A stretch of 56,087 nucleotides of DNA from Mangrovibacterium marinum (lineage in GTDB: Bacteria > Bacteroidota > Bacteroidia > Bacteroidales > Prolixibacteraceae). Position numbers and translations under genes: made by a program. The stretch's first letter is position 1, and every line of letters starts with the position of its first letter. Under the pieces are notes generated by a model. That model worked only from the letters and a program-made list of their open reading frames with translations. It had not been told where the DNA came from and did no database searches. Shown here one piece after another: positions 1-56,087 of this stretch. The DNA lies in the NCBI RefSeq assembly GCF_003046625.1, contig NZ_QAAD01000023.1:1-56087 (forward strand), read 5' to 3'.

Positions 1-141
1 AAACGCGAATTTTGGCAACGTGCCGAAGAGCGTAACCGCACAACAGCGCAAATCTACGATCAACTTGGTCTGACCGAATATGAAGCGATTGAAGCCTTTG
101 TTCGCTATCCCTTCGACGATGAAGAATCGTTTTTGAAGTAA
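1..141 (+). CDS. C-terminal fragment of an unidentified protein
   Basis: An open frame runs from the first base of the window to a TAA at 139-141, giving the last 46 residues of a protein. The visible part is charged and looks helical, ending in DDEESFLK. No family is recognised from so short a tail. It is followed by a strong hairpin at 257-294, which supports a genuine gene end. Its start lies outside the window, so its function and its relation to the downstream locus are unknown. Confidence 0.55.
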   Translation, partial: KREFWQRAEERNRTTAQIYDQLGLTEYEAIEAFVRYPFDDEESFLK

Positions 142-256
142 GCTTTAGGCTTTCGTCGAGCGAATGGCAGACGAGCCGGTGAAGCCCGGAAATTACCGAG
201 TCAATTTTTCGGATCGAAAAAACGGTTCCTTCCGGGGCTCACCGCTTGTTTCAGGC

Positions 257-294
257 AAAGAGGTTAATGGAGAGTGCTCTCGGTTAACCTCTTT
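257..294. terminator. Bidirectional hairpin terminator
   Basis: An 11-bp perfect stem (257-267 with 284-294) begins with AAAG and ends in TTTT, so it can act in both directions. The loop contains a further short GAGAG/CTCTC self-complementarity. It lies between the end of the plus-strand fragment at 141 and the end of the minus-strand transporter at 351, as expected for convergent genes. Confidence 0.7.
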
Positions 295-350
295 TAGTTT
301 ATGAACTTTTGGTGTAAAGCTGAATACAAATTGGTGTTGACGTTGATCGA

Positions 351-950
351 TTAAATTGAACAAAAGAAGGTCACCAGAAAAGGAACACTGAAATCGAGGA
401 TGATACCATGAAAAACGGCAACGATCACATATTCCTTTTCCATACTTTGACTGATAACCGGCAGGGTGGTGTCGAAAGTTGTTGCTCCGCCGGTTGAAAT
501 GGCAGACAAAGGGCCAAACCACCTGACAAGAATCGGAATAAAGAGCAGGGCAAAAAGCTCGCGCATGATGTTGCATAAGAGTGCAATGGTGCCCAGTTCC
601 GGGCCTTTGAAGTCTGCAATAAAAATACTCGACAACGAATAGTAGGCAAAGCCGCTTCCAACAGCCATGCTTTCCGAAGCGGTGTTGTTAATAAAGGCTG
701 ACGCTACAAGGCAGCCCGCCAGGGTGCCGGCCATCGTCATGAATGGCAAAAATACCTGTCGTCGGTCAATCCCTTTTAGTTTGTCCAGAAGCGTCTTGTC
801 GTGTCCCAATGCGATGCCAACACAAAACATAAGTATGTATAAGACAATTGTACTCACGGTTGAGCCGCTCCATTCCGAAGGAAGCCAATGGTTGTATCCG
901 GCAAAACATCCGAGGGTGAAGAATGCGAGAATAAGAAGGCTTCCTTTCAT
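351..950 (-). CDS. LysO-type lysine exporter, C-terminal part (split gene)
   Basis: Encodes a 199-residue hydrophobic protein starting MKGSLLILAFF, with several membrane segments and the conserved stretches SGFAYYSLSSIF and STGGATTFDTTLP that I associate with LysO/YbjE (DUF340) lysine exporters. The frame stays open further upstream, but the ATG at 950 is preferred. It overlaps the stop of the preceding gene by 4 nt (ATGA), and the upstream extension is not membrane-like. In E. coli LysO is a single protein of about 300 residues; here 94 plus 199 residues from two coupled genes make the same length. The protein would sit in the inner membrane. Substrate assignment comes from family knowledge only. 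Confidence 0.8.
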   Translation of the reverse strand: MKGSLLILAFFTLGCFAGYNHWLPSEWSGSTVSTIVLYILMFCVGIALGHDKTLLDKLKGIDRRQVFLPFMTMAGTLAGCLVASAFINNTASESMAVGSGFAYYSLSSIFIADFKGPELGTIALLCNIMRELFALLFIPILVRWFGPLSAISTGGATTFDTTLPVISQSMEKEYVIVAVFHGIILDFSVPFLVTFFCSI

Positions 951-1231
951 CGGGATTGTCTTTTCCGGTTGTTCATTTTTATGAAATGCTGAAGCAGATA
1001 GGCAGCTCCAATACTTCCGGTAACAGAGAAGAAAAACAGGATAAATGCGCTCCAGCCCAGCGTTCCAATTTGATCGATAACCTGAGGGTTCGAGCCCACG
1101 TCGAGTCCGAGCAGAAATAAAAGTACCCATATTACCATCGTGATAAGCTGTGGCATGTGCTTCAGCTGTTGCTGCCTGATCAATAAGCCGGTGATGAAAC
1201 CAGCGATGATAATTCCAAATACAATTAACAT
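947..1231 (-). CDS. LysO-type lysine exporter, N-terminal part (split gene)
   Basis: Encodes a 94-residue membrane protein with about three hydrophobic segments, beginning MLIVFGIIIAGF and containing VIWVLLFLLGLDVGSN, typical of the N-terminal half of LysO. The last four bases overlap the start of the following gene (ATGA), a translational-coupling arrangement that suggests the two polypeptides assemble into one exporter. The N-terminal half ends in a basic tail (NNRKRQSR). I do not see a frameshift: both parts have their own start and stop, so this is read as a stable split rather than a broken gene. Confidence 0.8.
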   Translation of the reverse strand: MLIVFGIIIAGFITGLLIRQQQLKHMPQLITMVIWVLLFLLGLDVGSNPQVIDQIGTLGWSAFILFFFSVTGSIGAAYLLQHFIKMNNRKRQSR

Positions 1232-1365
1232 AGCCGATATTTTAGATAAATTTGTATTGCATACGGATGCGGGTAATCAACTTGTGGGGTATTTGCTCGG
1301 TTGGCGGCTTGCTTTGTTTCCAGCCAGAATCGATGTTTTCGAAGATCCGGTTATTTCGGCTCTTT

Positions 1366-2466
1366 CTAATGCTGTATGCTCAGAATATCAGCCACCGAGC
1401 TGCTGCTGTTTAAGTAATATCTTAGGTTTTCTTTGGTAATTAAGTCCAGTGGCAGATACTTGATGGCGGCCGGCTTGATTTTAAAAATCAGAAAGTCGGC
1501 TAGTGTTTTAATGCCAAAGTAGCCCTGACTAAACGGATTCTGGTTGATGATAAAGTTAATCCGGTCAGCATTCAGGTAGTCAATGTTTTGGGGAAGTAAG
1601 TCATAACCGATAAGCCGGATATGTCCGAGTTGCTTTTCCTCTAAAAACGCGGCAATATGAAAGGCTCTCGAGTTGGTGACAAAAATGCCGCTTGTGTCCG
1701 GATGTTCTGCTAAAAAGCGTTCCAGTTGTCCGTAGAAAGCAGCTTTGTTGTTGCGGTCGTTCAACTCAAGTTTTACAATATTGAAATCGCTTAAATTGGC
1801 TTGCTGAAAATAGTCGGTAAAGCCAATTTCTTTTCGGATCAGGTGAGGCGAGTTTTTCAGGTCTTCGTCAACGTGGGCAACAACGAAGGTGGTCGGCGCC
1901 GGATGGCCATAGTGCAATAATTTGGCGGCCAGAATACCACTTTGGTACGAGTCCTGCCCGATATAGGTGAGCGGCTCGTAGTCCGGAATATGCGTGTTAA
2001 ATAAGCAAAATGGAATGCCGGCGCTTTTCCACTCACTCATGTACGAGAGTGATTCCGTTCCAAAAATAGGAGCCAGCAAAATACCGTCGTAGCTGTTTTT
2101 GTCAATCTTTGAAATGGTATCCTTAAAGGAATTTTGGTCGGCCGGGTTGAAGGTGTGGATTTTAACTTCGAGCCCGAACTGCCGGTGATCGTGTTCGGCC
2201 TGTTCAATTCCTTGCATTGGTGCCTCCCAGTATTCGTCGGCTTTGGGATCGGGCGTTAGCGCGGCCAGGGTAAACTTTCGGCTCGATTTTAGGGCTTGCG
2301 CCAGAATGTTGGGTTCATAGTTCAACTCTTTTACAATAGCCAGTACGCGTTGCTTCACGTCCTCCGAAACACGTCCGCGGTTGTGCAGCACCCGGTCCAC
2401 CGTGCCGGTTGAAACTTTTGCTCTTTCAGCAATATCTTTAATTCTGGCTATGCTCTTTTTCGCCAT
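1366..2466 (-). CDS. LacI-family transcriptional regulator
   Basis: A 366-residue protein. Residues about 8-60 form a LacI-type helix-turn-helix and hinge (IKDIAERAKVSTGTVDRVLH, then LNYEPN). Residues about 65-340 look like a periplasmic-binding-protein fold that would bind a sugar or related effector. It is encoded on the minus strand between the split exporter and a CBM9-like gene. The target operator is not evident. It may control neighbouring genes or the glycan locus to the right, but nothing in the sequence proves that. The family call is firm, the ligand unknown. Confidence 0.92.
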   Translation of the reverse strand: MAKKSIARIKDIAERAKVSTGTVDRVLHNRGRVSEDVKQRVLAIVKELNYEPNILAQALKSSRKFTLAALTPDPKADEYWEAPMQGIEQAEHDHRQFGLEVKIHTFNPADQNSFKDTISKIDKNSYDGILLAPIFGTESLSYMSEWKSAGIPFCLFNTHIPDYEPLTYIGQDSYQSGILAAKLLHYGHPAPTTFVVAHVDEDLKNSPHLIRKEIGFTDYFQQANLSDFNIVKLELNDRNNKAAFYGQLERFLAEHPDTSGIFVTNSRAFHIAAFLEEKQLGHIRLIGYDLLPQNIDYLNADRINFIINQNPFSQGYFGIKTLADFLIFKIKPAAIKYLPLDLITKENLRYYLNSSSSVADILSIQH

Positions 2467-2618
2467 ACAATTTGTCTTATGCTTGAATTTTGCGCGTAAA
2501 AGTATAATTTCTAACGCTAATTTTCAGTTTCTCTCGTCGCTTTCCTTGTAATCAGCCGGTTTGCAAGCCGAAGCTTTGCGTAAAAAGCAAATTCCGGCCT
2601 GCGGTGCAGCGGTTGATG

Positions 2619-3254
2619 TTATCCCTCGAATTCGATTTTCCCAAAATAAGGCGGTTGATGAAAATCAGGCGTTGGCGTATCTATTTTTTTCCAGCTTAGG
2701 TAGTGCGGTTGACTAAGCTCGTCGCCACATTTGTAGAAATTGGCGTCTGCCTTAAGCCCGGCCAGTGTGTCAATTGGTGTGTGTTGAAAAACGCTTGCCG
2801 GAATCAGGATGTTGAGCTGCCATTCGATGCAATCGGGCTGCTCCGCACTATTGCGGCTGATGGTTGATTGCAGCTTGATTTGGCGGAGGGTATCCGCACT
2901 TAACCGCTCGCGGTTTTGTCGCTCAGGGCCATAACCTCCCAGGCAAGTACCCAGGCTGTTGAACTCCAGATTGTAATAGTCCTTGCCACCGGTAAACGAT
3001 ACGAAAAACTCAACGCAGCTATCTTTATACACGGGCTCGTTGTTATGGCTGTAGCGGGCAATCAGCTCGCTTTCGCGTACTTGGTATTGCAGCAGAATGG
3101 CTTCATTATTATGAGCAATTTTAAACTGAACATCCGGTTTGGGGCTTTGCTCATCCCACGAAAAAATGGCGATTGGTGTTGCTTTAACCGGCACAAGCGC
3201 AGCAGTTAGCTCTGCCGCCGTGTTTGCCTGGTAGTCGATAAAAGGCACTTTCAT
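2619..3254 (-). CDS. CBM9-like carbohydrate-binding protein
   Basis: A 211-residue protein resembling the carbohydrate-binding module 9-like fold found as stand-alone proteins in Bacteroidota. Typical features are a beta-rich pattern, the segment VYKDSCVEFFVSF near residue 80, YYNLEFNSLGTCLGGYG near 95, and an aromatic C-terminus (HQPPYFGKIEFEG). There is no signal peptide or lipobox at the chosen ATG, so location is uncertain. It lies upstream of the LacI-type gene on the same strand with 152 bp between them. Role in the cell is not known; binding or presenting a sugar is inferred from the fold. Confidence 0.75.
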   Translation of the reverse strand: MKVPFIDYQANTAAELTAALVPVKATPIAIFSWDEQSPKPDVQFKIAHNNEAILLQYQVRESELIARYSHNNEPVYKDSCVEFFVSFTGGKDYYNLEFNSLGTCLGGYGPERQNRERLSADTLRQIKLQSTISRNSAEQPDCIEWQLNILIPASVFQHTPIDTLAGLKADANFYKCGDELSQPHYLSWKKIDTPTPDFHQPPYFGKIEFEG

Positions 3255-3674
3255 GATAAATTCTGAATTGCTTTGTTTGTAAATTTTAAAACTATTGCTT
3301 TCGATCTTCCGATCGTGTATTCTGTTTTTTTTTTACCCTGTTTTTGATGGTTAATCAGCTTTTGCAGTCGCCGTAATAAAATATCGTGCTTTTCGTTTTT
3401 TGCTCTTGATTTTTTTTAGGCTTCAGTTGTGCGCAAGTTTTTGTACCGTAGCTTTTGTTTTTATTTCTGAATGTGGAAATCTGTTGGTTTCAGACTTCCG
3501 TAATTGTGATGACGATGAGGCTAAGGTAGCGCATAATTTCAAATTATCTCACTTCTGAGTAATAAAATTGTGCTCGAGCACGCGAGTGGGGCTGCGGGGG
3601 TGGGAAGGTCGGACTGTTGTTTTTTATGAAAGTCTTCTTCTGCTTTTACCTTCGATCTAATGTACCCACCCTGG

Positions 3675-3715
3675 CCCTCCCTCGCGAGGGAGGGAAATTC
3701 CGACTTTGTCGGAAT
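3675..3715. repeat. REP-like palindrome pair
   Basis: A perfect 20-bp palindrome (3675-3694, CCCTCCCTCGCGAGGGAGGG) is followed two bases later by an 8-bp stem with TTT loop (3697-3715, ATTCCGAC/GTCGGAAT). GC-rich double palindromes like this in intergenic DNA are typical of dispersed REP-type elements. A copy number in the genome cannot be seen from one window. Confidence 0.55.
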
Positions 3716-3744
3716 GGGAGGGTCAATCTAATTCAAAAGAATCC

Positions 3745-3772
3745 ACTTTCATCTCTGTTGGTGATTCCCCGG
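3745..3772 (+). repeat. 28-nt direct repeat, copy 1
   Basis: Matches 3912-3939 at 27 of 28 positions. The similarity continues loosely into a short palindrome (attcc/ggaat), an ATG and a T-rich run (GGTTTTTT). Confidence 0.6.
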
Positions 3773-3911
3773 AATTATGAAGGTTTTTTGCAGAAAGTCT
3801 ACCATGCAAAGAGACTATGGCGCCATGCCAATAGAGGTTTTGATTAGATGTGGAACGACAACCCGACAACTTGAGACAACCACGACAACAGCATCGTTGA
3901 AAAAATTCGAA

Positions 3912-3939
3912 ACTTTCATCTCTGTTGGTGATTCTCCGG
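3912..3939 (+). repeat. 28-nt direct repeat, copy 2
   Basis: Second copy of the repeat at 3745-3772, 167 bp downstream, with one C/T difference. It is also followed by a small palindrome around the CCGG and by an eight-T run (GGTTTTTTTT), so each copy could form a terminator-like hairpin. Confidence 0.6.
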
Positions 3940-4492
3940 GGAATCATGTCGGTTTTTTTTGAGGGCGATACTCGGAAGATCGTTGGCCGCCTCAATAAGC
4001 GTTGAATTTAATTGTGGGCTGTTGAGGCTGTCAAATTGGTGATTGCGATGACTGTGGAAGACGTCGAAATCACGGGTGAATCTACTTTGTTCGCGGCGAG
4101 ATGATCTTTTGTAGTTTGAGCTGCAAAAAATCGGCGAAAAACGGGCGAATTTTCACCCTCGGCGTGTGCACGAACACGCAAAAACTTATATATTTGAGGA
4201 GTTAAAACCACTTGACGAATCCCGGATTGCTATTCGGAAGTCACGAAATCGAGTAAAACTCAGAACTAATTATATAACTATGGAAGAAAATAATTGTCGT
4301 TCGTTTATCAAAGCTCTCTCGAGGAAAGTGGGGCCGGTAACAGTTGGCGTGCCTGCTTTTATGCATGCTAGCAGTAAATTCAAAACGCCTGTTCTGCTGA
4401 CGCTCGCCGGCGGTGACAATACCGGCGTTCGCTGCATCAACCAAGAAGAAAATACACAATTGAAAATCTATTAAACAATTAATAACAGAAAC

Positions 4493-6781
4493 ATGAAGAT
4501 CCTTCGAAAATTAGTACCACTTTGTGCAGTTTTATTCGCGATGGTCTCGTGCAGTAATTGCCCGAAAGGCGATTTGCCCGTTGCCATTGTCCCCCAACCG
4601 AACCAGTTGGTTCGTCAGGACGGAGCGTTTACCGTCACCAAAAAAACAAGTCTTGTGCTCCCCGGGAGCGAGAAACTGCAAAAAGTCGCAGGCCTGATCA
4701 ATCAGCGTTTTAGTCAGGCAGCGGGCTTCGAGCTCGTAGTAACGGATGAGAAGCCGTCATCAAACTTTATTGCCGTTGAGCTGGATCCGGCCTGGACTAA
4801 GGGCGACGAAGCTTATGAGCTGACCGTTGATAAAAGCGGCGTACAGGTGAAAGCCGGCACCGAGCGTGGTGCTTTTTACGGGCTGGTGAGCATGTTGCAA
4901 TTGCTGCCGCCGGCAATCGAAAGCACAACCGTGGTTGACGATGTATGCTGGAGCATTCCCTTTGTGCAGATCGACGATGCCCCGCGTTTTGTGTGGCGCG
5001 GAATGCACCTGGATGTGTGCCGCCATTTTGTGCCGGTTGAGTTTATTAAAAAGCAACTGGATGTGATGGCCCTGTTCAAGATGAATACTTTTCACTGGCA
5101 CCTGACTGAAGATCAGGGTTGGCGGATTGAAATCAAAAAATATCCGAAACTAACCGAGCTGGGCTCAAAACGGGTTGAAGGCGACGGATCGGTTTACGGC
5201 GGTTTTTACACCCAGGATGAAGTGCGCGAAGTAGTGGCTTATGCTGCCGAGCGTTTCATCAACGTCGTTCCCGAGATTGAGCTGCCCGGCCACTCGCTGG
5301 CTGCCCTGGTTGGCTATCCCGAGTTGTCGTGTACCGGCGGGCCTTTCGAGGTGCGCAACGTGTGGGGCGTCGAACCCGATGTGTACTGTGCCGGTAAAGA
5401 AGAAGTTTTCCACTTTCTGGAAGATATCATCGACGAAGTGGTGCCTTTGTTCCCTTACGAGTATTTCCACATTGGTGGCGACGAGTGTCCCAAAGACCGT
5501 TGGAAAAAGTGCCCCGACTGTCAACGACGCATGCGCAAAGAGGGCTTGAAAAACGAACACGAGCTGCAAAGCTACTTTGTACAACGCATCGAAAAAGTGT
5601 TGCTGGCTCATGGCAAAAAAATGATTGGCTGGGACGAAATCCTCGAAGGTGGACTGGCTCCTTCGGCAACCGTGATGTCATGGCGGGGCGAAGAAGGTGG
5701 TATTGAAGCCGCCAAACAAGGACACGACGTTATTATGACTCCCGGAAACTGGGTGTACCTGGACCACTACCAGGGAAGCAGCAAGGTTGAACCCGTTGCT
5801 ATTGGCGGCTACACCACTCTGGAAGAATCGTACAGCTACAACCCCGTTCCCAAGGAACTGGAAGGCGAGCAAGCTAAGTATATTCTCGGCACACAGGGCA
5901 ATGTGTGGTCGGAATACATGTACACTCCCGAAATGTTCGAATACCGCATTTATCCGCGTATTATCGCACTGGCCGAAGTGGGCTGGACGCAAGTTGAAAA
6001 CAAAAACTTCGATGATTTCCTGAAACGCATGGATCCGCAGTTTGTGCGTCTCGACTACCACGGAATCAATTACCATATTCCACTTCCGGAAGGTCCGTTA
6101 AACCAGATGGCTTTTACCGACTCCATCACCCTCGATTTTAGCACAAGCCGGCCAATCAAAATGGTATATACCCTCGATGGAACCGAGCCTGACCAAAACT
6201 CGCAAGTGTACGGGTCGCCCCTGTCTTTTACTGAAAATGCGACGGTGAAAATCCGTTCCGTTTTGAACAGCGGAAAAATGAGTGCTGTGCGCACCATTCA
6301 GGTTGAAAAGCAGGATTATGCTCCGGCAGCAACGGTTGAAACAAGCCACAGCGGGTTGAACGGACGCTATGCCGAAGGTATTTTTGTACAGGTGAAAGAT
6401 ACGGAGTCGGTTGATCAATGGACCGACATTGCAGTAGACCGCAAGAACCTGAAGACGATTAACGACTACAAAACACCGACAGCAGCAGTGCTGGATGGCT
6501 ACATCGAACTACCGGAAAATGGTATTTATGAGTTCCAGACTAATTTCGACCAGTTCTTTATTGGCGACCAATTGCTGGTGAATAACGATGGCGAAGTGAA
6601 GCGCTTCTCGCGCAGCAATGCAAGCATGGCACTGGCCAAAGGAAAACACCCGGTTAAGATTGTCTACCTGAATAACAACATCGGCGGCTTCCCGCAATCG
6701 TGGAACTACTTCAATCTGGAGTACAGAAAATCCGGCGATGAGAAATTCAGCTTGATTAAACTGGAAGATTATACGTATTAG
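4493..6781 (+). CDS. GH20 beta-N-acetylhexosaminidase lipoprotein with PA14-like domain
   Basis: A 762-residue exo-hexosaminidase expected to release beta-linked GlcNAc/GalNAc from glycan ends by substrate-assisted catalysis. It has a lipoprotein signal with Cys20 (AMVSC), a GH20b domain (about 30-155) and a GH20 barrel (about 165-505). The catalytic pair is Asp330-Glu331 in HIGGDE. A chitobiase C-terminal-like domain (about 530-600) contains YTLDGTEP, and a PA14-like domain (about 620-755) closes the protein. At the subsite loop the residues are Asp424-His425 (VYLDHYQ). It is a close paralogue of the GH20 at 18837 over the barrel, but has a different tail. It precedes a GH2 beta-galactosidase, with a terminator between. 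Confidence 0.95.
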   Translation: MKILRKLVPLCAVLFAMVSCSNCPKGDLPVAIVPQPNQLVRQDGAFTVTKKTSLVLPGSEKLQKVAGLINQRFSQAAGFELVVTDEKPSSNFIAVELDPAWTKGDEAYELTVDKSGVQVKAGTERGAFYGLVSMLQLLPPAIESTTVVDDVCWSIPFVQIDDAPRFVWRGMHLDVCRHFVPVEFIKKQLDVMALFKMNTFHWHLTEDQGWRIEIKKYPKLTELGSKRVEGDGSVYGGFYTQDEVREVVAYAAERFINVVPEIELPGHSLAALVGYPELSCTGGPFEVRNVWGVEPDVYCAGKEEVFHFLEDIIDEVVPLFPYEYFHIGGDECPKDRWKKCPDCQRRMRKEGLKNEHELQSYFVQRIEKVLLAHGKKMIGWDEILEGGLAPSATVMSWRGEEGGIEAAKQGHDVIMTPGNWVYLDHYQGSSKVEPVAIGGYTTLEESYSYNPVPKELEGEQAKYILGTQGNVWSEYMYTPEMFEYRIYPRIIALAEVGWTQVENKNFDDFLKRMDPQFVRLDYHGINYHIPLPEGPLNQMAFTDSITLDFSTSRPIKMVYTLDGTEPDQNSQVYGSPLSFTENATVKIRSVLNSGKMSAVRTIQVEKQDYAPAATVETSHSGLNGRYAEGIFVQVKDTESVDQWTDIAVDRKNLKTINDYKTPTAAVLDGYIELPENGIYEFQTNFDQFFIGDQLLVNNDGEVKRFSRSNASMALAKGKHPVKIVYLNNNIGGFPQSWNYFNLEYRKSGDEKFSLIKLEDYTY

Positions 6782-6891
6782 TGTTTGTATAGGCACCGCC
6801 GGCCGTACTTGCCGGTCGAAATCGGACGAGCGCCTTAAAAGGATGCTGTTCCGACGGCAGGGCTGATTGGCCAGCAGTGTCATCTGCTTGA

Positions 6892-10302
<3,411 letters not shown>

Positions 10303-10330
10303 TATTCGACAAAGAAATACTTATTTTAGC

Positions 10331-10368
10331 AAACCGGCATACAGCCCCAGGGACTTGTATGCTGGTTT
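10331..10368 (+). terminator. Hairpin terminator after the first GH2
   Basis: A 13-bp stem with one G-T wobble (10331-10343 with 10356-10368), AAACC...GGTTT ends and T-rich DNA afterwards, 28 bp after the GH2 stop. It separates the GH20/GH2 group from the sigma-factor unit. Confidence 0.75.
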
Positions 10369-10468
10369 GTTCGTTTGTTCAAGGCAGAGGTGAATCACGT
10401 TTTTCTGATTCTGTTTTGGGCATAAGGCATGGTGTGCGAATGGTAATTTTAGATGGTAAACGACTGTA

Positions 10469-11098
10469 ATGCGGAATGACATGAGGAAATTTAGGGAAGA
10501 TAGCTTGGCAGATCGTTCGATTCAGGAAATGGATAGTTCCCGAACCGAGTATCTGGGTGCTTTATTTCGCAGTCAGTTCAACAAGCTATACCATTACGGA
10601 CTAAAGCTTGTCGGGCATTCCGAGCTGGTAAAAGACACAATACAGGACATTTTCGCTGACTTGCTGAATCGCGAAAATCAACTTGCGCCAATCTCCAATA
10701 TCAATGCTTACCTTTACGTTTCGCTTCGCCGCAGCTTACTGCGCAATGTGCAAAAACTCCGGAACACCGAAAATGCTGACGAGCAAACACCGGATGGATT
10801 TTGTTTTTCGTCCGAGGATTTTCTGATTCACCAGGAGCTGGGCTCCGAGTTCCGGCAATTGATGGCCAATAGCCTGACCAAATTAACCGAGCGGCAGCGC
10901 GAGGTAATCTTCTTGCGCTTTAAAAATGAACTGGACTTTGATGAAATTGCTTCGGTGATGGATATGAAAGTTCAATCGGTGCGTAACCTGCTGTTTCGCG
11001 CACTCGAACAGATCCGAAACGACCTTGATGGGCGTAAAATTATCCCTTCCCTGGATGCCGAAATCTTCCTGAAACTCTTTTTTGCAAAAAAAAGTTAA
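10469..11098 (+). CDS. ECF-type RNA polymerase sigma factor
   Basis: A 209-residue sigma-70 family protein with only regions 2 and 4. Region 2 (about 34-100) includes HSELVKDTIQDIFADLL. Region 4 (about 143-195) includes LTERQREVIFLRF and the helix-turn-helix FDEIASVMDMKVQSVRNLLFRAL. It is followed 63 bp later by a FecR-type anti-sigma gene and then by a SusC receptor with an STN domain. In Bacteroidota this three-part set typically senses a glycan at the outer membrane and switches on the adjacent susCD genes. A second in-frame ATG at 10481 is possible. Its target promoter was not identified. Confidence 0.94.
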   Translation: MRNDMRKFREDSLADRSIQEMDSSRTEYLGALFRSQFNKLYHYGLKLVGHSELVKDTIQDIFADLLNRENQLAPISNINAYLYVSLRRSLLRNVQKLRNTENADEQTPDGFCFSSEDFLIHQELGSEFRQLMANSLTKLTERQREVIFLRFKNELDFDEIASVMDMKVQSVRNLLFRALEQIRNDLDGRKIIPSLDAEIFLKLFFAKKS

Positions 11099-11161
11099 TT
11101 TTTTTTCGAAACACTGAGTATAAAAGACGCTGCTTTGCTCTATACTATAAAACAACCGCAA

Positions 11162-12238
11162 ATGCAGAACTTTAATCAATTCGTGTTTAACAGTCTTTTG
11201 GGCGACGAGCAGTTTGTTCGCTGGGCTAAAGGCGAACCTTGTTCCAATCCGGAATACTGGGCAAGCTGGAAAACACAATACCCCGATCAAGGAAGGGAGT
11301 TTGATGATGCCGTGAAAGTTGCCTCGGCATTGTCCTTTGCTGCTCCTTCAATTTCCGATCAGGAGATTGCCTATATGTGGCAAAATGGCGTTTTGCGAAA
11401 AAATCAGGATCGTAGCCGTAAAAAAATTGCTCCTTCGGTGCTGTTGATGCGCATTGCTGCTGCATTCTTTTTGCCACTGTTGCTCACTACCGCCTTCCTG
11501 TATTTTAATCAGGCGCGTTTGCAAAAACAATACAGCGCTTTTGTTGCCGGTCAGAGCGGAAAGAATATTGCTGTGCAGGCTCCCATTGGCACCCGTACCG
11601 TTGTTGATTTACCCGATGGATCAAAGGTTTGGCTGAACTCGGGTTCCCGTCTCACGTACCCGGCATTTTTTGCCGATAACCAACGTGAAGTGCGTTTGGA
11701 AGGTGAGGCCTTCTTCGACATCGAAAAAGAAAGTAAACCCTTTTTAGTTCAAAACTCCGGGCCTACGGTAAAAGTCTACGGAACCCGCTTCAATGTGAAT
11801 GATTACGCCGACGAAGACCACGTTGTTGTGGCCCTGGAGGAGGGAAGTGTCGCTCTCGACCTGAAAGGAAAAGAAGCCTTTTTGCACCCGGGCGAAGTTT
11901 CGGTCTACCATCGCAATGAGCATTCGCTGAGTATTGCCAAAAATGATTTGGAGCCTTTGCTGTGCTGGAAAGACGGTAAACTCATCTTTCGGAATACATC
12001 ACTGGATGAGATTGTTCGGGTGTTGCAACGGCAGTATAATGTGGTGTTCGAATTCGACGACCCGAGCCTGGCCGGCTACCAGTACAATGCCACCTTTCGC
12101 AATGAAAGCCTCGAACAAATCCTGCAATTGCTGAAAGTTTCAGCTCCCCAAATGCAGTTTGAATACACAAAAGCTTACCTGACGAAGGATGGTAAACAAG
12201 TCAAAGGAAAAGTAGTAGTTAAACGAAAAAAGATATAA
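11162..12238 (+). CDS. FecR-type anti-sigma factor
   Basis: A 358-residue inner-membrane anti-sigma protein. It has a cytoplasmic N-terminal part (about 1-88), one membrane helix (about 92-116, LLMRIAAAFFLPLLLTTAF), a periplasmic FecR domain (about 135-235, containing VDLPDGSKVWLNSGSRLTYP), and a C-terminal domain (about 285-350, NTSLDEIVRVLQRQYNVVFEF) like DUF4974, which resembles STN. The ATG at 11162 is preferred; the frame can be read from a TTG at 11135 but nothing recommends it. It should hold the sigma factor inactive until the STN domain of the downstream SusC signals substrate. Confidence 0.93.
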   Translation: MQNFNQFVFNSLLGDEQFVRWAKGEPCSNPEYWASWKTQYPDQGREFDDAVKVASALSFAAPSISDQEIAYMWQNGVLRKNQDRSRKKIAPSVLLMRIAAAFFLPLLLTTAFLYFNQARLQKQYSAFVAGQSGKNIAVQAPIGTRTVVDLPDGSKVWLNSGSRLTYPAFFADNQREVRLEGEAFFDIEKESKPFLVQNSGPTVKVYGTRFNVNDYADEDHVVVALEEGSVALDLKGKEAFLHPGEVSVYHRNEHSLSIAKNDLEPLLCWKDGKLIFRNTSLDEIVRVLQRQYNVVFEFDDPSLAGYQYNATFRNESLEQILQLLKVSAPQMQFEYTKAYLTKDGKQVKGKVVVKRKKI

Positions 12239-12268
12239 AAAACAAATTGCCTATGTAACACAAAAGAA

Positions 12269-12298
12269 ATGCAGATAATGCCCCAACATTATCCGCAT
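12269..12298 (+). other. Hairpin between fecR-type gene and susC
   Basis: A 12-bp stem with one mismatch (12269-12280 with 12287-12298) and loop CCCCAA, 30 bp after the FecR stop. No immediate T-run follows, but A/T-rich DNA does. It may be a weak terminator or a leader structure that separates regulator from importer expression. Confidence 0.5.
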
Positions 12299-12347
12299 CC
12301 TAAAATTTGATTTTTAATTAATTGTAAGAATTAATCACTGTAAAAGT

Positions 12348-15300
12348 ATGAAAAAAAATGATTGTAAAGGCTTACCCGGAAGGGATAAGTTTGGGAAACT
12401 ATTGCTTATGATGAAGTTAACAACTTTTTTATTTCTAGTAGGTTTAATGCAAACTTACGCAGTTGCTGGCTATTCGCAGCGAACACAATTGACGATAAAC
12501 GTCAAAAATGTGTCGGTGGAGGATGCTTTATATGAAATAGAGCAGCAAAGCGACTACGTATTTTTGTATAACCGGGATATGGTCGATGTCAATCGGCGGG
12601 CCAGCTTGCAGGCTAAAGACCTTCCCATTGAAAAAGTACTGGATCAGCTATTTGCCGGTACTGCAGTTAACTACCGGGTGATGGACCGTCAGATTGTTCT
12701 CTCGTCTGACGAAGTTGTTGCGCAGCAACCCGTGCGTACCATTACCGGTAAAGTAACCGATAACACCGATTTTCCATTGCCCGGGGTGACGGTTGTTCTT
12801 AAAGGGACTTCCGACGGAACGATTACCGATGGTAACGGGATGTACTCGTTGAAGAATATTCCTAGTGGCGCAACTTTGGTCTTCTCCTTTGTTGGAATGC
12901 GCGCGCAGGAAGTTGTCGTGGGCCAGGAGAAAACAATTGATGTGGTACTGGAGGAAGAAACCGTTGGAATTGAGGAGGTTGTTGCAGTAGGGTACGGTAC
13001 GCAGAAAAAAGTGAACTTGACTGGTGCGGTATCGGCTGTTAGTGCCGAAGCTCTGGAATCACGTCCGGTGCAGAATGTTGGCCAGGCGCTGCAAGGGATT
13101 GTTCCCGGGTTGAACTTCTCAACTTCCGGTTTGGGAGGTGAGCTAAACCAAAACTTAAGCTTCAATATTCGTGGTACCGGTACCATTGGTTCCGGATCAA
13201 ATGCTTCTCCGCTCGTATTGATCGACGGGATGGAAGGGGATATGAACGCGTTGAACCCGCAGGATATCGAAAGCATTTCGGTATTGAAAGATGCTGCCGC
13301 GGCTTCTATTTACGGATCGCGCGCTGCCTTTGGTGTGGTTTTGATTACCACGAAAACAGGTAAGGCTGGCGTAACAAATATCAATTACAACAACAACTTC
13401 CGGATGACCATGCCGCTTGGATTACCCAAGATGCTGGATTCCTATAGTTTTGCCTTGTACTGGAACGAAGCTGCCGCTAATGGTGGTGAAGGAGCCAAAT
13501 TTACGGACGAGATTATTGAACGTATTTTGCAATACCAGGCTGGTGAAATTGACTACGGAACAGTGCCCAATAACAATGGCGACCGCTGGCAGTTTTATAC
13601 GGGAGCCAATGCCAATACAGATTGGTTTGACGAGCTGTACCGCGATGCTGCTTTCGCTCAGGAACATTCGTTAAGTATCAATGGCGGATCTGAAAATGTG
13701 AAGTACTATGTGTCCGGTAACTTTTTGGATCAGGAAGGTTTGGCCAAGTACTCGGACGACCAGTTTAGCCGCTATGCTGTGACTGCGAAAATCAACGCGA
13801 CCTTGTCGAAAAAGATTAAATTCAACTACAGCTCGAAGTTGATTCGCGAAGACTATGAAAAAGCAACACAACAGTCCGGTTTGTATTTCCACAATATTGC
13901 CCGTCGCTGGCCGACTAACCCGGTGACCGATCCGAACGGACACTATACCGAGGCTAGTGGTGAGATGGTGCAGTTGACTCAAGGTGGTCGTACCAATGAT
14001 CGTTCAGACTGGATTTACCAGCAGGGGCAGTTGATTGTTAGCCCAATCAAGGGGTGGAACATTTATGCCGAAGGAAACTACCGGGTAAAATACTACACCT
14101 ACCACCAGGATGTGCTTCCTGCTTACGCTTACGATGTGAATAATAATCCGTATGCTGTTGGTGTTGGTTGGAACTCTGCTGGTTACAGCTCGGTTTATGA
14201 ATACGACCGTGCCGATAATTTCTTTACGTCTAACATTTATACCGATTATGAGTTCAAACTAAACGAAGATCACTACTTCAAGGTGATGGCCGGTTTCAAC
14301 TCAGAGTTGATGAAGTACCGCACTTTAGGTGCTTCGCGAAGCGGGTTGATTTCTCCTTCATTGCCAACGATCAACACGGCGACTGATAACAGTAAAGCGA
14401 CTGAAGGTCAGTATCAACATTGGGCAACAGCCGGTTTCTTCGGACGTTTAAACTACAACTACAAAGAACGCTACCTATTGGAGGTGAATGGCCGTTACGA
14501 TGGTACTTCCCGCTTCATCGGCGACAAGCGCTGGAACGTCTTCCCCTCTGTTTCGTTGGGGTGGAATATCGCAAAGGAAAACTTTTGGACATTAGACCAC
14601 ATCTTCCAAACATTCAAGTTAAGAGGTTCTTACGGTGAGCTGGGTAACCAAAATACATCAAACTGGTATCCGTTCTACTCGCAGATGCCTGTTGGCATCA
14701 ACAGTGGCTCGTGGTTGCTGGGGGGGCAAAAGCCTAATACAGCCAGTGCTCCAGGCCTTGTGAGCTCGCTGCTGACTTGGGAAAAGGTATCAACGTGGAA
14801 CGTTGGCCTGGACTTGTCCATGTTCTCAAACCGACTGACAGTGAATGCGGACTACTTCAAACGAAATACTTTCGATATGGTAGGGCCAGCACCTGAGTTG
14901 CCGGTAGTTTTGGGAACAAGCGTGCCTCAAATTAACAATGCCGATATGGAATCCTACGGTTTCGAATTGGAGGCGCACTGGAAAGACCGCATCGGAAAAT
15001 TCAACTACTCGGTGAGAGCAGTCTTGTCTGACGACCAGCAAAAAGTAACCAGCTACCCGAACCCGACCGGAAATATCAGCACCTGGTACGAAGGAGAAAA
15101 AATGGGTGACATCTGGGGATACACAACGATTGGTATTGCTAAAACGCAGGCTGAAATGGATGCACATTTGGCTGACGTTAGCCAAAGTAACCTGGCCAGC
15201 CAGTGGGGAGCAGGTGATATCATGTATGCTGACCTGAACGATGACCACAAAATCGACGGTGGTTCAGGTATTTTGGGTGATACCGGCGACCGTCGCATTA

Positions 15301-15842
15301 TCGGTAACTCAACACCACGATATCGTTTCAGCCTCGACCTGGGGGGTGACTACAAAGGATTCGATTTTAGAATTTTGCTGCAAGGTGTGGCCAAAAGAGA
15401 CTGGATGCCTAATGGTCCTTACTTCTGGGGAGCCAGCGGCGGTATGTGGCAGTCGGCCGGTTTTACAACACACATGGATTACTTCCGCGACGAATCATCG
15501 GTGATGGTGCAGGCCGGACATGCTGATGTGAACCTGGATTCGTACTTCCCGAAACCATATTTCAACACCGGCAAAAACCAGCAAACGCAAACCCGTTATG
15601 TACAAAGCGCCGCTTATATGCGTTTGAAAAACATTCAGGTTGGTTATACTTTGCCGAAGTCTTTGACCAACCGAATTGGAATCTCAAAAGCACGATTCTT
15701 CTTGTCGGGAGACAACCTGTTGACTTTCACAAGCCTGATTGATACATTCGACCCCGAAACAGTCGGATTGGGTGGATGGAGTGACGGAAAAACTTACCCG
15801 TTAGCCAAGGTTGTTTCTTGTGGTCTAAGTGTTAACTTTTAA
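12348..15842 (+). CDS. SusC-like TonB-dependent receptor with STN signalling domain
   Basis: A 1164-residue outer-membrane receptor that would import oligosaccharides with its SusD partner. After an N-terminal signal (ending near AVAGYSQ) come an STN domain (about 48-115, LTINVKNVSVEDALYEIEQQ), a carboxypeptidase-regulatory-like domain (about 130-210, ITGKVTDNTDFPLPGVTVVL), a TonB-box-like segment (EEVVAVGYGTQ), a plug (about 225-330, ISVLKDAAAASIYGSRAAFGVVLITTK) and a beta-barrel to a C-terminal VNF. The STN domain fits trans-envelope signalling through the FecR and ECF sigma proteins just upstream. A later in-frame ATG (12408) just before the hydrophobic core is an alternative start. Confidence 0.95.
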   Translation: MKKNDCKGLPGRDKFGKLLLMMKLTTFLFLVGLMQTYAVAGYSQRTQLTINVKNVSVEDALYEIEQQSDYVFLYNRDMVDVNRRASLQAKDLPIEKVLDQLFAGTAVNYRVMDRQIVLSSDEVVAQQPVRTITGKVTDNTDFPLPGVTVVLKGTSDGTITDGNGMYSLKNIPSGATLVFSFVGMRAQEVVVGQEKTIDVVLEEETVGIEEVVAVGYGTQKKVNLTGAVSAVSAEALESRPVQNVGQALQGIVPGLNFSTSGLGGELNQNLSFNIRGTGTIGSGSNASPLVLIDGMEGDMNALNPQDIESISVLKDAAAASIYGSRAAFGVVLITTKTGKAGVTNINYNNNFRMTMPLGLPKMLDSYSFALYWNEAAANGGEGAKFTDEIIERILQYQAGEIDYGTVPNNNGDRWQFYTGANANTDWFDELYRDAAFAQEHSLSINGGSENVKYYVSGNFLDQEGLAKYSDDQFSRYAVTAKINATLSKKIKFNYSSKLIREDYEKATQQSGLYFHNIARRWPTNPVTDPNGHYTEASGEMVQLTQGGRTNDRSDWIYQQGQLIVSPIKGWNIYAEGNYRVKYYTYHQDVLPAYAYDVNNNPYAVGVGWNSAGYSSVYEYDRADNFFTSNIYTDYEFKLNEDHYFKVMAGFNSELMKYRTLGASRSGLISPSLPTINTATDNSKATEGQYQHWATAGFFGRLNYNYKERYLLEVNGRYDGTSRFIGDKRWNVFPSVSLGWNIAKENFWTLDHIFQTFKLRGSYGELGNQNTSNWYPFYSQMPVGINSGSWLLGGQKPNTASAPGLVSSLLTWEKVSTWNVGLDLSMFSNRLTVNADYFKRNTFDMVGPAPELPVVLGTSVPQINNADMESYGFELEAHWKDRIGKFNYSVRAVLSDDQQKVTSYPNPTGNISTWYEGEKMGDIWGYTTIGIAKTQAEMDAHLADVSQSNLASQWGAGDIMYADLNDDHKIDGGSGILGDTGDRRIIGNSTPRYRFSLDLGGDYKGFDFRILLQGVAKRDWMPNGPYFWGASGGMWQSAGFTTHMDYFRDESSVMVQAGHADVNLDSYFPKPYFNTGKNQQTQTRYVQSAAYMRLKNIQVGYTLPKSLTNRIGISKARFFLSGDNLLTFTSLIDTFDPETVGLGGWSDGKTYPLAKVVSCGLSVNF

Positions 15843-15854
15843 AAATACAGAATC

Positions 15855-17843
15855 ATGAATCAAAAATATAGCATCAAAAAATTCATGGTCATTGCTTTAG
15901 CGGCACTCTCTTTTACGTCCTGCAATGATTTTCTCGACAGGGAGCCTCTGTCCAATGTCACGCCAAACGATTATTTGTGGAGCGAGGCCGATCTGGCTGC
16001 CTATACGATCAATCAATATGATTTTCCGACCCACAGCGGTTGGGGACCCGGCACCTTTGCAACCGACAACAATACCGACAATCAGGCAACCAGTAGTTAT
16101 TCCACCAGGTGGGTGCCCGGCGAGTGGCGTGTGCCGCAGTCAGGTGGCGACTGGAACTTTAGCGCAATTCGCAATTGCAACTACTTTCTGGAAACCGTGT
16201 TGCCTCGTTGGCAAGCCGGCGAAATTTCGGGTAATGCCGATAATATTGATCACTATGTTGGTGAAGCTTATTTCCTGAGAGCTTACGAGTATTTCGGGAA
16301 AGTGGAGACTTATGGCGATTTTCCAATCGTTCGTCGTACCCTTAAGGACGAAATGGCTGAGTTGAAAGCGGCTTCCGTTCGTCGTCCGCGTAATGAGGTT
16401 GCCCACTTTATCCTGTCTGATCTGGATTCAGCCATTATGTTGTTGCAGGATAATCCACCTTACGGTAAAAACCGGATCTCGAAGCAAGCTGCTTATCTCA
16501 TGAAATCGCGTGTTGCTTTGCACGAGGCTACCTGGTTGAAATATCACAAAGGTACGGCACAGGTTCCTGGTGGTCCGGGATGGCCTGGTGATGCGGCTAC
16601 CGTTTCAGGATTCAATATTGATACTGAAATCGATTATTTCCTGACTCAGGCGATGAATGCTGCTGCCGAGGTGGCCGATGCCGTATCTTTGGTTGAAAAC
16701 ACCAAAGATGATGGTTACGACTCGTCGACCAACCCTTATGCTCAGATGTTTGCCGATTTCGATCTGGATGGTTACAGTGAAGTGTTGCTGTGGCGCGAAT
16801 ACGACGCCAGTTTAGGGATCAACCATAATGTGAACCACTATGTGAATCAGAACGGTGGTAATACCGGTTTTACTAGAGGGTTTGTTGATAATTTTGTGAT
16901 GGCTAACGGTTTGCCAATCTATGATGACGCTTCGGGATATGCCGGCGACGATTCAACACAGATGGTTAAAATCGATCGCGACAATCGTCTGCAATTGTTT
17001 ATGAAAGTGCCTGGCGACCTGCGTTATATTGATAAGCAGAATACGGATGGTGCGCCTATTTTGGAAGGATACCCCGATATTCTGGGAATTAACGAAGTTC
17101 GCTATGTAACAGGTTATGCCCTGAAAAAAGGCTTTTCATATCTGGCGGCACAGTCGGAAGGAAGTGCCGGTTCAACGGGGAGCATTGTTTTCCGTGCTGT
17201 TGAAGCCTACCTGAACTACATTGAAGCTTCGTATTTGAAAAGCGGCCAGATTGACGCCAAGGCTGACCAATACTGGAGAGCGATTCGCGAACGCGCCGGT
17301 GTTAATCCGGACTATAATGTAACAGTTAACGCAACAGTGATGAGTGAAGAAGCGAAAAATGACTTCGCAGCATACTCTGCCGGTCAGCTGCTAACCGACA
17401 AAGTATTGTATAACATTCGTCGCGAACGTCGTTGCGAATTGATGGCTGAAGGTCTTCGCATGTTCGACCTGAAACGTTGGAGAGCCTTGGATCAACTCAA
17501 AACCAACCCTTATATTATTGAAGGTTTCAAAATTTGGGGACCGATGCAGGATTGGTATCAGGATGAAGACGGTAATTCTTTGTTGATTGAGGCCGGAACG
17601 CCAGATCAAACAGCGAATATCTCCAAGTCGTCGGAAAGCGAGTATATGCGTCCTTACCGTGTTGTACTGAGCAGTTCGAACCAGGTGCTCGACGGTTATC
17701 GTTGGACTGCCGCTCACTATCTGTCGCCAATTGCCATTCAGCATTTTATTATTACAGCTGAAAATACCTCTGATTTGACTACCTCTACAATCTATCAGAA
17801 CCCGGGGTGGCCATTGGAAGCCAATAGTGGTGCCACAGAATAG
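15855..17843 (+). CDS. SusD/RagB-like glycan-binding lipoprotein
   Basis: A 662-residue surface lipoprotein that would form the lid of the SusC channel. The lipoprotein signal ends at Cys23 (LSFTSC), followed by the typical start DFLDREPLSNVTPNDYLWSE. The middle has the helical repeat pattern of RagB/SusD, and the C-terminal part contains RRERRCELMAEGLRMFDLKRW, a hallmark of the family. It begins 12 bp after susC and is surely co-transcribed. It is followed by a strong hairpin before the enzyme genes. Glycan specificity cannot be read from sequence. Confidence 0.95.
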   Translation: MNQKYSIKKFMVIALAALSFTSCNDFLDREPLSNVTPNDYLWSEADLAAYTINQYDFPTHSGWGPGTFATDNNTDNQATSSYSTRWVPGEWRVPQSGGDWNFSAIRNCNYFLETVLPRWQAGEISGNADNIDHYVGEAYFLRAYEYFGKVETYGDFPIVRRTLKDEMAELKAASVRRPRNEVAHFILSDLDSAIMLLQDNPPYGKNRISKQAAYLMKSRVALHEATWLKYHKGTAQVPGGPGWPGDAATVSGFNIDTEIDYFLTQAMNAAAEVADAVSLVENTKDDGYDSSTNPYAQMFADFDLDGYSEVLLWREYDASLGINHNVNHYVNQNGGNTGFTRGFVDNFVMANGLPIYDDASGYAGDDSTQMVKIDRDNRLQLFMKVPGDLRYIDKQNTDGAPILEGYPDILGINEVRYVTGYALKKGFSYLAAQSEGSAGSTGSIVFRAVEAYLNYIEASYLKSGQIDAKADQYWRAIRERAGVNPDYNVTVNATVMSEEAKNDFAAYSAGQLLTDKVLYNIRRERRCELMAEGLRMFDLKRWRALDQLKTNPYIIEGFKIWGPMQDWYQDEDGNSLLIEAGTPDQTANISKSSESEYMRPYRVVLSSSNQVLDGYRWTAAHYLSPIAIQHFIITAENTSDLTTSTIYQNPGWPLEANSGATE

Positions 17844-17875
17844 TACTTGTGCACAGCAGAATTGAAATATAGCCT

Positions 17876-17908
17876 TGAGGCCTCTCCAGCATTAAGGGAG
17901 AGGCCTCA
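17876..17908 (+). terminator. Hairpin after the first susD gene
   Basis: A 12-bp perfect stem (17876-17887 with 17897-17908, containing GAGGCCTCTCC) and 9-nt loop, 32 bp after the susD stop. There is no T-run afterwards, so it could be a partial terminator or an mRNA-stabilising 3' end rather than a full stop. The second susD in this window also ends with a hairpin. Confidence 0.65.
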
Positions 17909-17990
17909 TTGCGTTATAAGGGCTATTCGTCATCAGGATTCTGGAATCTTTAAGTATTTTTGTGAAGCCTCGAAAACAGAAAAACAAGAC

Positions 17991-18830
17991 ATGATTGTAA
18001 CGACAAACAGACTTTGCCGCCTGTTGCTGCTATTGTTTGGCTTGATTGTATTTGGCCCGGTACACGGGCAGGTGATCAAATCGGACTGGAAATTGGTTTG
18101 GAGCGATGAGTTTCAGGGCGATGGTCAGCCCGATGAAAACTGGTGGAGTTTCTCCGGCCGCAAGAGTGCCGATTGGGCCTGTTATTGTAGCGATGACCTG
18201 CAAAATGCGGAACTGATCAATGGGATGCTGCACTTGCGGGGTACCCCAAACACCAACACAGCTGACACCATTCCTTATCGCACCGGCTGCATCTCAACAA
18301 AAGGAAAATTCTCCTTTCGGTATGGTAAGGTTGAAGTGCGTGCCAGGCTTGGTAAAGGACAAGGTTCGTGGCCGGCTATCTGGCTGATGCCCGAGAAGAG
18401 TGTTTATGGTTCATGGCCGCGCAGCGGAGAAATTGATATCGTGGAACAGCTGAATTTTGACACCATCGTCTATCAAACCGTCCACACCGAATATGTGGAT
18501 GTTTTAAAACAAAAAGATAATCCCAAATACTTTTCTACAGCCTCTTTTAAGCCGGAAGAGTTCAATGTATTCAGCCTGGAATGGTATCCCGATCGACTCG
18601 ATTTTTTCGTTAATGGGAGCCAAACATTTAGCTATCCCAAAGTTGATGGCTTGGGAGTAGCTCAGTGGCCCTTCGATCAACAATTTTATATCATTCTCGA
18701 CCAGGCGCTGGGCGGCAGCTGGGCCGGGCCGGTCAATTCCGATCATCTTCCTGTGGAAATGCAGGTCGATTGGGTACGCGTGTATCAGAAAGCCAACGAA
18801 AACACATTTCTTAGAAACAATAAACAATAG
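17991..18830 (+). CDS. GH16 family endo-glycosidase (exported)
   Basis: A 279-residue GH16 enzyme with a Sec signal peptide (LLLLLFGLIVFGPVHGQ). The ATG at 17991 is chosen because the longer frame from 17847 runs through the hairpin and adds a non-signal N-terminus. The catalytic motif is E147-I-D149-I-V-E152 (SGEIDIVEQ), the beta-bulge ExDxxE form. GSWPAIWLMPEK and FVNGSQTFSY are typical of the laminarinase-like branch. GH16 members of that branch include endo-acting enzymes cutting poly-LacNAc in mucin O-glycans, which fits this locus, but laminarin-type activity is not excluded. Lack of a lipobox suggests a periplasmic or secreted enzyme. Confidence 0.9.
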   Translation: MIVTTNRLCRLLLLLFGLIVFGPVHGQVIKSDWKLVWSDEFQGDGQPDENWWSFSGRKSADWACYCSDDLQNAELINGMLHLRGTPNTNTADTIPYRTGCISTKGKFSFRYGKVEVRARLGKGQGSWPAIWLMPEKSVYGSWPRSGEIDIVEQLNFDTIVYQTVHTEYVDVLKQKDNPKYFSTASFKPEEFNVFSLEWYPDRLDFFVNGSQTFSYPKVDGLGVAQWPFDQQFYIILDQALGGSWAGPVNSDHLPVEMQVDWVRVYQKANENTFLRNNKQ

Positions 18831-18836
18831 ATCATT

Positions 18837-21134
18837 ATGAAGAAAATTATTCTCAGTCTTTGGGTTTTTTGCTGCCCGTTTTTGCTCTTTGCCGAAAACC
18901 TGTTGCCGATTATTCCGCAACCGGTGTCGGTTCAGCTTAAGCAGGGTAGTTTTATCATCGACGGTGAAACCGGCATTCAGTTTGATAAAACACAGCAGGA
19001 ACTTAAGCAGGCTGCCGATTTTTTTGCCAATGCGGTAGCACATATTTCTGCTTATCAACTCGTAACCAACCAACAGAAAACCAAAACCATTGCATTGAGC
19101 CTGCAGGAACTGCCAACAATTGGAGCAGAAGGCTACCAGCTCGATGTGACCCCCGAAAAAATTGACCTGCGCGCCAATACCAAGGCCGGTATTATTTATG
19201 GTATGCAGTCGCTGTTGCAGTTGCTGCCTGCTATTCGTACCAATGCGGCGCTGGAAATCCCTTGTTTGTCGATTACTGATTACCCGAGGTTTAAATGGCG
19301 CGGCATGCACCTCGATGTGAGCCGTCACTTTTTTGGTCCCGAAGTGGTTAAAGAGTACATCGACCTGATGGCTTCTTACAAATTGAATACCTTTCATTGG
19401 CATTTGGTCGACGACCAGGGCTGGCGAATTGAAATTAAGAAGTATCCCAAACTGACTGATATTGGCGCGTGGCGTGTGGATCAAACCCAACTGCCCTGGG
19501 ACCAGCGTCCGCAAGCTAAGGACGGCGAGAAACCAACTTACGGCGGCTACTATACCCAGGAACAAATTAAGGAGATTGTTCGCTATGCTGCCGAACGAAA
19601 CGTGACCATTGTGCCGGAAATCGAGATGCCCGGACACGTGGCATCGGCTATTGCAGCGTATCCGGAGCTGAGCTGTAAGCAAAAACCACAGCTTCCGCTT
19701 ACCGGTGGCGATTATACCGATATGTCGTCGAACTATTGCCCGGGAAACGAAGAGGTTTTTCACTTCCTGGAAGATGTTCTGAGTGAAGTAATCGAGCTGT
19801 TCCCTTCAACATACATCCACATTGGCGGCGACGAGGTGAACAAAGATTCCTGGAAAGCTTGCGAGCGTTGCCAGGCCCGCATGAAAAAGGAAAAGCTGAA
19901 AGATGAAAATGAGCTGCAAAGCTATTTCATCCAGCGCATGGAGAAATTCCTCATCAGCAAAGGCCGCAAAATGATTGGCTGGGACGAAATTCTGGAAGGT
20001 GGACTGGCGCCCGAAGCTACGGTAATGAGCTGGCGAGGCGAAGCCGGTGGTATTGAAGCGGCGAAAATGGGCCACGATGTGGTGATGACCCCAGGCAGCC
20101 CTTGCTATTTCGACCACTATCAGGCCGGACCTGAAGGCGAGCCAATGGCCATTGGTGGTTTTAATACCTTGCAAAAGGTGTACGATTATGAGCCAATTCC
20201 TGCGGAACTGAATGAAGAGCAGGCCCAATATGTGTTGGGGGCTCAGGCCAATGTCTGGACCGAATACATCACCACTCCGGAGTACCTCGAATATATGGTG
20301 TTGCCACGTATGCTGGCCCTGGCTGAAGTCGTGTGGACCCCTGCGGCACAAAAGGATTGGACGAGTTTCAACCTGCGCCTGCAAAATCAATTCCGGGCTT
20401 TCGAACAAAAAGGCTTGCGCTACTGTGGCGGAAACTACACCGTTCATATTAAACCGACATCAACAAACGGCAAGCTGAAGGTTGAATTGACGACCGAAAT
20501 TTTAAATGCCGAAATACATTACACCCTTGATGGTAGCGAGCTTACTGCCGCCAGCCCCAAATACACGGAGCCCGTGGAAATCAAAGCCAGCACCGTGCTG
20601 AAAGCTTCCAATGTGGTTGGTGGTCAGGTGAAAGGTTTTAAGCCTGCCGAGCAAACATTTGTGATGCACCAGGCGATTGGGCGGGCTGTTGAATACACAA
20701 AACCGGTGAGCCGCTACTACCAGGCCGATGGCCCTAACTCGCTGACCGATGGTGTTCGCGGAACCGAAACCGTCGGAAAATACTGGCACGGTTTCAACGG
20801 AACAGACCTGGTTGCGACCATCGATTTAGGCGAAAGCAAAACAATCAGCAGTATCACGCTGGGCTGCCTGCAAAAGTACCGCGATTGGATTTTTATGCCC
20901 TCATCAGTCAATTTTGAAGTTTCAACCGATGGCAAAAACTTTAGGCAATTGGCAAACCTTGCCAATCCGGTTGACCGCAACGAAGAGTTGGCTCAACACG
21001 ACTTTAAAAGTGAATTTAAAGCGCAAAAGGCACGCTATATTCGGGTGACTGCCAAAAGTACACTTTGCCCCGAAGGGCATCCCGGAGCCGGAAAACCAGC
21101 CTGGATCTTCGCTGATGAAATTATTGTGGAGTAA
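18837..21134 (+). CDS. GH20 beta-N-acetylhexosaminidase with CBM32-like domain
   Basis: A 765-residue exo-hexosaminidase. The signal peptide ends near LLFAE and has no lipobox Cys. It has a GH20b domain (about 25-150) and a barrel (about 160-510) with catalytic Asp332-Glu333 (HIGGDE). A chitobiase C-like domain (about 540-610, YTLDGSELTAASP) and an F5/8-type C (CBM32-like) domain (about 640-763) follow. Subsite loop residues are Asp426-His427 (CYFDHYQ). The barrel closely resembles the GH20 at 4493 (shared MIGWDEILEGGLAP), so the two are paralogues with exchanged C-terminal domains. The gene starts 6 bp after the GH16 stop. Confidence 0.95.
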   Translation: MKKIILSLWVFCCPFLLFAENLLPIIPQPVSVQLKQGSFIIDGETGIQFDKTQQELKQAADFFANAVAHISAYQLVTNQQKTKTIALSLQELPTIGAEGYQLDVTPEKIDLRANTKAGIIYGMQSLLQLLPAIRTNAALEIPCLSITDYPRFKWRGMHLDVSRHFFGPEVVKEYIDLMASYKLNTFHWHLVDDQGWRIEIKKYPKLTDIGAWRVDQTQLPWDQRPQAKDGEKPTYGGYYTQEQIKEIVRYAAERNVTIVPEIEMPGHVASAIAAYPELSCKQKPQLPLTGGDYTDMSSNYCPGNEEVFHFLEDVLSEVIELFPSTYIHIGGDEVNKDSWKACERCQARMKKEKLKDENELQSYFIQRMEKFLISKGRKMIGWDEILEGGLAPEATVMSWRGEAGGIEAAKMGHDVVMTPGSPCYFDHYQAGPEGEPMAIGGFNTLQKVYDYEPIPAELNEEQAQYVLGAQANVWTEYITTPEYLEYMVLPRMLALAEVVWTPAAQKDWTSFNLRLQNQFRAFEQKGLRYCGGNYTVHIKPTSTNGKLKVELTTEILNAEIHYTLDGSELTAASPKYTEPVEIKASTVLKASNVVGGQVKGFKPAEQTFVMHQAIGRAVEYTKPVSRYYQADGPNSLTDGVRGTETVGKYWHGFNGTDLVATIDLGESKTISSITLGCLQKYRDWIFMPSSVNFEVSTDGKNFRQLANLANPVDRNEELAQHDFKSEFKAQKARYIRVTAKSTLCPEGHPGAGKPAWIFADEIIVE

Positions 21135-21155
21135 AAATAGCACTTCTACTGGTGG

Positions 21156-21186
21156 CAAACAGGTACGAATACAGCGTGCCTGTTTG
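21156..21186 (+). terminator. Hairpin after the second GH20
   Basis: A 12-bp stem with one T-G wobble (21156-21167 with 21175-21186), extendable past a bulge by TGG/CCA, 21 bp after the GH20 stop. A T-rich tract (ATTTTTTATTTTT) follows only about 25 bp later, so termination efficiency is uncertain. Confidence 0.6.
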
Positions 21187-21320
21187 ACCACTTCGTGAAG
21201 AATCCCAATAATTTTTTATTTTTGGTGTCTTCGAACACGCAGGTAGTAGAGTGACTATAAGTGGATATTTATCGAATTTGAAATAAACGAACTAACACTG
21301 AACTAACGAAAGAAAAAACG

Positions 21321-22178
21321 ATGCACATTAAAACACACAACCTAATTATTTGGGCCGTTATGGCCTTATCTTTCGCCGCCTGCAGCAAGGACAATGATCC
21401 GATTGTGCCCGAAGAGGAGGAAAATACCGAAACGCAGCAAGAGTGGTCGCTGGTGTTCGAAGATAATTTCGACGGAACAGCCTACGACACCCAAAACTGG
21501 TCGAGTTATCAAACACAGTCGTGGTCGTCGGCCTGGAACAGATACGTTGTTCCCAACGATGCCTCGTTGGCCGAAGTTTCGGATGGAGCATTGCACATGC
21601 GTGCACGCTGGAATGACGAGACCGATCTGCCGGAAACCGGCGCTATTCAATCAGTCGGAAAATACAGTTTTACTTATGGAAAGCTCGAAGTGAGAGCCAA
21701 GTTTACCAGATCGGGAAAGGGAGCCTGGCCCGCAATTTGGCTGATGCCGCAAAATGCGGTTTACAACGGATGGCCCGACTGCGGCGAGATTGATGTGATG
21801 GAACGCCTGAACAACGATGCTTTTGTGTACCAGGTTATTCACCAGTCAGCGAGCCCCGGGCAGGAGTTAAAGCCTGCGCCAAGCGCAACGAAGAGTATTG
21901 ATCTGAATGAATATAACACCTACGGAATTATTAAGTCTGAAAATAAAATCGAGTTTCAGGTGAACGGCAAAACCACATTCACCCATGTTAAAAATGCAGT
22001 CAATGGCACCCGTTGGCCTTATGAAACCGATTTTTACATCATTCTGAATTATGCCTGTGCCGACAAAGGAGACTCGGGAGTCTATTTTTGGCCGGGTAGT
22101 GTTACCGATACCACCGGCTTTCCCTACGAGATGGCAATCGACTACGTGAAAGTATGGCAATTGAAAGATGTAGAGTAA
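21321..22178 (+). CDS. GH16 family endo-glycosidase lipoprotein
   Basis: A 285-residue GH16 enzyme with a lipoprotein signal ending at Cys21 (SFAAC), followed by an acidic linker (SKDNDPIVPEEEENTE) typical of surface-exposed lipoproteins. The catalytic motif is E156-I-D158-V-M-E161 (CGEIDVMER). GAWPAIWLMPQN and FYIILNYACADKGD mark the fold. With the signal-peptide GH16 at 17991 it gives a possible surface plus periplasm pair. In a mucin-type locus an endo-O-glycanase (poly-LacNAc-cutting) role is attractive, but this is inference from family and context. It stands between two hairpins, so it may be separately expressed. Confidence 0.9.
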   Translation: MHIKTHNLIIWAVMALSFAACSKDNDPIVPEEEENTETQQEWSLVFEDNFDGTAYDTQNWSSYQTQSWSSAWNRYVVPNDASLAEVSDGALHMRARWNDETDLPETGAIQSVGKYSFTYGKLEVRAKFTRSGKGAWPAIWLMPQNAVYNGWPDCGEIDVMERLNNDAFVYQVIHQSASPGQELKPAPSATKSIDLNEYNTYGIIKSENKIEFQVNGKTTFTHVKNAVNGTRWPYETDFYIILNYACADKGDSGVYFWPGSVTDTTGFPYEMAIDYVKVWQLKDVE

Positions 22179-22191
22179 ACAATAAACAGTT

Positions 22192-22222
22192 AAAAGTGAC
22201 AAGATGATTGCTTGTCACTTTT
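22192..22222 (+). terminator. Rho-independent terminator after the second GH16
   Basis: A 12-bp perfect stem (22192-22203 AAAAGTGACAAG with 22211-22222), 7-nt loop, A-rich 5' arm and TTTT 3' arm, 13 bp after the GH16 stop. Confidence 0.85.
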
Positions 22223-22253
22223 ATTTCGATTTTAATTCAAACATTTTTAGATA

Positions 22254-22457
22254 ATGACAACCATGCAGAATCATAAAGTAGAAGTTTGGATCCTGTCAAT
22301 CCTGGTATTCCTATTTGGGGCGTCGGGATTGTATGCTGGTTTTAATCATCACGGGTACCTTGCATTTCTGTTGGGGGTGTTTTGTGGGAAGGCTTCGACT
22401 CGATTGTACACAACTATTAAAAAAGCAGGAGAACTAAAATTAGTACAAGCTAAATGA
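22254..22457 (+). CDS. Small two-helix membrane protein of unknown function
   Basis: A 67-codon frame between a terminator and a sulfatase gene. Its stop overlaps the sulfatase start by 4 nt (ATGA), which argues for real, coupled translation. The product has two hydrophobic segments (VWILSILVFLFGASGLYAGF and GYLAFLLGVFCG) followed by a basic, lysine-rich tail (RLYTTIKKAGELKLVQAK). No family is recognised. A second in-frame ATG at 22263 is possible. It would be the first gene of the unit carrying the two sulfatases, GH29, GH27, GH20 and GH2, and may sit in the inner membrane. Function is unknown. Confidence 0.6.
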   Translation: MTTMQNHKVEVWILSILVFLFGASGLYAGFNHHGYLAFLLGVFCGKASTRLYTTIKKAGELKLVQAK

Positions 22458-24007
22458 AAAAACCTATACGAAATATATCGACTGCCGTGTTGGGGCTGAT
22501 GGCATTTTCGGCCTGTACGTCGCCAACAACAGGTGAGCATACCGCGGAAAAACCCAACATCCTGTTTTTCCTGGTCGACGACATGGGCTGGCAGGACACC
22601 TCGGTGCCTTTTGCCAGCGATACCACACCCAATAACCGGAAATACCATACGCCCAATATGGAGCGGCTGGCTTCGCAAGGGATGAAATTTACCCAAGCTT
22701 ATGCAACAGCGGTGTGCTCGCCCACACGTACTAGCCTGATGACCGGCATGAACGCCGCCCGCCATCGGGTAACGAACTGGACTCTGAACCGCGATGCCTC
22801 GGTGGATGCTCCCGATGAGGTTCTGGAGTTTCCGAAATGGAATGTGAATGGACTTCAGGCAGTGGATTCCATTGAACAATCAGTGTATGCCACCACCTTG
22901 CCCCAACTGTTGCACGACAATGGTTATTACACTATTCACTGCGGAAAAGCACACTGGGGAGCCTTTGGAACCCCCGGAGCCGATCCATTGACGTTGGGCT
23001 TCGATGTGAACATTGCCGGACATGCAGCCGGAAGGCCTGCAAGCTATCAGGGCGAGCGGTTCTTCGGAAATGCCGAGCCGGGCGTTTACACCCAACCTTG
23101 GGGAGTTCCCGGGCTGGAAAAATACCATGGCGATACCATCAACCTGACCGATGCGCTGACACGGGAAGCTATTGCGGCCATCGAAAAGTCGCGCGGGACC
23201 GGAAAGCCATTCTATCTGTATATGTCGCACTACACGGTGCATACCCCTTTGGAACCGGATAAGCGCTACTACCAGAAATATATTGATCGGGGGTACGACG
23301 AGCTTGAAGCTCGTTATGCCTCCATGGTGGAAGGGATGGACCAAAGCCTGGGTGATCTGATGGATTATCTGGCGAAGAATGGCCTTGACAAGAATACAGT
23401 CATCTTATTTATGTCGGATAATGGTGGATTGAGCGCTGCTGAGCGCGGTGGAGAGCGCCATACGCACAATGCCCCGTTGAACAGCGGCAAAGGATCGGCT
23501 TATGAAGGCGGTATCCGCGAGCCCATGTTGGCCAAATGGCCGGGACATATCGAGGCCGCTTCGGTGTGTGACGATTACCTGATCATTGAAGATTATTACC
23601 CTACCATTCTCGAACTGGCCGGAGTGAAGGACTATCAAACCGTGCAGCAGATCGATGGAAAAAGCTTTGTGCCCATGCTTTTGCAAACCGGTACAACAGC
23701 CCGGGGGCGGGATTTATTCTGGCATTTTCCCAACAAATGGGGCGCTTCGGGGCCCGGGATCGGTACAACAAGCACCATCCGCAGTGGCGACTGGAAGCTC
23801 ATTTATTGGTACAAAACCGGCGAGTACGAGCTGTTTAACATCCGCGAAGATTTGGGTGAAAAACATAACCGTGCCGCCGAACATCCCGAGATCGTGAAAG
23901 AACTGGCAATGAAGTTGGGGAATTACCTGCGCTCGGTAAATGCGCAGCGCCCCAGCCTGAAAGAGAGCGGGCAGGTCGTGGCCTGGCCCGATGAGCATTT
24001 GAAATAG
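22454..24007 (+). CDS. Type I (S1 family) sulfatase lipoprotein
   Basis: A 517-residue formylglycine-dependent sulfatase with lipoprotein signal Cys21 (MAFSAC). The metal-binding start PNILFFLVDDMGW is followed by the maturation motif Cys88-S-P-T-R, whose Cys is converted to formylglycine by a maturase not seen here. Other conserved blocks are IHCGKAHWG and ILFMSDNGG. Which O-sulfate on which sugar is removed cannot be told by eye; I do not assign an S1 subfamily. In this locus Gal, GalNAc or GlcNAc sulfate of mucin-type chains is the likely target. It is coupled to the small membrane-protein gene upstream and is followed 26 bp later by another sulfatase. Confidence 0.93.
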   Translation: MKKPIRNISTAVLGLMAFSACTSPTTGEHTAEKPNILFFLVDDMGWQDTSVPFASDTTPNNRKYHTPNMERLASQGMKFTQAYATAVCSPTRTSLMTGMNAARHRVTNWTLNRDASVDAPDEVLEFPKWNVNGLQAVDSIEQSVYATTLPQLLHDNGYYTIHCGKAHWGAFGTPGADPLTLGFDVNIAGHAAGRPASYQGERFFGNAEPGVYTQPWGVPGLEKYHGDTINLTDALTREAIAAIEKSRGTGKPFYLYMSHYTVHTPLEPDKRYYQKYIDRGYDELEARYASMVEGMDQSLGDLMDYLAKNGLDKNTVILFMSDNGGLSAAERGGERHTHNAPLNSGKGSAYEGGIREPMLAKWPGHIEAASVCDDYLIIEDYYPTILELAGVKDYQTVQQIDGKSFVPMLLQTGTTARGRDLFWHFPNKWGASGPGIGTTSTIRSGDWKLIYWYKTGEYELFNIREDLGEKHNRAAEHPEIVKELAMKLGNYLRSVNAQRPSLKESGQVVAWPDEHLK

Positions 24008-24033
24008 CAATCAACTTAAAGACAATAGAATTT

Positions 24034-25587
24034 ATGAAGCGTAATTTAATGATGATGTGTGGTTTGGCGTCCCTGGCAGCAGGTTGTACTTCAACCCAAC
24101 CCAAGGAGGTTAAGCCGCAGAAACCGAATATCATTTTTATCATGACCGACGATCATTCGTTCCAAACCTTGGGAGCGTATGACAGTACCTTAATTAAAAC
24201 GCCCGGCTTGGATCGTATCGCCAACGAAGGGGTCACGTTTTCGAACAGTTTTGTGTGTAACTCGATTTGTGCACCCAGCCGGGCTGCGATGCTCACCGGA
24301 AAGCATAGCCATGCCAACGGGCAACGCGATAATGCCGACACCTTCGATGGCAGTCAGCAAACCTTCCCGAAACTGTTGCATCAGGCCGGTTACCAAACCG
24401 CACTGATCGGTAAATGGCACCTGAAAAGCCAGCCTACCGGCTTCGATTACTGGAACATTTTGCCCGGGCAGGGAAGCTATTACAACCCCGATTTTATCGA
24501 CTCAACCGGACAGAAACATTACGACGGTTATGTAACTGATTTGATTACAGACTTCAGTACCGATTGGCTCGATCATCGCGATAAGGATAAGCCCTTCTGT
24601 ATGCTGGTGCATCACAAAGCCGTTCACCGCGTGTGGATGCCGCCTACGAAGTATTTGAATGAATTTAAGGACCGCAAGTTTGAGGTGCCCGAAAATTTCT
24701 TCGACGATTATGAAGGGCGGATTGCTGCCTCGCAACAGGAAATGAGCATCATCAAGGATATGGACCTGGTGTACGATTTGAAAATGCTCGACAAAGAAGG
24801 GGATATCAAGTCGCGTCTTCGCGGAGCATACCAGGGCGGCGCCTATGCGCGTATGAACGAGGAGCAACGTGCTGCCTGGGACGCCGTGTACGACCCGATT
24901 ATTGCCGATTTCAGAGCCCGTAAACTGACCGGTCGCGAGCTGGCCGAATGGAAATACAACCGCTATATGCAAGACTATCTGGCTTGTGTAAAATCCTTGG
25001 ATGACAATGTTGCCCGCCTGTTGAAATATTTGGACGATAACGGCCTGGCGGAAAATACGCTGGTTGTTTACACCTCCGACCAGGGTTTTTACATGGGTGA
25101 GCACGGCTGGTTCGACAAGCGTTTCATGTATGAGGAATCCTTCCGCACACCGCTGTTGATGCGCTTCCCAAAAGCTTACACCAATGCGCACGGCAAAATT
25201 GACCAGTTAGTGCAGAACATTGATTATGCGCCAACCTTCCTGGATTTGGCCGGCGTAGCTGTTCCCGAAGATATTCAGGGGGAATCCTTGTTGCCTTTGG
25301 TGGGCGAAAATGCACCCGAACACTGGCGCAACGGCCTGTATTATCACTATTACGAATACCCGGCCGAGCACGCCGTAAAACGTCATTACGGCATTCGTAC
25401 CAATCGCTACAAGCTCATTCATTTTTATAATGATATTGATGCCTGGGAACTGTACGATTTGCAGAACGACCCGCACGAAATGCATAACCTGTACGGTCAA
25501 TCCGAGTATCAGGAATTGGCCGATAGCCTGAAAACGCAGTTGCTGAATTTGCAACAACAATATCAGGATCCGATTATTAATCAATAA
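24034..25587 (+). CDS. S1 sulfatase, probable GlcNAc-6-O-sulfatase type
   Basis: A 517-residue sulfatase with lipoprotein signal Cys18 (SLAAGC). PNIIFIMTDDHSFQTLGAYDS precedes the maturation motif Cys79-A-P-S-R. Further hallmarks are LIGKWHLKSQPTGFDYW, VHHKAVHRVWMPP, YTSDQGFYMGEHGWFDKRFMYEE and a C-terminal NDPHEMHNLY. This set resembles the S1_11 group, whose characterised members remove 6-sulfate from GlcNAc; that assignment is from memory of family features and should be checked by HMM. A GlcNAc-6-sulfatase would unblock hexosaminidase digestion of sulfated mucin chains. Its stop codon overlaps the next ATG by one base (TAATG). Confidence 0.9.
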   Translation: MKRNLMMMCGLASLAAGCTSTQPKEVKPQKPNIIFIMTDDHSFQTLGAYDSTLIKTPGLDRIANEGVTFSNSFVCNSICAPSRAAMLTGKHSHANGQRDNADTFDGSQQTFPKLLHQAGYQTALIGKWHLKSQPTGFDYWNILPGQGSYYNPDFIDSTGQKHYDGYVTDLITDFSTDWLDHRDKDKPFCMLVHHKAVHRVWMPPTKYLNEFKDRKFEVPENFFDDYEGRIAASQQEMSIIKDMDLVYDLKMLDKEGDIKSRLRGAYQGGAYARMNEEQRAAWDAVYDPIIADFRARKLTGRELAEWKYNRYMQDYLACVKSLDDNVARLLKYLDDNGLAENTLVVYTSDQGFYMGEHGWFDKRFMYEESFRTPLLMRFPKAYTNAHGKIDQLVQNIDYAPTFLDLAGVAVPEDIQGESLLPLVGENAPEHWRNGLYYHYYEYPAEHAVKRHYGIRTNRYKLIHFYNDIDAWELYDLQNDPHEMHNLYGQSEYQELADSLKTQLLNLQQQYQDPIINQ

Positions 25588-27641
25588 TGTTCAACCGACA
25601 GAAAATGAAAATTAGATTTAGCATTGCCCTGGTTCTGTTATTAACGACCGGACTGTTTGCACAAGCCCAATTGCCCAAGCCCACTGATTTGCAAATGCGC
25701 TGGCAGAAGATGGAGACCATCGCTTTTGTTCACTTCAGTATCAACACGTTCACCGATATGGAGTGGGGCTATGGGAACGAGTCGCCCGAATTGTTCAACC
25801 CCACGAATCTGGATTGCCGCCAGTGGGTGAAAATCTGTAAAGATGCCGGCTTGAAAGGCGTTATCCTGACAGCCAAACATCACGACGGCTTCTGCCTGTG
25901 GCCTTCAGCTTACACCGAACACAGCGTGAAAAATTCGCCCTGGAAAAACGGTCAGGGCGATGTGGTGCGCGAGTTTGCCGATGCCTGTAAAGAATTTGGC
26001 CTGAAAATGGGACTTTATCTTTCACCCTGGGACTGCAATCACCCCGACTACGGCAAGCCGGAATACAACCAGTATTTCAAAAATCAGTTAACCGAGTTGC
26101 TGACCAACTACGGCGATCTGTTCGAAATTTGGTTCGATGGCGCCAATGGTGGTCGTGGCTACTACGGAACCGACTCGCTGCATAACCGGAGCATTTCGGA
26201 AGATTATTACGACTGGCAAGGCTTTGTTGACATCGTTCGCGAGCTGCAGCCCAACTGCATTGTGCATGGAGGCGGCCTGCCAGATATTCGTTGGGTCGGT
26301 AATGAAGAAGGCCATGCCGGTAAAACCCATTGGAGCAGTTTGTTGCCCAATGGTCAATTCAGCAAAGATAAGAGTCACCCGGCACAGTTGAACGAAGGCC
26401 ATGAAAACGGGACGCGTTGGCTGCCTTCTGAGACCGACGTTTCAGTTCGTCCGGGCTGGTACTACCACGCTTCGGAAGATCACCAGGTGAAATCACTGCC
26501 CCGCTTAATGGATATTTATTACGAAAGCGTTGGCCGCAACAGCTTGCTGCTGCTCAACCTAAGTCCGGATAAGCGTGGTTTGGTACATCCCATCGATTCG
26601 TTGCGATTGCTGGAGTGGAAACGTCAGCTGGATCAGGATTTCCGGGAGAACCTGATTACATCGGCTTGTCGTTTTTCGTCAAATGTGAAGAAACATGTGA
26701 TGAAGGCTTTCGACGATGATTATTCGTCGTACTGGCAGGCTTCGGAGGCCGGCAGCTTCCTGGAGATCGACATTAAAAAGACCGTTACTATAAACCGCCT
26801 GCTGTTGCAGGAATACATCCCGGAAGGACAACGGGTGAAAGCTTTTCGCGTGGAATATTTCGAGGATGGAAGCTGGAGAGAACTGGCCAGCGAGACGACC
26901 ATCGGCTATAAGCGGATTCTTCGCTTTTTGCCGGTTACAACATCAAAATTGCGCGTGACTTTTGAGGAGATGCTCGCTCCGGTAATGATCACCAAAGTGG
27001 CGGCCTACAATGCTCCGATATTGTTGGCTCAACCGGTCATTCGCCGCAACCAGCAAGGCATGGTGAGCATCTATTCGCCCGAAAAACATGGCGAAGTGTT
27101 TTACACAACCGACGGTACAACGCCCACGCGCGAATCAAATCGCTACGAAAAACCATTCTTATCTGACGGCGACGTCACCATTAAAGCAGTGGTTTATAGT
27201 GGAAGCAATCACGGTGAACTTGGTGAACAGTACTTCGGTATCTCCAAAGCGAACTGGACCGTTGTGGGAACGGATTCATCGAAACTGCCCTTATTCGACG
27301 GTAATCCCAACAGTAGCTGGGTGAGCCCCAAAAATCAGCGGGAAGCGATTATCGATTTTGGCGCGGAACTTTCGTTCAATGGCCTGACTTATCTGCCCGA
27401 TCAGGCGCGGTGGGCACAGGGTATTGCCAGCGGATACCGGATTTCGGTTAGTGCTGATGGCGAAAACTGGACGGTGGTTTTGAGCGGCGACTTTTCGAAT
27501 ATTCGCAACAACCCGATAACCCAAACAATTGAACTTGGAAAAACCGTGAAAGCCCGTTTCCTGAAATTTGAAGCCACCTCGGTTGTTGACAATCAGCCGG
27601 TATTGGGAATTGCCGAAATCAATATTGCGCAAACGAAATAA
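25587..27641 (+). CDS. GH29 alpha-L-fucosidase with two F5/8C domains
   Basis: A 684-residue exported fucosidase. The catalytic barrel (about 30-345) has FVHFSINTFTDMEWGYG, AKHHDGFCLWPS and LFEIWFDGANGG, in which Asp184 is the expected nucleophile. An F5/8-type C domain (about 350-475), a chitobiase C-like domain (about 480-545, FYTTDGTTPTRES) and a second F5/8C domain (about 555-682) follow. The NTFTDMEWG form recalls GH29-B enzymes specific for alpha-1,3/1,4 fucose of Lewis structures; this is tentative. The ATG used overlaps the sulfatase stop. An alternative ATG at 25605 (MKIRFSIALVLLL) gives a shorter, equally good signal peptide. Confidence 0.93.
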   Translation: MFNRQKMKIRFSIALVLLLTTGLFAQAQLPKPTDLQMRWQKMETIAFVHFSINTFTDMEWGYGNESPELFNPTNLDCRQWVKICKDAGLKGVILTAKHHDGFCLWPSAYTEHSVKNSPWKNGQGDVVREFADACKEFGLKMGLYLSPWDCNHPDYGKPEYNQYFKNQLTELLTNYGDLFEIWFDGANGGRGYYGTDSLHNRSISEDYYDWQGFVDIVRELQPNCIVHGGGLPDIRWVGNEEGHAGKTHWSSLLPNGQFSKDKSHPAQLNEGHENGTRWLPSETDVSVRPGWYYHASEDHQVKSLPRLMDIYYESVGRNSLLLLNLSPDKRGLVHPIDSLRLLEWKRQLDQDFRENLITSACRFSSNVKKHVMKAFDDDYSSYWQASEAGSFLEIDIKKTVTINRLLLQEYIPEGQRVKAFRVEYFEDGSWRELASETTIGYKRILRFLPVTTSKLRVTFEEMLAPVMITKVAAYNAPILLAQPVIRRNQQGMVSIYSPEKHGEVFYTTDGTTPTRESNRYEKPFLSDGDVTIKAVVYSGSNHGELGEQYFGISKANWTVVGTDSSKLPLFDGNPNSSWVSPKNQREAIIDFGAELSFNGLTYLPDQARWAQGIASGYRISVSADGENWTVVLSGDFSNIRNNPITQTIELGKTVKARFLKFEATSVVDNQPVLGIAEINIAQTK

Positions 27642-27651
27642 ACAGAGAAGC

Positions 27652-28935
27652 ATGATAAAAAATCGTATTTCCCAAATCACCAGGCTCGCCTGCCTGACCG
27701 TTTTGTTGCTGGCCAGCTCATGCGGGCAAAACCCGGCCAAACAACCGCCGGCCGGACAGGAAGCAACAGGCGAAGTTGAAAACCTGCTGCACCCGCCGGT
27801 TATGGGCTGGGCCAGCTGGAACAACTACCGCGTGAACATCAACCAGGATATCATCCGGGCGCAGGCCGATGCGATGATTGACCGGGGACTGAGTGACGCC
27901 GGTTACAGCTACCTGAATATTGACGATGGTTTCTTCGGAGGCCGCGACGAGCAGGGCAATATCCTGCCGCATCCCGAGCGCTTTCCCGATGGCATGAAAG
28001 TTCTGGCCGACTATATCCACAGCAAAGGCCTGAAAGCCGGGATTTATTCCGATGCTGGGATTAACACTTGTGCCTCGTACTGGGACAAAGACACGATTGG
28101 TGTCGGGATGGGACTTTACGGCCACGATGTGCAGGACCTGAACTTGTTTTTGAATACCTGGGGATACGATTTTCTGAAAGTGGACTGGTGTGGTGGCGAT
28201 TGGCTTGGCCTCGACGAGGAAGAGCGTTACACCGCATTGGCCCGTCAGGCTAAAGCGCTTAAACCGGAAATGGTGTTCAATGTGTGCCGCTGGAAATTCC
28301 CGGGGAAATGGGTCACTCAGGTGGCCGATTCCTGGCGCATCTCCGGCGATATCGACAATCGATTTGAATCCATCTTAGCGATTATCGACTTGAATGCTGA
28401 TTTGTGGAAACACGCTTCTTACGGGCATTACAACGATATGGACATGTTGCAGGTAGGACGCGGAATGAGCTATGAAGAGGATAAAGCCCATTTTTCGATG
28501 TGGTGCCTGATGAACTCGCCGCTTTTGCTTGGAAACGACCTCACAACCATGTCGCAGGAAACTGTGGAGCTGGTGACCAACGACGAGTTGATTGCCATCA
28601 ACCAGAGTCCCTTTGTTTACCAGGCACGCCGCGTGATTGACTACGGCGAACAGGAAGTTTGGGGACGCCCGCTGGTGTCGAATATAAGCGGGCAGGTGGC
28701 AGTAGCCCTGCTCAACCGCTCGACCGAAAAGGCTGATATCGCTTTTGCCCTGGAGACCGTCGGAATTGATGCTTCCAAAGGCTATCGGGTGCACGACCTG
28801 TGGTCGAAAAAAGATTATGAACCTTCTGCGGACTCGGAATTGAGCTTCGAAGTTCCCGGGCATGCCGTTGTGGTGTTGAAAATCACCGGCACCAACATTC
28901 CGTATAATGTTTTTCAGTATCAGGATAAAAATTAA
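27652..28935 (+). CDS. GH27 alpha-galactosidase/alpha-N-acetylgalactosaminidase-type lipoprotein
   Basis: A 427-residue GH27 enzyme with lipoprotein signal Cys24 (LLLASSC). The ATG at 27652 is chosen because the open frame upstream lies inside the GH29 gene. The barrel has MGWASWNN near the start, YSYLNIDDGF, nucleophile Asp178 in KVDWCGGD, and acid/base Asp233 in DSWRISGD. A beta-sandwich C-terminal domain (about 330-425) follows. GH27 includes alpha-galactosidases, alpha-N-acetylgalactosaminidases and beta-L-arabinopyranosidases. The loop that separates Gal from GalNAc recognition in animal enzymes reads VCRWKFPG here and matches neither. Removal of blood-group A/B-like alpha caps is plausible. 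Confidence 0.92.
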   Translation: MIKNRISQITRLACLTVLLLASSCGQNPAKQPPAGQEATGEVENLLHPPVMGWASWNNYRVNINQDIIRAQADAMIDRGLSDAGYSYLNIDDGFFGGRDEQGNILPHPERFPDGMKVLADYIHSKGLKAGIYSDAGINTCASYWDKDTIGVGMGLYGHDVQDLNLFLNTWGYDFLKVDWCGGDWLGLDEEERYTALARQAKALKPEMVFNVCRWKFPGKWVTQVADSWRISGDIDNRFESILAIIDLNADLWKHASYGHYNDMDMLQVGRGMSYEEDKAHFSMWCLMNSPLLLGNDLTTMSQETVELVTNDELIAINQSPFVYQARRVIDYGEQEVWGRPLVSNISGQVAVALLNRSTEKADIAFALETVGIDASKGYRVHDLWSKKDYEPSADSELSFEVPGHAVVVLKITGTNIPYNVFQYQDKN

Positions 28936-29007
28936 AACCAGCTTATTCCGGTGGTAAAAGTTCCCGGTTTTTCAGCATTTACTTTGAGGCCAACGAATGT
29001 AACCCCC

Positions 29008-29043
29008 AGCGTAGCCTGTAATCATTCGATTGCAGGCTACGCT
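29008..29043 (+). other. Intercistronic hairpin upstream of the third GH20
   Basis: An 11-bp perfect stem (29008-29018 AGCGTAGCCTG with 29033-29043), continuing after one mismatch into AATC/GATT, loop ATTC. It is 72 bp after the GH27 stop and 27 bp before the GH20 start, with no T-run. It may set the relative expression of the two genes or act as a weak terminator. Confidence 0.55.
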
Positions 29044-29070
29044 CAAAAGAATAAAACGGATCAAAAACGA

Positions 29071-31395
29071 ATGAAATTAACTATTTACACACTTGCGTTG
29101 ATTGTCTGCTGCCTTTTTGCCGGATGTAATGCCCGGCAGGCAGCCAGCCCCGATGCGGCTCCCGCAGTTGTCCCGGCTCCGGTTGCGGTCGAAAAAGGGG
29201 AGGGGTATTTCAAGCTTTCAAAAAACACGACCTATTTTGTAGAAGACGATCTTCAACAGCAGCTTGCTGACCGGTTCTTTAAAGGGCTGGAGCTGGCTTT
29301 GGGTGGCTGTCCAAAACAGATGCAGGATCCAGACAAAGCGGATATCCTTTTTCAGTCCGCTACCGGTTTAGGCGATGAAGCATACAGGCTGGAAATAACG
29401 CCCCGGAAAATTCGGGTTGAAGCCGAAACGGAGAGCGGCTTTTTTTATGCCACTCAGACCTTGCGGTTATTGTTGCCCGCTGCTATTGAGGCGGCCTCCG
29501 CAGAAACAGAAAACGCAGAATATCGTCTTCCGGCACTGGCCATGACCGATTATCCGCGCTTCGCCTACCGCGGGCTGATGTTGGATGTTTCGCGCTATTT
29601 TATTCCCAAAGAAACGGTGCTGGAAATTATTGACGCCATGGCCATGTTGAAAATGAACAAGCTGCACTTGCACTTGGTGGATGATAATGGCTGGCGAATT
29701 GAAATAAAAAAATATCCGAAGCTGACCGATGTGGGAGCCTGGCGGGTTGAACGAGATGAACCATTCCCGGCCCGCCCGAATGCGCTACCCGGCGAAAAAG
29801 CGACTATCGGCGGTTTCTACACCCAGGACGACATTCGCGAAATGGTGAACTATGCCGGCCAGCGCCAGGTTGAAATCATCCCCGAAATCGAAATGCCTGC
29901 ACATACCAATTCCTCACTGGCAGCTTATCCCGAGCTGGCATGTTCTGTTGTCCACAAACCGATTACGGTATTGTCCGGCCTCGGTGGCAAAAATGCGGAA
30001 ATCATTTATTGCGCCGGAAAAGAAAAAGTATTTCACTTTTTGGAGGATGTGATTGACGAAGTTGCTGAGCTCTTTCCATCGAAATATATTCACCTGGGAG
30101 GCGACGAAGCTGCTAAAACTTACTGGAAAAGATGTCCCGATTGCCAGGCCCGGATGAAAGCTGAAAAGCTTCCGAATGAAGAGGAATTACAAAGCTATTT
30201 TATGAAACGGATGAGCCGCAATGTGCAAAGTAAAGGCAAAGAAGTACTGGGCTGGGATGAACTGACCAACAGTGAACTACCCGACGATGCCATCATTTTT
30301 GGCTGGCGCGGCGACGGACAGGCAGCGCTGAAAGCAGCCCGCCAAGGGCATCGGTTTGTGCTCACACCTGCTAAGAAATTATACCTCATCCGCTATCAGG
30401 GGCCGCAATGGTTTGAGCCGCTGACCTATTTCGGCAACAATACGCTTCAGGATGTTTACAACTATGAGCCGGTGGGCGACAATTGGGAGCCCGGTCTCGA
30501 CAGTTTGCTGATGGGCGTGCAAGGCTCCTTGTGGACAGAGTTCTGCAACGCTCCCGAGGATGTGGAATACCTGGTTTTCCCGCGTCTGGTAGCGCTTGCT
30601 GAAGTTGCGTGGTCGCCAAAAGGAACAAAAAACTGGCCGGGTTTTCTGCCTGCACTCGACAATTATCTGGCACACCTGGAGCAAAAGGGAATCACTTATG
30701 CCCGCTCCATGTATAACATCGACCATTTGGTGCGTCCCTCCAACGGCACATTGCTTGTTGGCTTGAGCTGCATCCGCCCCGATGTTGAAATCCGACTGAC
30801 GACGGATGGTTCCGAACCAACGGCCAACTCGGCGGGGTACACCGACAGCCTGCGGGTTGAAAAGGCCACCGTGATTAAAGCGGCAACCTTTCGCAAAGGC
30901 GTACAGACCGGAAAAACACTAACACTCGATTTGCTGAAAAACAAAGCTACTGCCTGTCCGGTGACGGCAGAGAATGGCCGTGCCTACGTGTTAACAAACG
31001 GACTGCGGGGCAGCGACCGGCACTCCGATTTTGAATGGGCGGGCTGGTACAACCAGGATGCTGTTTTTGAAGTTGACCTGGGACGTGAACAGCCCATTTC
31101 GGCAGTCACATTGGGGACTGTATCCAATGCCGGGATGGGGGTTTTTCGACCTGCAAAAGTCCGGCTTTTGGTGTCGGATGACCAAACGAATTACACGACC
31201 GTAGCGGAGATTACGGAAAGCGATGAAAGCATTTTCGAAGCCGGAACAAAGATTAAAGATCTGGACTTCGGAGAGCTGAATGTGCGTGGGCGCTATTTAA
31301 AAATTGAAGCGCAAAATCCGGGACACTGCCCGCCGGGACTTCCTCGCGTGGGACAGGCCACCTGGATGTATTTTGATGAATTGATGGTGCATTAA
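29071..31395 (+). CDS. GH20 exo-hexosaminidase lipoprotein with altered subsite (possible 6-sulfo-GlcNAc type)
   Basis: A 774-residue GH20 with lipoprotein signal Cys19 (CCLFAGC). The ATG at 29071 is preferred over the long frame from 28951, which would translate through the hairpin. The barrel carries catalytic Asp345-Glu346 (HLGGDE). A chitobiase C-like domain (about 555-615) and an F5/8-type C domain (about 625-773) complete it. Where the sibling enzymes read YLDHYQ or YFDHYQ, this one reads YLIRYQ (Ile440-Arg441). The matching positions in human hexosaminidase are Asp-Leu in the beta subunit and Asn423-Arg424 in the alpha subunit, the latter binding 6-sulfated GlcNAc. A sulfoglycosidase-like specificity is therefore suggested but unproven. 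Confidence 0.94.
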   Translation: MKLTIYTLALIVCCLFAGCNARQAASPDAAPAVVPAPVAVEKGEGYFKLSKNTTYFVEDDLQQQLADRFFKGLELALGGCPKQMQDPDKADILFQSATGLGDEAYRLEITPRKIRVEAETESGFFYATQTLRLLLPAAIEAASAETENAEYRLPALAMTDYPRFAYRGLMLDVSRYFIPKETVLEIIDAMAMLKMNKLHLHLVDDNGWRIEIKKYPKLTDVGAWRVERDEPFPARPNALPGEKATIGGFYTQDDIREMVNYAGQRQVEIIPEIEMPAHTNSSLAAYPELACSVVHKPITVLSGLGGKNAEIIYCAGKEKVFHFLEDVIDEVAELFPSKYIHLGGDEAAKTYWKRCPDCQARMKAEKLPNEEELQSYFMKRMSRNVQSKGKEVLGWDELTNSELPDDAIIFGWRGDGQAALKAARQGHRFVLTPAKKLYLIRYQGPQWFEPLTYFGNNTLQDVYNYEPVGDNWEPGLDSLLMGVQGSLWTEFCNAPEDVEYLVFPRLVALAEVAWSPKGTKNWPGFLPALDNYLAHLEQKGITYARSMYNIDHLVRPSNGTLLVGLSCIRPDVEIRLTTDGSEPTANSAGYTDSLRVEKATVIKAATFRKGVQTGKTLTLDLLKNKATACPVTAENGRAYVLTNGLRGSDRHSDFEWAGWYNQDAVFEVDLGREQPISAVTLGTVSNAGMGVFRPAKVRLLVSDDQTNYTTVAEITESDESIFEAGTKIKDLDFGELNVRGRYLKIEAQNPGHCPPGLPRVGQATWMYFDELMVH

Positions 31396-31437
31396 GCCCC
31401 TCAACGTAAACATGAAATATCGATTAATCAGAAATAG

Positions 31438-34506
<3,069 letters not shown>

Positions 34507-34521
34507 GAGCAAATAAATAGG

Positions 34522-34552
34522 ACAGGAGCGTGGCTGCAGACTACGCTCCTGT
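34522..34552 (+). terminator. Hairpin terminator after the second GH2
   Basis: A 10-bp perfect stem (34522-34531 ACAGGAGCGT with 34543-34552), 11-nt loop, 15 bp after the GH2 stop; downstream DNA is only moderately T-rich. Confidence 0.65.
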
Positions 34553-34562
34553 TACTGTCTAA

Positions 34563-34682
34563 TACCAATTGTTTTTCAGCGTGAGCCTTAAGCGAAACGC
34601 TGAAATTACAATGGTAAATGCCGATAGACAATTGAAAAGGTTTAAAGAGTGTAACGAATTTAAGCATCAGTTCAATTGCTAA
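34563..34682 (+). pseudogene. Decayed, 5'-truncated copy of the small ORF at 40407
   Basis: The frame from 34563 to the TAA at 34680-34682 reads FFSVSLKRNAEI, then NADRQLKRFKECNEFK. This lines up without gaps with FFTASHKRNAEF and NADRQLRRLKELNELK of the intact 49-codon gene at 40407-40556. An in-frame stop lies directly upstream and the first half (start codon and most of the membrane helix) is missing, so this copy cannot be expressed as the same protein. By eye the two copies match at roughly three quarters of bases over about 100 bp. The DNA between terminator and the next sulfatase otherwise shows no gene. Confidence 0.7.
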
Positions 34683-34734
34683 TCGGTATAAACCGGTGAA
34701 GGACAGCTTGCATAACTTAAAAACACGAACCTAA

Positions 34735-36270
34735 ATGAGAAAAGTATTACCCTTTATTGGCTGTTTTGTTTCTGTATCCGGAGCGTTTGCGCAGCCTCTG
34801 CTACCCGCTGAAAAACCCAATATTGTGATTGTGTATGCCGATGATTTGGGCTACGGCGATATTGGCGTGAATGGCGCTCAAGGCGTTAAAACACCAAACA
34901 TAGACCGCTTAGCCAGCGCGGGCGTGAATTTTACCGATGCACATTGCTCTTCGGCAACTTGCACGCCTTCGCGCTATTCGCTGCTCACCGGCAGTTATGC
35001 TTTTCGGGGCCAGGCTGCCGTGTTGCCGGGCGATGCCCCTTTGCTGATCCGTCCCGAACAGGCAACATTGCCACGAATGTTGCAGGCCTCGGGCTACACC
35101 ACCGCTGTTGTCGGAAAATGGCACCTGGGGCTGGGCAACGGGAAGCTCGACTGGAATAAGGAGATAAAGCCCGGACCTCGGGAGATCGGCTTCGACTACA
35201 GTTTTCTGATTCCCGCAACGGGAGATCGGGTTCCCTGTGTTTTTGTCGAAAATCAGCGCGTGGTGGGGCTGGATCCAACCGACTCCATTCGCGTGAATTA
35301 CAGGGTAAAACTCGATGGCTATCCAACCGGAACGGAGCATCCCGAGTTGTTAAAACAAGCAGCCGATCCGCAGCACAACAATACCATTGTCAACGGTCTG
35401 AGCCGAATCGGCTTCATGAGCGGTGGCGAACAAGCTTTGTGGAAAGACGAAGAATTTCCCTTCATTTTGACCGAAAAGGCCAAAACTTTTATGGAAGAAA
35501 ATCAACACAAACCTTTTTTTCTTTATCTGGCCTTCCACGATATTCATGTTCCGCGCGCGCCGAATGAGCAGTTTGTCGGAACGAGCTCAATGGGGCCTCG
35601 CGGCGATGCCATTGCACAGATGGACTGGTGCGTGGGGCAGGTAATTGAGCAGCTCGAACGGCTTGGGCTGGATGAAAAAACATTGGTCATTTTCTCCAGC
35701 GACAACGGGCCCGTATTGAATGATGGCTATGCGGACCAGGCTGTAGAGCTCTTGGGGGATCATCAACCATCGGGGCCATTTCGGGGCGGCAAGTATTCCA
35801 TACTGGAGGCCGGAACCCGGATGCCAACTATTGTTTACTGGCCCGGAACGGTGCAGGCCGGAACGAGCAGCGCGCTGCTCAGCCAGGTTGATTGGTATGC
35901 CTCGCTGGCTGATTTGGTGGGACATCAGCTACAGCCCGGTGAAGCTCCCGACAGTCAGCCTTTGTTGCAAGCCTGGCTCGGAAAAACATCTGCCGGAAGG
36001 GACGTCATGCTCGAAGAAGCTTATACCTATGGTTTGCGGCAGGGATCGTGGAAGTATATTCAAGCCAGAAAAGGCGAAGCCCCCCGCTGGATTGAGCAGG
36101 GCAAAGGGATCGCCAGCGGAATGGCGAACTATCCGCAGCTATACAATTTGGAAGCAGACACAGCCGAGCAGAACAACTTGGCTGAATCGTATCCCGAGCT
36201 AGTGCAACAAATGCAGCAGACGCTGGAGAAAATACTTGACGAAAGACCGGCTGAAAATCCAGGTAAATGA
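34735..36270 (+). CDS. Type I (S1 family) sulfatase, exported
   Basis: A 511-residue sulfatase with a Sec signal peptide (SVSGAFAQ, no lipobox). Key blocks: PNIVIVYADDLGYGDIG, maturation motif Cys76-T-P-S-R, VVGKWHLGLG, IPATGDRVPCVFVEN, FHDIHVPRAPNEQF, MGPRGDAIAQMDW and FSSDNGPVL. The MGPRGD and GDRVPCVF blocks set it apart from the other three sulfatases here. I associate them with galactose-type sulfatases of mucin-degrading Bacteroides (perhaps the S1_20 group acting on 3-sulfo-Gal), with low certainty. It is the first gene of the sulfatase-GH110-GH89 cassette and runs into the GH110 gene 34 bp later. Confidence 0.92.
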   Translation: MRKVLPFIGCFVSVSGAFAQPLLPAEKPNIVIVYADDLGYGDIGVNGAQGVKTPNIDRLASAGVNFTDAHCSSATCTPSRYSLLTGSYAFRGQAAVLPGDAPLLIRPEQATLPRMLQASGYTTAVVGKWHLGLGNGKLDWNKEIKPGPREIGFDYSFLIPATGDRVPCVFVENQRVVGLDPTDSIRVNYRVKLDGYPTGTEHPELLKQAADPQHNNTIVNGLSRIGFMSGGEQALWKDEEFPFILTEKAKTFMEENQHKPFFLYLAFHDIHVPRAPNEQFVGTSSMGPRGDAIAQMDWCVGQVIEQLERLGLDEKTLVIFSSDNGPVLNDGYADQAVELLGDHQPSGPFRGGKYSILEAGTRMPTIVYWPGTVQAGTSSALLSQVDWYASLADLVGHQLQPGEAPDSQPLLQAWLGKTSAGRDVMLEEAYTYGLRQGSWKYIQARKGEAPRWIEQGKGIASGMANYPQLYNLEADTAEQNNLAESYPELVQQMQQTLEKILDERPAENPGK

Positions 36271-36304
36271 TTCGAATATTGTAACCCGAAAACACCTTGA
36301 AATA

Positions 36305-38143
36305 ATGAATCTACGATCTATTTATCTAAGCTTTATCTTTTTGTTTGGCATTTTGCAGTCGACAGCGCAGGATACTATTTCAATAGCCAACTTTGGGCTC
36401 AAACCGAACACGCGCGAAAATGCTGTGCCTTTTGTCAACAAAGCAATGGATGCTTTGAAGAACGGCCAGAACAAAGTTCTTATTTTTCCCAAAGGACGAT
36501 ACGACTTTTGGCCGCATCATTGTATCGAAAAAGAGTATTTTGAATCGAACACCTACGATATTAATCCGAAACGACTGGCGTTTCTGCTGGAAGGTATGAC
36601 CAATGTGACACTTGATGGCTATGGCTCTGAGTTTATTTTCCACGACAGGATGCAACCGGTTACGGTGGATAATTCAACAAATATTAGTCTGAAAAACTTC
36701 AGTGTTGACTGGGATATTCCGTTAACGGCGCAGGGCGAGGTAGTCTCGTCCGATAATGAGGGATTTACCATTCGTATCAATACCCACGAGTCGCCTTATA
36801 TTATTGAAAACGATCAACTGGTTTTTGTTGGCGAGGGATGGAAATCAGCCATGCACGAAATCATGGAATTTCAGCCCGATACCCGTTTTGTGGAGCCCTA
36901 CACCGGCGATGAGCAGGCCTTGGGCTATGGCTGGCAAAATTATAAAGCTAAAGAAATAGAACCTGGCGTGGTGAAAATTTACCGCGAAGGAGGTTTCACG
37001 CGTCACCCCAAAGTTGGTAATTTGCTGGTGTTGCGTCACAGTACGCGCGACCATGCCGGTATGTTTCTGGTTCATAGTAAAGATATTGCCATCGAAGGCG
37101 TTCGGATCTACCATACAGCCGGGTTGGGCGTATTATCGCAGTATAGCGAAAACATCTCCCTGAAGGATGTCAAAGTGGTTCCCAATAAAGCGAAAGGGCG
37201 CTTTTTAAGTGGGCACGATGATGGGTTTCACTTTATGGGCTGCAAGGGGCAAATTACGGTTGAGAACTGCGAGTGGACCGGATTGATGGACGATCCGATT
37301 AATGTGCATGGCACCTGCGTGCGTATTACCGAAATTCTTGCGCCGAATAAAATAAAGTGCCGCTTTATGCACGACATGAGTGCCGGAATGGTTTGGGGCC
37401 ACGCCGGTGAGAGGGTTGGTTTTATCGAAAACAAAAGTATGCGCACTGTTGGTTATGGTGTCATTGAAACCTTCGAGATCCTGAATAAGGAGGAGTTTGT
37501 GGTTGAGTTAAGTACGCCAATCCCTGAAGAAATTAAAGCCGGCGCTGCGCTTGAAAACCTCAGCTGGACACCTGATGTGGAAATTCGCGATAGCAAGTTT
37601 GGAAGCTGTCGGGCACGTGGGCTGCTGATTTCAACTCCCGGTAAAGTGGTCGTTGAAAATAATAGTTTCGAGTCGAGCGGTTCGGCCATCCTCATTGCCG
37701 GAGATGCCAATTATTGGTATGAGTCGGGAGCGGTGAGGGATGTGACGATCCGGAATAACACCTTTGAATACCCGTGTATGTCGTCGATGTATCAGTTTTG
37801 CGAAGCCATTATCAGTATCCTGCCTGAGATTCCGGAACCACAGTCCGAATATCCTTTTCATCGAAACATCACCATTGAAAACAATACTTTCTATCCATTC
37901 GACTATCCCATCTTGTATGCTAAATCAGTGGATGGTTTGAAGTTTATGAATAATACACTGATTCGCAGCACAGCGATTAAGCCATTTCATAAACGGAAGG
38001 CCGGTATTACGTTGGATGCGTGCAAAAATGTGACGATCAAGGACAATGTGACCGAGGGGGAGGTGTTAGGCAAAAAAGTGGAATTTTTGAATATGAAAAA
38101 GAAGGAAATTAAACTGCCTTCGCGCGAATATTTTGAATTTTAG
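36305..38143 (+). CDS. GH110 alpha-1,3-galactosidase (blood-group B type)
   Basis: A 612-residue right-handed beta-helix enzyme with a Sec signal (FLFGILQSTAQ). The ATG at 36305 is preferred because the longer frame from 36236 overlaps the sulfatase and lacks a signal. It has HDDGFHFMGC (Asp305-Asp306) and MDDPINVHGTCV (Asp329-Asp330), the paired-Asp motifs of GH110 24 residues apart, plus many parallel-helix rungs (ISLKDV, ITVENC, VTIRNN). GH110 enzymes are inverting alpha-1,3-galactosidases. Subfamily A needs the branched blood-group B antigen; subfamily B also takes linear alpha-Gal. I cannot choose between them by eye. Confidence 0.92.
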   Translation: MNLRSIYLSFIFLFGILQSTAQDTISIANFGLKPNTRENAVPFVNKAMDALKNGQNKVLIFPKGRYDFWPHHCIEKEYFESNTYDINPKRLAFLLEGMTNVTLDGYGSEFIFHDRMQPVTVDNSTNISLKNFSVDWDIPLTAQGEVVSSDNEGFTIRINTHESPYIIENDQLVFVGEGWKSAMHEIMEFQPDTRFVEPYTGDEQALGYGWQNYKAKEIEPGVVKIYREGGFTRHPKVGNLLVLRHSTRDHAGMFLVHSKDIAIEGVRIYHTAGLGVLSQYSENISLKDVKVVPNKAKGRFLSGHDDGFHFMGCKGQITVENCEWTGLMDDPINVHGTCVRITEILAPNKIKCRFMHDMSAGMVWGHAGERVGFIENKSMRTVGYGVIETFEILNKEEFVVELSTPIPEEIKAGAALENLSWTPDVEIRDSKFGSCRARGLLISTPGKVVVENNSFESSGSAILIAGDANYWYESGAVRDVTIRNNTFEYPCMSSMYQFCEAIISILPEIPEPQSEYPFHRNITIENNTFYPFDYPILYAKSVDGLKFMNNTLIRSTAIKPFHKRKAGITLDACKNVTIKDNVTEGEVLGKKVEFLNMKKKEIKLPSREYFEF

Positions 38144-38204
38144 TTTTGGGAGAGTCCCGGAATAAATGCGAATGATATAGGGGCATTTTGAATCGTAATC
38201 TGAA

Positions 38205-40397
38205 ATGAGAATAGCAGCAACATTAGTTTTATTGATTTCATTGATCAGTTGTGGTGCAGAACGAACAAAGATTGATGAATTGAATTCGATACATGAATTA
38301 GCGGAACGAATAGTCGGCAAGGAAAATGCCGGGAATTTCATTTTTCGCAAAACGGAGTCGAACTCGGAAAATGATGAGTTTGAGATTGATTTTGAGAATG
38401 GTAAAGTGCTCGTTAGCGGCAATTCAACAATCGCTTTGGCATCGGGTTTAAACTGGTATTTGAAATATGAAACGAACACCGATATATCCTGGGAAACAAG
38501 GCACATAAAGTTACCCGAGGAATTGCCTGCAGCCGCCAAGCCGATAGCCCGAAAAAGTGCGTTTACTTATTCTTATTATCTGAATTACTGCACCTTTAAT
38601 TATTCCATGGCCTTTTGGGACTGGGCACGGTGGGAAGAGGAGATTGATTGGATGGCGCTGAATGGGGTTAACCTCCCGTTAGCCATTGTGGGAACCGAGG
38701 CGGTGTGGAAAAACACCTTAAAGCGCTTGGATTTTACGCAATCAGAAATCGATCATTTTATTCCCGGACCAGCTTTTACCGGCTGGTGGCTGATGGGAAA
38801 CCTGGAAGGATGGGGTGGACCGGTAACGGATGCTTTTATTCAGAAGCAGCTTGTTCTTCAGCAAAAGATCCTTAAACGCATGAAGCGCCTGGGGATGAAT
38901 CCTGTTCTTCCGGGCTTTTATGGAATGGTGCCGCAAGCACTCAAAGCTAAATACCCCGATGCGGATATCCGCGATCAGGGACTTTGGGCCGGTGGATTCC
39001 AACGACCAGCTTTTTTATCGCCCACCGATAGCCTTTTCAATACCATCTCAAAAATCTATTATGAAGAGATGAAAAAGCTCTATGGCGACATCGAATATTT
39101 CTCGGGTGATCCATTTCATGAAGGCGGCATCACAGAGGCAATTGATTTGCCAACGGCCGGGAAAAATATTATCGATGGGGTGAAAGCGGTCTATCCAAAG
39201 GCAACCTGGGTGTTTCAGGGATGGGGAGGAAACCCACAAGCTCCTCTTTTGGCTGATATTGATCCCTCAAATGTGCTAATCTTAGATTTAGATTGTGATA
39301 ACCGTCCGCAATGGGAACACAGAAACGGCTGGGACGGAAAACCATGGATCTGGAATACGGTGACCAACTTTGGTGGTAACGTGGGCATGTTCGGACGCAT
39401 GGATGTGATTGCTCAAGAGCCCTTCCGCGCATTAAAGCAGACGGAATATGCACAAGGATTAAAGGGCATTGGGGCTATTCCCGAAGGCATTGAAAACAAT
39501 TCCGTGATTTACGAACTGCTGTTCGAACTGAAATGGCATTCCGACACCTTAGACCTTGACCAATGGTTAAGGCAATATGTCAAACGCAGATATGGTAAAG
39601 ACGATGAAAATCTATACACGGCATGGCAAATATTAAGAAAGACCGTTTATGGCAAGAAGTTGTCCGAAACAGAGTCGCAACAAGGCACTTCCGAATCGAT
39701 CTTATGTGCCAGGCCTTCCTTAAAAATTGATCAGGTTTCAACCTGGGGCACCTCAAAGCTCTATTACGACCCGTCGGAACTGCTGCAAGCCTGGACGCTT
39801 TTTATCAACGAGGCCGATAGCTATAAAAATGTTGAAGGCTTTCAATACGACCTGCTTGATATTACCCGGCAGGTGCTTGCTAATTATGCTCAGGTGGTGC
39901 ACCGGAAAATGGTAGATGCCTACCAAAACGATGATAAGCCAGGCTTCGACGAAGCAGCCAATGAATTTCTTCAATTATTGGATGATCAGGATCAGTTATT
40001 GAGTAGTGACGATTGTTTTATGCTTGGAAAGTGGATTGAAGAAGCCAGACGAGCCGGAACAACTCCATCTGAAAAAAAATTATTTGAGTTTAATGCCCGC
40101 ACCCTGATTACGACCTGGTCGTTCCAAAACTCAAATCTGCATGAATATGCGCATCGGGAATGGTCGGGTCTGCTATCCGATTTTTATAAACCCAGGTGGG
40201 AAATGTTTATTGACTACTTAAGCCAGAAAATGGAAGGCCAGGAGCCCGATGAACCGGATTATTATGCTTTCGAGCTTGCATGGACAAAGCAGACCGAAAC
40301 TTATCCTTCCAAAGCAATTCAAGACCCTGTTAACCAGGCGGTACGGATTTATAAAAATTATCATGCTGAAATTGAATCGGATTATAGAGGTGATTGA
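38205..40397 (+). CDS. GH89 alpha-N-acetylglucosaminidase lipoprotein
   Basis: A 730-residue NAGLU-type enzyme with lipoprotein signal Cys16 (LISLISC). It has the small N-terminal domain, then YYLNYCTFNYSMAFWDW and WEEEIDWMALNGVNLPLA at the barrel start. Expected catalytic glutamates are Glu306 in SGDPFHEGG and Glu427 in GAIPEGIENN, matching the two in human NAGLU by motif. An all-helical C-terminal domain (about 450-725) follows. GH89 enzymes release alpha-linked GlcNAc, including the alpha-1,4-GlcNAc cap of gastric gland mucin, which fits a mucin-directed locus. The ends of the gene are clearly AT-richer than the neighbouring GH2 and sulfatase genes. Its stop is 9 bp before the small ORF. 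Confidence 0.94.
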   Translation: MRIAATLVLLISLISCGAERTKIDELNSIHELAERIVGKENAGNFIFRKTESNSENDEFEIDFENGKVLVSGNSTIALASGLNWYLKYETNTDISWETRHIKLPEELPAAAKPIARKSAFTYSYYLNYCTFNYSMAFWDWARWEEEIDWMALNGVNLPLAIVGTEAVWKNTLKRLDFTQSEIDHFIPGPAFTGWWLMGNLEGWGGPVTDAFIQKQLVLQQKILKRMKRLGMNPVLPGFYGMVPQALKAKYPDADIRDQGLWAGGFQRPAFLSPTDSLFNTISKIYYEEMKKLYGDIEYFSGDPFHEGGITEAIDLPTAGKNIIDGVKAVYPKATWVFQGWGGNPQAPLLADIDPSNVLILDLDCDNRPQWEHRNGWDGKPWIWNTVTNFGGNVGMFGRMDVIAQEPFRALKQTEYAQGLKGIGAIPEGIENNSVIYELLFELKWHSDTLDLDQWLRQYVKRRYGKDDENLYTAWQILRKTVYGKKLSETESQQGTSESILCARPSLKIDQVSTWGTSKLYYDPSELLQAWTLFINEADSYKNVEGFQYDLLDITRQVLANYAQVVHRKMVDAYQNDDKPGFDEAANEFLQLLDDQDQLLSSDDCFMLGKWIEEARRAGTTPSEKKLFEFNARTLITTWSFQNSNLHEYAHREWSGLLSDFYKPRWEMFIDYLSQKMEGQEPDEPDYYAFELAWTKQTETYPSKAIQDPVNQAVRIYKNYHAEIESDYRGD

Positions 40398-40406
40398 CAA
40401 GCGTAT

Positions 40407-40556
40407 ATGTCAGTTAGTAAGTTGGTTATAGTGATTGTAAGTATCTTGTGCGTATTGTTTTTCACAGCGAGTCATAAACGAAACGCTGAATTTGCAAGAA
40501 CTAATGCAGATAGACAATTGAGGCGGCTTAAAGAGTTAAACGAATTGAAGGCTTAA
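40407..40556 (+). CDS. 49-residue single-helix membrane peptide, unknown function
   Basis: ATG at 40407 to TAA at 40554-40556. The product has a hydrophobic helix at about residues 5-20 (KLVIVIVSILCVLFFTA) and a basic amphipathic tail (SHKRNAEFARTNADRQLRRLKELNELKA). It follows the GH89 stop by 9 bp, so it would be co-transcribed. Existence of a decayed homologue at 34563-34682 with the same tail supports it as a once-functional gene rather than chance. No family is recognised. The tail could form a coiled coil or contact the membrane surface, but this is only a structural impression. Confidence 0.6.
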   Translation: MSVSKLVIVIVSILCVLFFTASHKRNAEFARTNADRQLRRLKELNELKA

Positions 40557-40666
40557 TTAAACTGCAAATTGATTTTATTTGTTGGTGAATCCTTCGTGAA
40601 AGTCCAATAGACGTTATGAAAAGCGTAAAATAATATTTTGACTATAATTTTAAAAAGAATCTGAAT

Positions 40667-42097
40667 ATGAACAATACATTGCTTTTGGCCGGAGCTTCCC
40701 TTTTTTTGGGTACGGCCTGCACCGGCACTGCAAAGAACAAGCCCGAGGAGAAACCCAATATCGTCTACATTTTGGCCGATGATATGGGCTATGGCGATTT
40801 AAGCTCTTACGGACAGCAAAAGTTTCAAACGCCAAACATCGACAAACTGGCGAATGGCGGTATCCGGTTCACGCAGCATTACTCCGGTTGTACCGTATGT
40901 GCACCGTCGCGTTCTTCGTTGATGACCGGCATGCATACGGGGCATACGCCTATCCGGGGAAATTATGAAATGGAGCCTGAAGGTCAGTACCCGATTGCCA
41001 AAGAAACTTTTACGGTGGCCGAAATGCTGAAAGAGGCTGGCTATGCGACCGGCGCTTTCGGAAAATGGGGACTGGGCTATCCCGGTTCGGAGGGCGATCC
41101 CAATAGGCAGGGATTTGATGAGTTCTACGGTTACAACTGCCAGCGACAGGGCCATAACTACTACCCGTACTATTTGTGGCATAATCAGCAAAAAGAAATA
41201 CTGGAAGGAAACAAAGATCACGAAACGGGTGATTATGCCCCGGAGCTGATTCACCGCCAGGCCTTGAAATTTATCGAAGACCATAAGGACGAACCCTTCT
41301 TTTTGTACTATCCGTCCATCATCCCGCATGCCGAGTTGGTTGCCCCGGAAAATTACATGGAAAAACATCGCGGGAAATATGAGCCTGAGAAGAACTACAA
41401 AGGTGTTGACGAAGGACCTTCCTATAAAAACGGTGGTTATTGCTCGCAACCCGAAGCGCATGCCGCTTTTGCAGCCATGATCAATCTGTTGGATGACCAG
41501 GTTGGCGAAATCGTTGCGAAACTGGAAGAACTGGGGATTGCTGATAATACCTTGATCATTGTCACTTCCGATAACGGTCCCCATATGGAAGGTGGTGCCG
41601 ACCCGAACTATTTCAACGGCAACAATGTATTCCGCGGTTTTAAACGCGATTTATACGAAGGTGGCATTCGGGTGCCCATGGTTGCCGCCTGGCCCGGAAA
41701 AATTAAAGCCGGTCAGGTGTCGGATCATATTTCAGCCTTTTGGGATATGATGCCCACCTTTGCCGATCTGGCAGGTGTGAAAACGCCGGAGAACATCGAC
41801 GGAATTTCGATGCTGCCAACATTACTGGGCGACAAACAACCCGAGCACGATTATCTGTACTGGGAATTTCATGGCTACGGCGGCGACAAACAAGCCATCC
41901 GTCAGGGAAAATGGAAAGCGGTTCGGAATCACATCGAAGCGGAAGATACGCCAATCGAGTTGTACGATTTGTCGGCAGATCCATCCGAGCAGACCAACAT
42001 CGCGGAGCAGTTCCCCGAAAAGGTTGAAGAGATGAAGGCGCTGTTTGATCAGGCGCATCAGAAATCGACTATTTTTCCCTTCGCCTACGAAAAGTAG
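40667..42097 (+). CDS. Type I (S1 family) sulfatase lipoprotein
   Basis: A 476-residue sulfatase with lipoprotein signal Cys18 (FLGTAC). Blocks: PNIVYILADDMGYGDLSSYG, maturation motif Cys78-A-P-S-R, GAFGKWGLGYPGSEG, QGFDEFYGYNCQRQGHNYYP, YYPSIIPHAEL, VTSDNGPHMEGG and a C-terminal YDLSADPSEQTNIA. The NCQRQGHNYYP block is seen in the sulfatase group I tentatively equate with S1_16 (4-O-sulfated Gal/GalNAc); confirm by HMM. It begins after a 110-bp gap downstream of the small membrane peptide and is followed by a strong terminator. Confidence 0.92.
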   Translation: MNNTLLLAGASLFLGTACTGTAKNKPEEKPNIVYILADDMGYGDLSSYGQQKFQTPNIDKLANGGIRFTQHYSGCTVCAPSRSSLMTGMHTGHTPIRGNYEMEPEGQYPIAKETFTVAEMLKEAGYATGAFGKWGLGYPGSEGDPNRQGFDEFYGYNCQRQGHNYYPYYLWHNQQKEILEGNKDHETGDYAPELIHRQALKFIEDHKDEPFFLYYPSIIPHAELVAPENYMEKHRGKYEPEKNYKGVDEGPSYKNGGYCSQPEAHAAFAAMINLLDDQVGEIVAKLEELGIADNTLIIVTSDNGPHMEGGADPNYFNGNNVFRGFKRDLYEGGIRVPMVAAWPGKIKAGQVSDHISAFWDMMPTFADLAGVKTPENIDGISMLPTLLGDKQPEHDYLYWEFHGYGGDKQAIRQGKWKAVRNHIEAEDTPIELYDLSADPSEQTNIAEQFPEKVEEMKALFDQAHQKSTIFPFAYEK

Positions 42098-42163
42098 AGC
42101 GACTGGCGGAGCGCGCTGAAAGCTGTTTCAGCTATCTTTGCACGCGAAAAAAATAACAGAAAA

Positions 42164-42204
42164 AATCAGCTGCCCGACGATGTAAAACAGTCGGGCAGCT
42201 GATT
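42164..42204 (+). terminator. Strong hairpin terminator after the fourth sulfatase
   Basis: A 15-bp perfect stem (42164-42178 AATCAGCTGCCCGAC with 42190-42204), 11-nt loop, A-run before and T-rich DNA (GTATTTTA) after, 66 bp after the sulfatase stop. A smaller 7-bp hairpin precedes it at 42115-42132. Confidence 0.85.
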
Positions 42205-42300
42205 GTATTTTAGAATGCCGGGTTTTGGAAGCGCTTTTCAGAACCGAAAAACGAAAAAGCAGTAGAAGCCGTTAAAACCTTAAAACAACGATTAATAAAG

Positions 42301-43551
42301 ATGAAGAACAGAACAAGAAGAACGTATTGGACAATGTTGTTAGTTGCGCTCGCCGCGACGGGCTGTAACCAGCACCAGGAAATTCCCGCGCAGGGAGATC
42401 AAACAATTCAGGTGTTTAATGCAGAGCCGGTTCGGTTTGCGCCGGACGAAAATTGCGATGGGCTCACTCCCGACAGCGATGGCCTGGTTTGCTTTGCCAA
42501 CGGCCGAATTATCATGAAAAAGTTAACGCTTCCGGTTTATCAGCGGCAGGTGAATGTAAAGGCAAAGATGACCCTTAGCTCGGCGGGCGACCGCTGGGAT
42601 AAGTCCGGCTCGTGTTTTATCATCCCGGCAGGCTCCGAGAACAACCTGTTGAACATCCTTCGTGGTGACGCAAGTTTCCCCAAAACAGGGGAAGAGCTGG
42701 AAGGCATGGCCGGGATTGTGCCCGGAGACGGTTATCAGCCATCCATCGAGCTGATGCGCTTTATGACGCCCTTTGGTGTGGGCTATTATAACGACAAAAT
42801 GGAGTTGCGACGCCCGCCTTATATTCCCGAGTGGGCCGAAAATGTGGTGTGGGAACAGGATGTGACCGACTTGCTTTCGGAATTGGAGCAGGATGTGTGG
42901 ATTGGCCTTTGGATTGACACCTGGACGCCGGAGGGCTACACGGTAAGTCTGGAGCTGAACTTTGATGAAACCGAAGGACCTTGTTATGCCAAGCCAAAAA
43001 CCAAGCTGCTTCCGCTGGTCAATACGGTTTATTATACCGGGCCGCAAACCTATCCCGATATTTTTGCCCGCAAGGATGTGGTGGTTACGGCTAGCGTGCC
43101 CGACAATGCCACCAATGTGCGCTTGAAATACATCACGACTGGGCATGGTGGCCATTCGGGAGGCGACGAATTTGTGAAAAAGGAAAACATCATTTACGTC
43201 GATGGACAGAAAGCCTTCAGCTTTGTGCCCTGGCGCGACGACTGTGCTTCGTTCCGCCGGTTTAATCCGGGCACGGGCACCTGGTATGCCGAAGAACGCG
43301 AAGGTGAGTACCTCGATTGGAAAGCAGGCGGATACCAAACAGCCACCATGCACGAACGGGTAAGCTCTTCCGATTTCAGCCGCTCGAACTGGTGCCCCGG
43401 CTCCAGCGTTGTGCCCGAAGAGATCGCTTTACCCAACCTGAAACCCGGGCAGCACGAATTTAAATTCAGCATTCCCCAGGCGCAGGAAGTTGATGGAGAT
43501 AAACTAAACCACTGGTTGATCTCGGCCTACCTGGTTTGGGATGTTAAATAA
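42301..43551 (+). CDS. PNGase F-like peptide:N-glycosidase lipoprotein
   Basis: A 416-residue lipoprotein (Cys22, LAATGC) resembling PNGase F, which cleaves the Asn-GlcNAc amide of N-glycoproteins. Two jelly-roll-like halves: about 75-225 (RWDKSG, MRFMTPFGVGY, WIGLWIDTWTPEGYTVSLELNF) and about 255-416 (TTGHGGHSGGDEF, VDGQKAFSF, RSNWCPGSSVVPEEI). Aligned by motif to PNGase F, Asp60 corresponds to Asp100 and Glu206 to Glu290, but Glu118 is replaced by Asp206. It stands alone between two terminators, so it likely has its own promoter. It suggests the locus also exploits N-glycans; activity is uncertain because of the E-to-D change. Confidence 0.88.
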   Translation: MKNRTRRTYWTMLLVALAATGCNQHQEIPAQGDQTIQVFNAEPVRFAPDENCDGLTPDSDGLVCFANGRIIMKKLTLPVYQRQVNVKAKMTLSSAGDRWDKSGSCFIIPAGSENNLLNILRGDASFPKTGEELEGMAGIVPGDGYQPSIELMRFMTPFGVGYYNDKMELRRPPYIPEWAENVVWEQDVTDLLSELEQDVWIGLWIDTWTPEGYTVSLELNFDETEGPCYAKPKTKLLPLVNTVYYTGPQTYPDIFARKDVVVTASVPDNATNVRLKYITTGHGGHSGGDEFVKKENIIYVDGQKAFSFVPWRDDCASFRRFNPGTGTWYAEEREGEYLDWKAGGYQTATMHERVSSSDFSRSNWCPGSSVVPEEIALPNLKPGQHEFKFSIPQAQEVDGDKLNHWLISAYLVWDVK

Positions 43552-43575
43552 TACCACAGCCCCAACACCGAGAAG

Positions 43576-43606
43576 CAGGCCGAAGCGATTTCGGCTTGTT
43601 TTTTTT
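43576..43606 (+). terminator. Rho-independent terminator after the PNGase F-like gene
   Basis: A 9-bp stem with one G-T wobble (43576-43584 CAGGCCGAA with 43590-43598), 5-nt loop and a run of eight T at 43599-43606, 24 bp after the stop. Confidence 0.88.
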
Positions 43607-43703
43607 ATCAATGCTTAGAGATTTTGCAAGTTTGATTTCTACGAAGGTTGAATAATGAAGGATATGGTTTTAATAGCCATGTTTAACCTGAAAACATCCT
43701 TCA

Positions 43704-43742
43704 ATGCGGTTTGGAAACCCTGCCTACCGCAGGAAACCGCAT
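43704..43742 (-). terminator. Possible terminator of the GntR-type gene
   Basis: A 9-bp perfect stem (43704-43712 ATGCGGTTT with 43734-43742) with a long GC-containing loop, 15 bp beyond the stop of the minus-strand regulator. No clear T-run on that strand, so the call is weak. Confidence 0.4.
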
Positions 43743-43757
43743 CCCCCGAAGAGCAAG

Positions 43758-44531
43758 TTATTTTGTAGCCTGATCTTTTCCCGCCGGGCTTTTCTTTTCC
43801 GCTTTTGCCGATTCGGCCTCCAGACTGAAAATGCGTTGAAAATGGTTGGCCAGGTGTTTTCGCATCGCTTTGCGGTATTCTGACGCTTTGCCGTTTCTGA
43901 TGATTTCAACCAGGCCTTTGTGCGACACATAACGCTTGTTTTTCACCGGTTTGTACAAAAGCCCGCTTTCGTACACATAATTGAACACCGGTAGCAGGAT
44001 ATTCTGAAAATTCCGCAAGGTCTCGTTTTGCGTCATTTCATACAGCTTTCGGTGAAATTTGATTTCGTGCTCAACATCAAACAGCACATCATCACTAAAG
44101 TCCGGTTCTTGCTCTACAATCTGGGCTAATTCTTCCAGGTCTTCTTCCGTTTTATGGGCAAAAATCAAATCGGCAATCCCAATCTCTAAAACCAGCCGCA
44201 GTTCGAACACATCTTTCAGTGTTGCATTATCCAGAATATGCGGAATCATCGATTTCTGAAGAAGCGAGCTCAGGTTCGGGCTCTTTATAATGGTGCCCTT
44301 GTGTTTGATCGATTCAATCATGCCCATGGTTTTTAAACGGTTCAGCGATTCGCGAATCACCGTGCGGCTAACGCCCATCGCTGCGGCCAGCTCAAGCTCC
44401 TTGGGGATTACATCACCGGGCTGTAGTTTCTTAAGTGTAAAAAATTGAATGAGTTGCATCTCCACCTTGTCCACCAAACTTCTAGTGTCGATGGTTTCAA
44501 ATGAATTGCCTGTAGTAGATTGTTCTTTCAT
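43758..44531 (-). CDS. GntR-family (FadR subfamily) transcriptional regulator
   Basis: A 257-residue regulator with an N-terminal winged helix (about 20-82, LELAAAMGVSRTVIRESLNRLKTMGMIE) and a C-terminal all-helical FCD ligand domain (about 100-225, ELRLVLEIGIADLIF, EIKFHRKLYEMTQNETL, HKGLVEIIRNG). It is divergently transcribed from the second susCD/sialidase operon, and the shared promoter region holds two identical 13-bp palindromes suited to a GntR dimer. E. coli NanR, the sialic-acid regulator, is of the same subfamily, so an analogous role is plausible, but ligand and sign of control are not known. A short basic tail follows the FCD domain. Confidence 0.93.
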   Translation of the reverse strand: MKEQSTTGNSFETIDTRSLVDKVEMQLIQFFTLKKLQPGDVIPKELELAAAMGVSRTVIRESLNRLKTMGMIESIKHKGTIIKSPNLSSLLQKSMIPHILDNATLKDVFELRLVLEIGIADLIFAHKTEEDLEELAQIVEQEPDFSDDVLFDVEHEIKFHRKLYEMTQNETLRNFQNILLPVFNYVYESGLLYKPVKNKRYVSHKGLVEIIRNGKASEYRKAMRKHLANHFQRIFSLEAESAKAEKKSPAGKDQATK

Positions 44532-44544
44532 ATTAATTCGTGTA

Positions 44545-44557
44545 TATGTAATACATA
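44545..44557. promoter_or_regulatory. Candidate GntR operator 1
   Basis: Perfect 13-bp palindrome TATGTAATACATA, 14-26 bp upstream of the GntR start. The TGTnnnACA core fits FadR-type operators. It is identical to the second site 79 bp away, and its position so near the regulator start suggests autorepression. Confidence 0.7.
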
Positions 44558-44623
44558 ACGCAACAAATTTCCGAAAATTATTTGGATTTCAGAAAAACTT
44601 TTTTTTAAATTTACCGTATCTAA

Positions 44624-44636
44624 TATGTAATACATA
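44624..44636. promoter_or_regulatory. Candidate GntR operator 2
   Basis: Second perfect copy of TATGTAATACATA, 33-45 bp upstream of the susC start, where it would overlap the promoter or early leader of the sialidase operon. Identity with site 1 continues for one further base. Confidence 0.7.
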
Positions 44637-44668
44637 AGACAAATGTAAGGCGAACTAAACTTTAATCT

Positions 44669-47600
44669 ATGAGAAAAATGAAAGTAAGACTACAGTATTT
44701 GGGCTTATTGCTGCTTTTTTCGATGCTGACCAGCTATGGTTTTGCACAGCGGAGCATCTCGGGTAGCATAACAGAAGCCGAAACGGGAAGTCCCCTGCCT
44801 GGGGCAACAGTACTGGTTCCCGGAACGACCATCGGGACCATCAGTGATTTTGACGGTGTTTACAAAATCACCCTGCCGGAAGGCAAAGATCAACTCCAGT
44901 TTTCAATGATCGGTTTTGAAGTTCAAACGGTAAGAATTGGCGATTCCGATGTAATTAATGTGGTGATGAAAACCGAAACTACAGCTTTGAACGAAGTGGT
45001 GGTAACCGGTTATTCTACACAATCGCGGGCCGAAATGACCACTTCTATTGCCAAGCTGGACACGAAGAATTTGGAAAGCGTGCCACGCTCCAATGCGGCA
45101 ACAGCTTTGCAGGGAACCATTGCCGGTTTGAAAGTGGTACAAACAACCGGGCAGCCCGGGTCAACTCCTTCGTTGACTGTGCGAGGTGGTACCAGCTTCG
45201 ACGGAACAGGTAGTCCCCTGATTTTGGTCGATGGGGTGCCGGGATCTTTTTATGCCTTAAACTCGGATGATATCGAGTCGATGGAGGTATTGAAAGATGC
45301 TGCTTCAACCGCCATTTACGGTGCACGTGCGGCCAACGGGGTGGTTTTAATTACCACTAAGAAAGGGAAAGCCGGAAAGTCAAGTATTAATTTCCGGGCC
45401 AAGTTTACAACCAACAAACGTCGTGAGGATCCGATGAAATACCTCGGTGCTGCCGACTATGTGAAGTTTAACCGTTTGGCGGTAAGAGCAGCTCAGGATG
45501 TAATGGGCTATGCCTGGTTGGATCAATTCCTGACTGGTGCACATGCTGCCGCTACGGGTAACAACACCACCAACTCGATTTATACCACCATGTACCTGAC
45601 TGCCGATAACGAGTATTTGTTGGACTACGACGGATGGCAAACCATTGATGACCCCATCGAACCGGGCCGTACTTTGCTCTTCCAGGAGAATAAGATGAAC
45701 GAGTTGTTCTACCAAAACAGTAGTGCGCAGGATTACAGCTTGTCATTTGACGGTGGTAATGATCAGGGAACCTATTATATGGGCCTTGGTTACATGGACG
45801 ACAAAGGTCTGGTGTTTGGTTCAGGCTTCAAACGTTACTCAGGAACCTTCAATGGTTCGTACAAGATGAATGAAAATCTGAAAGTTTCATCGAACCTGAT
45901 CTATGCGCATTCCAATCAGGATTTGCCTTACGACAGCGATTATAACTTGTTTCAGCGGACCGCCGGTTTGGCGCCTACATCGCGGATTTATAACAACAAT
46001 CCCGACGGAAGCCTTTCGGATGAATACCAACCGGGAACTTACCTGGGCTTCGGTAACCCGCTGTACTACCGCGATAAATTCGTGAAGTACAACCTGGAAC
46101 AACGATTAACAGGTTCGGTGCAAATGGATTATTCCTTCTTAAAAGATTTTACCGCAACGGTTCGTGCCAGCCACTTTACCGTCAATAATTCAAACGAATC
46201 GTTTAACAAAGCTTATCTGAACTCCGGAAGTTTGAATACTGAGCGTGTATCTTCTGCTTCACACCAAAGAACTTTGCGCAATCAGTTAACCGCTCTGTTA
46301 AATTATAAAAAGTCGTTTAATGACGTACACAATGTAACAGCCCTGGTGGGTACCGAATATTTTAAAGAAAAGTATTTCTCATTCAGTGCTGCAACACGTT
46401 TGTCGCCAACTGATTTGATTTACACGATGAATGTAGGTTCCGAGGCCAGTGGCGTTCCTTATTCCTACCGCACCGGTTACGAAATTGCTTCCGTGTTCGG
46501 ACAGGTGAACTACGACTACGATTATAAATACCTGTTTGGATTTACCTTCCGTCGCGACGGAACATCTCGTTTGGGAAATAACCAATATGGCTTCTTCCCC
46601 GGTGTTTCAGCCGGTTGGAACATGCACAACGAGGATTTCTTTAAAAAATCAAAAATCGCTTCGGTGGTTACCAAAATCAAACCTCGTGTAAGTTATGGGG
46701 TGAATGGTAATATTGATATCCTCAGTAACTTTGGCGTGTTCGGAACTTATGCAGGAACTTCTGTTTACGACACGCAGGCCGGATATGCCAATACGCAGTT
46801 ACCCTTACTCGATTTGAAATGGGAACGCTCAACAACACTGAACTTCGGTTTGGATCTGGGCTTGTTCGACAACCGGGTAACAGTAATTGGAGACTACTTC
46901 ATTCGCGATGTGGAAGACAAATTGGCTAGTTTGACTTTGCCGCTTTGGACCGGTTTCTCATCGATTACCACCAACAACGGTACCCTGAGAAACAAAGGTC
47001 TGGAACTGCAGATTGATGCGAATGTTGTGAAAGCCGGCGATTTTAACTGGAATGTTGGCTTAACCTATTACCGCGTGCGTAACTTCGCCCATAAGTTACC
47101 GGCCAATGGTGTTGCCAAGAATCGCCAGGGAGGTACCGAAATTTATGACGCTAAAACCGGAGGAACAAAATATGTTGGTGGTTTACAGGAAGGTGAACGC
47201 GTGGGCTACGACGTGATTACGGCTTATGTATTTGATGGTGTTTACCAAACGCAAGCCGATATTGCAGAGGATGCTGGCCGTACGGTTGAATTTGCGACCC
47301 AAAAGAATACCCGTTTCCTGGGAGATACCCGTTGGAAAGACCTGAATGGCGACAACGTAATCAACAACCTCGACCGCGTAGTGATTGGACGCAGAACGCC
47401 GAAATTTACCGGAGGCTTAACTTCTGATTTCAGCTATAAAAAATTGAGCTTATTCGTGAAAACCGACTTTGCCGTTGGACACCATATCATCAATGGTCGT
47501 CGCGTAAAAGGGATTGCACAAACCCAGGGGAACCAAAACGGACCGGCAGAGATCGCCGATTCTTGGACTACGGAAAACCCAACATCAAACATTCCGATCT

Positions 47601-47911
47601 TTACTTTGGTTGACCGTCAGAGAAACCACCTGGCTGCCGGTGGCGACCAGGGATCGATGACCAGCAGTAGCTCGCGGATGTGGGAAAAAGGCGATTACCT
47701 GGCTTTGCGCGAAGTGACCCTTAGCTACGACCTGGACGGCGCAATTGCCAACAACTACTTCCGCAATATGCGCCTTTATGTGAGTGGTTCGAACCTGGCC
47801 TACTTTAACGGCTTCTCGGGTAGTTCTCCCGAAGAATCATCTTCAGGTATCGACAGCGGACGTTTCCCGCTTCCACGAACAGTAACCTTTGGTGTAAACG
47901 TAACCTTTTAA
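44669..47911 (+). CDS. SusC-like TonB-dependent receptor (no STN domain)
   Basis: A 1080-residue outer-membrane glycan importer. The signal peptide ends near SYGFAQ, and the carboxypeptidase-regulatory-like domain starts directly (about 27-105, ISGSITEAETGSPLPGATVLV). A TonB-box-like segment (LNEVVVTGYSTQ), plug (about 120-225, MEVLKDAASTAIYGARAANGVVLITTKKG) and barrel to a C-terminal VTF follow. Unlike the receptor at 12348 there is no STN domain, in keeping with control by the divergent GntR protein rather than by a sigma/anti-sigma pair. It is the first gene of the sialidase operon and probably imports sialylated or desialylated oligosaccharides. MKVRLQ at 44678 is an alternative start. 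Confidence 0.95.
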   Translation: MRKMKVRLQYLGLLLLFSMLTSYGFAQRSISGSITEAETGSPLPGATVLVPGTTIGTISDFDGVYKITLPEGKDQLQFSMIGFEVQTVRIGDSDVINVVMKTETTALNEVVVTGYSTQSRAEMTTSIAKLDTKNLESVPRSNAATALQGTIAGLKVVQTTGQPGSTPSLTVRGGTSFDGTGSPLILVDGVPGSFYALNSDDIESMEVLKDAASTAIYGARAANGVVLITTKKGKAGKSSINFRAKFTTNKRREDPMKYLGAADYVKFNRLAVRAAQDVMGYAWLDQFLTGAHAAATGNNTTNSIYTTMYLTADNEYLLDYDGWQTIDDPIEPGRTLLFQENKMNELFYQNSSAQDYSLSFDGGNDQGTYYMGLGYMDDKGLVFGSGFKRYSGTFNGSYKMNENLKVSSNLIYAHSNQDLPYDSDYNLFQRTAGLAPTSRIYNNNPDGSLSDEYQPGTYLGFGNPLYYRDKFVKYNLEQRLTGSVQMDYSFLKDFTATVRASHFTVNNSNESFNKAYLNSGSLNTERVSSASHQRTLRNQLTALLNYKKSFNDVHNVTALVGTEYFKEKYFSFSAATRLSPTDLIYTMNVGSEASGVPYSYRTGYEIASVFGQVNYDYDYKYLFGFTFRRDGTSRLGNNQYGFFPGVSAGWNMHNEDFFKKSKIASVVTKIKPRVSYGVNGNIDILSNFGVFGTYAGTSVYDTQAGYANTQLPLLDLKWERSTTLNFGLDLGLFDNRVTVIGDYFIRDVEDKLASLTLPLWTGFSSITTNNGTLRNKGLELQIDANVVKAGDFNWNVGLTYYRVRNFAHKLPANGVAKNRQGGTEIYDAKTGGTKYVGGLQEGERVGYDVITAYVFDGVYQTQADIAEDAGRTVEFATQKNTRFLGDTRWKDLNGDNVINNLDRVVIGRRTPKFTGGLTSDFSYKKLSLFVKTDFAVGHHIINGRRVKGIAQTQGNQNGPAEIADSWTTENPTSNIPIFTLVDRQRNHLAAGGDQGSMTSSSSRMWEKGDYLALREVTLSYDLDGAIANNYFRNMRLYVSGSNLAYFNGFSGSSPEESSSGIDSGRFPLPRTVTFGVNVTF

Positions 47912-47923
47912 TCACGACCAATT

Positions 47924-49411
47924 ATGAAGAATGCAATATTATTAATACTATTCGTGTCCATGGGCTTTTTTACCGCTTGCGATTTGGACATGCAGCCTGA
48001 AAGTGAGTTAACCTATAACGGCTATTGGGAATCGGAAGAAGCGGTGAAAGCAGCGCATGTCGGAATTTATGCGAGCTATCGAAATTATGCTTCAACCTTA
48101 TGGCAGATGGGAGAGCTTCGCTCCGATATCTGGGGCGGAAACACAATTGAATCGCCTTCCGGTCAAGATTTAATTGATAACAACATTAGTACAACGGTCG
48201 TTCATTTCAGTAGCTGGGCCAATTTCTACGGGCTGTTGCACTATGTGAATGATTTTATTAAAAATGTGCCCAATGTTACTTTTGCCGACGAGGACGAGAA
48301 AAACCATCTGCTGGGGCAGGTCTATGGTATTCGGGCTCAGATTTACTACACCATGGTGAAAGCCTGGGGTGACGTGCCTATTTCGACTGAGCCATTGCTT
48401 GAGGTGAACCTGGAAGCTTTGAAAAAACCACGCTCACCCAAAGCAGAGGTGATGACCCAAATTAAGAGCGACATCGCTCAATCGTTGCAGTACTTCGGCT
48501 CGGATAACAGCTTGTGGTTGAATAAAAACGTGTATTGGTCGAAAGCAGCAACATTGGCCCTGAAAGGCGATGTTTATCTTTGGTCGGGCAAAGTATTGGG
48601 AGGCGGTAATGCCGACTATACGGAAGCCAAGTCTGCATTGTCGCAGATTGCCGGATTTGACCTGGTTGATTTTGGTAGCTTGTGGGGACAGGATAATGAA
48701 AATAACGATGAGTTCATCTTTGCTTTCGATTATCAAGAAGATCAAGCCTCAAACTTCTATGCGTCATTTACAGGCCGGGCAGTCGATCTGGCAAGTCTGT
48801 TTGATGAAGAAGGCACAACAATGGCTGGTTTTGTGGTAAACGGAGCCAGCCGCTATGGCCCGACTGATAAAACGCTGTTGCTGCTGGACGATGAGGACGA
48901 TCAACGCCAAAGCACGTTCATTCGTTTGTACGACGACGGAGCTGTCCACGTACCTTATGTCGCTTCGGAGGGTGCTTATAAAGGTGCTGTCTTAACCAAA
49001 TTCCTCGGTATTGTGGGCGATGACGGAGCTCGTAAAAACTATAACAATGTTCCACTTTACCGTTATGCGGATGTGTTGCTTTTGTTGGCCGAAGCCAAAA
49101 ACAACCTGAGTGAAGATCCTTCAGCAGAGATCAATGCGGTACGAGAACGTGCTTACGGCGAGAACTATGCCGGGCATGAATATACCAACGGATCGGTTGA
49201 GGAAAATACCCAAGCCATCCTGGACGAACGTTACAAAGAGTTCATTGGCGAAGGAAAACGCTGGTGGGATTTGGTTCGCGCTGGTGGTAGCTATGTTTTC
49301 GACGAGGTGGCATCGCTGGATGCTTCTGAAGCGTACAAAATATACTATTCAATTTCCGAAAGCATGATTGCCAACGACGACCAGTTGGAACAAACCGACG
49401 GTTACGAATAA
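47924..49411 (+). CDS. SusD/RagB-like glycan-binding lipoprotein
   Basis: A 495-residue surface lipoprotein with Cys19 (GFFTAC), then DLDMQPESELTYNGYWESEEAVKAAHVGIY, the usual SusD opening. The C-terminal part contains ERYKEFIGEGKRWWDLVRAGG, the family hallmark. It starts 12 bp after the SusC stop, the same spacing as in the first pair. It is clearly shorter than the SusD at 15855 (662 residues), so the pairs are not recent duplicates. A hairpin separates it from the sialidase gene. Confidence 0.95.
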   Translation: MKNAILLILFVSMGFFTACDLDMQPESELTYNGYWESEEAVKAAHVGIYASYRNYASTLWQMGELRSDIWGGNTIESPSGQDLIDNNISTTVVHFSSWANFYGLLHYVNDFIKNVPNVTFADEDEKNHLLGQVYGIRAQIYYTMVKAWGDVPISTEPLLEVNLEALKKPRSPKAEVMTQIKSDIAQSLQYFGSDNSLWLNKNVYWSKAATLALKGDVYLWSGKVLGGGNADYTEAKSALSQIAGFDLVDFGSLWGQDNENNDEFIFAFDYQEDQASNFYASFTGRAVDLASLFDEEGTTMAGFVVNGASRYGPTDKTLLLLDDEDDQRQSTFIRLYDDGAVHVPYVASEGAYKGAVLTKFLGIVGDDGARKNYNNVPLYRYADVLLLLAEAKNNLSEDPSAEINAVRERAYGENYAGHEYTNGSVEENTQAILDERYKEFIGEGKRWWDLVRAGGSYVFDEVASLDASEAYKIYYSISESMIANDDQLEQTDGYE

Positions 49412-49441
49412 TTAAATCATTACCACCTAATAGAGGTCATG

Positions 49442-49469
49442 AAAGGAGAGGAATTTATTCCTCTCCTTT
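49442..49469 (+). terminator. Hairpin after the second susD gene
   Basis: A 12-bp perfect stem (49442-49453 AAAGGAGAGGAA with 49458-49469) and 4-nt loop, 30 bp after the susD stop and 30 bp before the sialidase start. Ends in TTT, then ACAAAATAAAA. It may be a partial terminator giving more importer than enzyme mRNA. Confidence 0.7.
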
Positions 49470-49499
49470 ACAAAATAAAAGAAACCAGAAAACAGAACG

Positions 49500-51125
49500 A
49501 TGAGACAAACAGCATTCACTTTCGTATTGGCTTTGTTGCTGATGAGCTGTGGAACAACAAAGTATACGAATGTAGACGAGCTGGAGCAGATTGATGCGAT
49601 CCGGCTGGAAGAAAAACAAGTACCGCTTTTTGCAGGAACCGACAACAACGAGCCTGCCTGCCTGGTGATCACCGGCGATTCAACACTAAGCCCGGTTGAG
49701 CTGGCTGAAATCAACCTTCAGTTTACCGACGACAGCGATTTGTCGGCCCTGGCTTCTCTGAGCCTGGTGAAGCAATCGGGAGAGCAAGGCGAAGTTGTTC
49801 AAACAATAACAGACTTCAACAGCCCGGTTATTTTTAAGGGGCCGTTTTCCACAACGGCCGGAAAACAGGTTTTTAGCTTTCGCTTCGAGGTGAAAGCAGA
49901 TGCCAACCTGTTATCGACCATTCAACTTGAAAATGTAGATGTAAAACTGGCTACCGGCGAACGGCTGCAGGCTGCTATTGATGCACCGCTGAGCCATCGT
50001 TTTGCACAAATTTTACGTGCTGCGGGGCAGGATAATTGCGACACCTACCGCATCCCCGGGTTAATCACAACCAACCAAGGTAGTTTAATTGCCGTTTACG
50101 ATAATCGCTATAATAATAGTAAAGATTTACAGGAAGATATTAACATCGGTATGAGCCGAAGCACCGATGGCGGTCAGACCTGGGAACCCATGAAGGTGAT
50201 TATGGATATGGGTGAGTGGGGTGGCCAGCCCGAAGAGCTAAACGGTGTGGGCGACCCGTGTGTGTTGTACGATCCGGTGAACAGCACCATCTGGGTGGCA
50301 GCTTTGTGGCTGAACGGATTCAGCAAGGATCAGATGGCCTGGTGGGTTTCAAAACCCGGACTGTCGCCGCAGGAAACCGGGCAGTTTTTACTGACTAAAA
50401 GTACCGACGATGGCCTGACCTGGTCAGAACCAATCAATATTACCGAACAGATTAAAGATCCGGCCTGGCAGTTGTTGTTGCAGGGACCCGGCCGGGGTAT
50501 CGCCATGGAAGACGGCACGCTGGTTTTTCCGGCGCAGTTTAAAGCCGATATTGGCGAAAAATCGCTCGACGGGGGACAATATACGTCGCACTCAACCCTT
50601 GTTTACAGCAAGGATGCAGGGCAAAGCTGGCACATCGGTGTTGGCGCTAAATCGAACACCACCGAAGCGCAGGTCGTTGAGTTGTCGGATGGCAGCCTGA
50701 TGTTGAACATGCGCGACGACCGCAACCGCAAAGATAAATCGGAAACCAATGGCCGCGCTGTTGCCGTAACTAAAGACTTCGGTCAAAGCTGGGAGGTTCA
50801 TCCTTCGTCAAATTCAGCCCTGCCCGAATCAAACTGTATGGCCAGCATCATTTCGGCTGAGCTAAGCATTGACGGAGCTCCGAAAAGAGTGCTTTTCTTC
50901 TCGAACCCGAATAATAAAAACCAACGAACCAATATGACCATTAAAGCCAGTTTGGATGAAGGAATGAGCTGGCCGGCGGAGTACCAGTTGCAACTGAACG
51001 AAGCAGGTGGTTATGGTTATTCGTGCATGACCATGATCGATGAAAACACCATCGGTATTCTTTACGAAGGCGTAAAAGAACTCTATTTCCAAAAAATTCC
51101 CGTTGCTGCCATCCTCGGAAAATAG
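49500..51125 (+). CDS. nanH: GH33 exo-sialidase lipoprotein
   Basis: A 541-residue sialidase with lipoprotein signal Cys17 (LLLMSC). An N-terminal beta-sandwich carbohydrate-binding-like domain (about 35-165) precedes the six-bladed propeller. The first triad arginine is Arg184 in TYRIPGL. Five Asp boxes are visible: SRSTDGGQTW, TKSTDDGLTW, VYSKDAGQSW, AVTKDFGQSW and KASLDEGMSW. GPGRGIAMEDGTLVFPAQ and MNMRDDRN-type segments (here LNMRDDRNR) are also typical, the latter carrying another expected triad Arg. It releases terminal sialic acid and feeds the esterases and NanA encoded downstream. Linkage preference and hydrolytic versus IT-sialidase activity are not readable. Confidence 0.95.
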   Translation: MRQTAFTFVLALLLMSCGTTKYTNVDELEQIDAIRLEEKQVPLFAGTDNNEPACLVITGDSTLSPVELAEINLQFTDDSDLSALASLSLVKQSGEQGEVVQTITDFNSPVIFKGPFSTTAGKQVFSFRFEVKADANLLSTIQLENVDVKLATGERLQAAIDAPLSHRFAQILRAAGQDNCDTYRIPGLITTNQGSLIAVYDNRYNNSKDLQEDINIGMSRSTDGGQTWEPMKVIMDMGEWGGQPEELNGVGDPCVLYDPVNSTIWVAALWLNGFSKDQMAWWVSKPGLSPQETGQFLLTKSTDDGLTWSEPINITEQIKDPAWQLLLQGPGRGIAMEDGTLVFPAQFKADIGEKSLDGGQYTSHSTLVYSKDAGQSWHIGVGAKSNTTEAQVVELSDGSLMLNMRDDRNRKDKSETNGRAVAVTKDFGQSWEVHPSSNSALPESNCMASIISAELSIDGAPKRVLFFSNPNNKNQRTNMTIKASLDEGMSWPAEYQLQLNEAGGYGYSCMTMIDENTIGILYEGVKELYFQKIPVAAILGK

Positions 51126-51144
51126 CAATATGAAAGGCTGAATT

Positions 51145-53109
51145 GTGGATAAAAAGCAAACATATTACAGCTTCCTGGCAGCCCTTGTGGCTGTTGGGAT
51201 GCTTTTTTCATGCCGAACCGAGAAGCCGGTTCATCCGGCTTTAATACCCATGCCCCAACAACTGGTGTGGAGCGCGCAGCCCTTTGATCTGGCCGACAGC
51301 AGCACCCGTTTTGTACCGCGAATTGTAGAGGCTATTCCGCAAGTTCAGCTGAACAGTAATGAAGCCTATCGCTTGCAGGTTTCTGCCGATTCGGTTGTCC
51401 TGGAAGCGACAAGTGAAACAGGCCTTTTCTATGGCTTACAAACCGTAAAAGAGCTTGCTTTCCGGAAGCACGGCAAACGCTACCTGGCAGGCTGTTCTAT
51501 TGTTGACTGGCCGGCTTTTGCCATGCGTGGCTTCATGCAGGATGTAGGCCGCAATTTCCAAAGCCTGGAAATGCTGAAAGAACAGATTGATGTGTTGGCT
51601 GCCTATAAGTTGAATGTTTTTCATTTTCATGTCACCGAAAATCCGGGCTGGCGCCTGGAAAGCAAAATCTATCCGCAACTGAACGCGGCGGAAAGCATGA
51701 CCCGCCAAAAAGGCAAATACTATAGCCAAAAAGATTTTAAAGAACTGGTGGCCTACTGCCACGAACGAAAAATTACGCTGATTCCCGAGTTCGATATCCC
51801 GGGACACAGTGCTGCTTTCCGCAATGCCATGGGATTTGATACCATGAGCGACCCGCGTGTACAACCGGTTTTAATCGACCTGGTGGACGAACTGTGCACT
51901 CTGGCTCCGGCAGATGTGATGCCCTACATCCACCTGGGAACCGATGAGGTTTGGCACAGCTACGAAAAACCCTCCCCAACATTATTGTCGGCTTTGCTCG
52001 AACGCGTAACCCAACACCACGGCCGCGAACTTATTGTTTGGCGGCCCGGACAACATATTGAGGGCGATTCAGTTTCCATTACCCAACTTTGGTCGTCCGG
52101 CGGCCATCCCAAGCCGGGGCATCGCTACATCGACTGCCGCTTGAATTACCTGAATCACCTGGATCCGCTGGCCGGGATTCCCCAATTGTATTTCGAACGC
52201 ATAAACGGTGCAGCCCATGGCGATTCGTTGCGGCTGGGGGGCATCCTTTGTTGCTGGAACGACAATAATATCAATGAAGAAAACGACATTTTAACGCAGA
52301 ATCCCGTTTACCCGGGAATAGTTACCTACAGCGAAACTTCGTGGACCGGACAGAAAACCCACTTTGGCGAAACGTACCTGGCCAAGCTGCCCGAAAAAGG
52401 GAGCGAGCTTTACAATGAATTCAGCGATTTTGAAGACCGCTTGATCGAGCACCGCGATAAATATTTCGCCGGAAAACCCTTTCCCTACCTGAAGCAAACA
52501 AACATGGAGTGGAAGGTGCTGGGGCCGATAGCCAATGGAGGCGATGTGGATGCGACCTTTCCGGTTGAAGACACTTTGCAGGAAACTTATCAGATTGATA
52601 CGGTCGGTTATGTCTGGCAGGGGCCTTTTGTTGGTGGTACCATTCACCTGAATCACTTCTTTGGTTACCCTTCATACTTCCCCAAGCAGGAGGGGACTTA
52701 TTATGCCCGCACCCAAATCTGGTCGCCCAAAGAACAAACCGTGGGAGCCTGGATCAGTTTTCACGACTGGTCGCGCTCGGGCGGTCGGCGAGGAGGACCA
52801 TTCCCGCAGAGCGGCGAGTGGCACAATACACATCCGAAGGTTTGGCTGAACGGGGAGCTGGTTGCTGCGCCCAATTGGGATCACCCGGGGCTGGCGAGCA
52901 ATTCCGAAGAAATTCCATTCACCGATGAAAATTATTTTTTCCGAAAGCCTGAACCCATCCAACTGAAAAAAGGCTGGAACGAAGTGCTGCTGAAAATTCC
53001 GGTGAAAAAAGAAACCTGGAAGCGCATGTTCACCTTTGTGCCGGTAAGGGAAGAAAATGGAACAATGAAAGAAGTTGAAGGCCTGAAGTTTTCGGCTGAA
53101 ATAAAATAA
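51145..53109 (+). CDS. Divergent GH20 hexosaminidase lipoprotein
   Basis: A 654-residue GH20 starting from a GTG, which gives a lipoprotein signal with Cys23 (GMLFSC). The nearest upstream ATG (51130) hits a stop after three codons. The barrel (about 120-440) has MRGFMQDVGRNF, FHFHVTENPGWRLE, IPEFDIPGHSAAF and catalytic Asp267-Glu268 in HLGTDEVW. The subsite loop reads YLNHLDP (Asn337-His338). Instead of chitobiase C and CBM32 domains it has a C-terminal beta-rich, galactose-binding-like domain (about 450-640, GYVWQGPFVGG, HPKVWLNGELV) of a kind I do not recognise. It sits in the sialidase operon, so it may act after desialylation. Confidence 0.9.
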   Translation: MDKKQTYYSFLAALVAVGMLFSCRTEKPVHPALIPMPQQLVWSAQPFDLADSSTRFVPRIVEAIPQVQLNSNEAYRLQVSADSVVLEATSETGLFYGLQTVKELAFRKHGKRYLAGCSIVDWPAFAMRGFMQDVGRNFQSLEMLKEQIDVLAAYKLNVFHFHVTENPGWRLESKIYPQLNAAESMTRQKGKYYSQKDFKELVAYCHERKITLIPEFDIPGHSAAFRNAMGFDTMSDPRVQPVLIDLVDELCTLAPADVMPYIHLGTDEVWHSYEKPSPTLLSALLERVTQHHGRELIVWRPGQHIEGDSVSITQLWSSGGHPKPGHRYIDCRLNYLNHLDPLAGIPQLYFERINGAAHGDSLRLGGILCCWNDNNINEENDILTQNPVYPGIVTYSETSWTGQKTHFGETYLAKLPEKGSELYNEFSDFEDRLIEHRDKYFAGKPFPYLKQTNMEWKVLGPIANGGDVDATFPVEDTLQETYQIDTVGYVWQGPFVGGTIHLNHFFGYPSYFPKQEGTYYARTQIWSPKEQTVGAWISFHDWSRSGGRRGGPFPQSGEWHNTHPKVWLNGELVAAPNWDHPGLASNSEEIPFTDENYFFRKPEPIQLKKGWNEVLLKIPVKKETWKRMFTFVPVREENGTMKEVEGLKFSAEIK

Positions 53110-53122
53110 AAAGCATTTTAAA

Positions 53123-55258
53123 ATGAAACTGCATAGGATAACTCTTTTGGTTGGACTGATGATACTCACGCTGGGGGTGTGGACAAAAGCCATGGCCTTC
53201 GCACCCAACGAGAAGTTTCACCGGAAAATTAAGGTCGCTTGCGTGGGTAACTCTGTAACCCGTGGCTACGGGTTGAGCAAGCCGGAGAAAGATTCTTATC
53301 CGTCGCAGTTGCAGAATTTATTGGGAGACGATTACGATGTCCAAAACTTCGGGCATAGTGGAGCAACGCTCTTAACGAAGGGGCACCGTCCGTATGTGGA
53401 AATGCCCGAGTATCGCCAGGCACAGAATTTTGATGCCGACATTATCATCATTCACCTTGGCTTGAACGATACCGATCCGCGCAACTGGCCCAACTACCGG
53501 GACGAATTTGTAACGGATTACATGGCCCTGATTGACTCGCTCTGCAAGGACAACAATCCGCAAGTTTATATCTGCAAAATGAGCCCGATTTTTAATGCGC
53601 ACCCGCGTTTTAAATCCGGCACGCGCGACTGGTTTTGGCAAATTCAGGAAGCCATTGAACAAGTAGCCAGCAATAGCAATGCCGGACTGATTGATTTGCA
53701 TGGCCCGCTGTATAGCCGTCCCGACTTGTTTGCCGATGCTATTCACCCCAATATCGAAGGGGCCGGTATTATTGCGCAAACTGTTTATGAAAACATTACA
53801 GGTGACTTTGGTGGATTAAGTCTGGCTCCGGTTTTTAACAACCAGATGGTGTTGCAACAAAAACAGCCCATTCCGGTGTGGGGAAAAGCAAATAGCGGAA
53901 CCAAGCTGACACTGACCTTCGACCAACAAAAAAGAACTTGTACGGCCGATGAACATGGCAACTGGTCCGTTACTTTTGATCCGGTAGCTGCCGGCGGCCC
54001 TTACCGGCTAAAAGTAAAAAGCAATAGGAACGAGTCGATTGAACTCGACGATATTTTGGTGGGAGAAGTATGGATTTGTGCCGGACAGTCGAATATGGAG
54101 TTTCAGTTGAAGCAAGCGATCGATGCTTTAGCAGTGATTGATGGCGCTTCCGCTTTTCCGAATCTTCGCCTGTATAATTTAAAGGGCATTGTGCGTCCCG
54201 ACAATGCAAGTTGGGATTCGACGACGCTCGTGAAGGTGAATCAACTACAATTTTTTGAGGGCAAATGGAAGCGAAGCAATCCCCACGATGCGGCTCAGTT
54301 TTCAGCAATTGGATACATTTTCGGCCGGCAACTGCAAAAAACGCTGAAGGTTCCGGTCGGACTGATCCAGATAAGTGTTGGGGGGGCTCCGGCAGAAGCC
54401 TTTATCGATCGCAAAACGCTGGAGTTTGATCCGTACATGGTGGATGTGCTCACCAATTGGAAACAAAATGATTTTATTCAGGACTGGTGTCGCAAACGTG
54501 CCGCTACCAACATTGAGTTGGCCAATAACAAGCTGCAGCGCCATCCTTACGAACCGGCCTATATTTACGAAGCTGCTGTGAAGTCGGTGGCCGGAATCCC
54601 GGTTGCCGGGGCGATTTGGTACCAGGGCGAATCGAATGCACACAATGCCGGTCATTACAAGCATGCATTTTCGGCTTTGGTGAAATCGTGGCGGATGGCT
54701 TTTAACCAAGCTGAAATGCCTTTTTATTTTGCCCAGCTGTCGAGTCTCAGTCGACCTTCGTGGCCCTGGTTCCGCGAAACGCAGCGAGAATTGGCACTCA
54801 CAATTCCAAACACCGCCATGGTGGTAACCAGTGATTTGGGCGATTCGTTGGATGTGCATCCCAGACATAAAATAGAAATTGGCGAGCGTTTTGCAAACCT
54901 GGCCTTATCCCGCGATTACGGTTTGAAAAGCATTCCGGCCGGCGGACCTGCAATCCGTACGATTAGCCGGGACAAGGGGAAAGTGATTCTTTCTTTTTCA
55001 GGCGCGACCCAATTAAAAACGTCGGATGGTGAACCTGTCCGGGAATTGGAGGCGGCCGGACCGGATGGTCTTTTCCATTTAGTTAGCGCAAGGCTGAAGG
55101 ATAATAAGATCATCATCGATTCAAAAGATCAAACGATAGAACAGGTGCGCTACGGCTGGCAACCTTATTCAAGAGGCAACCTGGTAAACGAAAACGGTTG
55201 GCCGGCATCCACATTCGAGCTCGAATGTACCAAACAGCTTACTACTAAAAACGAATGA
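53123..55258 (+). CDS. Two-domain SGNH / sialate O-acetylesterase-type esterase
   Basis: A 711-residue exported protein (signal to about TKAMAFA) with two esterase units. The N-terminal SGNH domain (about 35-228) has Ser44 in GNSVTRG, HLGLNDTD and a DAIHPN block. A short beta segment (VFNNQMVLQQKQPIPVWG) leads to a sialate O-acetylesterase (SASA, DUF303-like) domain (about 310-600) with Ser323 in CAGQSNMEF, WYQGESN and DVHPRHK. The same two-unit layout is known for sialate O-acetylesterases of sialidase clusters in Bacteroidota. It should remove O-acetyl groups that block sialidase or NanA. Location between sialidase-operon GH20 and a second esterase supports this. Confidence 0.92.
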   Translation: MKLHRITLLVGLMILTLGVWTKAMAFAPNEKFHRKIKVACVGNSVTRGYGLSKPEKDSYPSQLQNLLGDDYDVQNFGHSGATLLTKGHRPYVEMPEYRQAQNFDADIIIIHLGLNDTDPRNWPNYRDEFVTDYMALIDSLCKDNNPQVYICKMSPIFNAHPRFKSGTRDWFWQIQEAIEQVASNSNAGLIDLHGPLYSRPDLFADAIHPNIEGAGIIAQTVYENITGDFGGLSLAPVFNNQMVLQQKQPIPVWGKANSGTKLTLTFDQQKRTCTADEHGNWSVTFDPVAAGGPYRLKVKSNRNESIELDDILVGEVWICAGQSNMEFQLKQAIDALAVIDGASAFPNLRLYNLKGIVRPDNASWDSTTLVKVNQLQFFEGKWKRSNPHDAAQFSAIGYIFGRQLQKTLKVPVGLIQISVGGAPAEAFIDRKTLEFDPYMVDVLTNWKQNDFIQDWCRKRAATNIELANNKLQRHPYEPAYIYEAAVKSVAGIPVAGAIWYQGESNAHNAGHYKHAFSALVKSWRMAFNQAEMPFYFAQLSSLSRPSWPWFRETQRELALTIPNTAMVVTSDLGDSLDVHPRHKIEIGERFANLALSRDYGLKSIPAGGPAIRTISRDKGKVILSFSGATQLKTSDGEPVRELEAAGPDGLFHLVSARLKDNKIIIDSKDQTIEQVRYGWQPYSRGNLVNENGWPASTFELECTKQLTTKNE

Positions 55259-55259
55259 T

Positions 55260-55934
55260 ATGAGGGAGAGTAGAGTCATATTAATAATTCTTTTGGCGCT
55301 TTACGTTGTACCGGCAGCAAAGGCTCAGGAGGCAAAAAAGTGGTCTCAATCTACTTTTTACGAGCAGCGGAGAACCCTGTTCGAAAGCCTTCCGAATACC
55401 AAAAAGGAAATCATCTTTTTGGGCAACAGCGTTACCAATGGTGGCGAGTGGGCTGAGCTTTTTCAGAATAAGCGCATCAAGAACCGTGGCATCAGCGGCG
55501 ATGTGACCGAGGGTGTACTTTTTCGCCTGAATGAGGTGACCGAATCGAAGCCGGCAAAAGTGTTTTTGCTGATTGGCATCAACGACCTGGCGCGTGGAAT
55601 ATCGAAAGATACTGTTTTTAGCAACATCTGTAGAATCGCCGCACAAATTAAAGCCGACTCGCCGAAGACACAGCTATATTTGCAAAGCATTTTGCCGGTC
55701 AACCCCGATTTCGGGAAATTCCAGGGACATTGCTCCAAGACAGAAGAAATTTTATGGATTAACCAACAGTTGAGTGCGTGGTGTTCAACCCATGACGCAC
55801 AGTTTATCAACCTGTTCGATCAGTTTAAAAATGACGATAACCAGCAGATGAACCCCCGCTACACCAACGATGGGCTTCATCTGTTGGGCGATGGTTACCT
55901 GCTATGGACGAAGATTATAAATCAATTTATATAA
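55260..55934 (+). CDS. SGNH/GDSL-family hydrolase, probable sialic-acid or acyl esterase
   Basis: A 224-residue exported esterase with signal peptide (VVPAAKAQ). Block I is GNSVTNGGEW with nucleophile Ser57; then RGISGDVTEGV, LIGINDLARG and a C-terminal DGLHLLGDGY holding the Asp and His. It begins one base after the stop of the two-domain esterase, so translation is tightly linked. Such small SGNH proteins often accompany sialidases, and de-O-acetylation of sialic acid at a different position is a reasonable guess, though other acyl substrates are possible. Confidence 0.9.
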   Translation: MRESRVILIILLALYVVPAAKAQEAKKWSQSTFYEQRRTLFESLPNTKKEIIFLGNSVTNGGEWAELFQNKRIKNRGISGDVTEGVLFRLNEVTESKPAKVFLLIGINDLARGISKDTVFSNICRIAAQIKADSPKTQLYLQSILPVNPDFGKFQGHCSKTEEILWINQQLSAWCSTHDAQFINLFDQFKNDDNQQMNPRYTNDGLHLLGDGYLLWTKIINQFI

Positions 55935-55980
55935 ACAGTAAAAACCGGTTATTTATTTAACCACAACGATTTCATAAATT

Positions 55981-56087
55981 ATGAGTATTACAATTAATAA
56001 AATTGAAGGGCTGGTTGCAGCTCCATTTTCACCGATGAAAGAAAACGGTGAACTGAACGTATCCGCAATTCCTGCTTATTACAACTT
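55981..56087 (+). CDS. nanA: N-acetylneuraminate lyase, N-terminal fragment (cut by window end)
   Basis: ATG at 55981 opens a frame that continues to the last base. The 35 visible residues (ITINKIEGLVAAPFSPMKEN, then GELNVSAIPAYYN) match the start of the dihydrodipicolinate synthase/NanA family, in which the first strand GLVAAPFSPM is characteristic of NanA. It would cleave cytoplasmic sialic acid to ManNAc and pyruvate, and its position after sialidase and esterases supports NanA over other family members. No signal peptide, as expected. The rest of the gene, and any nanE or transporter, lie outside the window. Confidence 0.85.
   Translation, partial: MSITINKIEGLVAAPFSPMKENGELNVSAIPAYYN

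Follow-up and report, generated by a model that had tools for sequence, protein, structure and literature searches.

The GH20 gene at 29071-31395 of the window (the whole stretch of Mangrovibacterium marinum DNA that was analysed, 56,087 nucleotides) is best regarded as encoding a candidate 6-sulfo-GlcNAcase whose sulfate site is of a variant type, a description that generalises to a subfamily in common gut Bacteroidales. The encoded protein, named the I-R GH20 below after its residues Ile440-Arg441, was compared in particular with Bt4394, a GH20 sulfoglycosidase of B. thetaiotaomicron (PDB 7dup, 7dva, 7dvb). We predict with fair confidence that it is an exo-beta-N-acetylglucosaminidase that accepts, and probably prefers, terminal 6-O-sulfo-GlcNAc. 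To our knowledge, few 6-sulfo-GlcNAcases have been described. If the prediction is true, one motif and one neighbouring gene identify a set of such enzymes in gut Bacteroidales, and the release of intact 6-sulfo-GlcNAc would appear more widely distributed than published so far. The finding would likewise have consequences for the sequence in which sulfated mucin is broken down, and would provide enzymes for mapping glycan sulfation. The features of the window on which the analysis draws are the following:

4493..6781, + strand: ordinary D-H GH20, for comparison
18837..21134, + strand: ordinary D-H GH20 of the same cluster, for comparison
22454..24007, + strand: second sulfatase (nearest 6uss and 7oza)
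24034..25587, + strand: GlcNAc-6-sulfatase-type sulfatase (S1_11-like), proposed partner (nearest solved chains 7p24 and 5g2v)
25587..27641, + strand: GH29-type alpha-L-fucosidase with F5/8C domains (Pfam)
27568..28935, + strand: GH27-like alpha-galactosidase (Melibiase_2; Pfam)
29071..31395, + strand: GH20 of the I-R subfamily; protein of 774 aa starting at the ATG at 29071 (open reading frame and Pfam)
30103..30108, + strand: catalytic D345-E346 (GGDE), aligned with D335-E336 of Bt4394
30370..30450, + strand: remodelled loop, residues 434-460 (AKKLYLIRYQGPQWFEPLTYFGNNTLQ), defined by subfamily-specific columns
30388..30393, + strand: codons of I440-R441, candidate 6-sulfate site (alignment to Bt4394 N437-R438 and subfamily conservation)
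31441..34506, + strand: GH2 of beta-galactosidase type (Pfam)
34735..36270, + strand: S1_15-type sulfatase (nearest 9bas, 'S1_15A sulfatase')
40667..42097, + strand: fourth sulfatase (nearest 7ana), presumably S1_20

The I-R GH20 gene lies in an open reading frame spanning 28951-31395 (+), within a cluster of genes for the digestion of mucus sugars. Its product consists of a signal with a lipobox-like LFAGC, a GH20b domain (residues 31-161), a GH20 domain (164-516), an Fn3-like domain (564-619) and an F5/8C domain (638-749), as identified by Pfam. The match to PF00728 has an E-value of 3.1e-117 and covers positions 1-347 of 348, and that to PF02838 (GH20b) has an E-value of 9.5e-22. In a 49-row alignment D345 and E346 were invariant and Y438 was nearly invariant, and alignment with Bt4394 placed Y438 as the assisting Tyr. 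Both the domain content and the catalytic residues place it among the GH20 beta-N-acetylhexosaminidases. The chemistry is taken from the GH20 family, in which the mechanism is substrate-assisted and a Tyr assists the acetamido group; D345-E346 would be the catalytic pair and Y438 would assist the acetamido group. A crude lipobox count gave 21 of 77, too weak a signal to show the cellular location of the enzymes.

Four GH20s are encoded in the window, and the loop residue numbers given for them in the sequence-only reading proved exact: D-H at 424-425 in the GH20 at 4493, D-H at 426-427 in that at 18837, I-R at 440-441 in that at 29071, and N-H at 337-338 in that at 51145 (51145-53109). The equivalence of these positions is backed by alignment for the GH20s at 4493, 18837 and 29071; for the one at 51145 it comes from the Y-L-N-H motif match alone, with two phmmer alignments stopping short of that residue and the best Pfam stretch covering 1-112 of the 348 GH20-model positions. 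The same reading had given Asn-Arg in the alpha subunit and Asp in the beta subunit of human hexosaminidase at this position, in agreement with PMC8162980, which reports that a 6-sulfate is allowed by Arg424 of alpha but hindered by Asp452 of beta, and with the YLNR motif of HexA in PMC11659886.

Among solved relatives ranked by sequence, Bt4394 stood directly under 6q63. I440-R441 aligned on N437-R438 of Bt4394; no gap separated the pair from the flanking conserved blocks, the alignment being ungapped from there to residue 452, with a one-residue gap after 453. In the Bt4394 crystal structure N437 and R438 contact the 6-sulfate of the substrate (PMC11659886), which implies that in the I-R GH20 the sulfate-excluding Asp is gone and an Arg occupies the sulfate-binding position. 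The Asp of the -1 site is thus replaced, and a basic residue stands at the sulfate position. The two proteins share the GH20b-GH20 fold (34-35% identity), the catalytic D-E, the Tyr and the Arg at the same aligned position. However, the Bt4394 motif is Q-I-P-Y-Y-I-N-R, the Asn of which is Ile in the I-R GH20; its Q431 is Ala, its second-shell E455 is N457 (across the one-residue gap), and its solved chain of 534 residues has no Fn3-like or F5/8C part.

The structure of the I-R GH20 predicted from the 49-row alignment had a mean pLDDT of 92.7, with 94, 88 and 84 for the loop blocks 431-440, 441-450 and 451-460, respectively. Foldseek TM values of the target were 0.90-0.91 for Bt4394, 0.87-0.88 for SGL and 0.83 for HexA alpha. 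The best Foldseek E-value was given by BT0459 (PDB 6q63, GH20), which is similar in length but reads Y-F-D-Y and so keeps the Asp.

According to PMC11659886, the sulfate-site residues are Asn-Arg in HexA alpha (YLNR), Cys-Arg in SGL, Ser-Asn in F3-ORF26, and Gln and Trp in BbhII. The YLIR of the I-R GH20 matches none of the motifs YYINR, YYICR, YFSN, YFPQ(X10)WAC and YLNR quoted from that source. YLIR, YFIR, LIRY and GPQW were absent from the main text of both PMC11659886 and PMC8379841, and no Ile-Arg GH20 was named in the titles and abstract openings listed by a PMC literature search, a source that mostly lacks subscription journals. As far as motifs go, the best reading of Y-L/F-I-R is a candidate sulfate site of a variant type without match in the literature examined. 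The authors of PMC11659886 call the 6-sulfo-beta-GlcNAcase motifs diverse and state that specificity is not predictable from sequence alone.

The description of the subsite as HexA-alpha-like held in part: HexA alpha and the I-R GH20 have Arg at the same motif position and lack the Asp, but HexA alpha has Asn where the I-R GH20 has Ile, the two are 24% identical, and the sulfate of HexA alpha is also bound by a Tyr of the neighbouring chain (PMC11659886). The closest solved sulfate-binding relative is Bt4394. SGL of Prevotella RS2 (PDB 8bbl) resembles the I-R GH20 in fold and in having a non-Asp residue followed by Arg (YYICR; PMC11659886), but it has Cys in place of Ile and its chain is 901 residues long. 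F3-ORF26, a 6-sulfo-beta-GlcNAcase of Phocaeicola dorei, has the same four-domain layout and nearly the same residue numbers, whereas its sulfate is held by S438-N439 (PMC11659886). In our tree (described below, F3-ORF26 itself lying outside it), three GH20s of this SN type formed a separate branch near Asp-type enzymes.

A counterpoint to the candidate site is that Ile cannot form the hydrogen bond that Asn in HexA and Bt4394, Cys in SGL or Ser in F3-ORF26 might form. Since Ile adds no such bond, the enzyme might be of dual specificity, acting almost alike on plain GlcNAc and on its 6-sulfated form. HexA alpha, which cleaves both kinds of substrate (PMC8162980), is a precedent, and the Asn partner is absent from the I-R GH20; against this, the preference for the sulfated substrate is roughly 290- to 2000-fold in the four bacterial enzymes that PMC11659886 tabulates. 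We consider dual specificity less likely than not but a real possibility, and the probability given to it is a share of that of the main reading rather than an addition to it. In favour of the site, N-to-D and R-to-A changes lowered kcat/KM of the related WG and YG enzymes to 13-18%; on the other side, R444A of the WG enzyme still had 16% (PMC11659886). The nearby N443-R444 of F3-ORF26 are second-shell residues (PMC11659886), which implies that direct contact with the sulfate is not a necessary property of a loop Arg.

The distribution of the pair was examined by a whole-protein search, which is independent of the loop, of 393 genomes of the order. The result showed that the seven best non-self matches (46-62% identity) were all I-R, while of the 21 next loci read (about 37-40% identity) 20 had Asp with Tyr or His behind it and one (L054) had Asn-Phe. 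Chance or a misreading of the loop was rejected as an explanation, the pair being fixed across the subfamily. A scan of named genomes with the peptides SYFMKRM and YQGPQWF gave 142 relatives, of which the best 80 loci were kept: 77 were I-R, and there were one N-R, one L-R and one D-Y. The odd members are L129 of Phocaeicola oris (N-R), L143 (L-R) and L112 of a Barnesiella metagenome-assembled genome (MAG; D-Y). These peptides bias residues 442-448, where conservation is partly by construction; I440-R441 lie outside the pattern. Among 296 phylum-level genomes, a cut-off of E 1e-175, which placed weaker matches outside the scope, gave four matches besides the window (L254-L257), all with Y-F-N-F and not I-R.

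A tree of 205 rows was then built with residues 434-460 masked, after removal of seven of 212 rows (one lacked the region and six were distant 'VP' proteins). The result showed that 85 rows formed one clade with a support of 1.0, of which 84 had Arg as the second residue (82 I-R, one L-R and one N-R) and one was D-Y; 80 of the 85 came from the peptide scan of named genomes, and the rows of the tree are related and non-independent. Outside the clade Arg was second in only three of 120 rows (Bt4394, N-R; L197, D-R; L005, S-R), and Asp was first in 110 of the 120, followed by Tyr or His in 98. Bt4394 was the sister of the I-R clade with a support of 0.86, a position to be taken as a lead and not as a result because it is one long branch. 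A search for Bt4394-type enzymes in 295 genomes gave no match at E 1e-130, a strict cut-off that lends it little weight, and the tree therefore holds only one such sequence.

In the 84 Arg rows of the clade, residue 435 was basic in 75, Y453 and F454 were present in all 84 and N456 in 82, whereas Y453, F454 and N456 each occurred in at most 5% of the 110 Asp rows. As these rows were picked by motif, R441 in 84/84 and D440 in 110/110 are true by choice, and the counts from the masked clade are used instead. Subfamily changes outside the loop are also many, for example W306 to G.

The window encodes four sulfatases. That at 24034-25587 matched 7p24 ('mucin-desulfating sulfatase', E 4.5e-216) and 5g2v ('N-acetylglucosamine-6-sulfatase', E 5.3e-179), which we take to be S1_11 entries. 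Neighbouring genes in other loci took their names from the best BLAST match in a set of 23 window proteins. Within 8 kb, 49 of the best 80 subfamily loci had a relative of this sulfatase (57-84% identity), and in 39 of those 49 it lay directly upstream on the same strand; L125 and L130, called 'downstream adjacent' with negative distances that arise from long open frames, were not counted as adjacent. Among subfamily loci with full flanks, 34 of 58 had the S1_11-like gene; the fetched stretch contained none in 31 of the best 80 loci, of which 24 had full flanks and one was the N-R member L129.

As controls, 40 GH20 loci from other genomes were used (20 close homologues and 20 more distant), 37 of them Asp-type, the others being L149 (N-F), L173 (N-N) and L174 (I-Q). 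An S1_11-like neighbour was present in 1/40 controls against 49/80 subfamily loci (Fisher, 4e-11, with common descent ignored), and any sulfatase in 3/40 against 53 of the best 80. Two of the three non-Asp controls (L173 and L174) and one of the 37 Asp controls had a sulfatase nearby, a small difference that was noticed afterwards. In one MAG, the I-R copy (L069) adjoins a sulfatase and the D-Y copy (L112) has no sulfatase in its stretch.

At the level of genomes, the S1_11-like gene was found at E 1e-150 or better in 7/7 I-R genomes versus 49/288 others, presuming that the 295 genomes of the sulfatase search lie within the 393. A stricter tier (E up to 1.6e-203), the cut of which was picked after viewing the list, gave 7/7 versus 20/288. 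Speaking against a strict unit, an I-R GH20 was present in the fetched sulfatase stretch of only two (G144 and G325) of the six other I-R genomes met in the sulfatase search. In G292 both genes share a contig but stand 11.7 kb from each other, beyond the 8 kb limit, and in G047, G156 and G201 they are on different contigs. In G243 (L228) the sulfatase, S1_15 and GH2 genes lie in a row and the GH20 is absent.

The sulfatase might just as well precede the I-R GH20 in action, and the same gene linkage is compatible with this order. The I-R GH20 would then be an ordinary beta-N-acetylglucosaminidase working after the S1_11-like sulfatase, with its loop serving another aglycone or a branched substrate. 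The many changes outside the loop, such as that of W306, are a sign that the remodelling of the site may have had another cause, and the Asp-type control L159 (D-L) lies near an S1_11-like gene too. However, such an order leaves the loop change unexplained: loss of the Asp and a fixed Arg on the Bt4394 sulfate position are unneeded for plain GlcNAc, and the cluster already contains D-H GH20s. The linkage was also viewed from the side of the sulfatase, in the first 40 of 72 listed matches besides the window's own, some stretches of which end at contig ends. A classical GH20 was present in only two of these 40 loci, and both were YLIR; a remote GH20-like protein was found in one (L220) and a doubtful match in another (L247). 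We consider an ordinary enzyme unlikely.

A charged pocket alone does not name its anion, and the Arg might instead bind another 6-anion or sugar, such as 6-sulfo-GalNAc or a 6-phosphate. Consistent with this, the cluster encodes the S1_15-type (6-sulfo-Gal/GalNAc) sulfatase, a relative of which occurs in 15 of the best 80 subfamily loci. The commonest partner is, however, the S1_11-like sulfatase (49 of the best 80), and the reported substrate of S1_11 enzymes is 6S-GlcNAc, either as the free sugar or at the chain end (PMC10154612, PMC11790493). We regard another ligand as highly improbable. A relative of the window GH2 was found in 46 of the best 80 loci.

In the mechanism proposed for a 6-sulfo-GlcNAcase, the Asp that ordinary GH20s carry at position 440 faces the O6 side of the sugar and hinders a sulfate (as HexB Asp452). 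Ile440 would remove this charge and R441 would receive the 6-sulfate, possibly helped by the basic residue 435 and by loop residues specific to the clade, among them Y453 and N456-N457. The fucosidase, the galactosidase and the other sulfatases may first expose 6-sulfo-GlcNAc, GlcNAc-6-sulfate would be released from mucin-type or keratan-type chains, and the S1_11-like sulfatase would then desulfate the free sugar; this last step is suggested by the linkage of the genes and by reports that S1_11 enzymes are active on the monosaccharide.

The function of 6-sulfo-GlcNAc sulfoglycosidase put forward in the sequence-only reading is well supported by inference from the Bt4394 alignment, the predicted fold and the sulfatase linkage, while two parts of that reading, the HexA-alpha-like label and the bypass of the neighbouring sulfatase, are weaker. 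Gene linkage favours partnership (cleavage first, then desulfation), and the sulfatase more likely acts on released 6-sulfo-GlcNAc, so that bypass is the less likely of the two.

A broader reading has three parts that jointly fall a little short of probable. Y-[L/F]-I-R-Y-Q-G-P-Q-W-F may be a further mode of 6-sulfate recognition, in which a hydrophobic residue stands in for the polar partner and recognition falls to the Arg, perhaps together with basic residue 435; the motif may define strict 6-sulfo-GlcNAcases across Bacteroides, Parabacteroides, Phocaeicola and Barnesiella; and many of these may form a unit with an S1_11-like sulfatase, the sulfated sugar being cut off first and desulfated later. 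A GH20 of the SN type (the motif of the experimentally tested F3-ORF26) lies near the I-R gene at three loci (L072, L077 and L100), two from B. fragilis and one from B. mediterraneensis.

Two control GH20s from outside the I-R subfamily (the enzymes with Ile-Arg at the loop position where ordinary GH20s have Asp-x), L173 (N-N) and L174 (I-Q), both lack the Asp, and sulfatase genes lie near each of them, compared with only 1 of the 37 Asp-type control GH20s, suggesting that loss of the Asp in GH20s may be associated with sulfatases beyond the I-R subfamily. Within the subfamily, two members that differ at the loop were found in one Barnesiella MAG.

L112, 8001-10232: subfamily member, D-Y at the loop
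L069, 8001-10220: subfamily member, I-R at the loop

The I-R gene has an adjacent S1_11-like sulfatase, whereas the D-Y gene, which has kept GPQWFEP, has none in the stretch fetched. The two form a naturally occurring pair for comparing activity.

GH20s of the Ser-Asn type, which share the YFSNP motif with the tested enzyme F3-ORF26, were also found as neighbours of I-R genes, in B. fragilis and B. mediterraneensis.

L072, 2832-4481: SN-type GH20
L077, 2715-4376: SN-type GH20
L100, 13125-15497: SN-type GH20

In all three loci, an I-R GH20 and an S1_11-like sulfatase lie a few kb from the SN-type gene.

The M. marinum genome and the window hold further GH20s and what may be a second gene cluster.

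Contig C6, 212712-214934 (L258/L005): GH20, loop Y-F-S-R-R
Window 51145-53109: fourth GH20, a divergent enzyme with Y-L-N-H at the loop position and GTDE as its catalytic motif
Window 42301-55934: PNGase F-type N-glycanase, then another SusC/SusD pair, the second in the window, accompanied by genes of sialidase and esterase type

The loop of the contig C6 enzyme is short, with Ser at the Asp position followed by Arg, reminiscent of the Ser-Asn sulfoglycosidase type; judged from its sequence, this is a second candidate sulfoglycosidase in the genome. The Pfam match of the fourth window GH20 covers the domain only in part, and the gene adjoins one sialidase-type gene as well as SGNH/SAE esterase-type genes. 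The 42301-55934 region is perhaps an N-glycan or sialoglycan cluster alongside the mucin-type cluster. The GH27 frame as listed (window 27568-28935) shares its first 74 bases with the GH29 gene that ends there; translation of the GH27 protein probably begins at an internal ATG downstream of 27568.

At L094, L095, L101, L103, L104, L117 and L220 a remote GH20-like protein (~23-26% identity, loop Y-I/L-V-P) was seen, repeatedly near I-R GH20 genes and in one instance beside an S1_11-like sulfatase. GH20s with Y-F-N-F (Asp replaced by Asn, then Phe; L254-L257 and L054/L149) came from a different order of the class, and from a single genome within the order of M. marinum.
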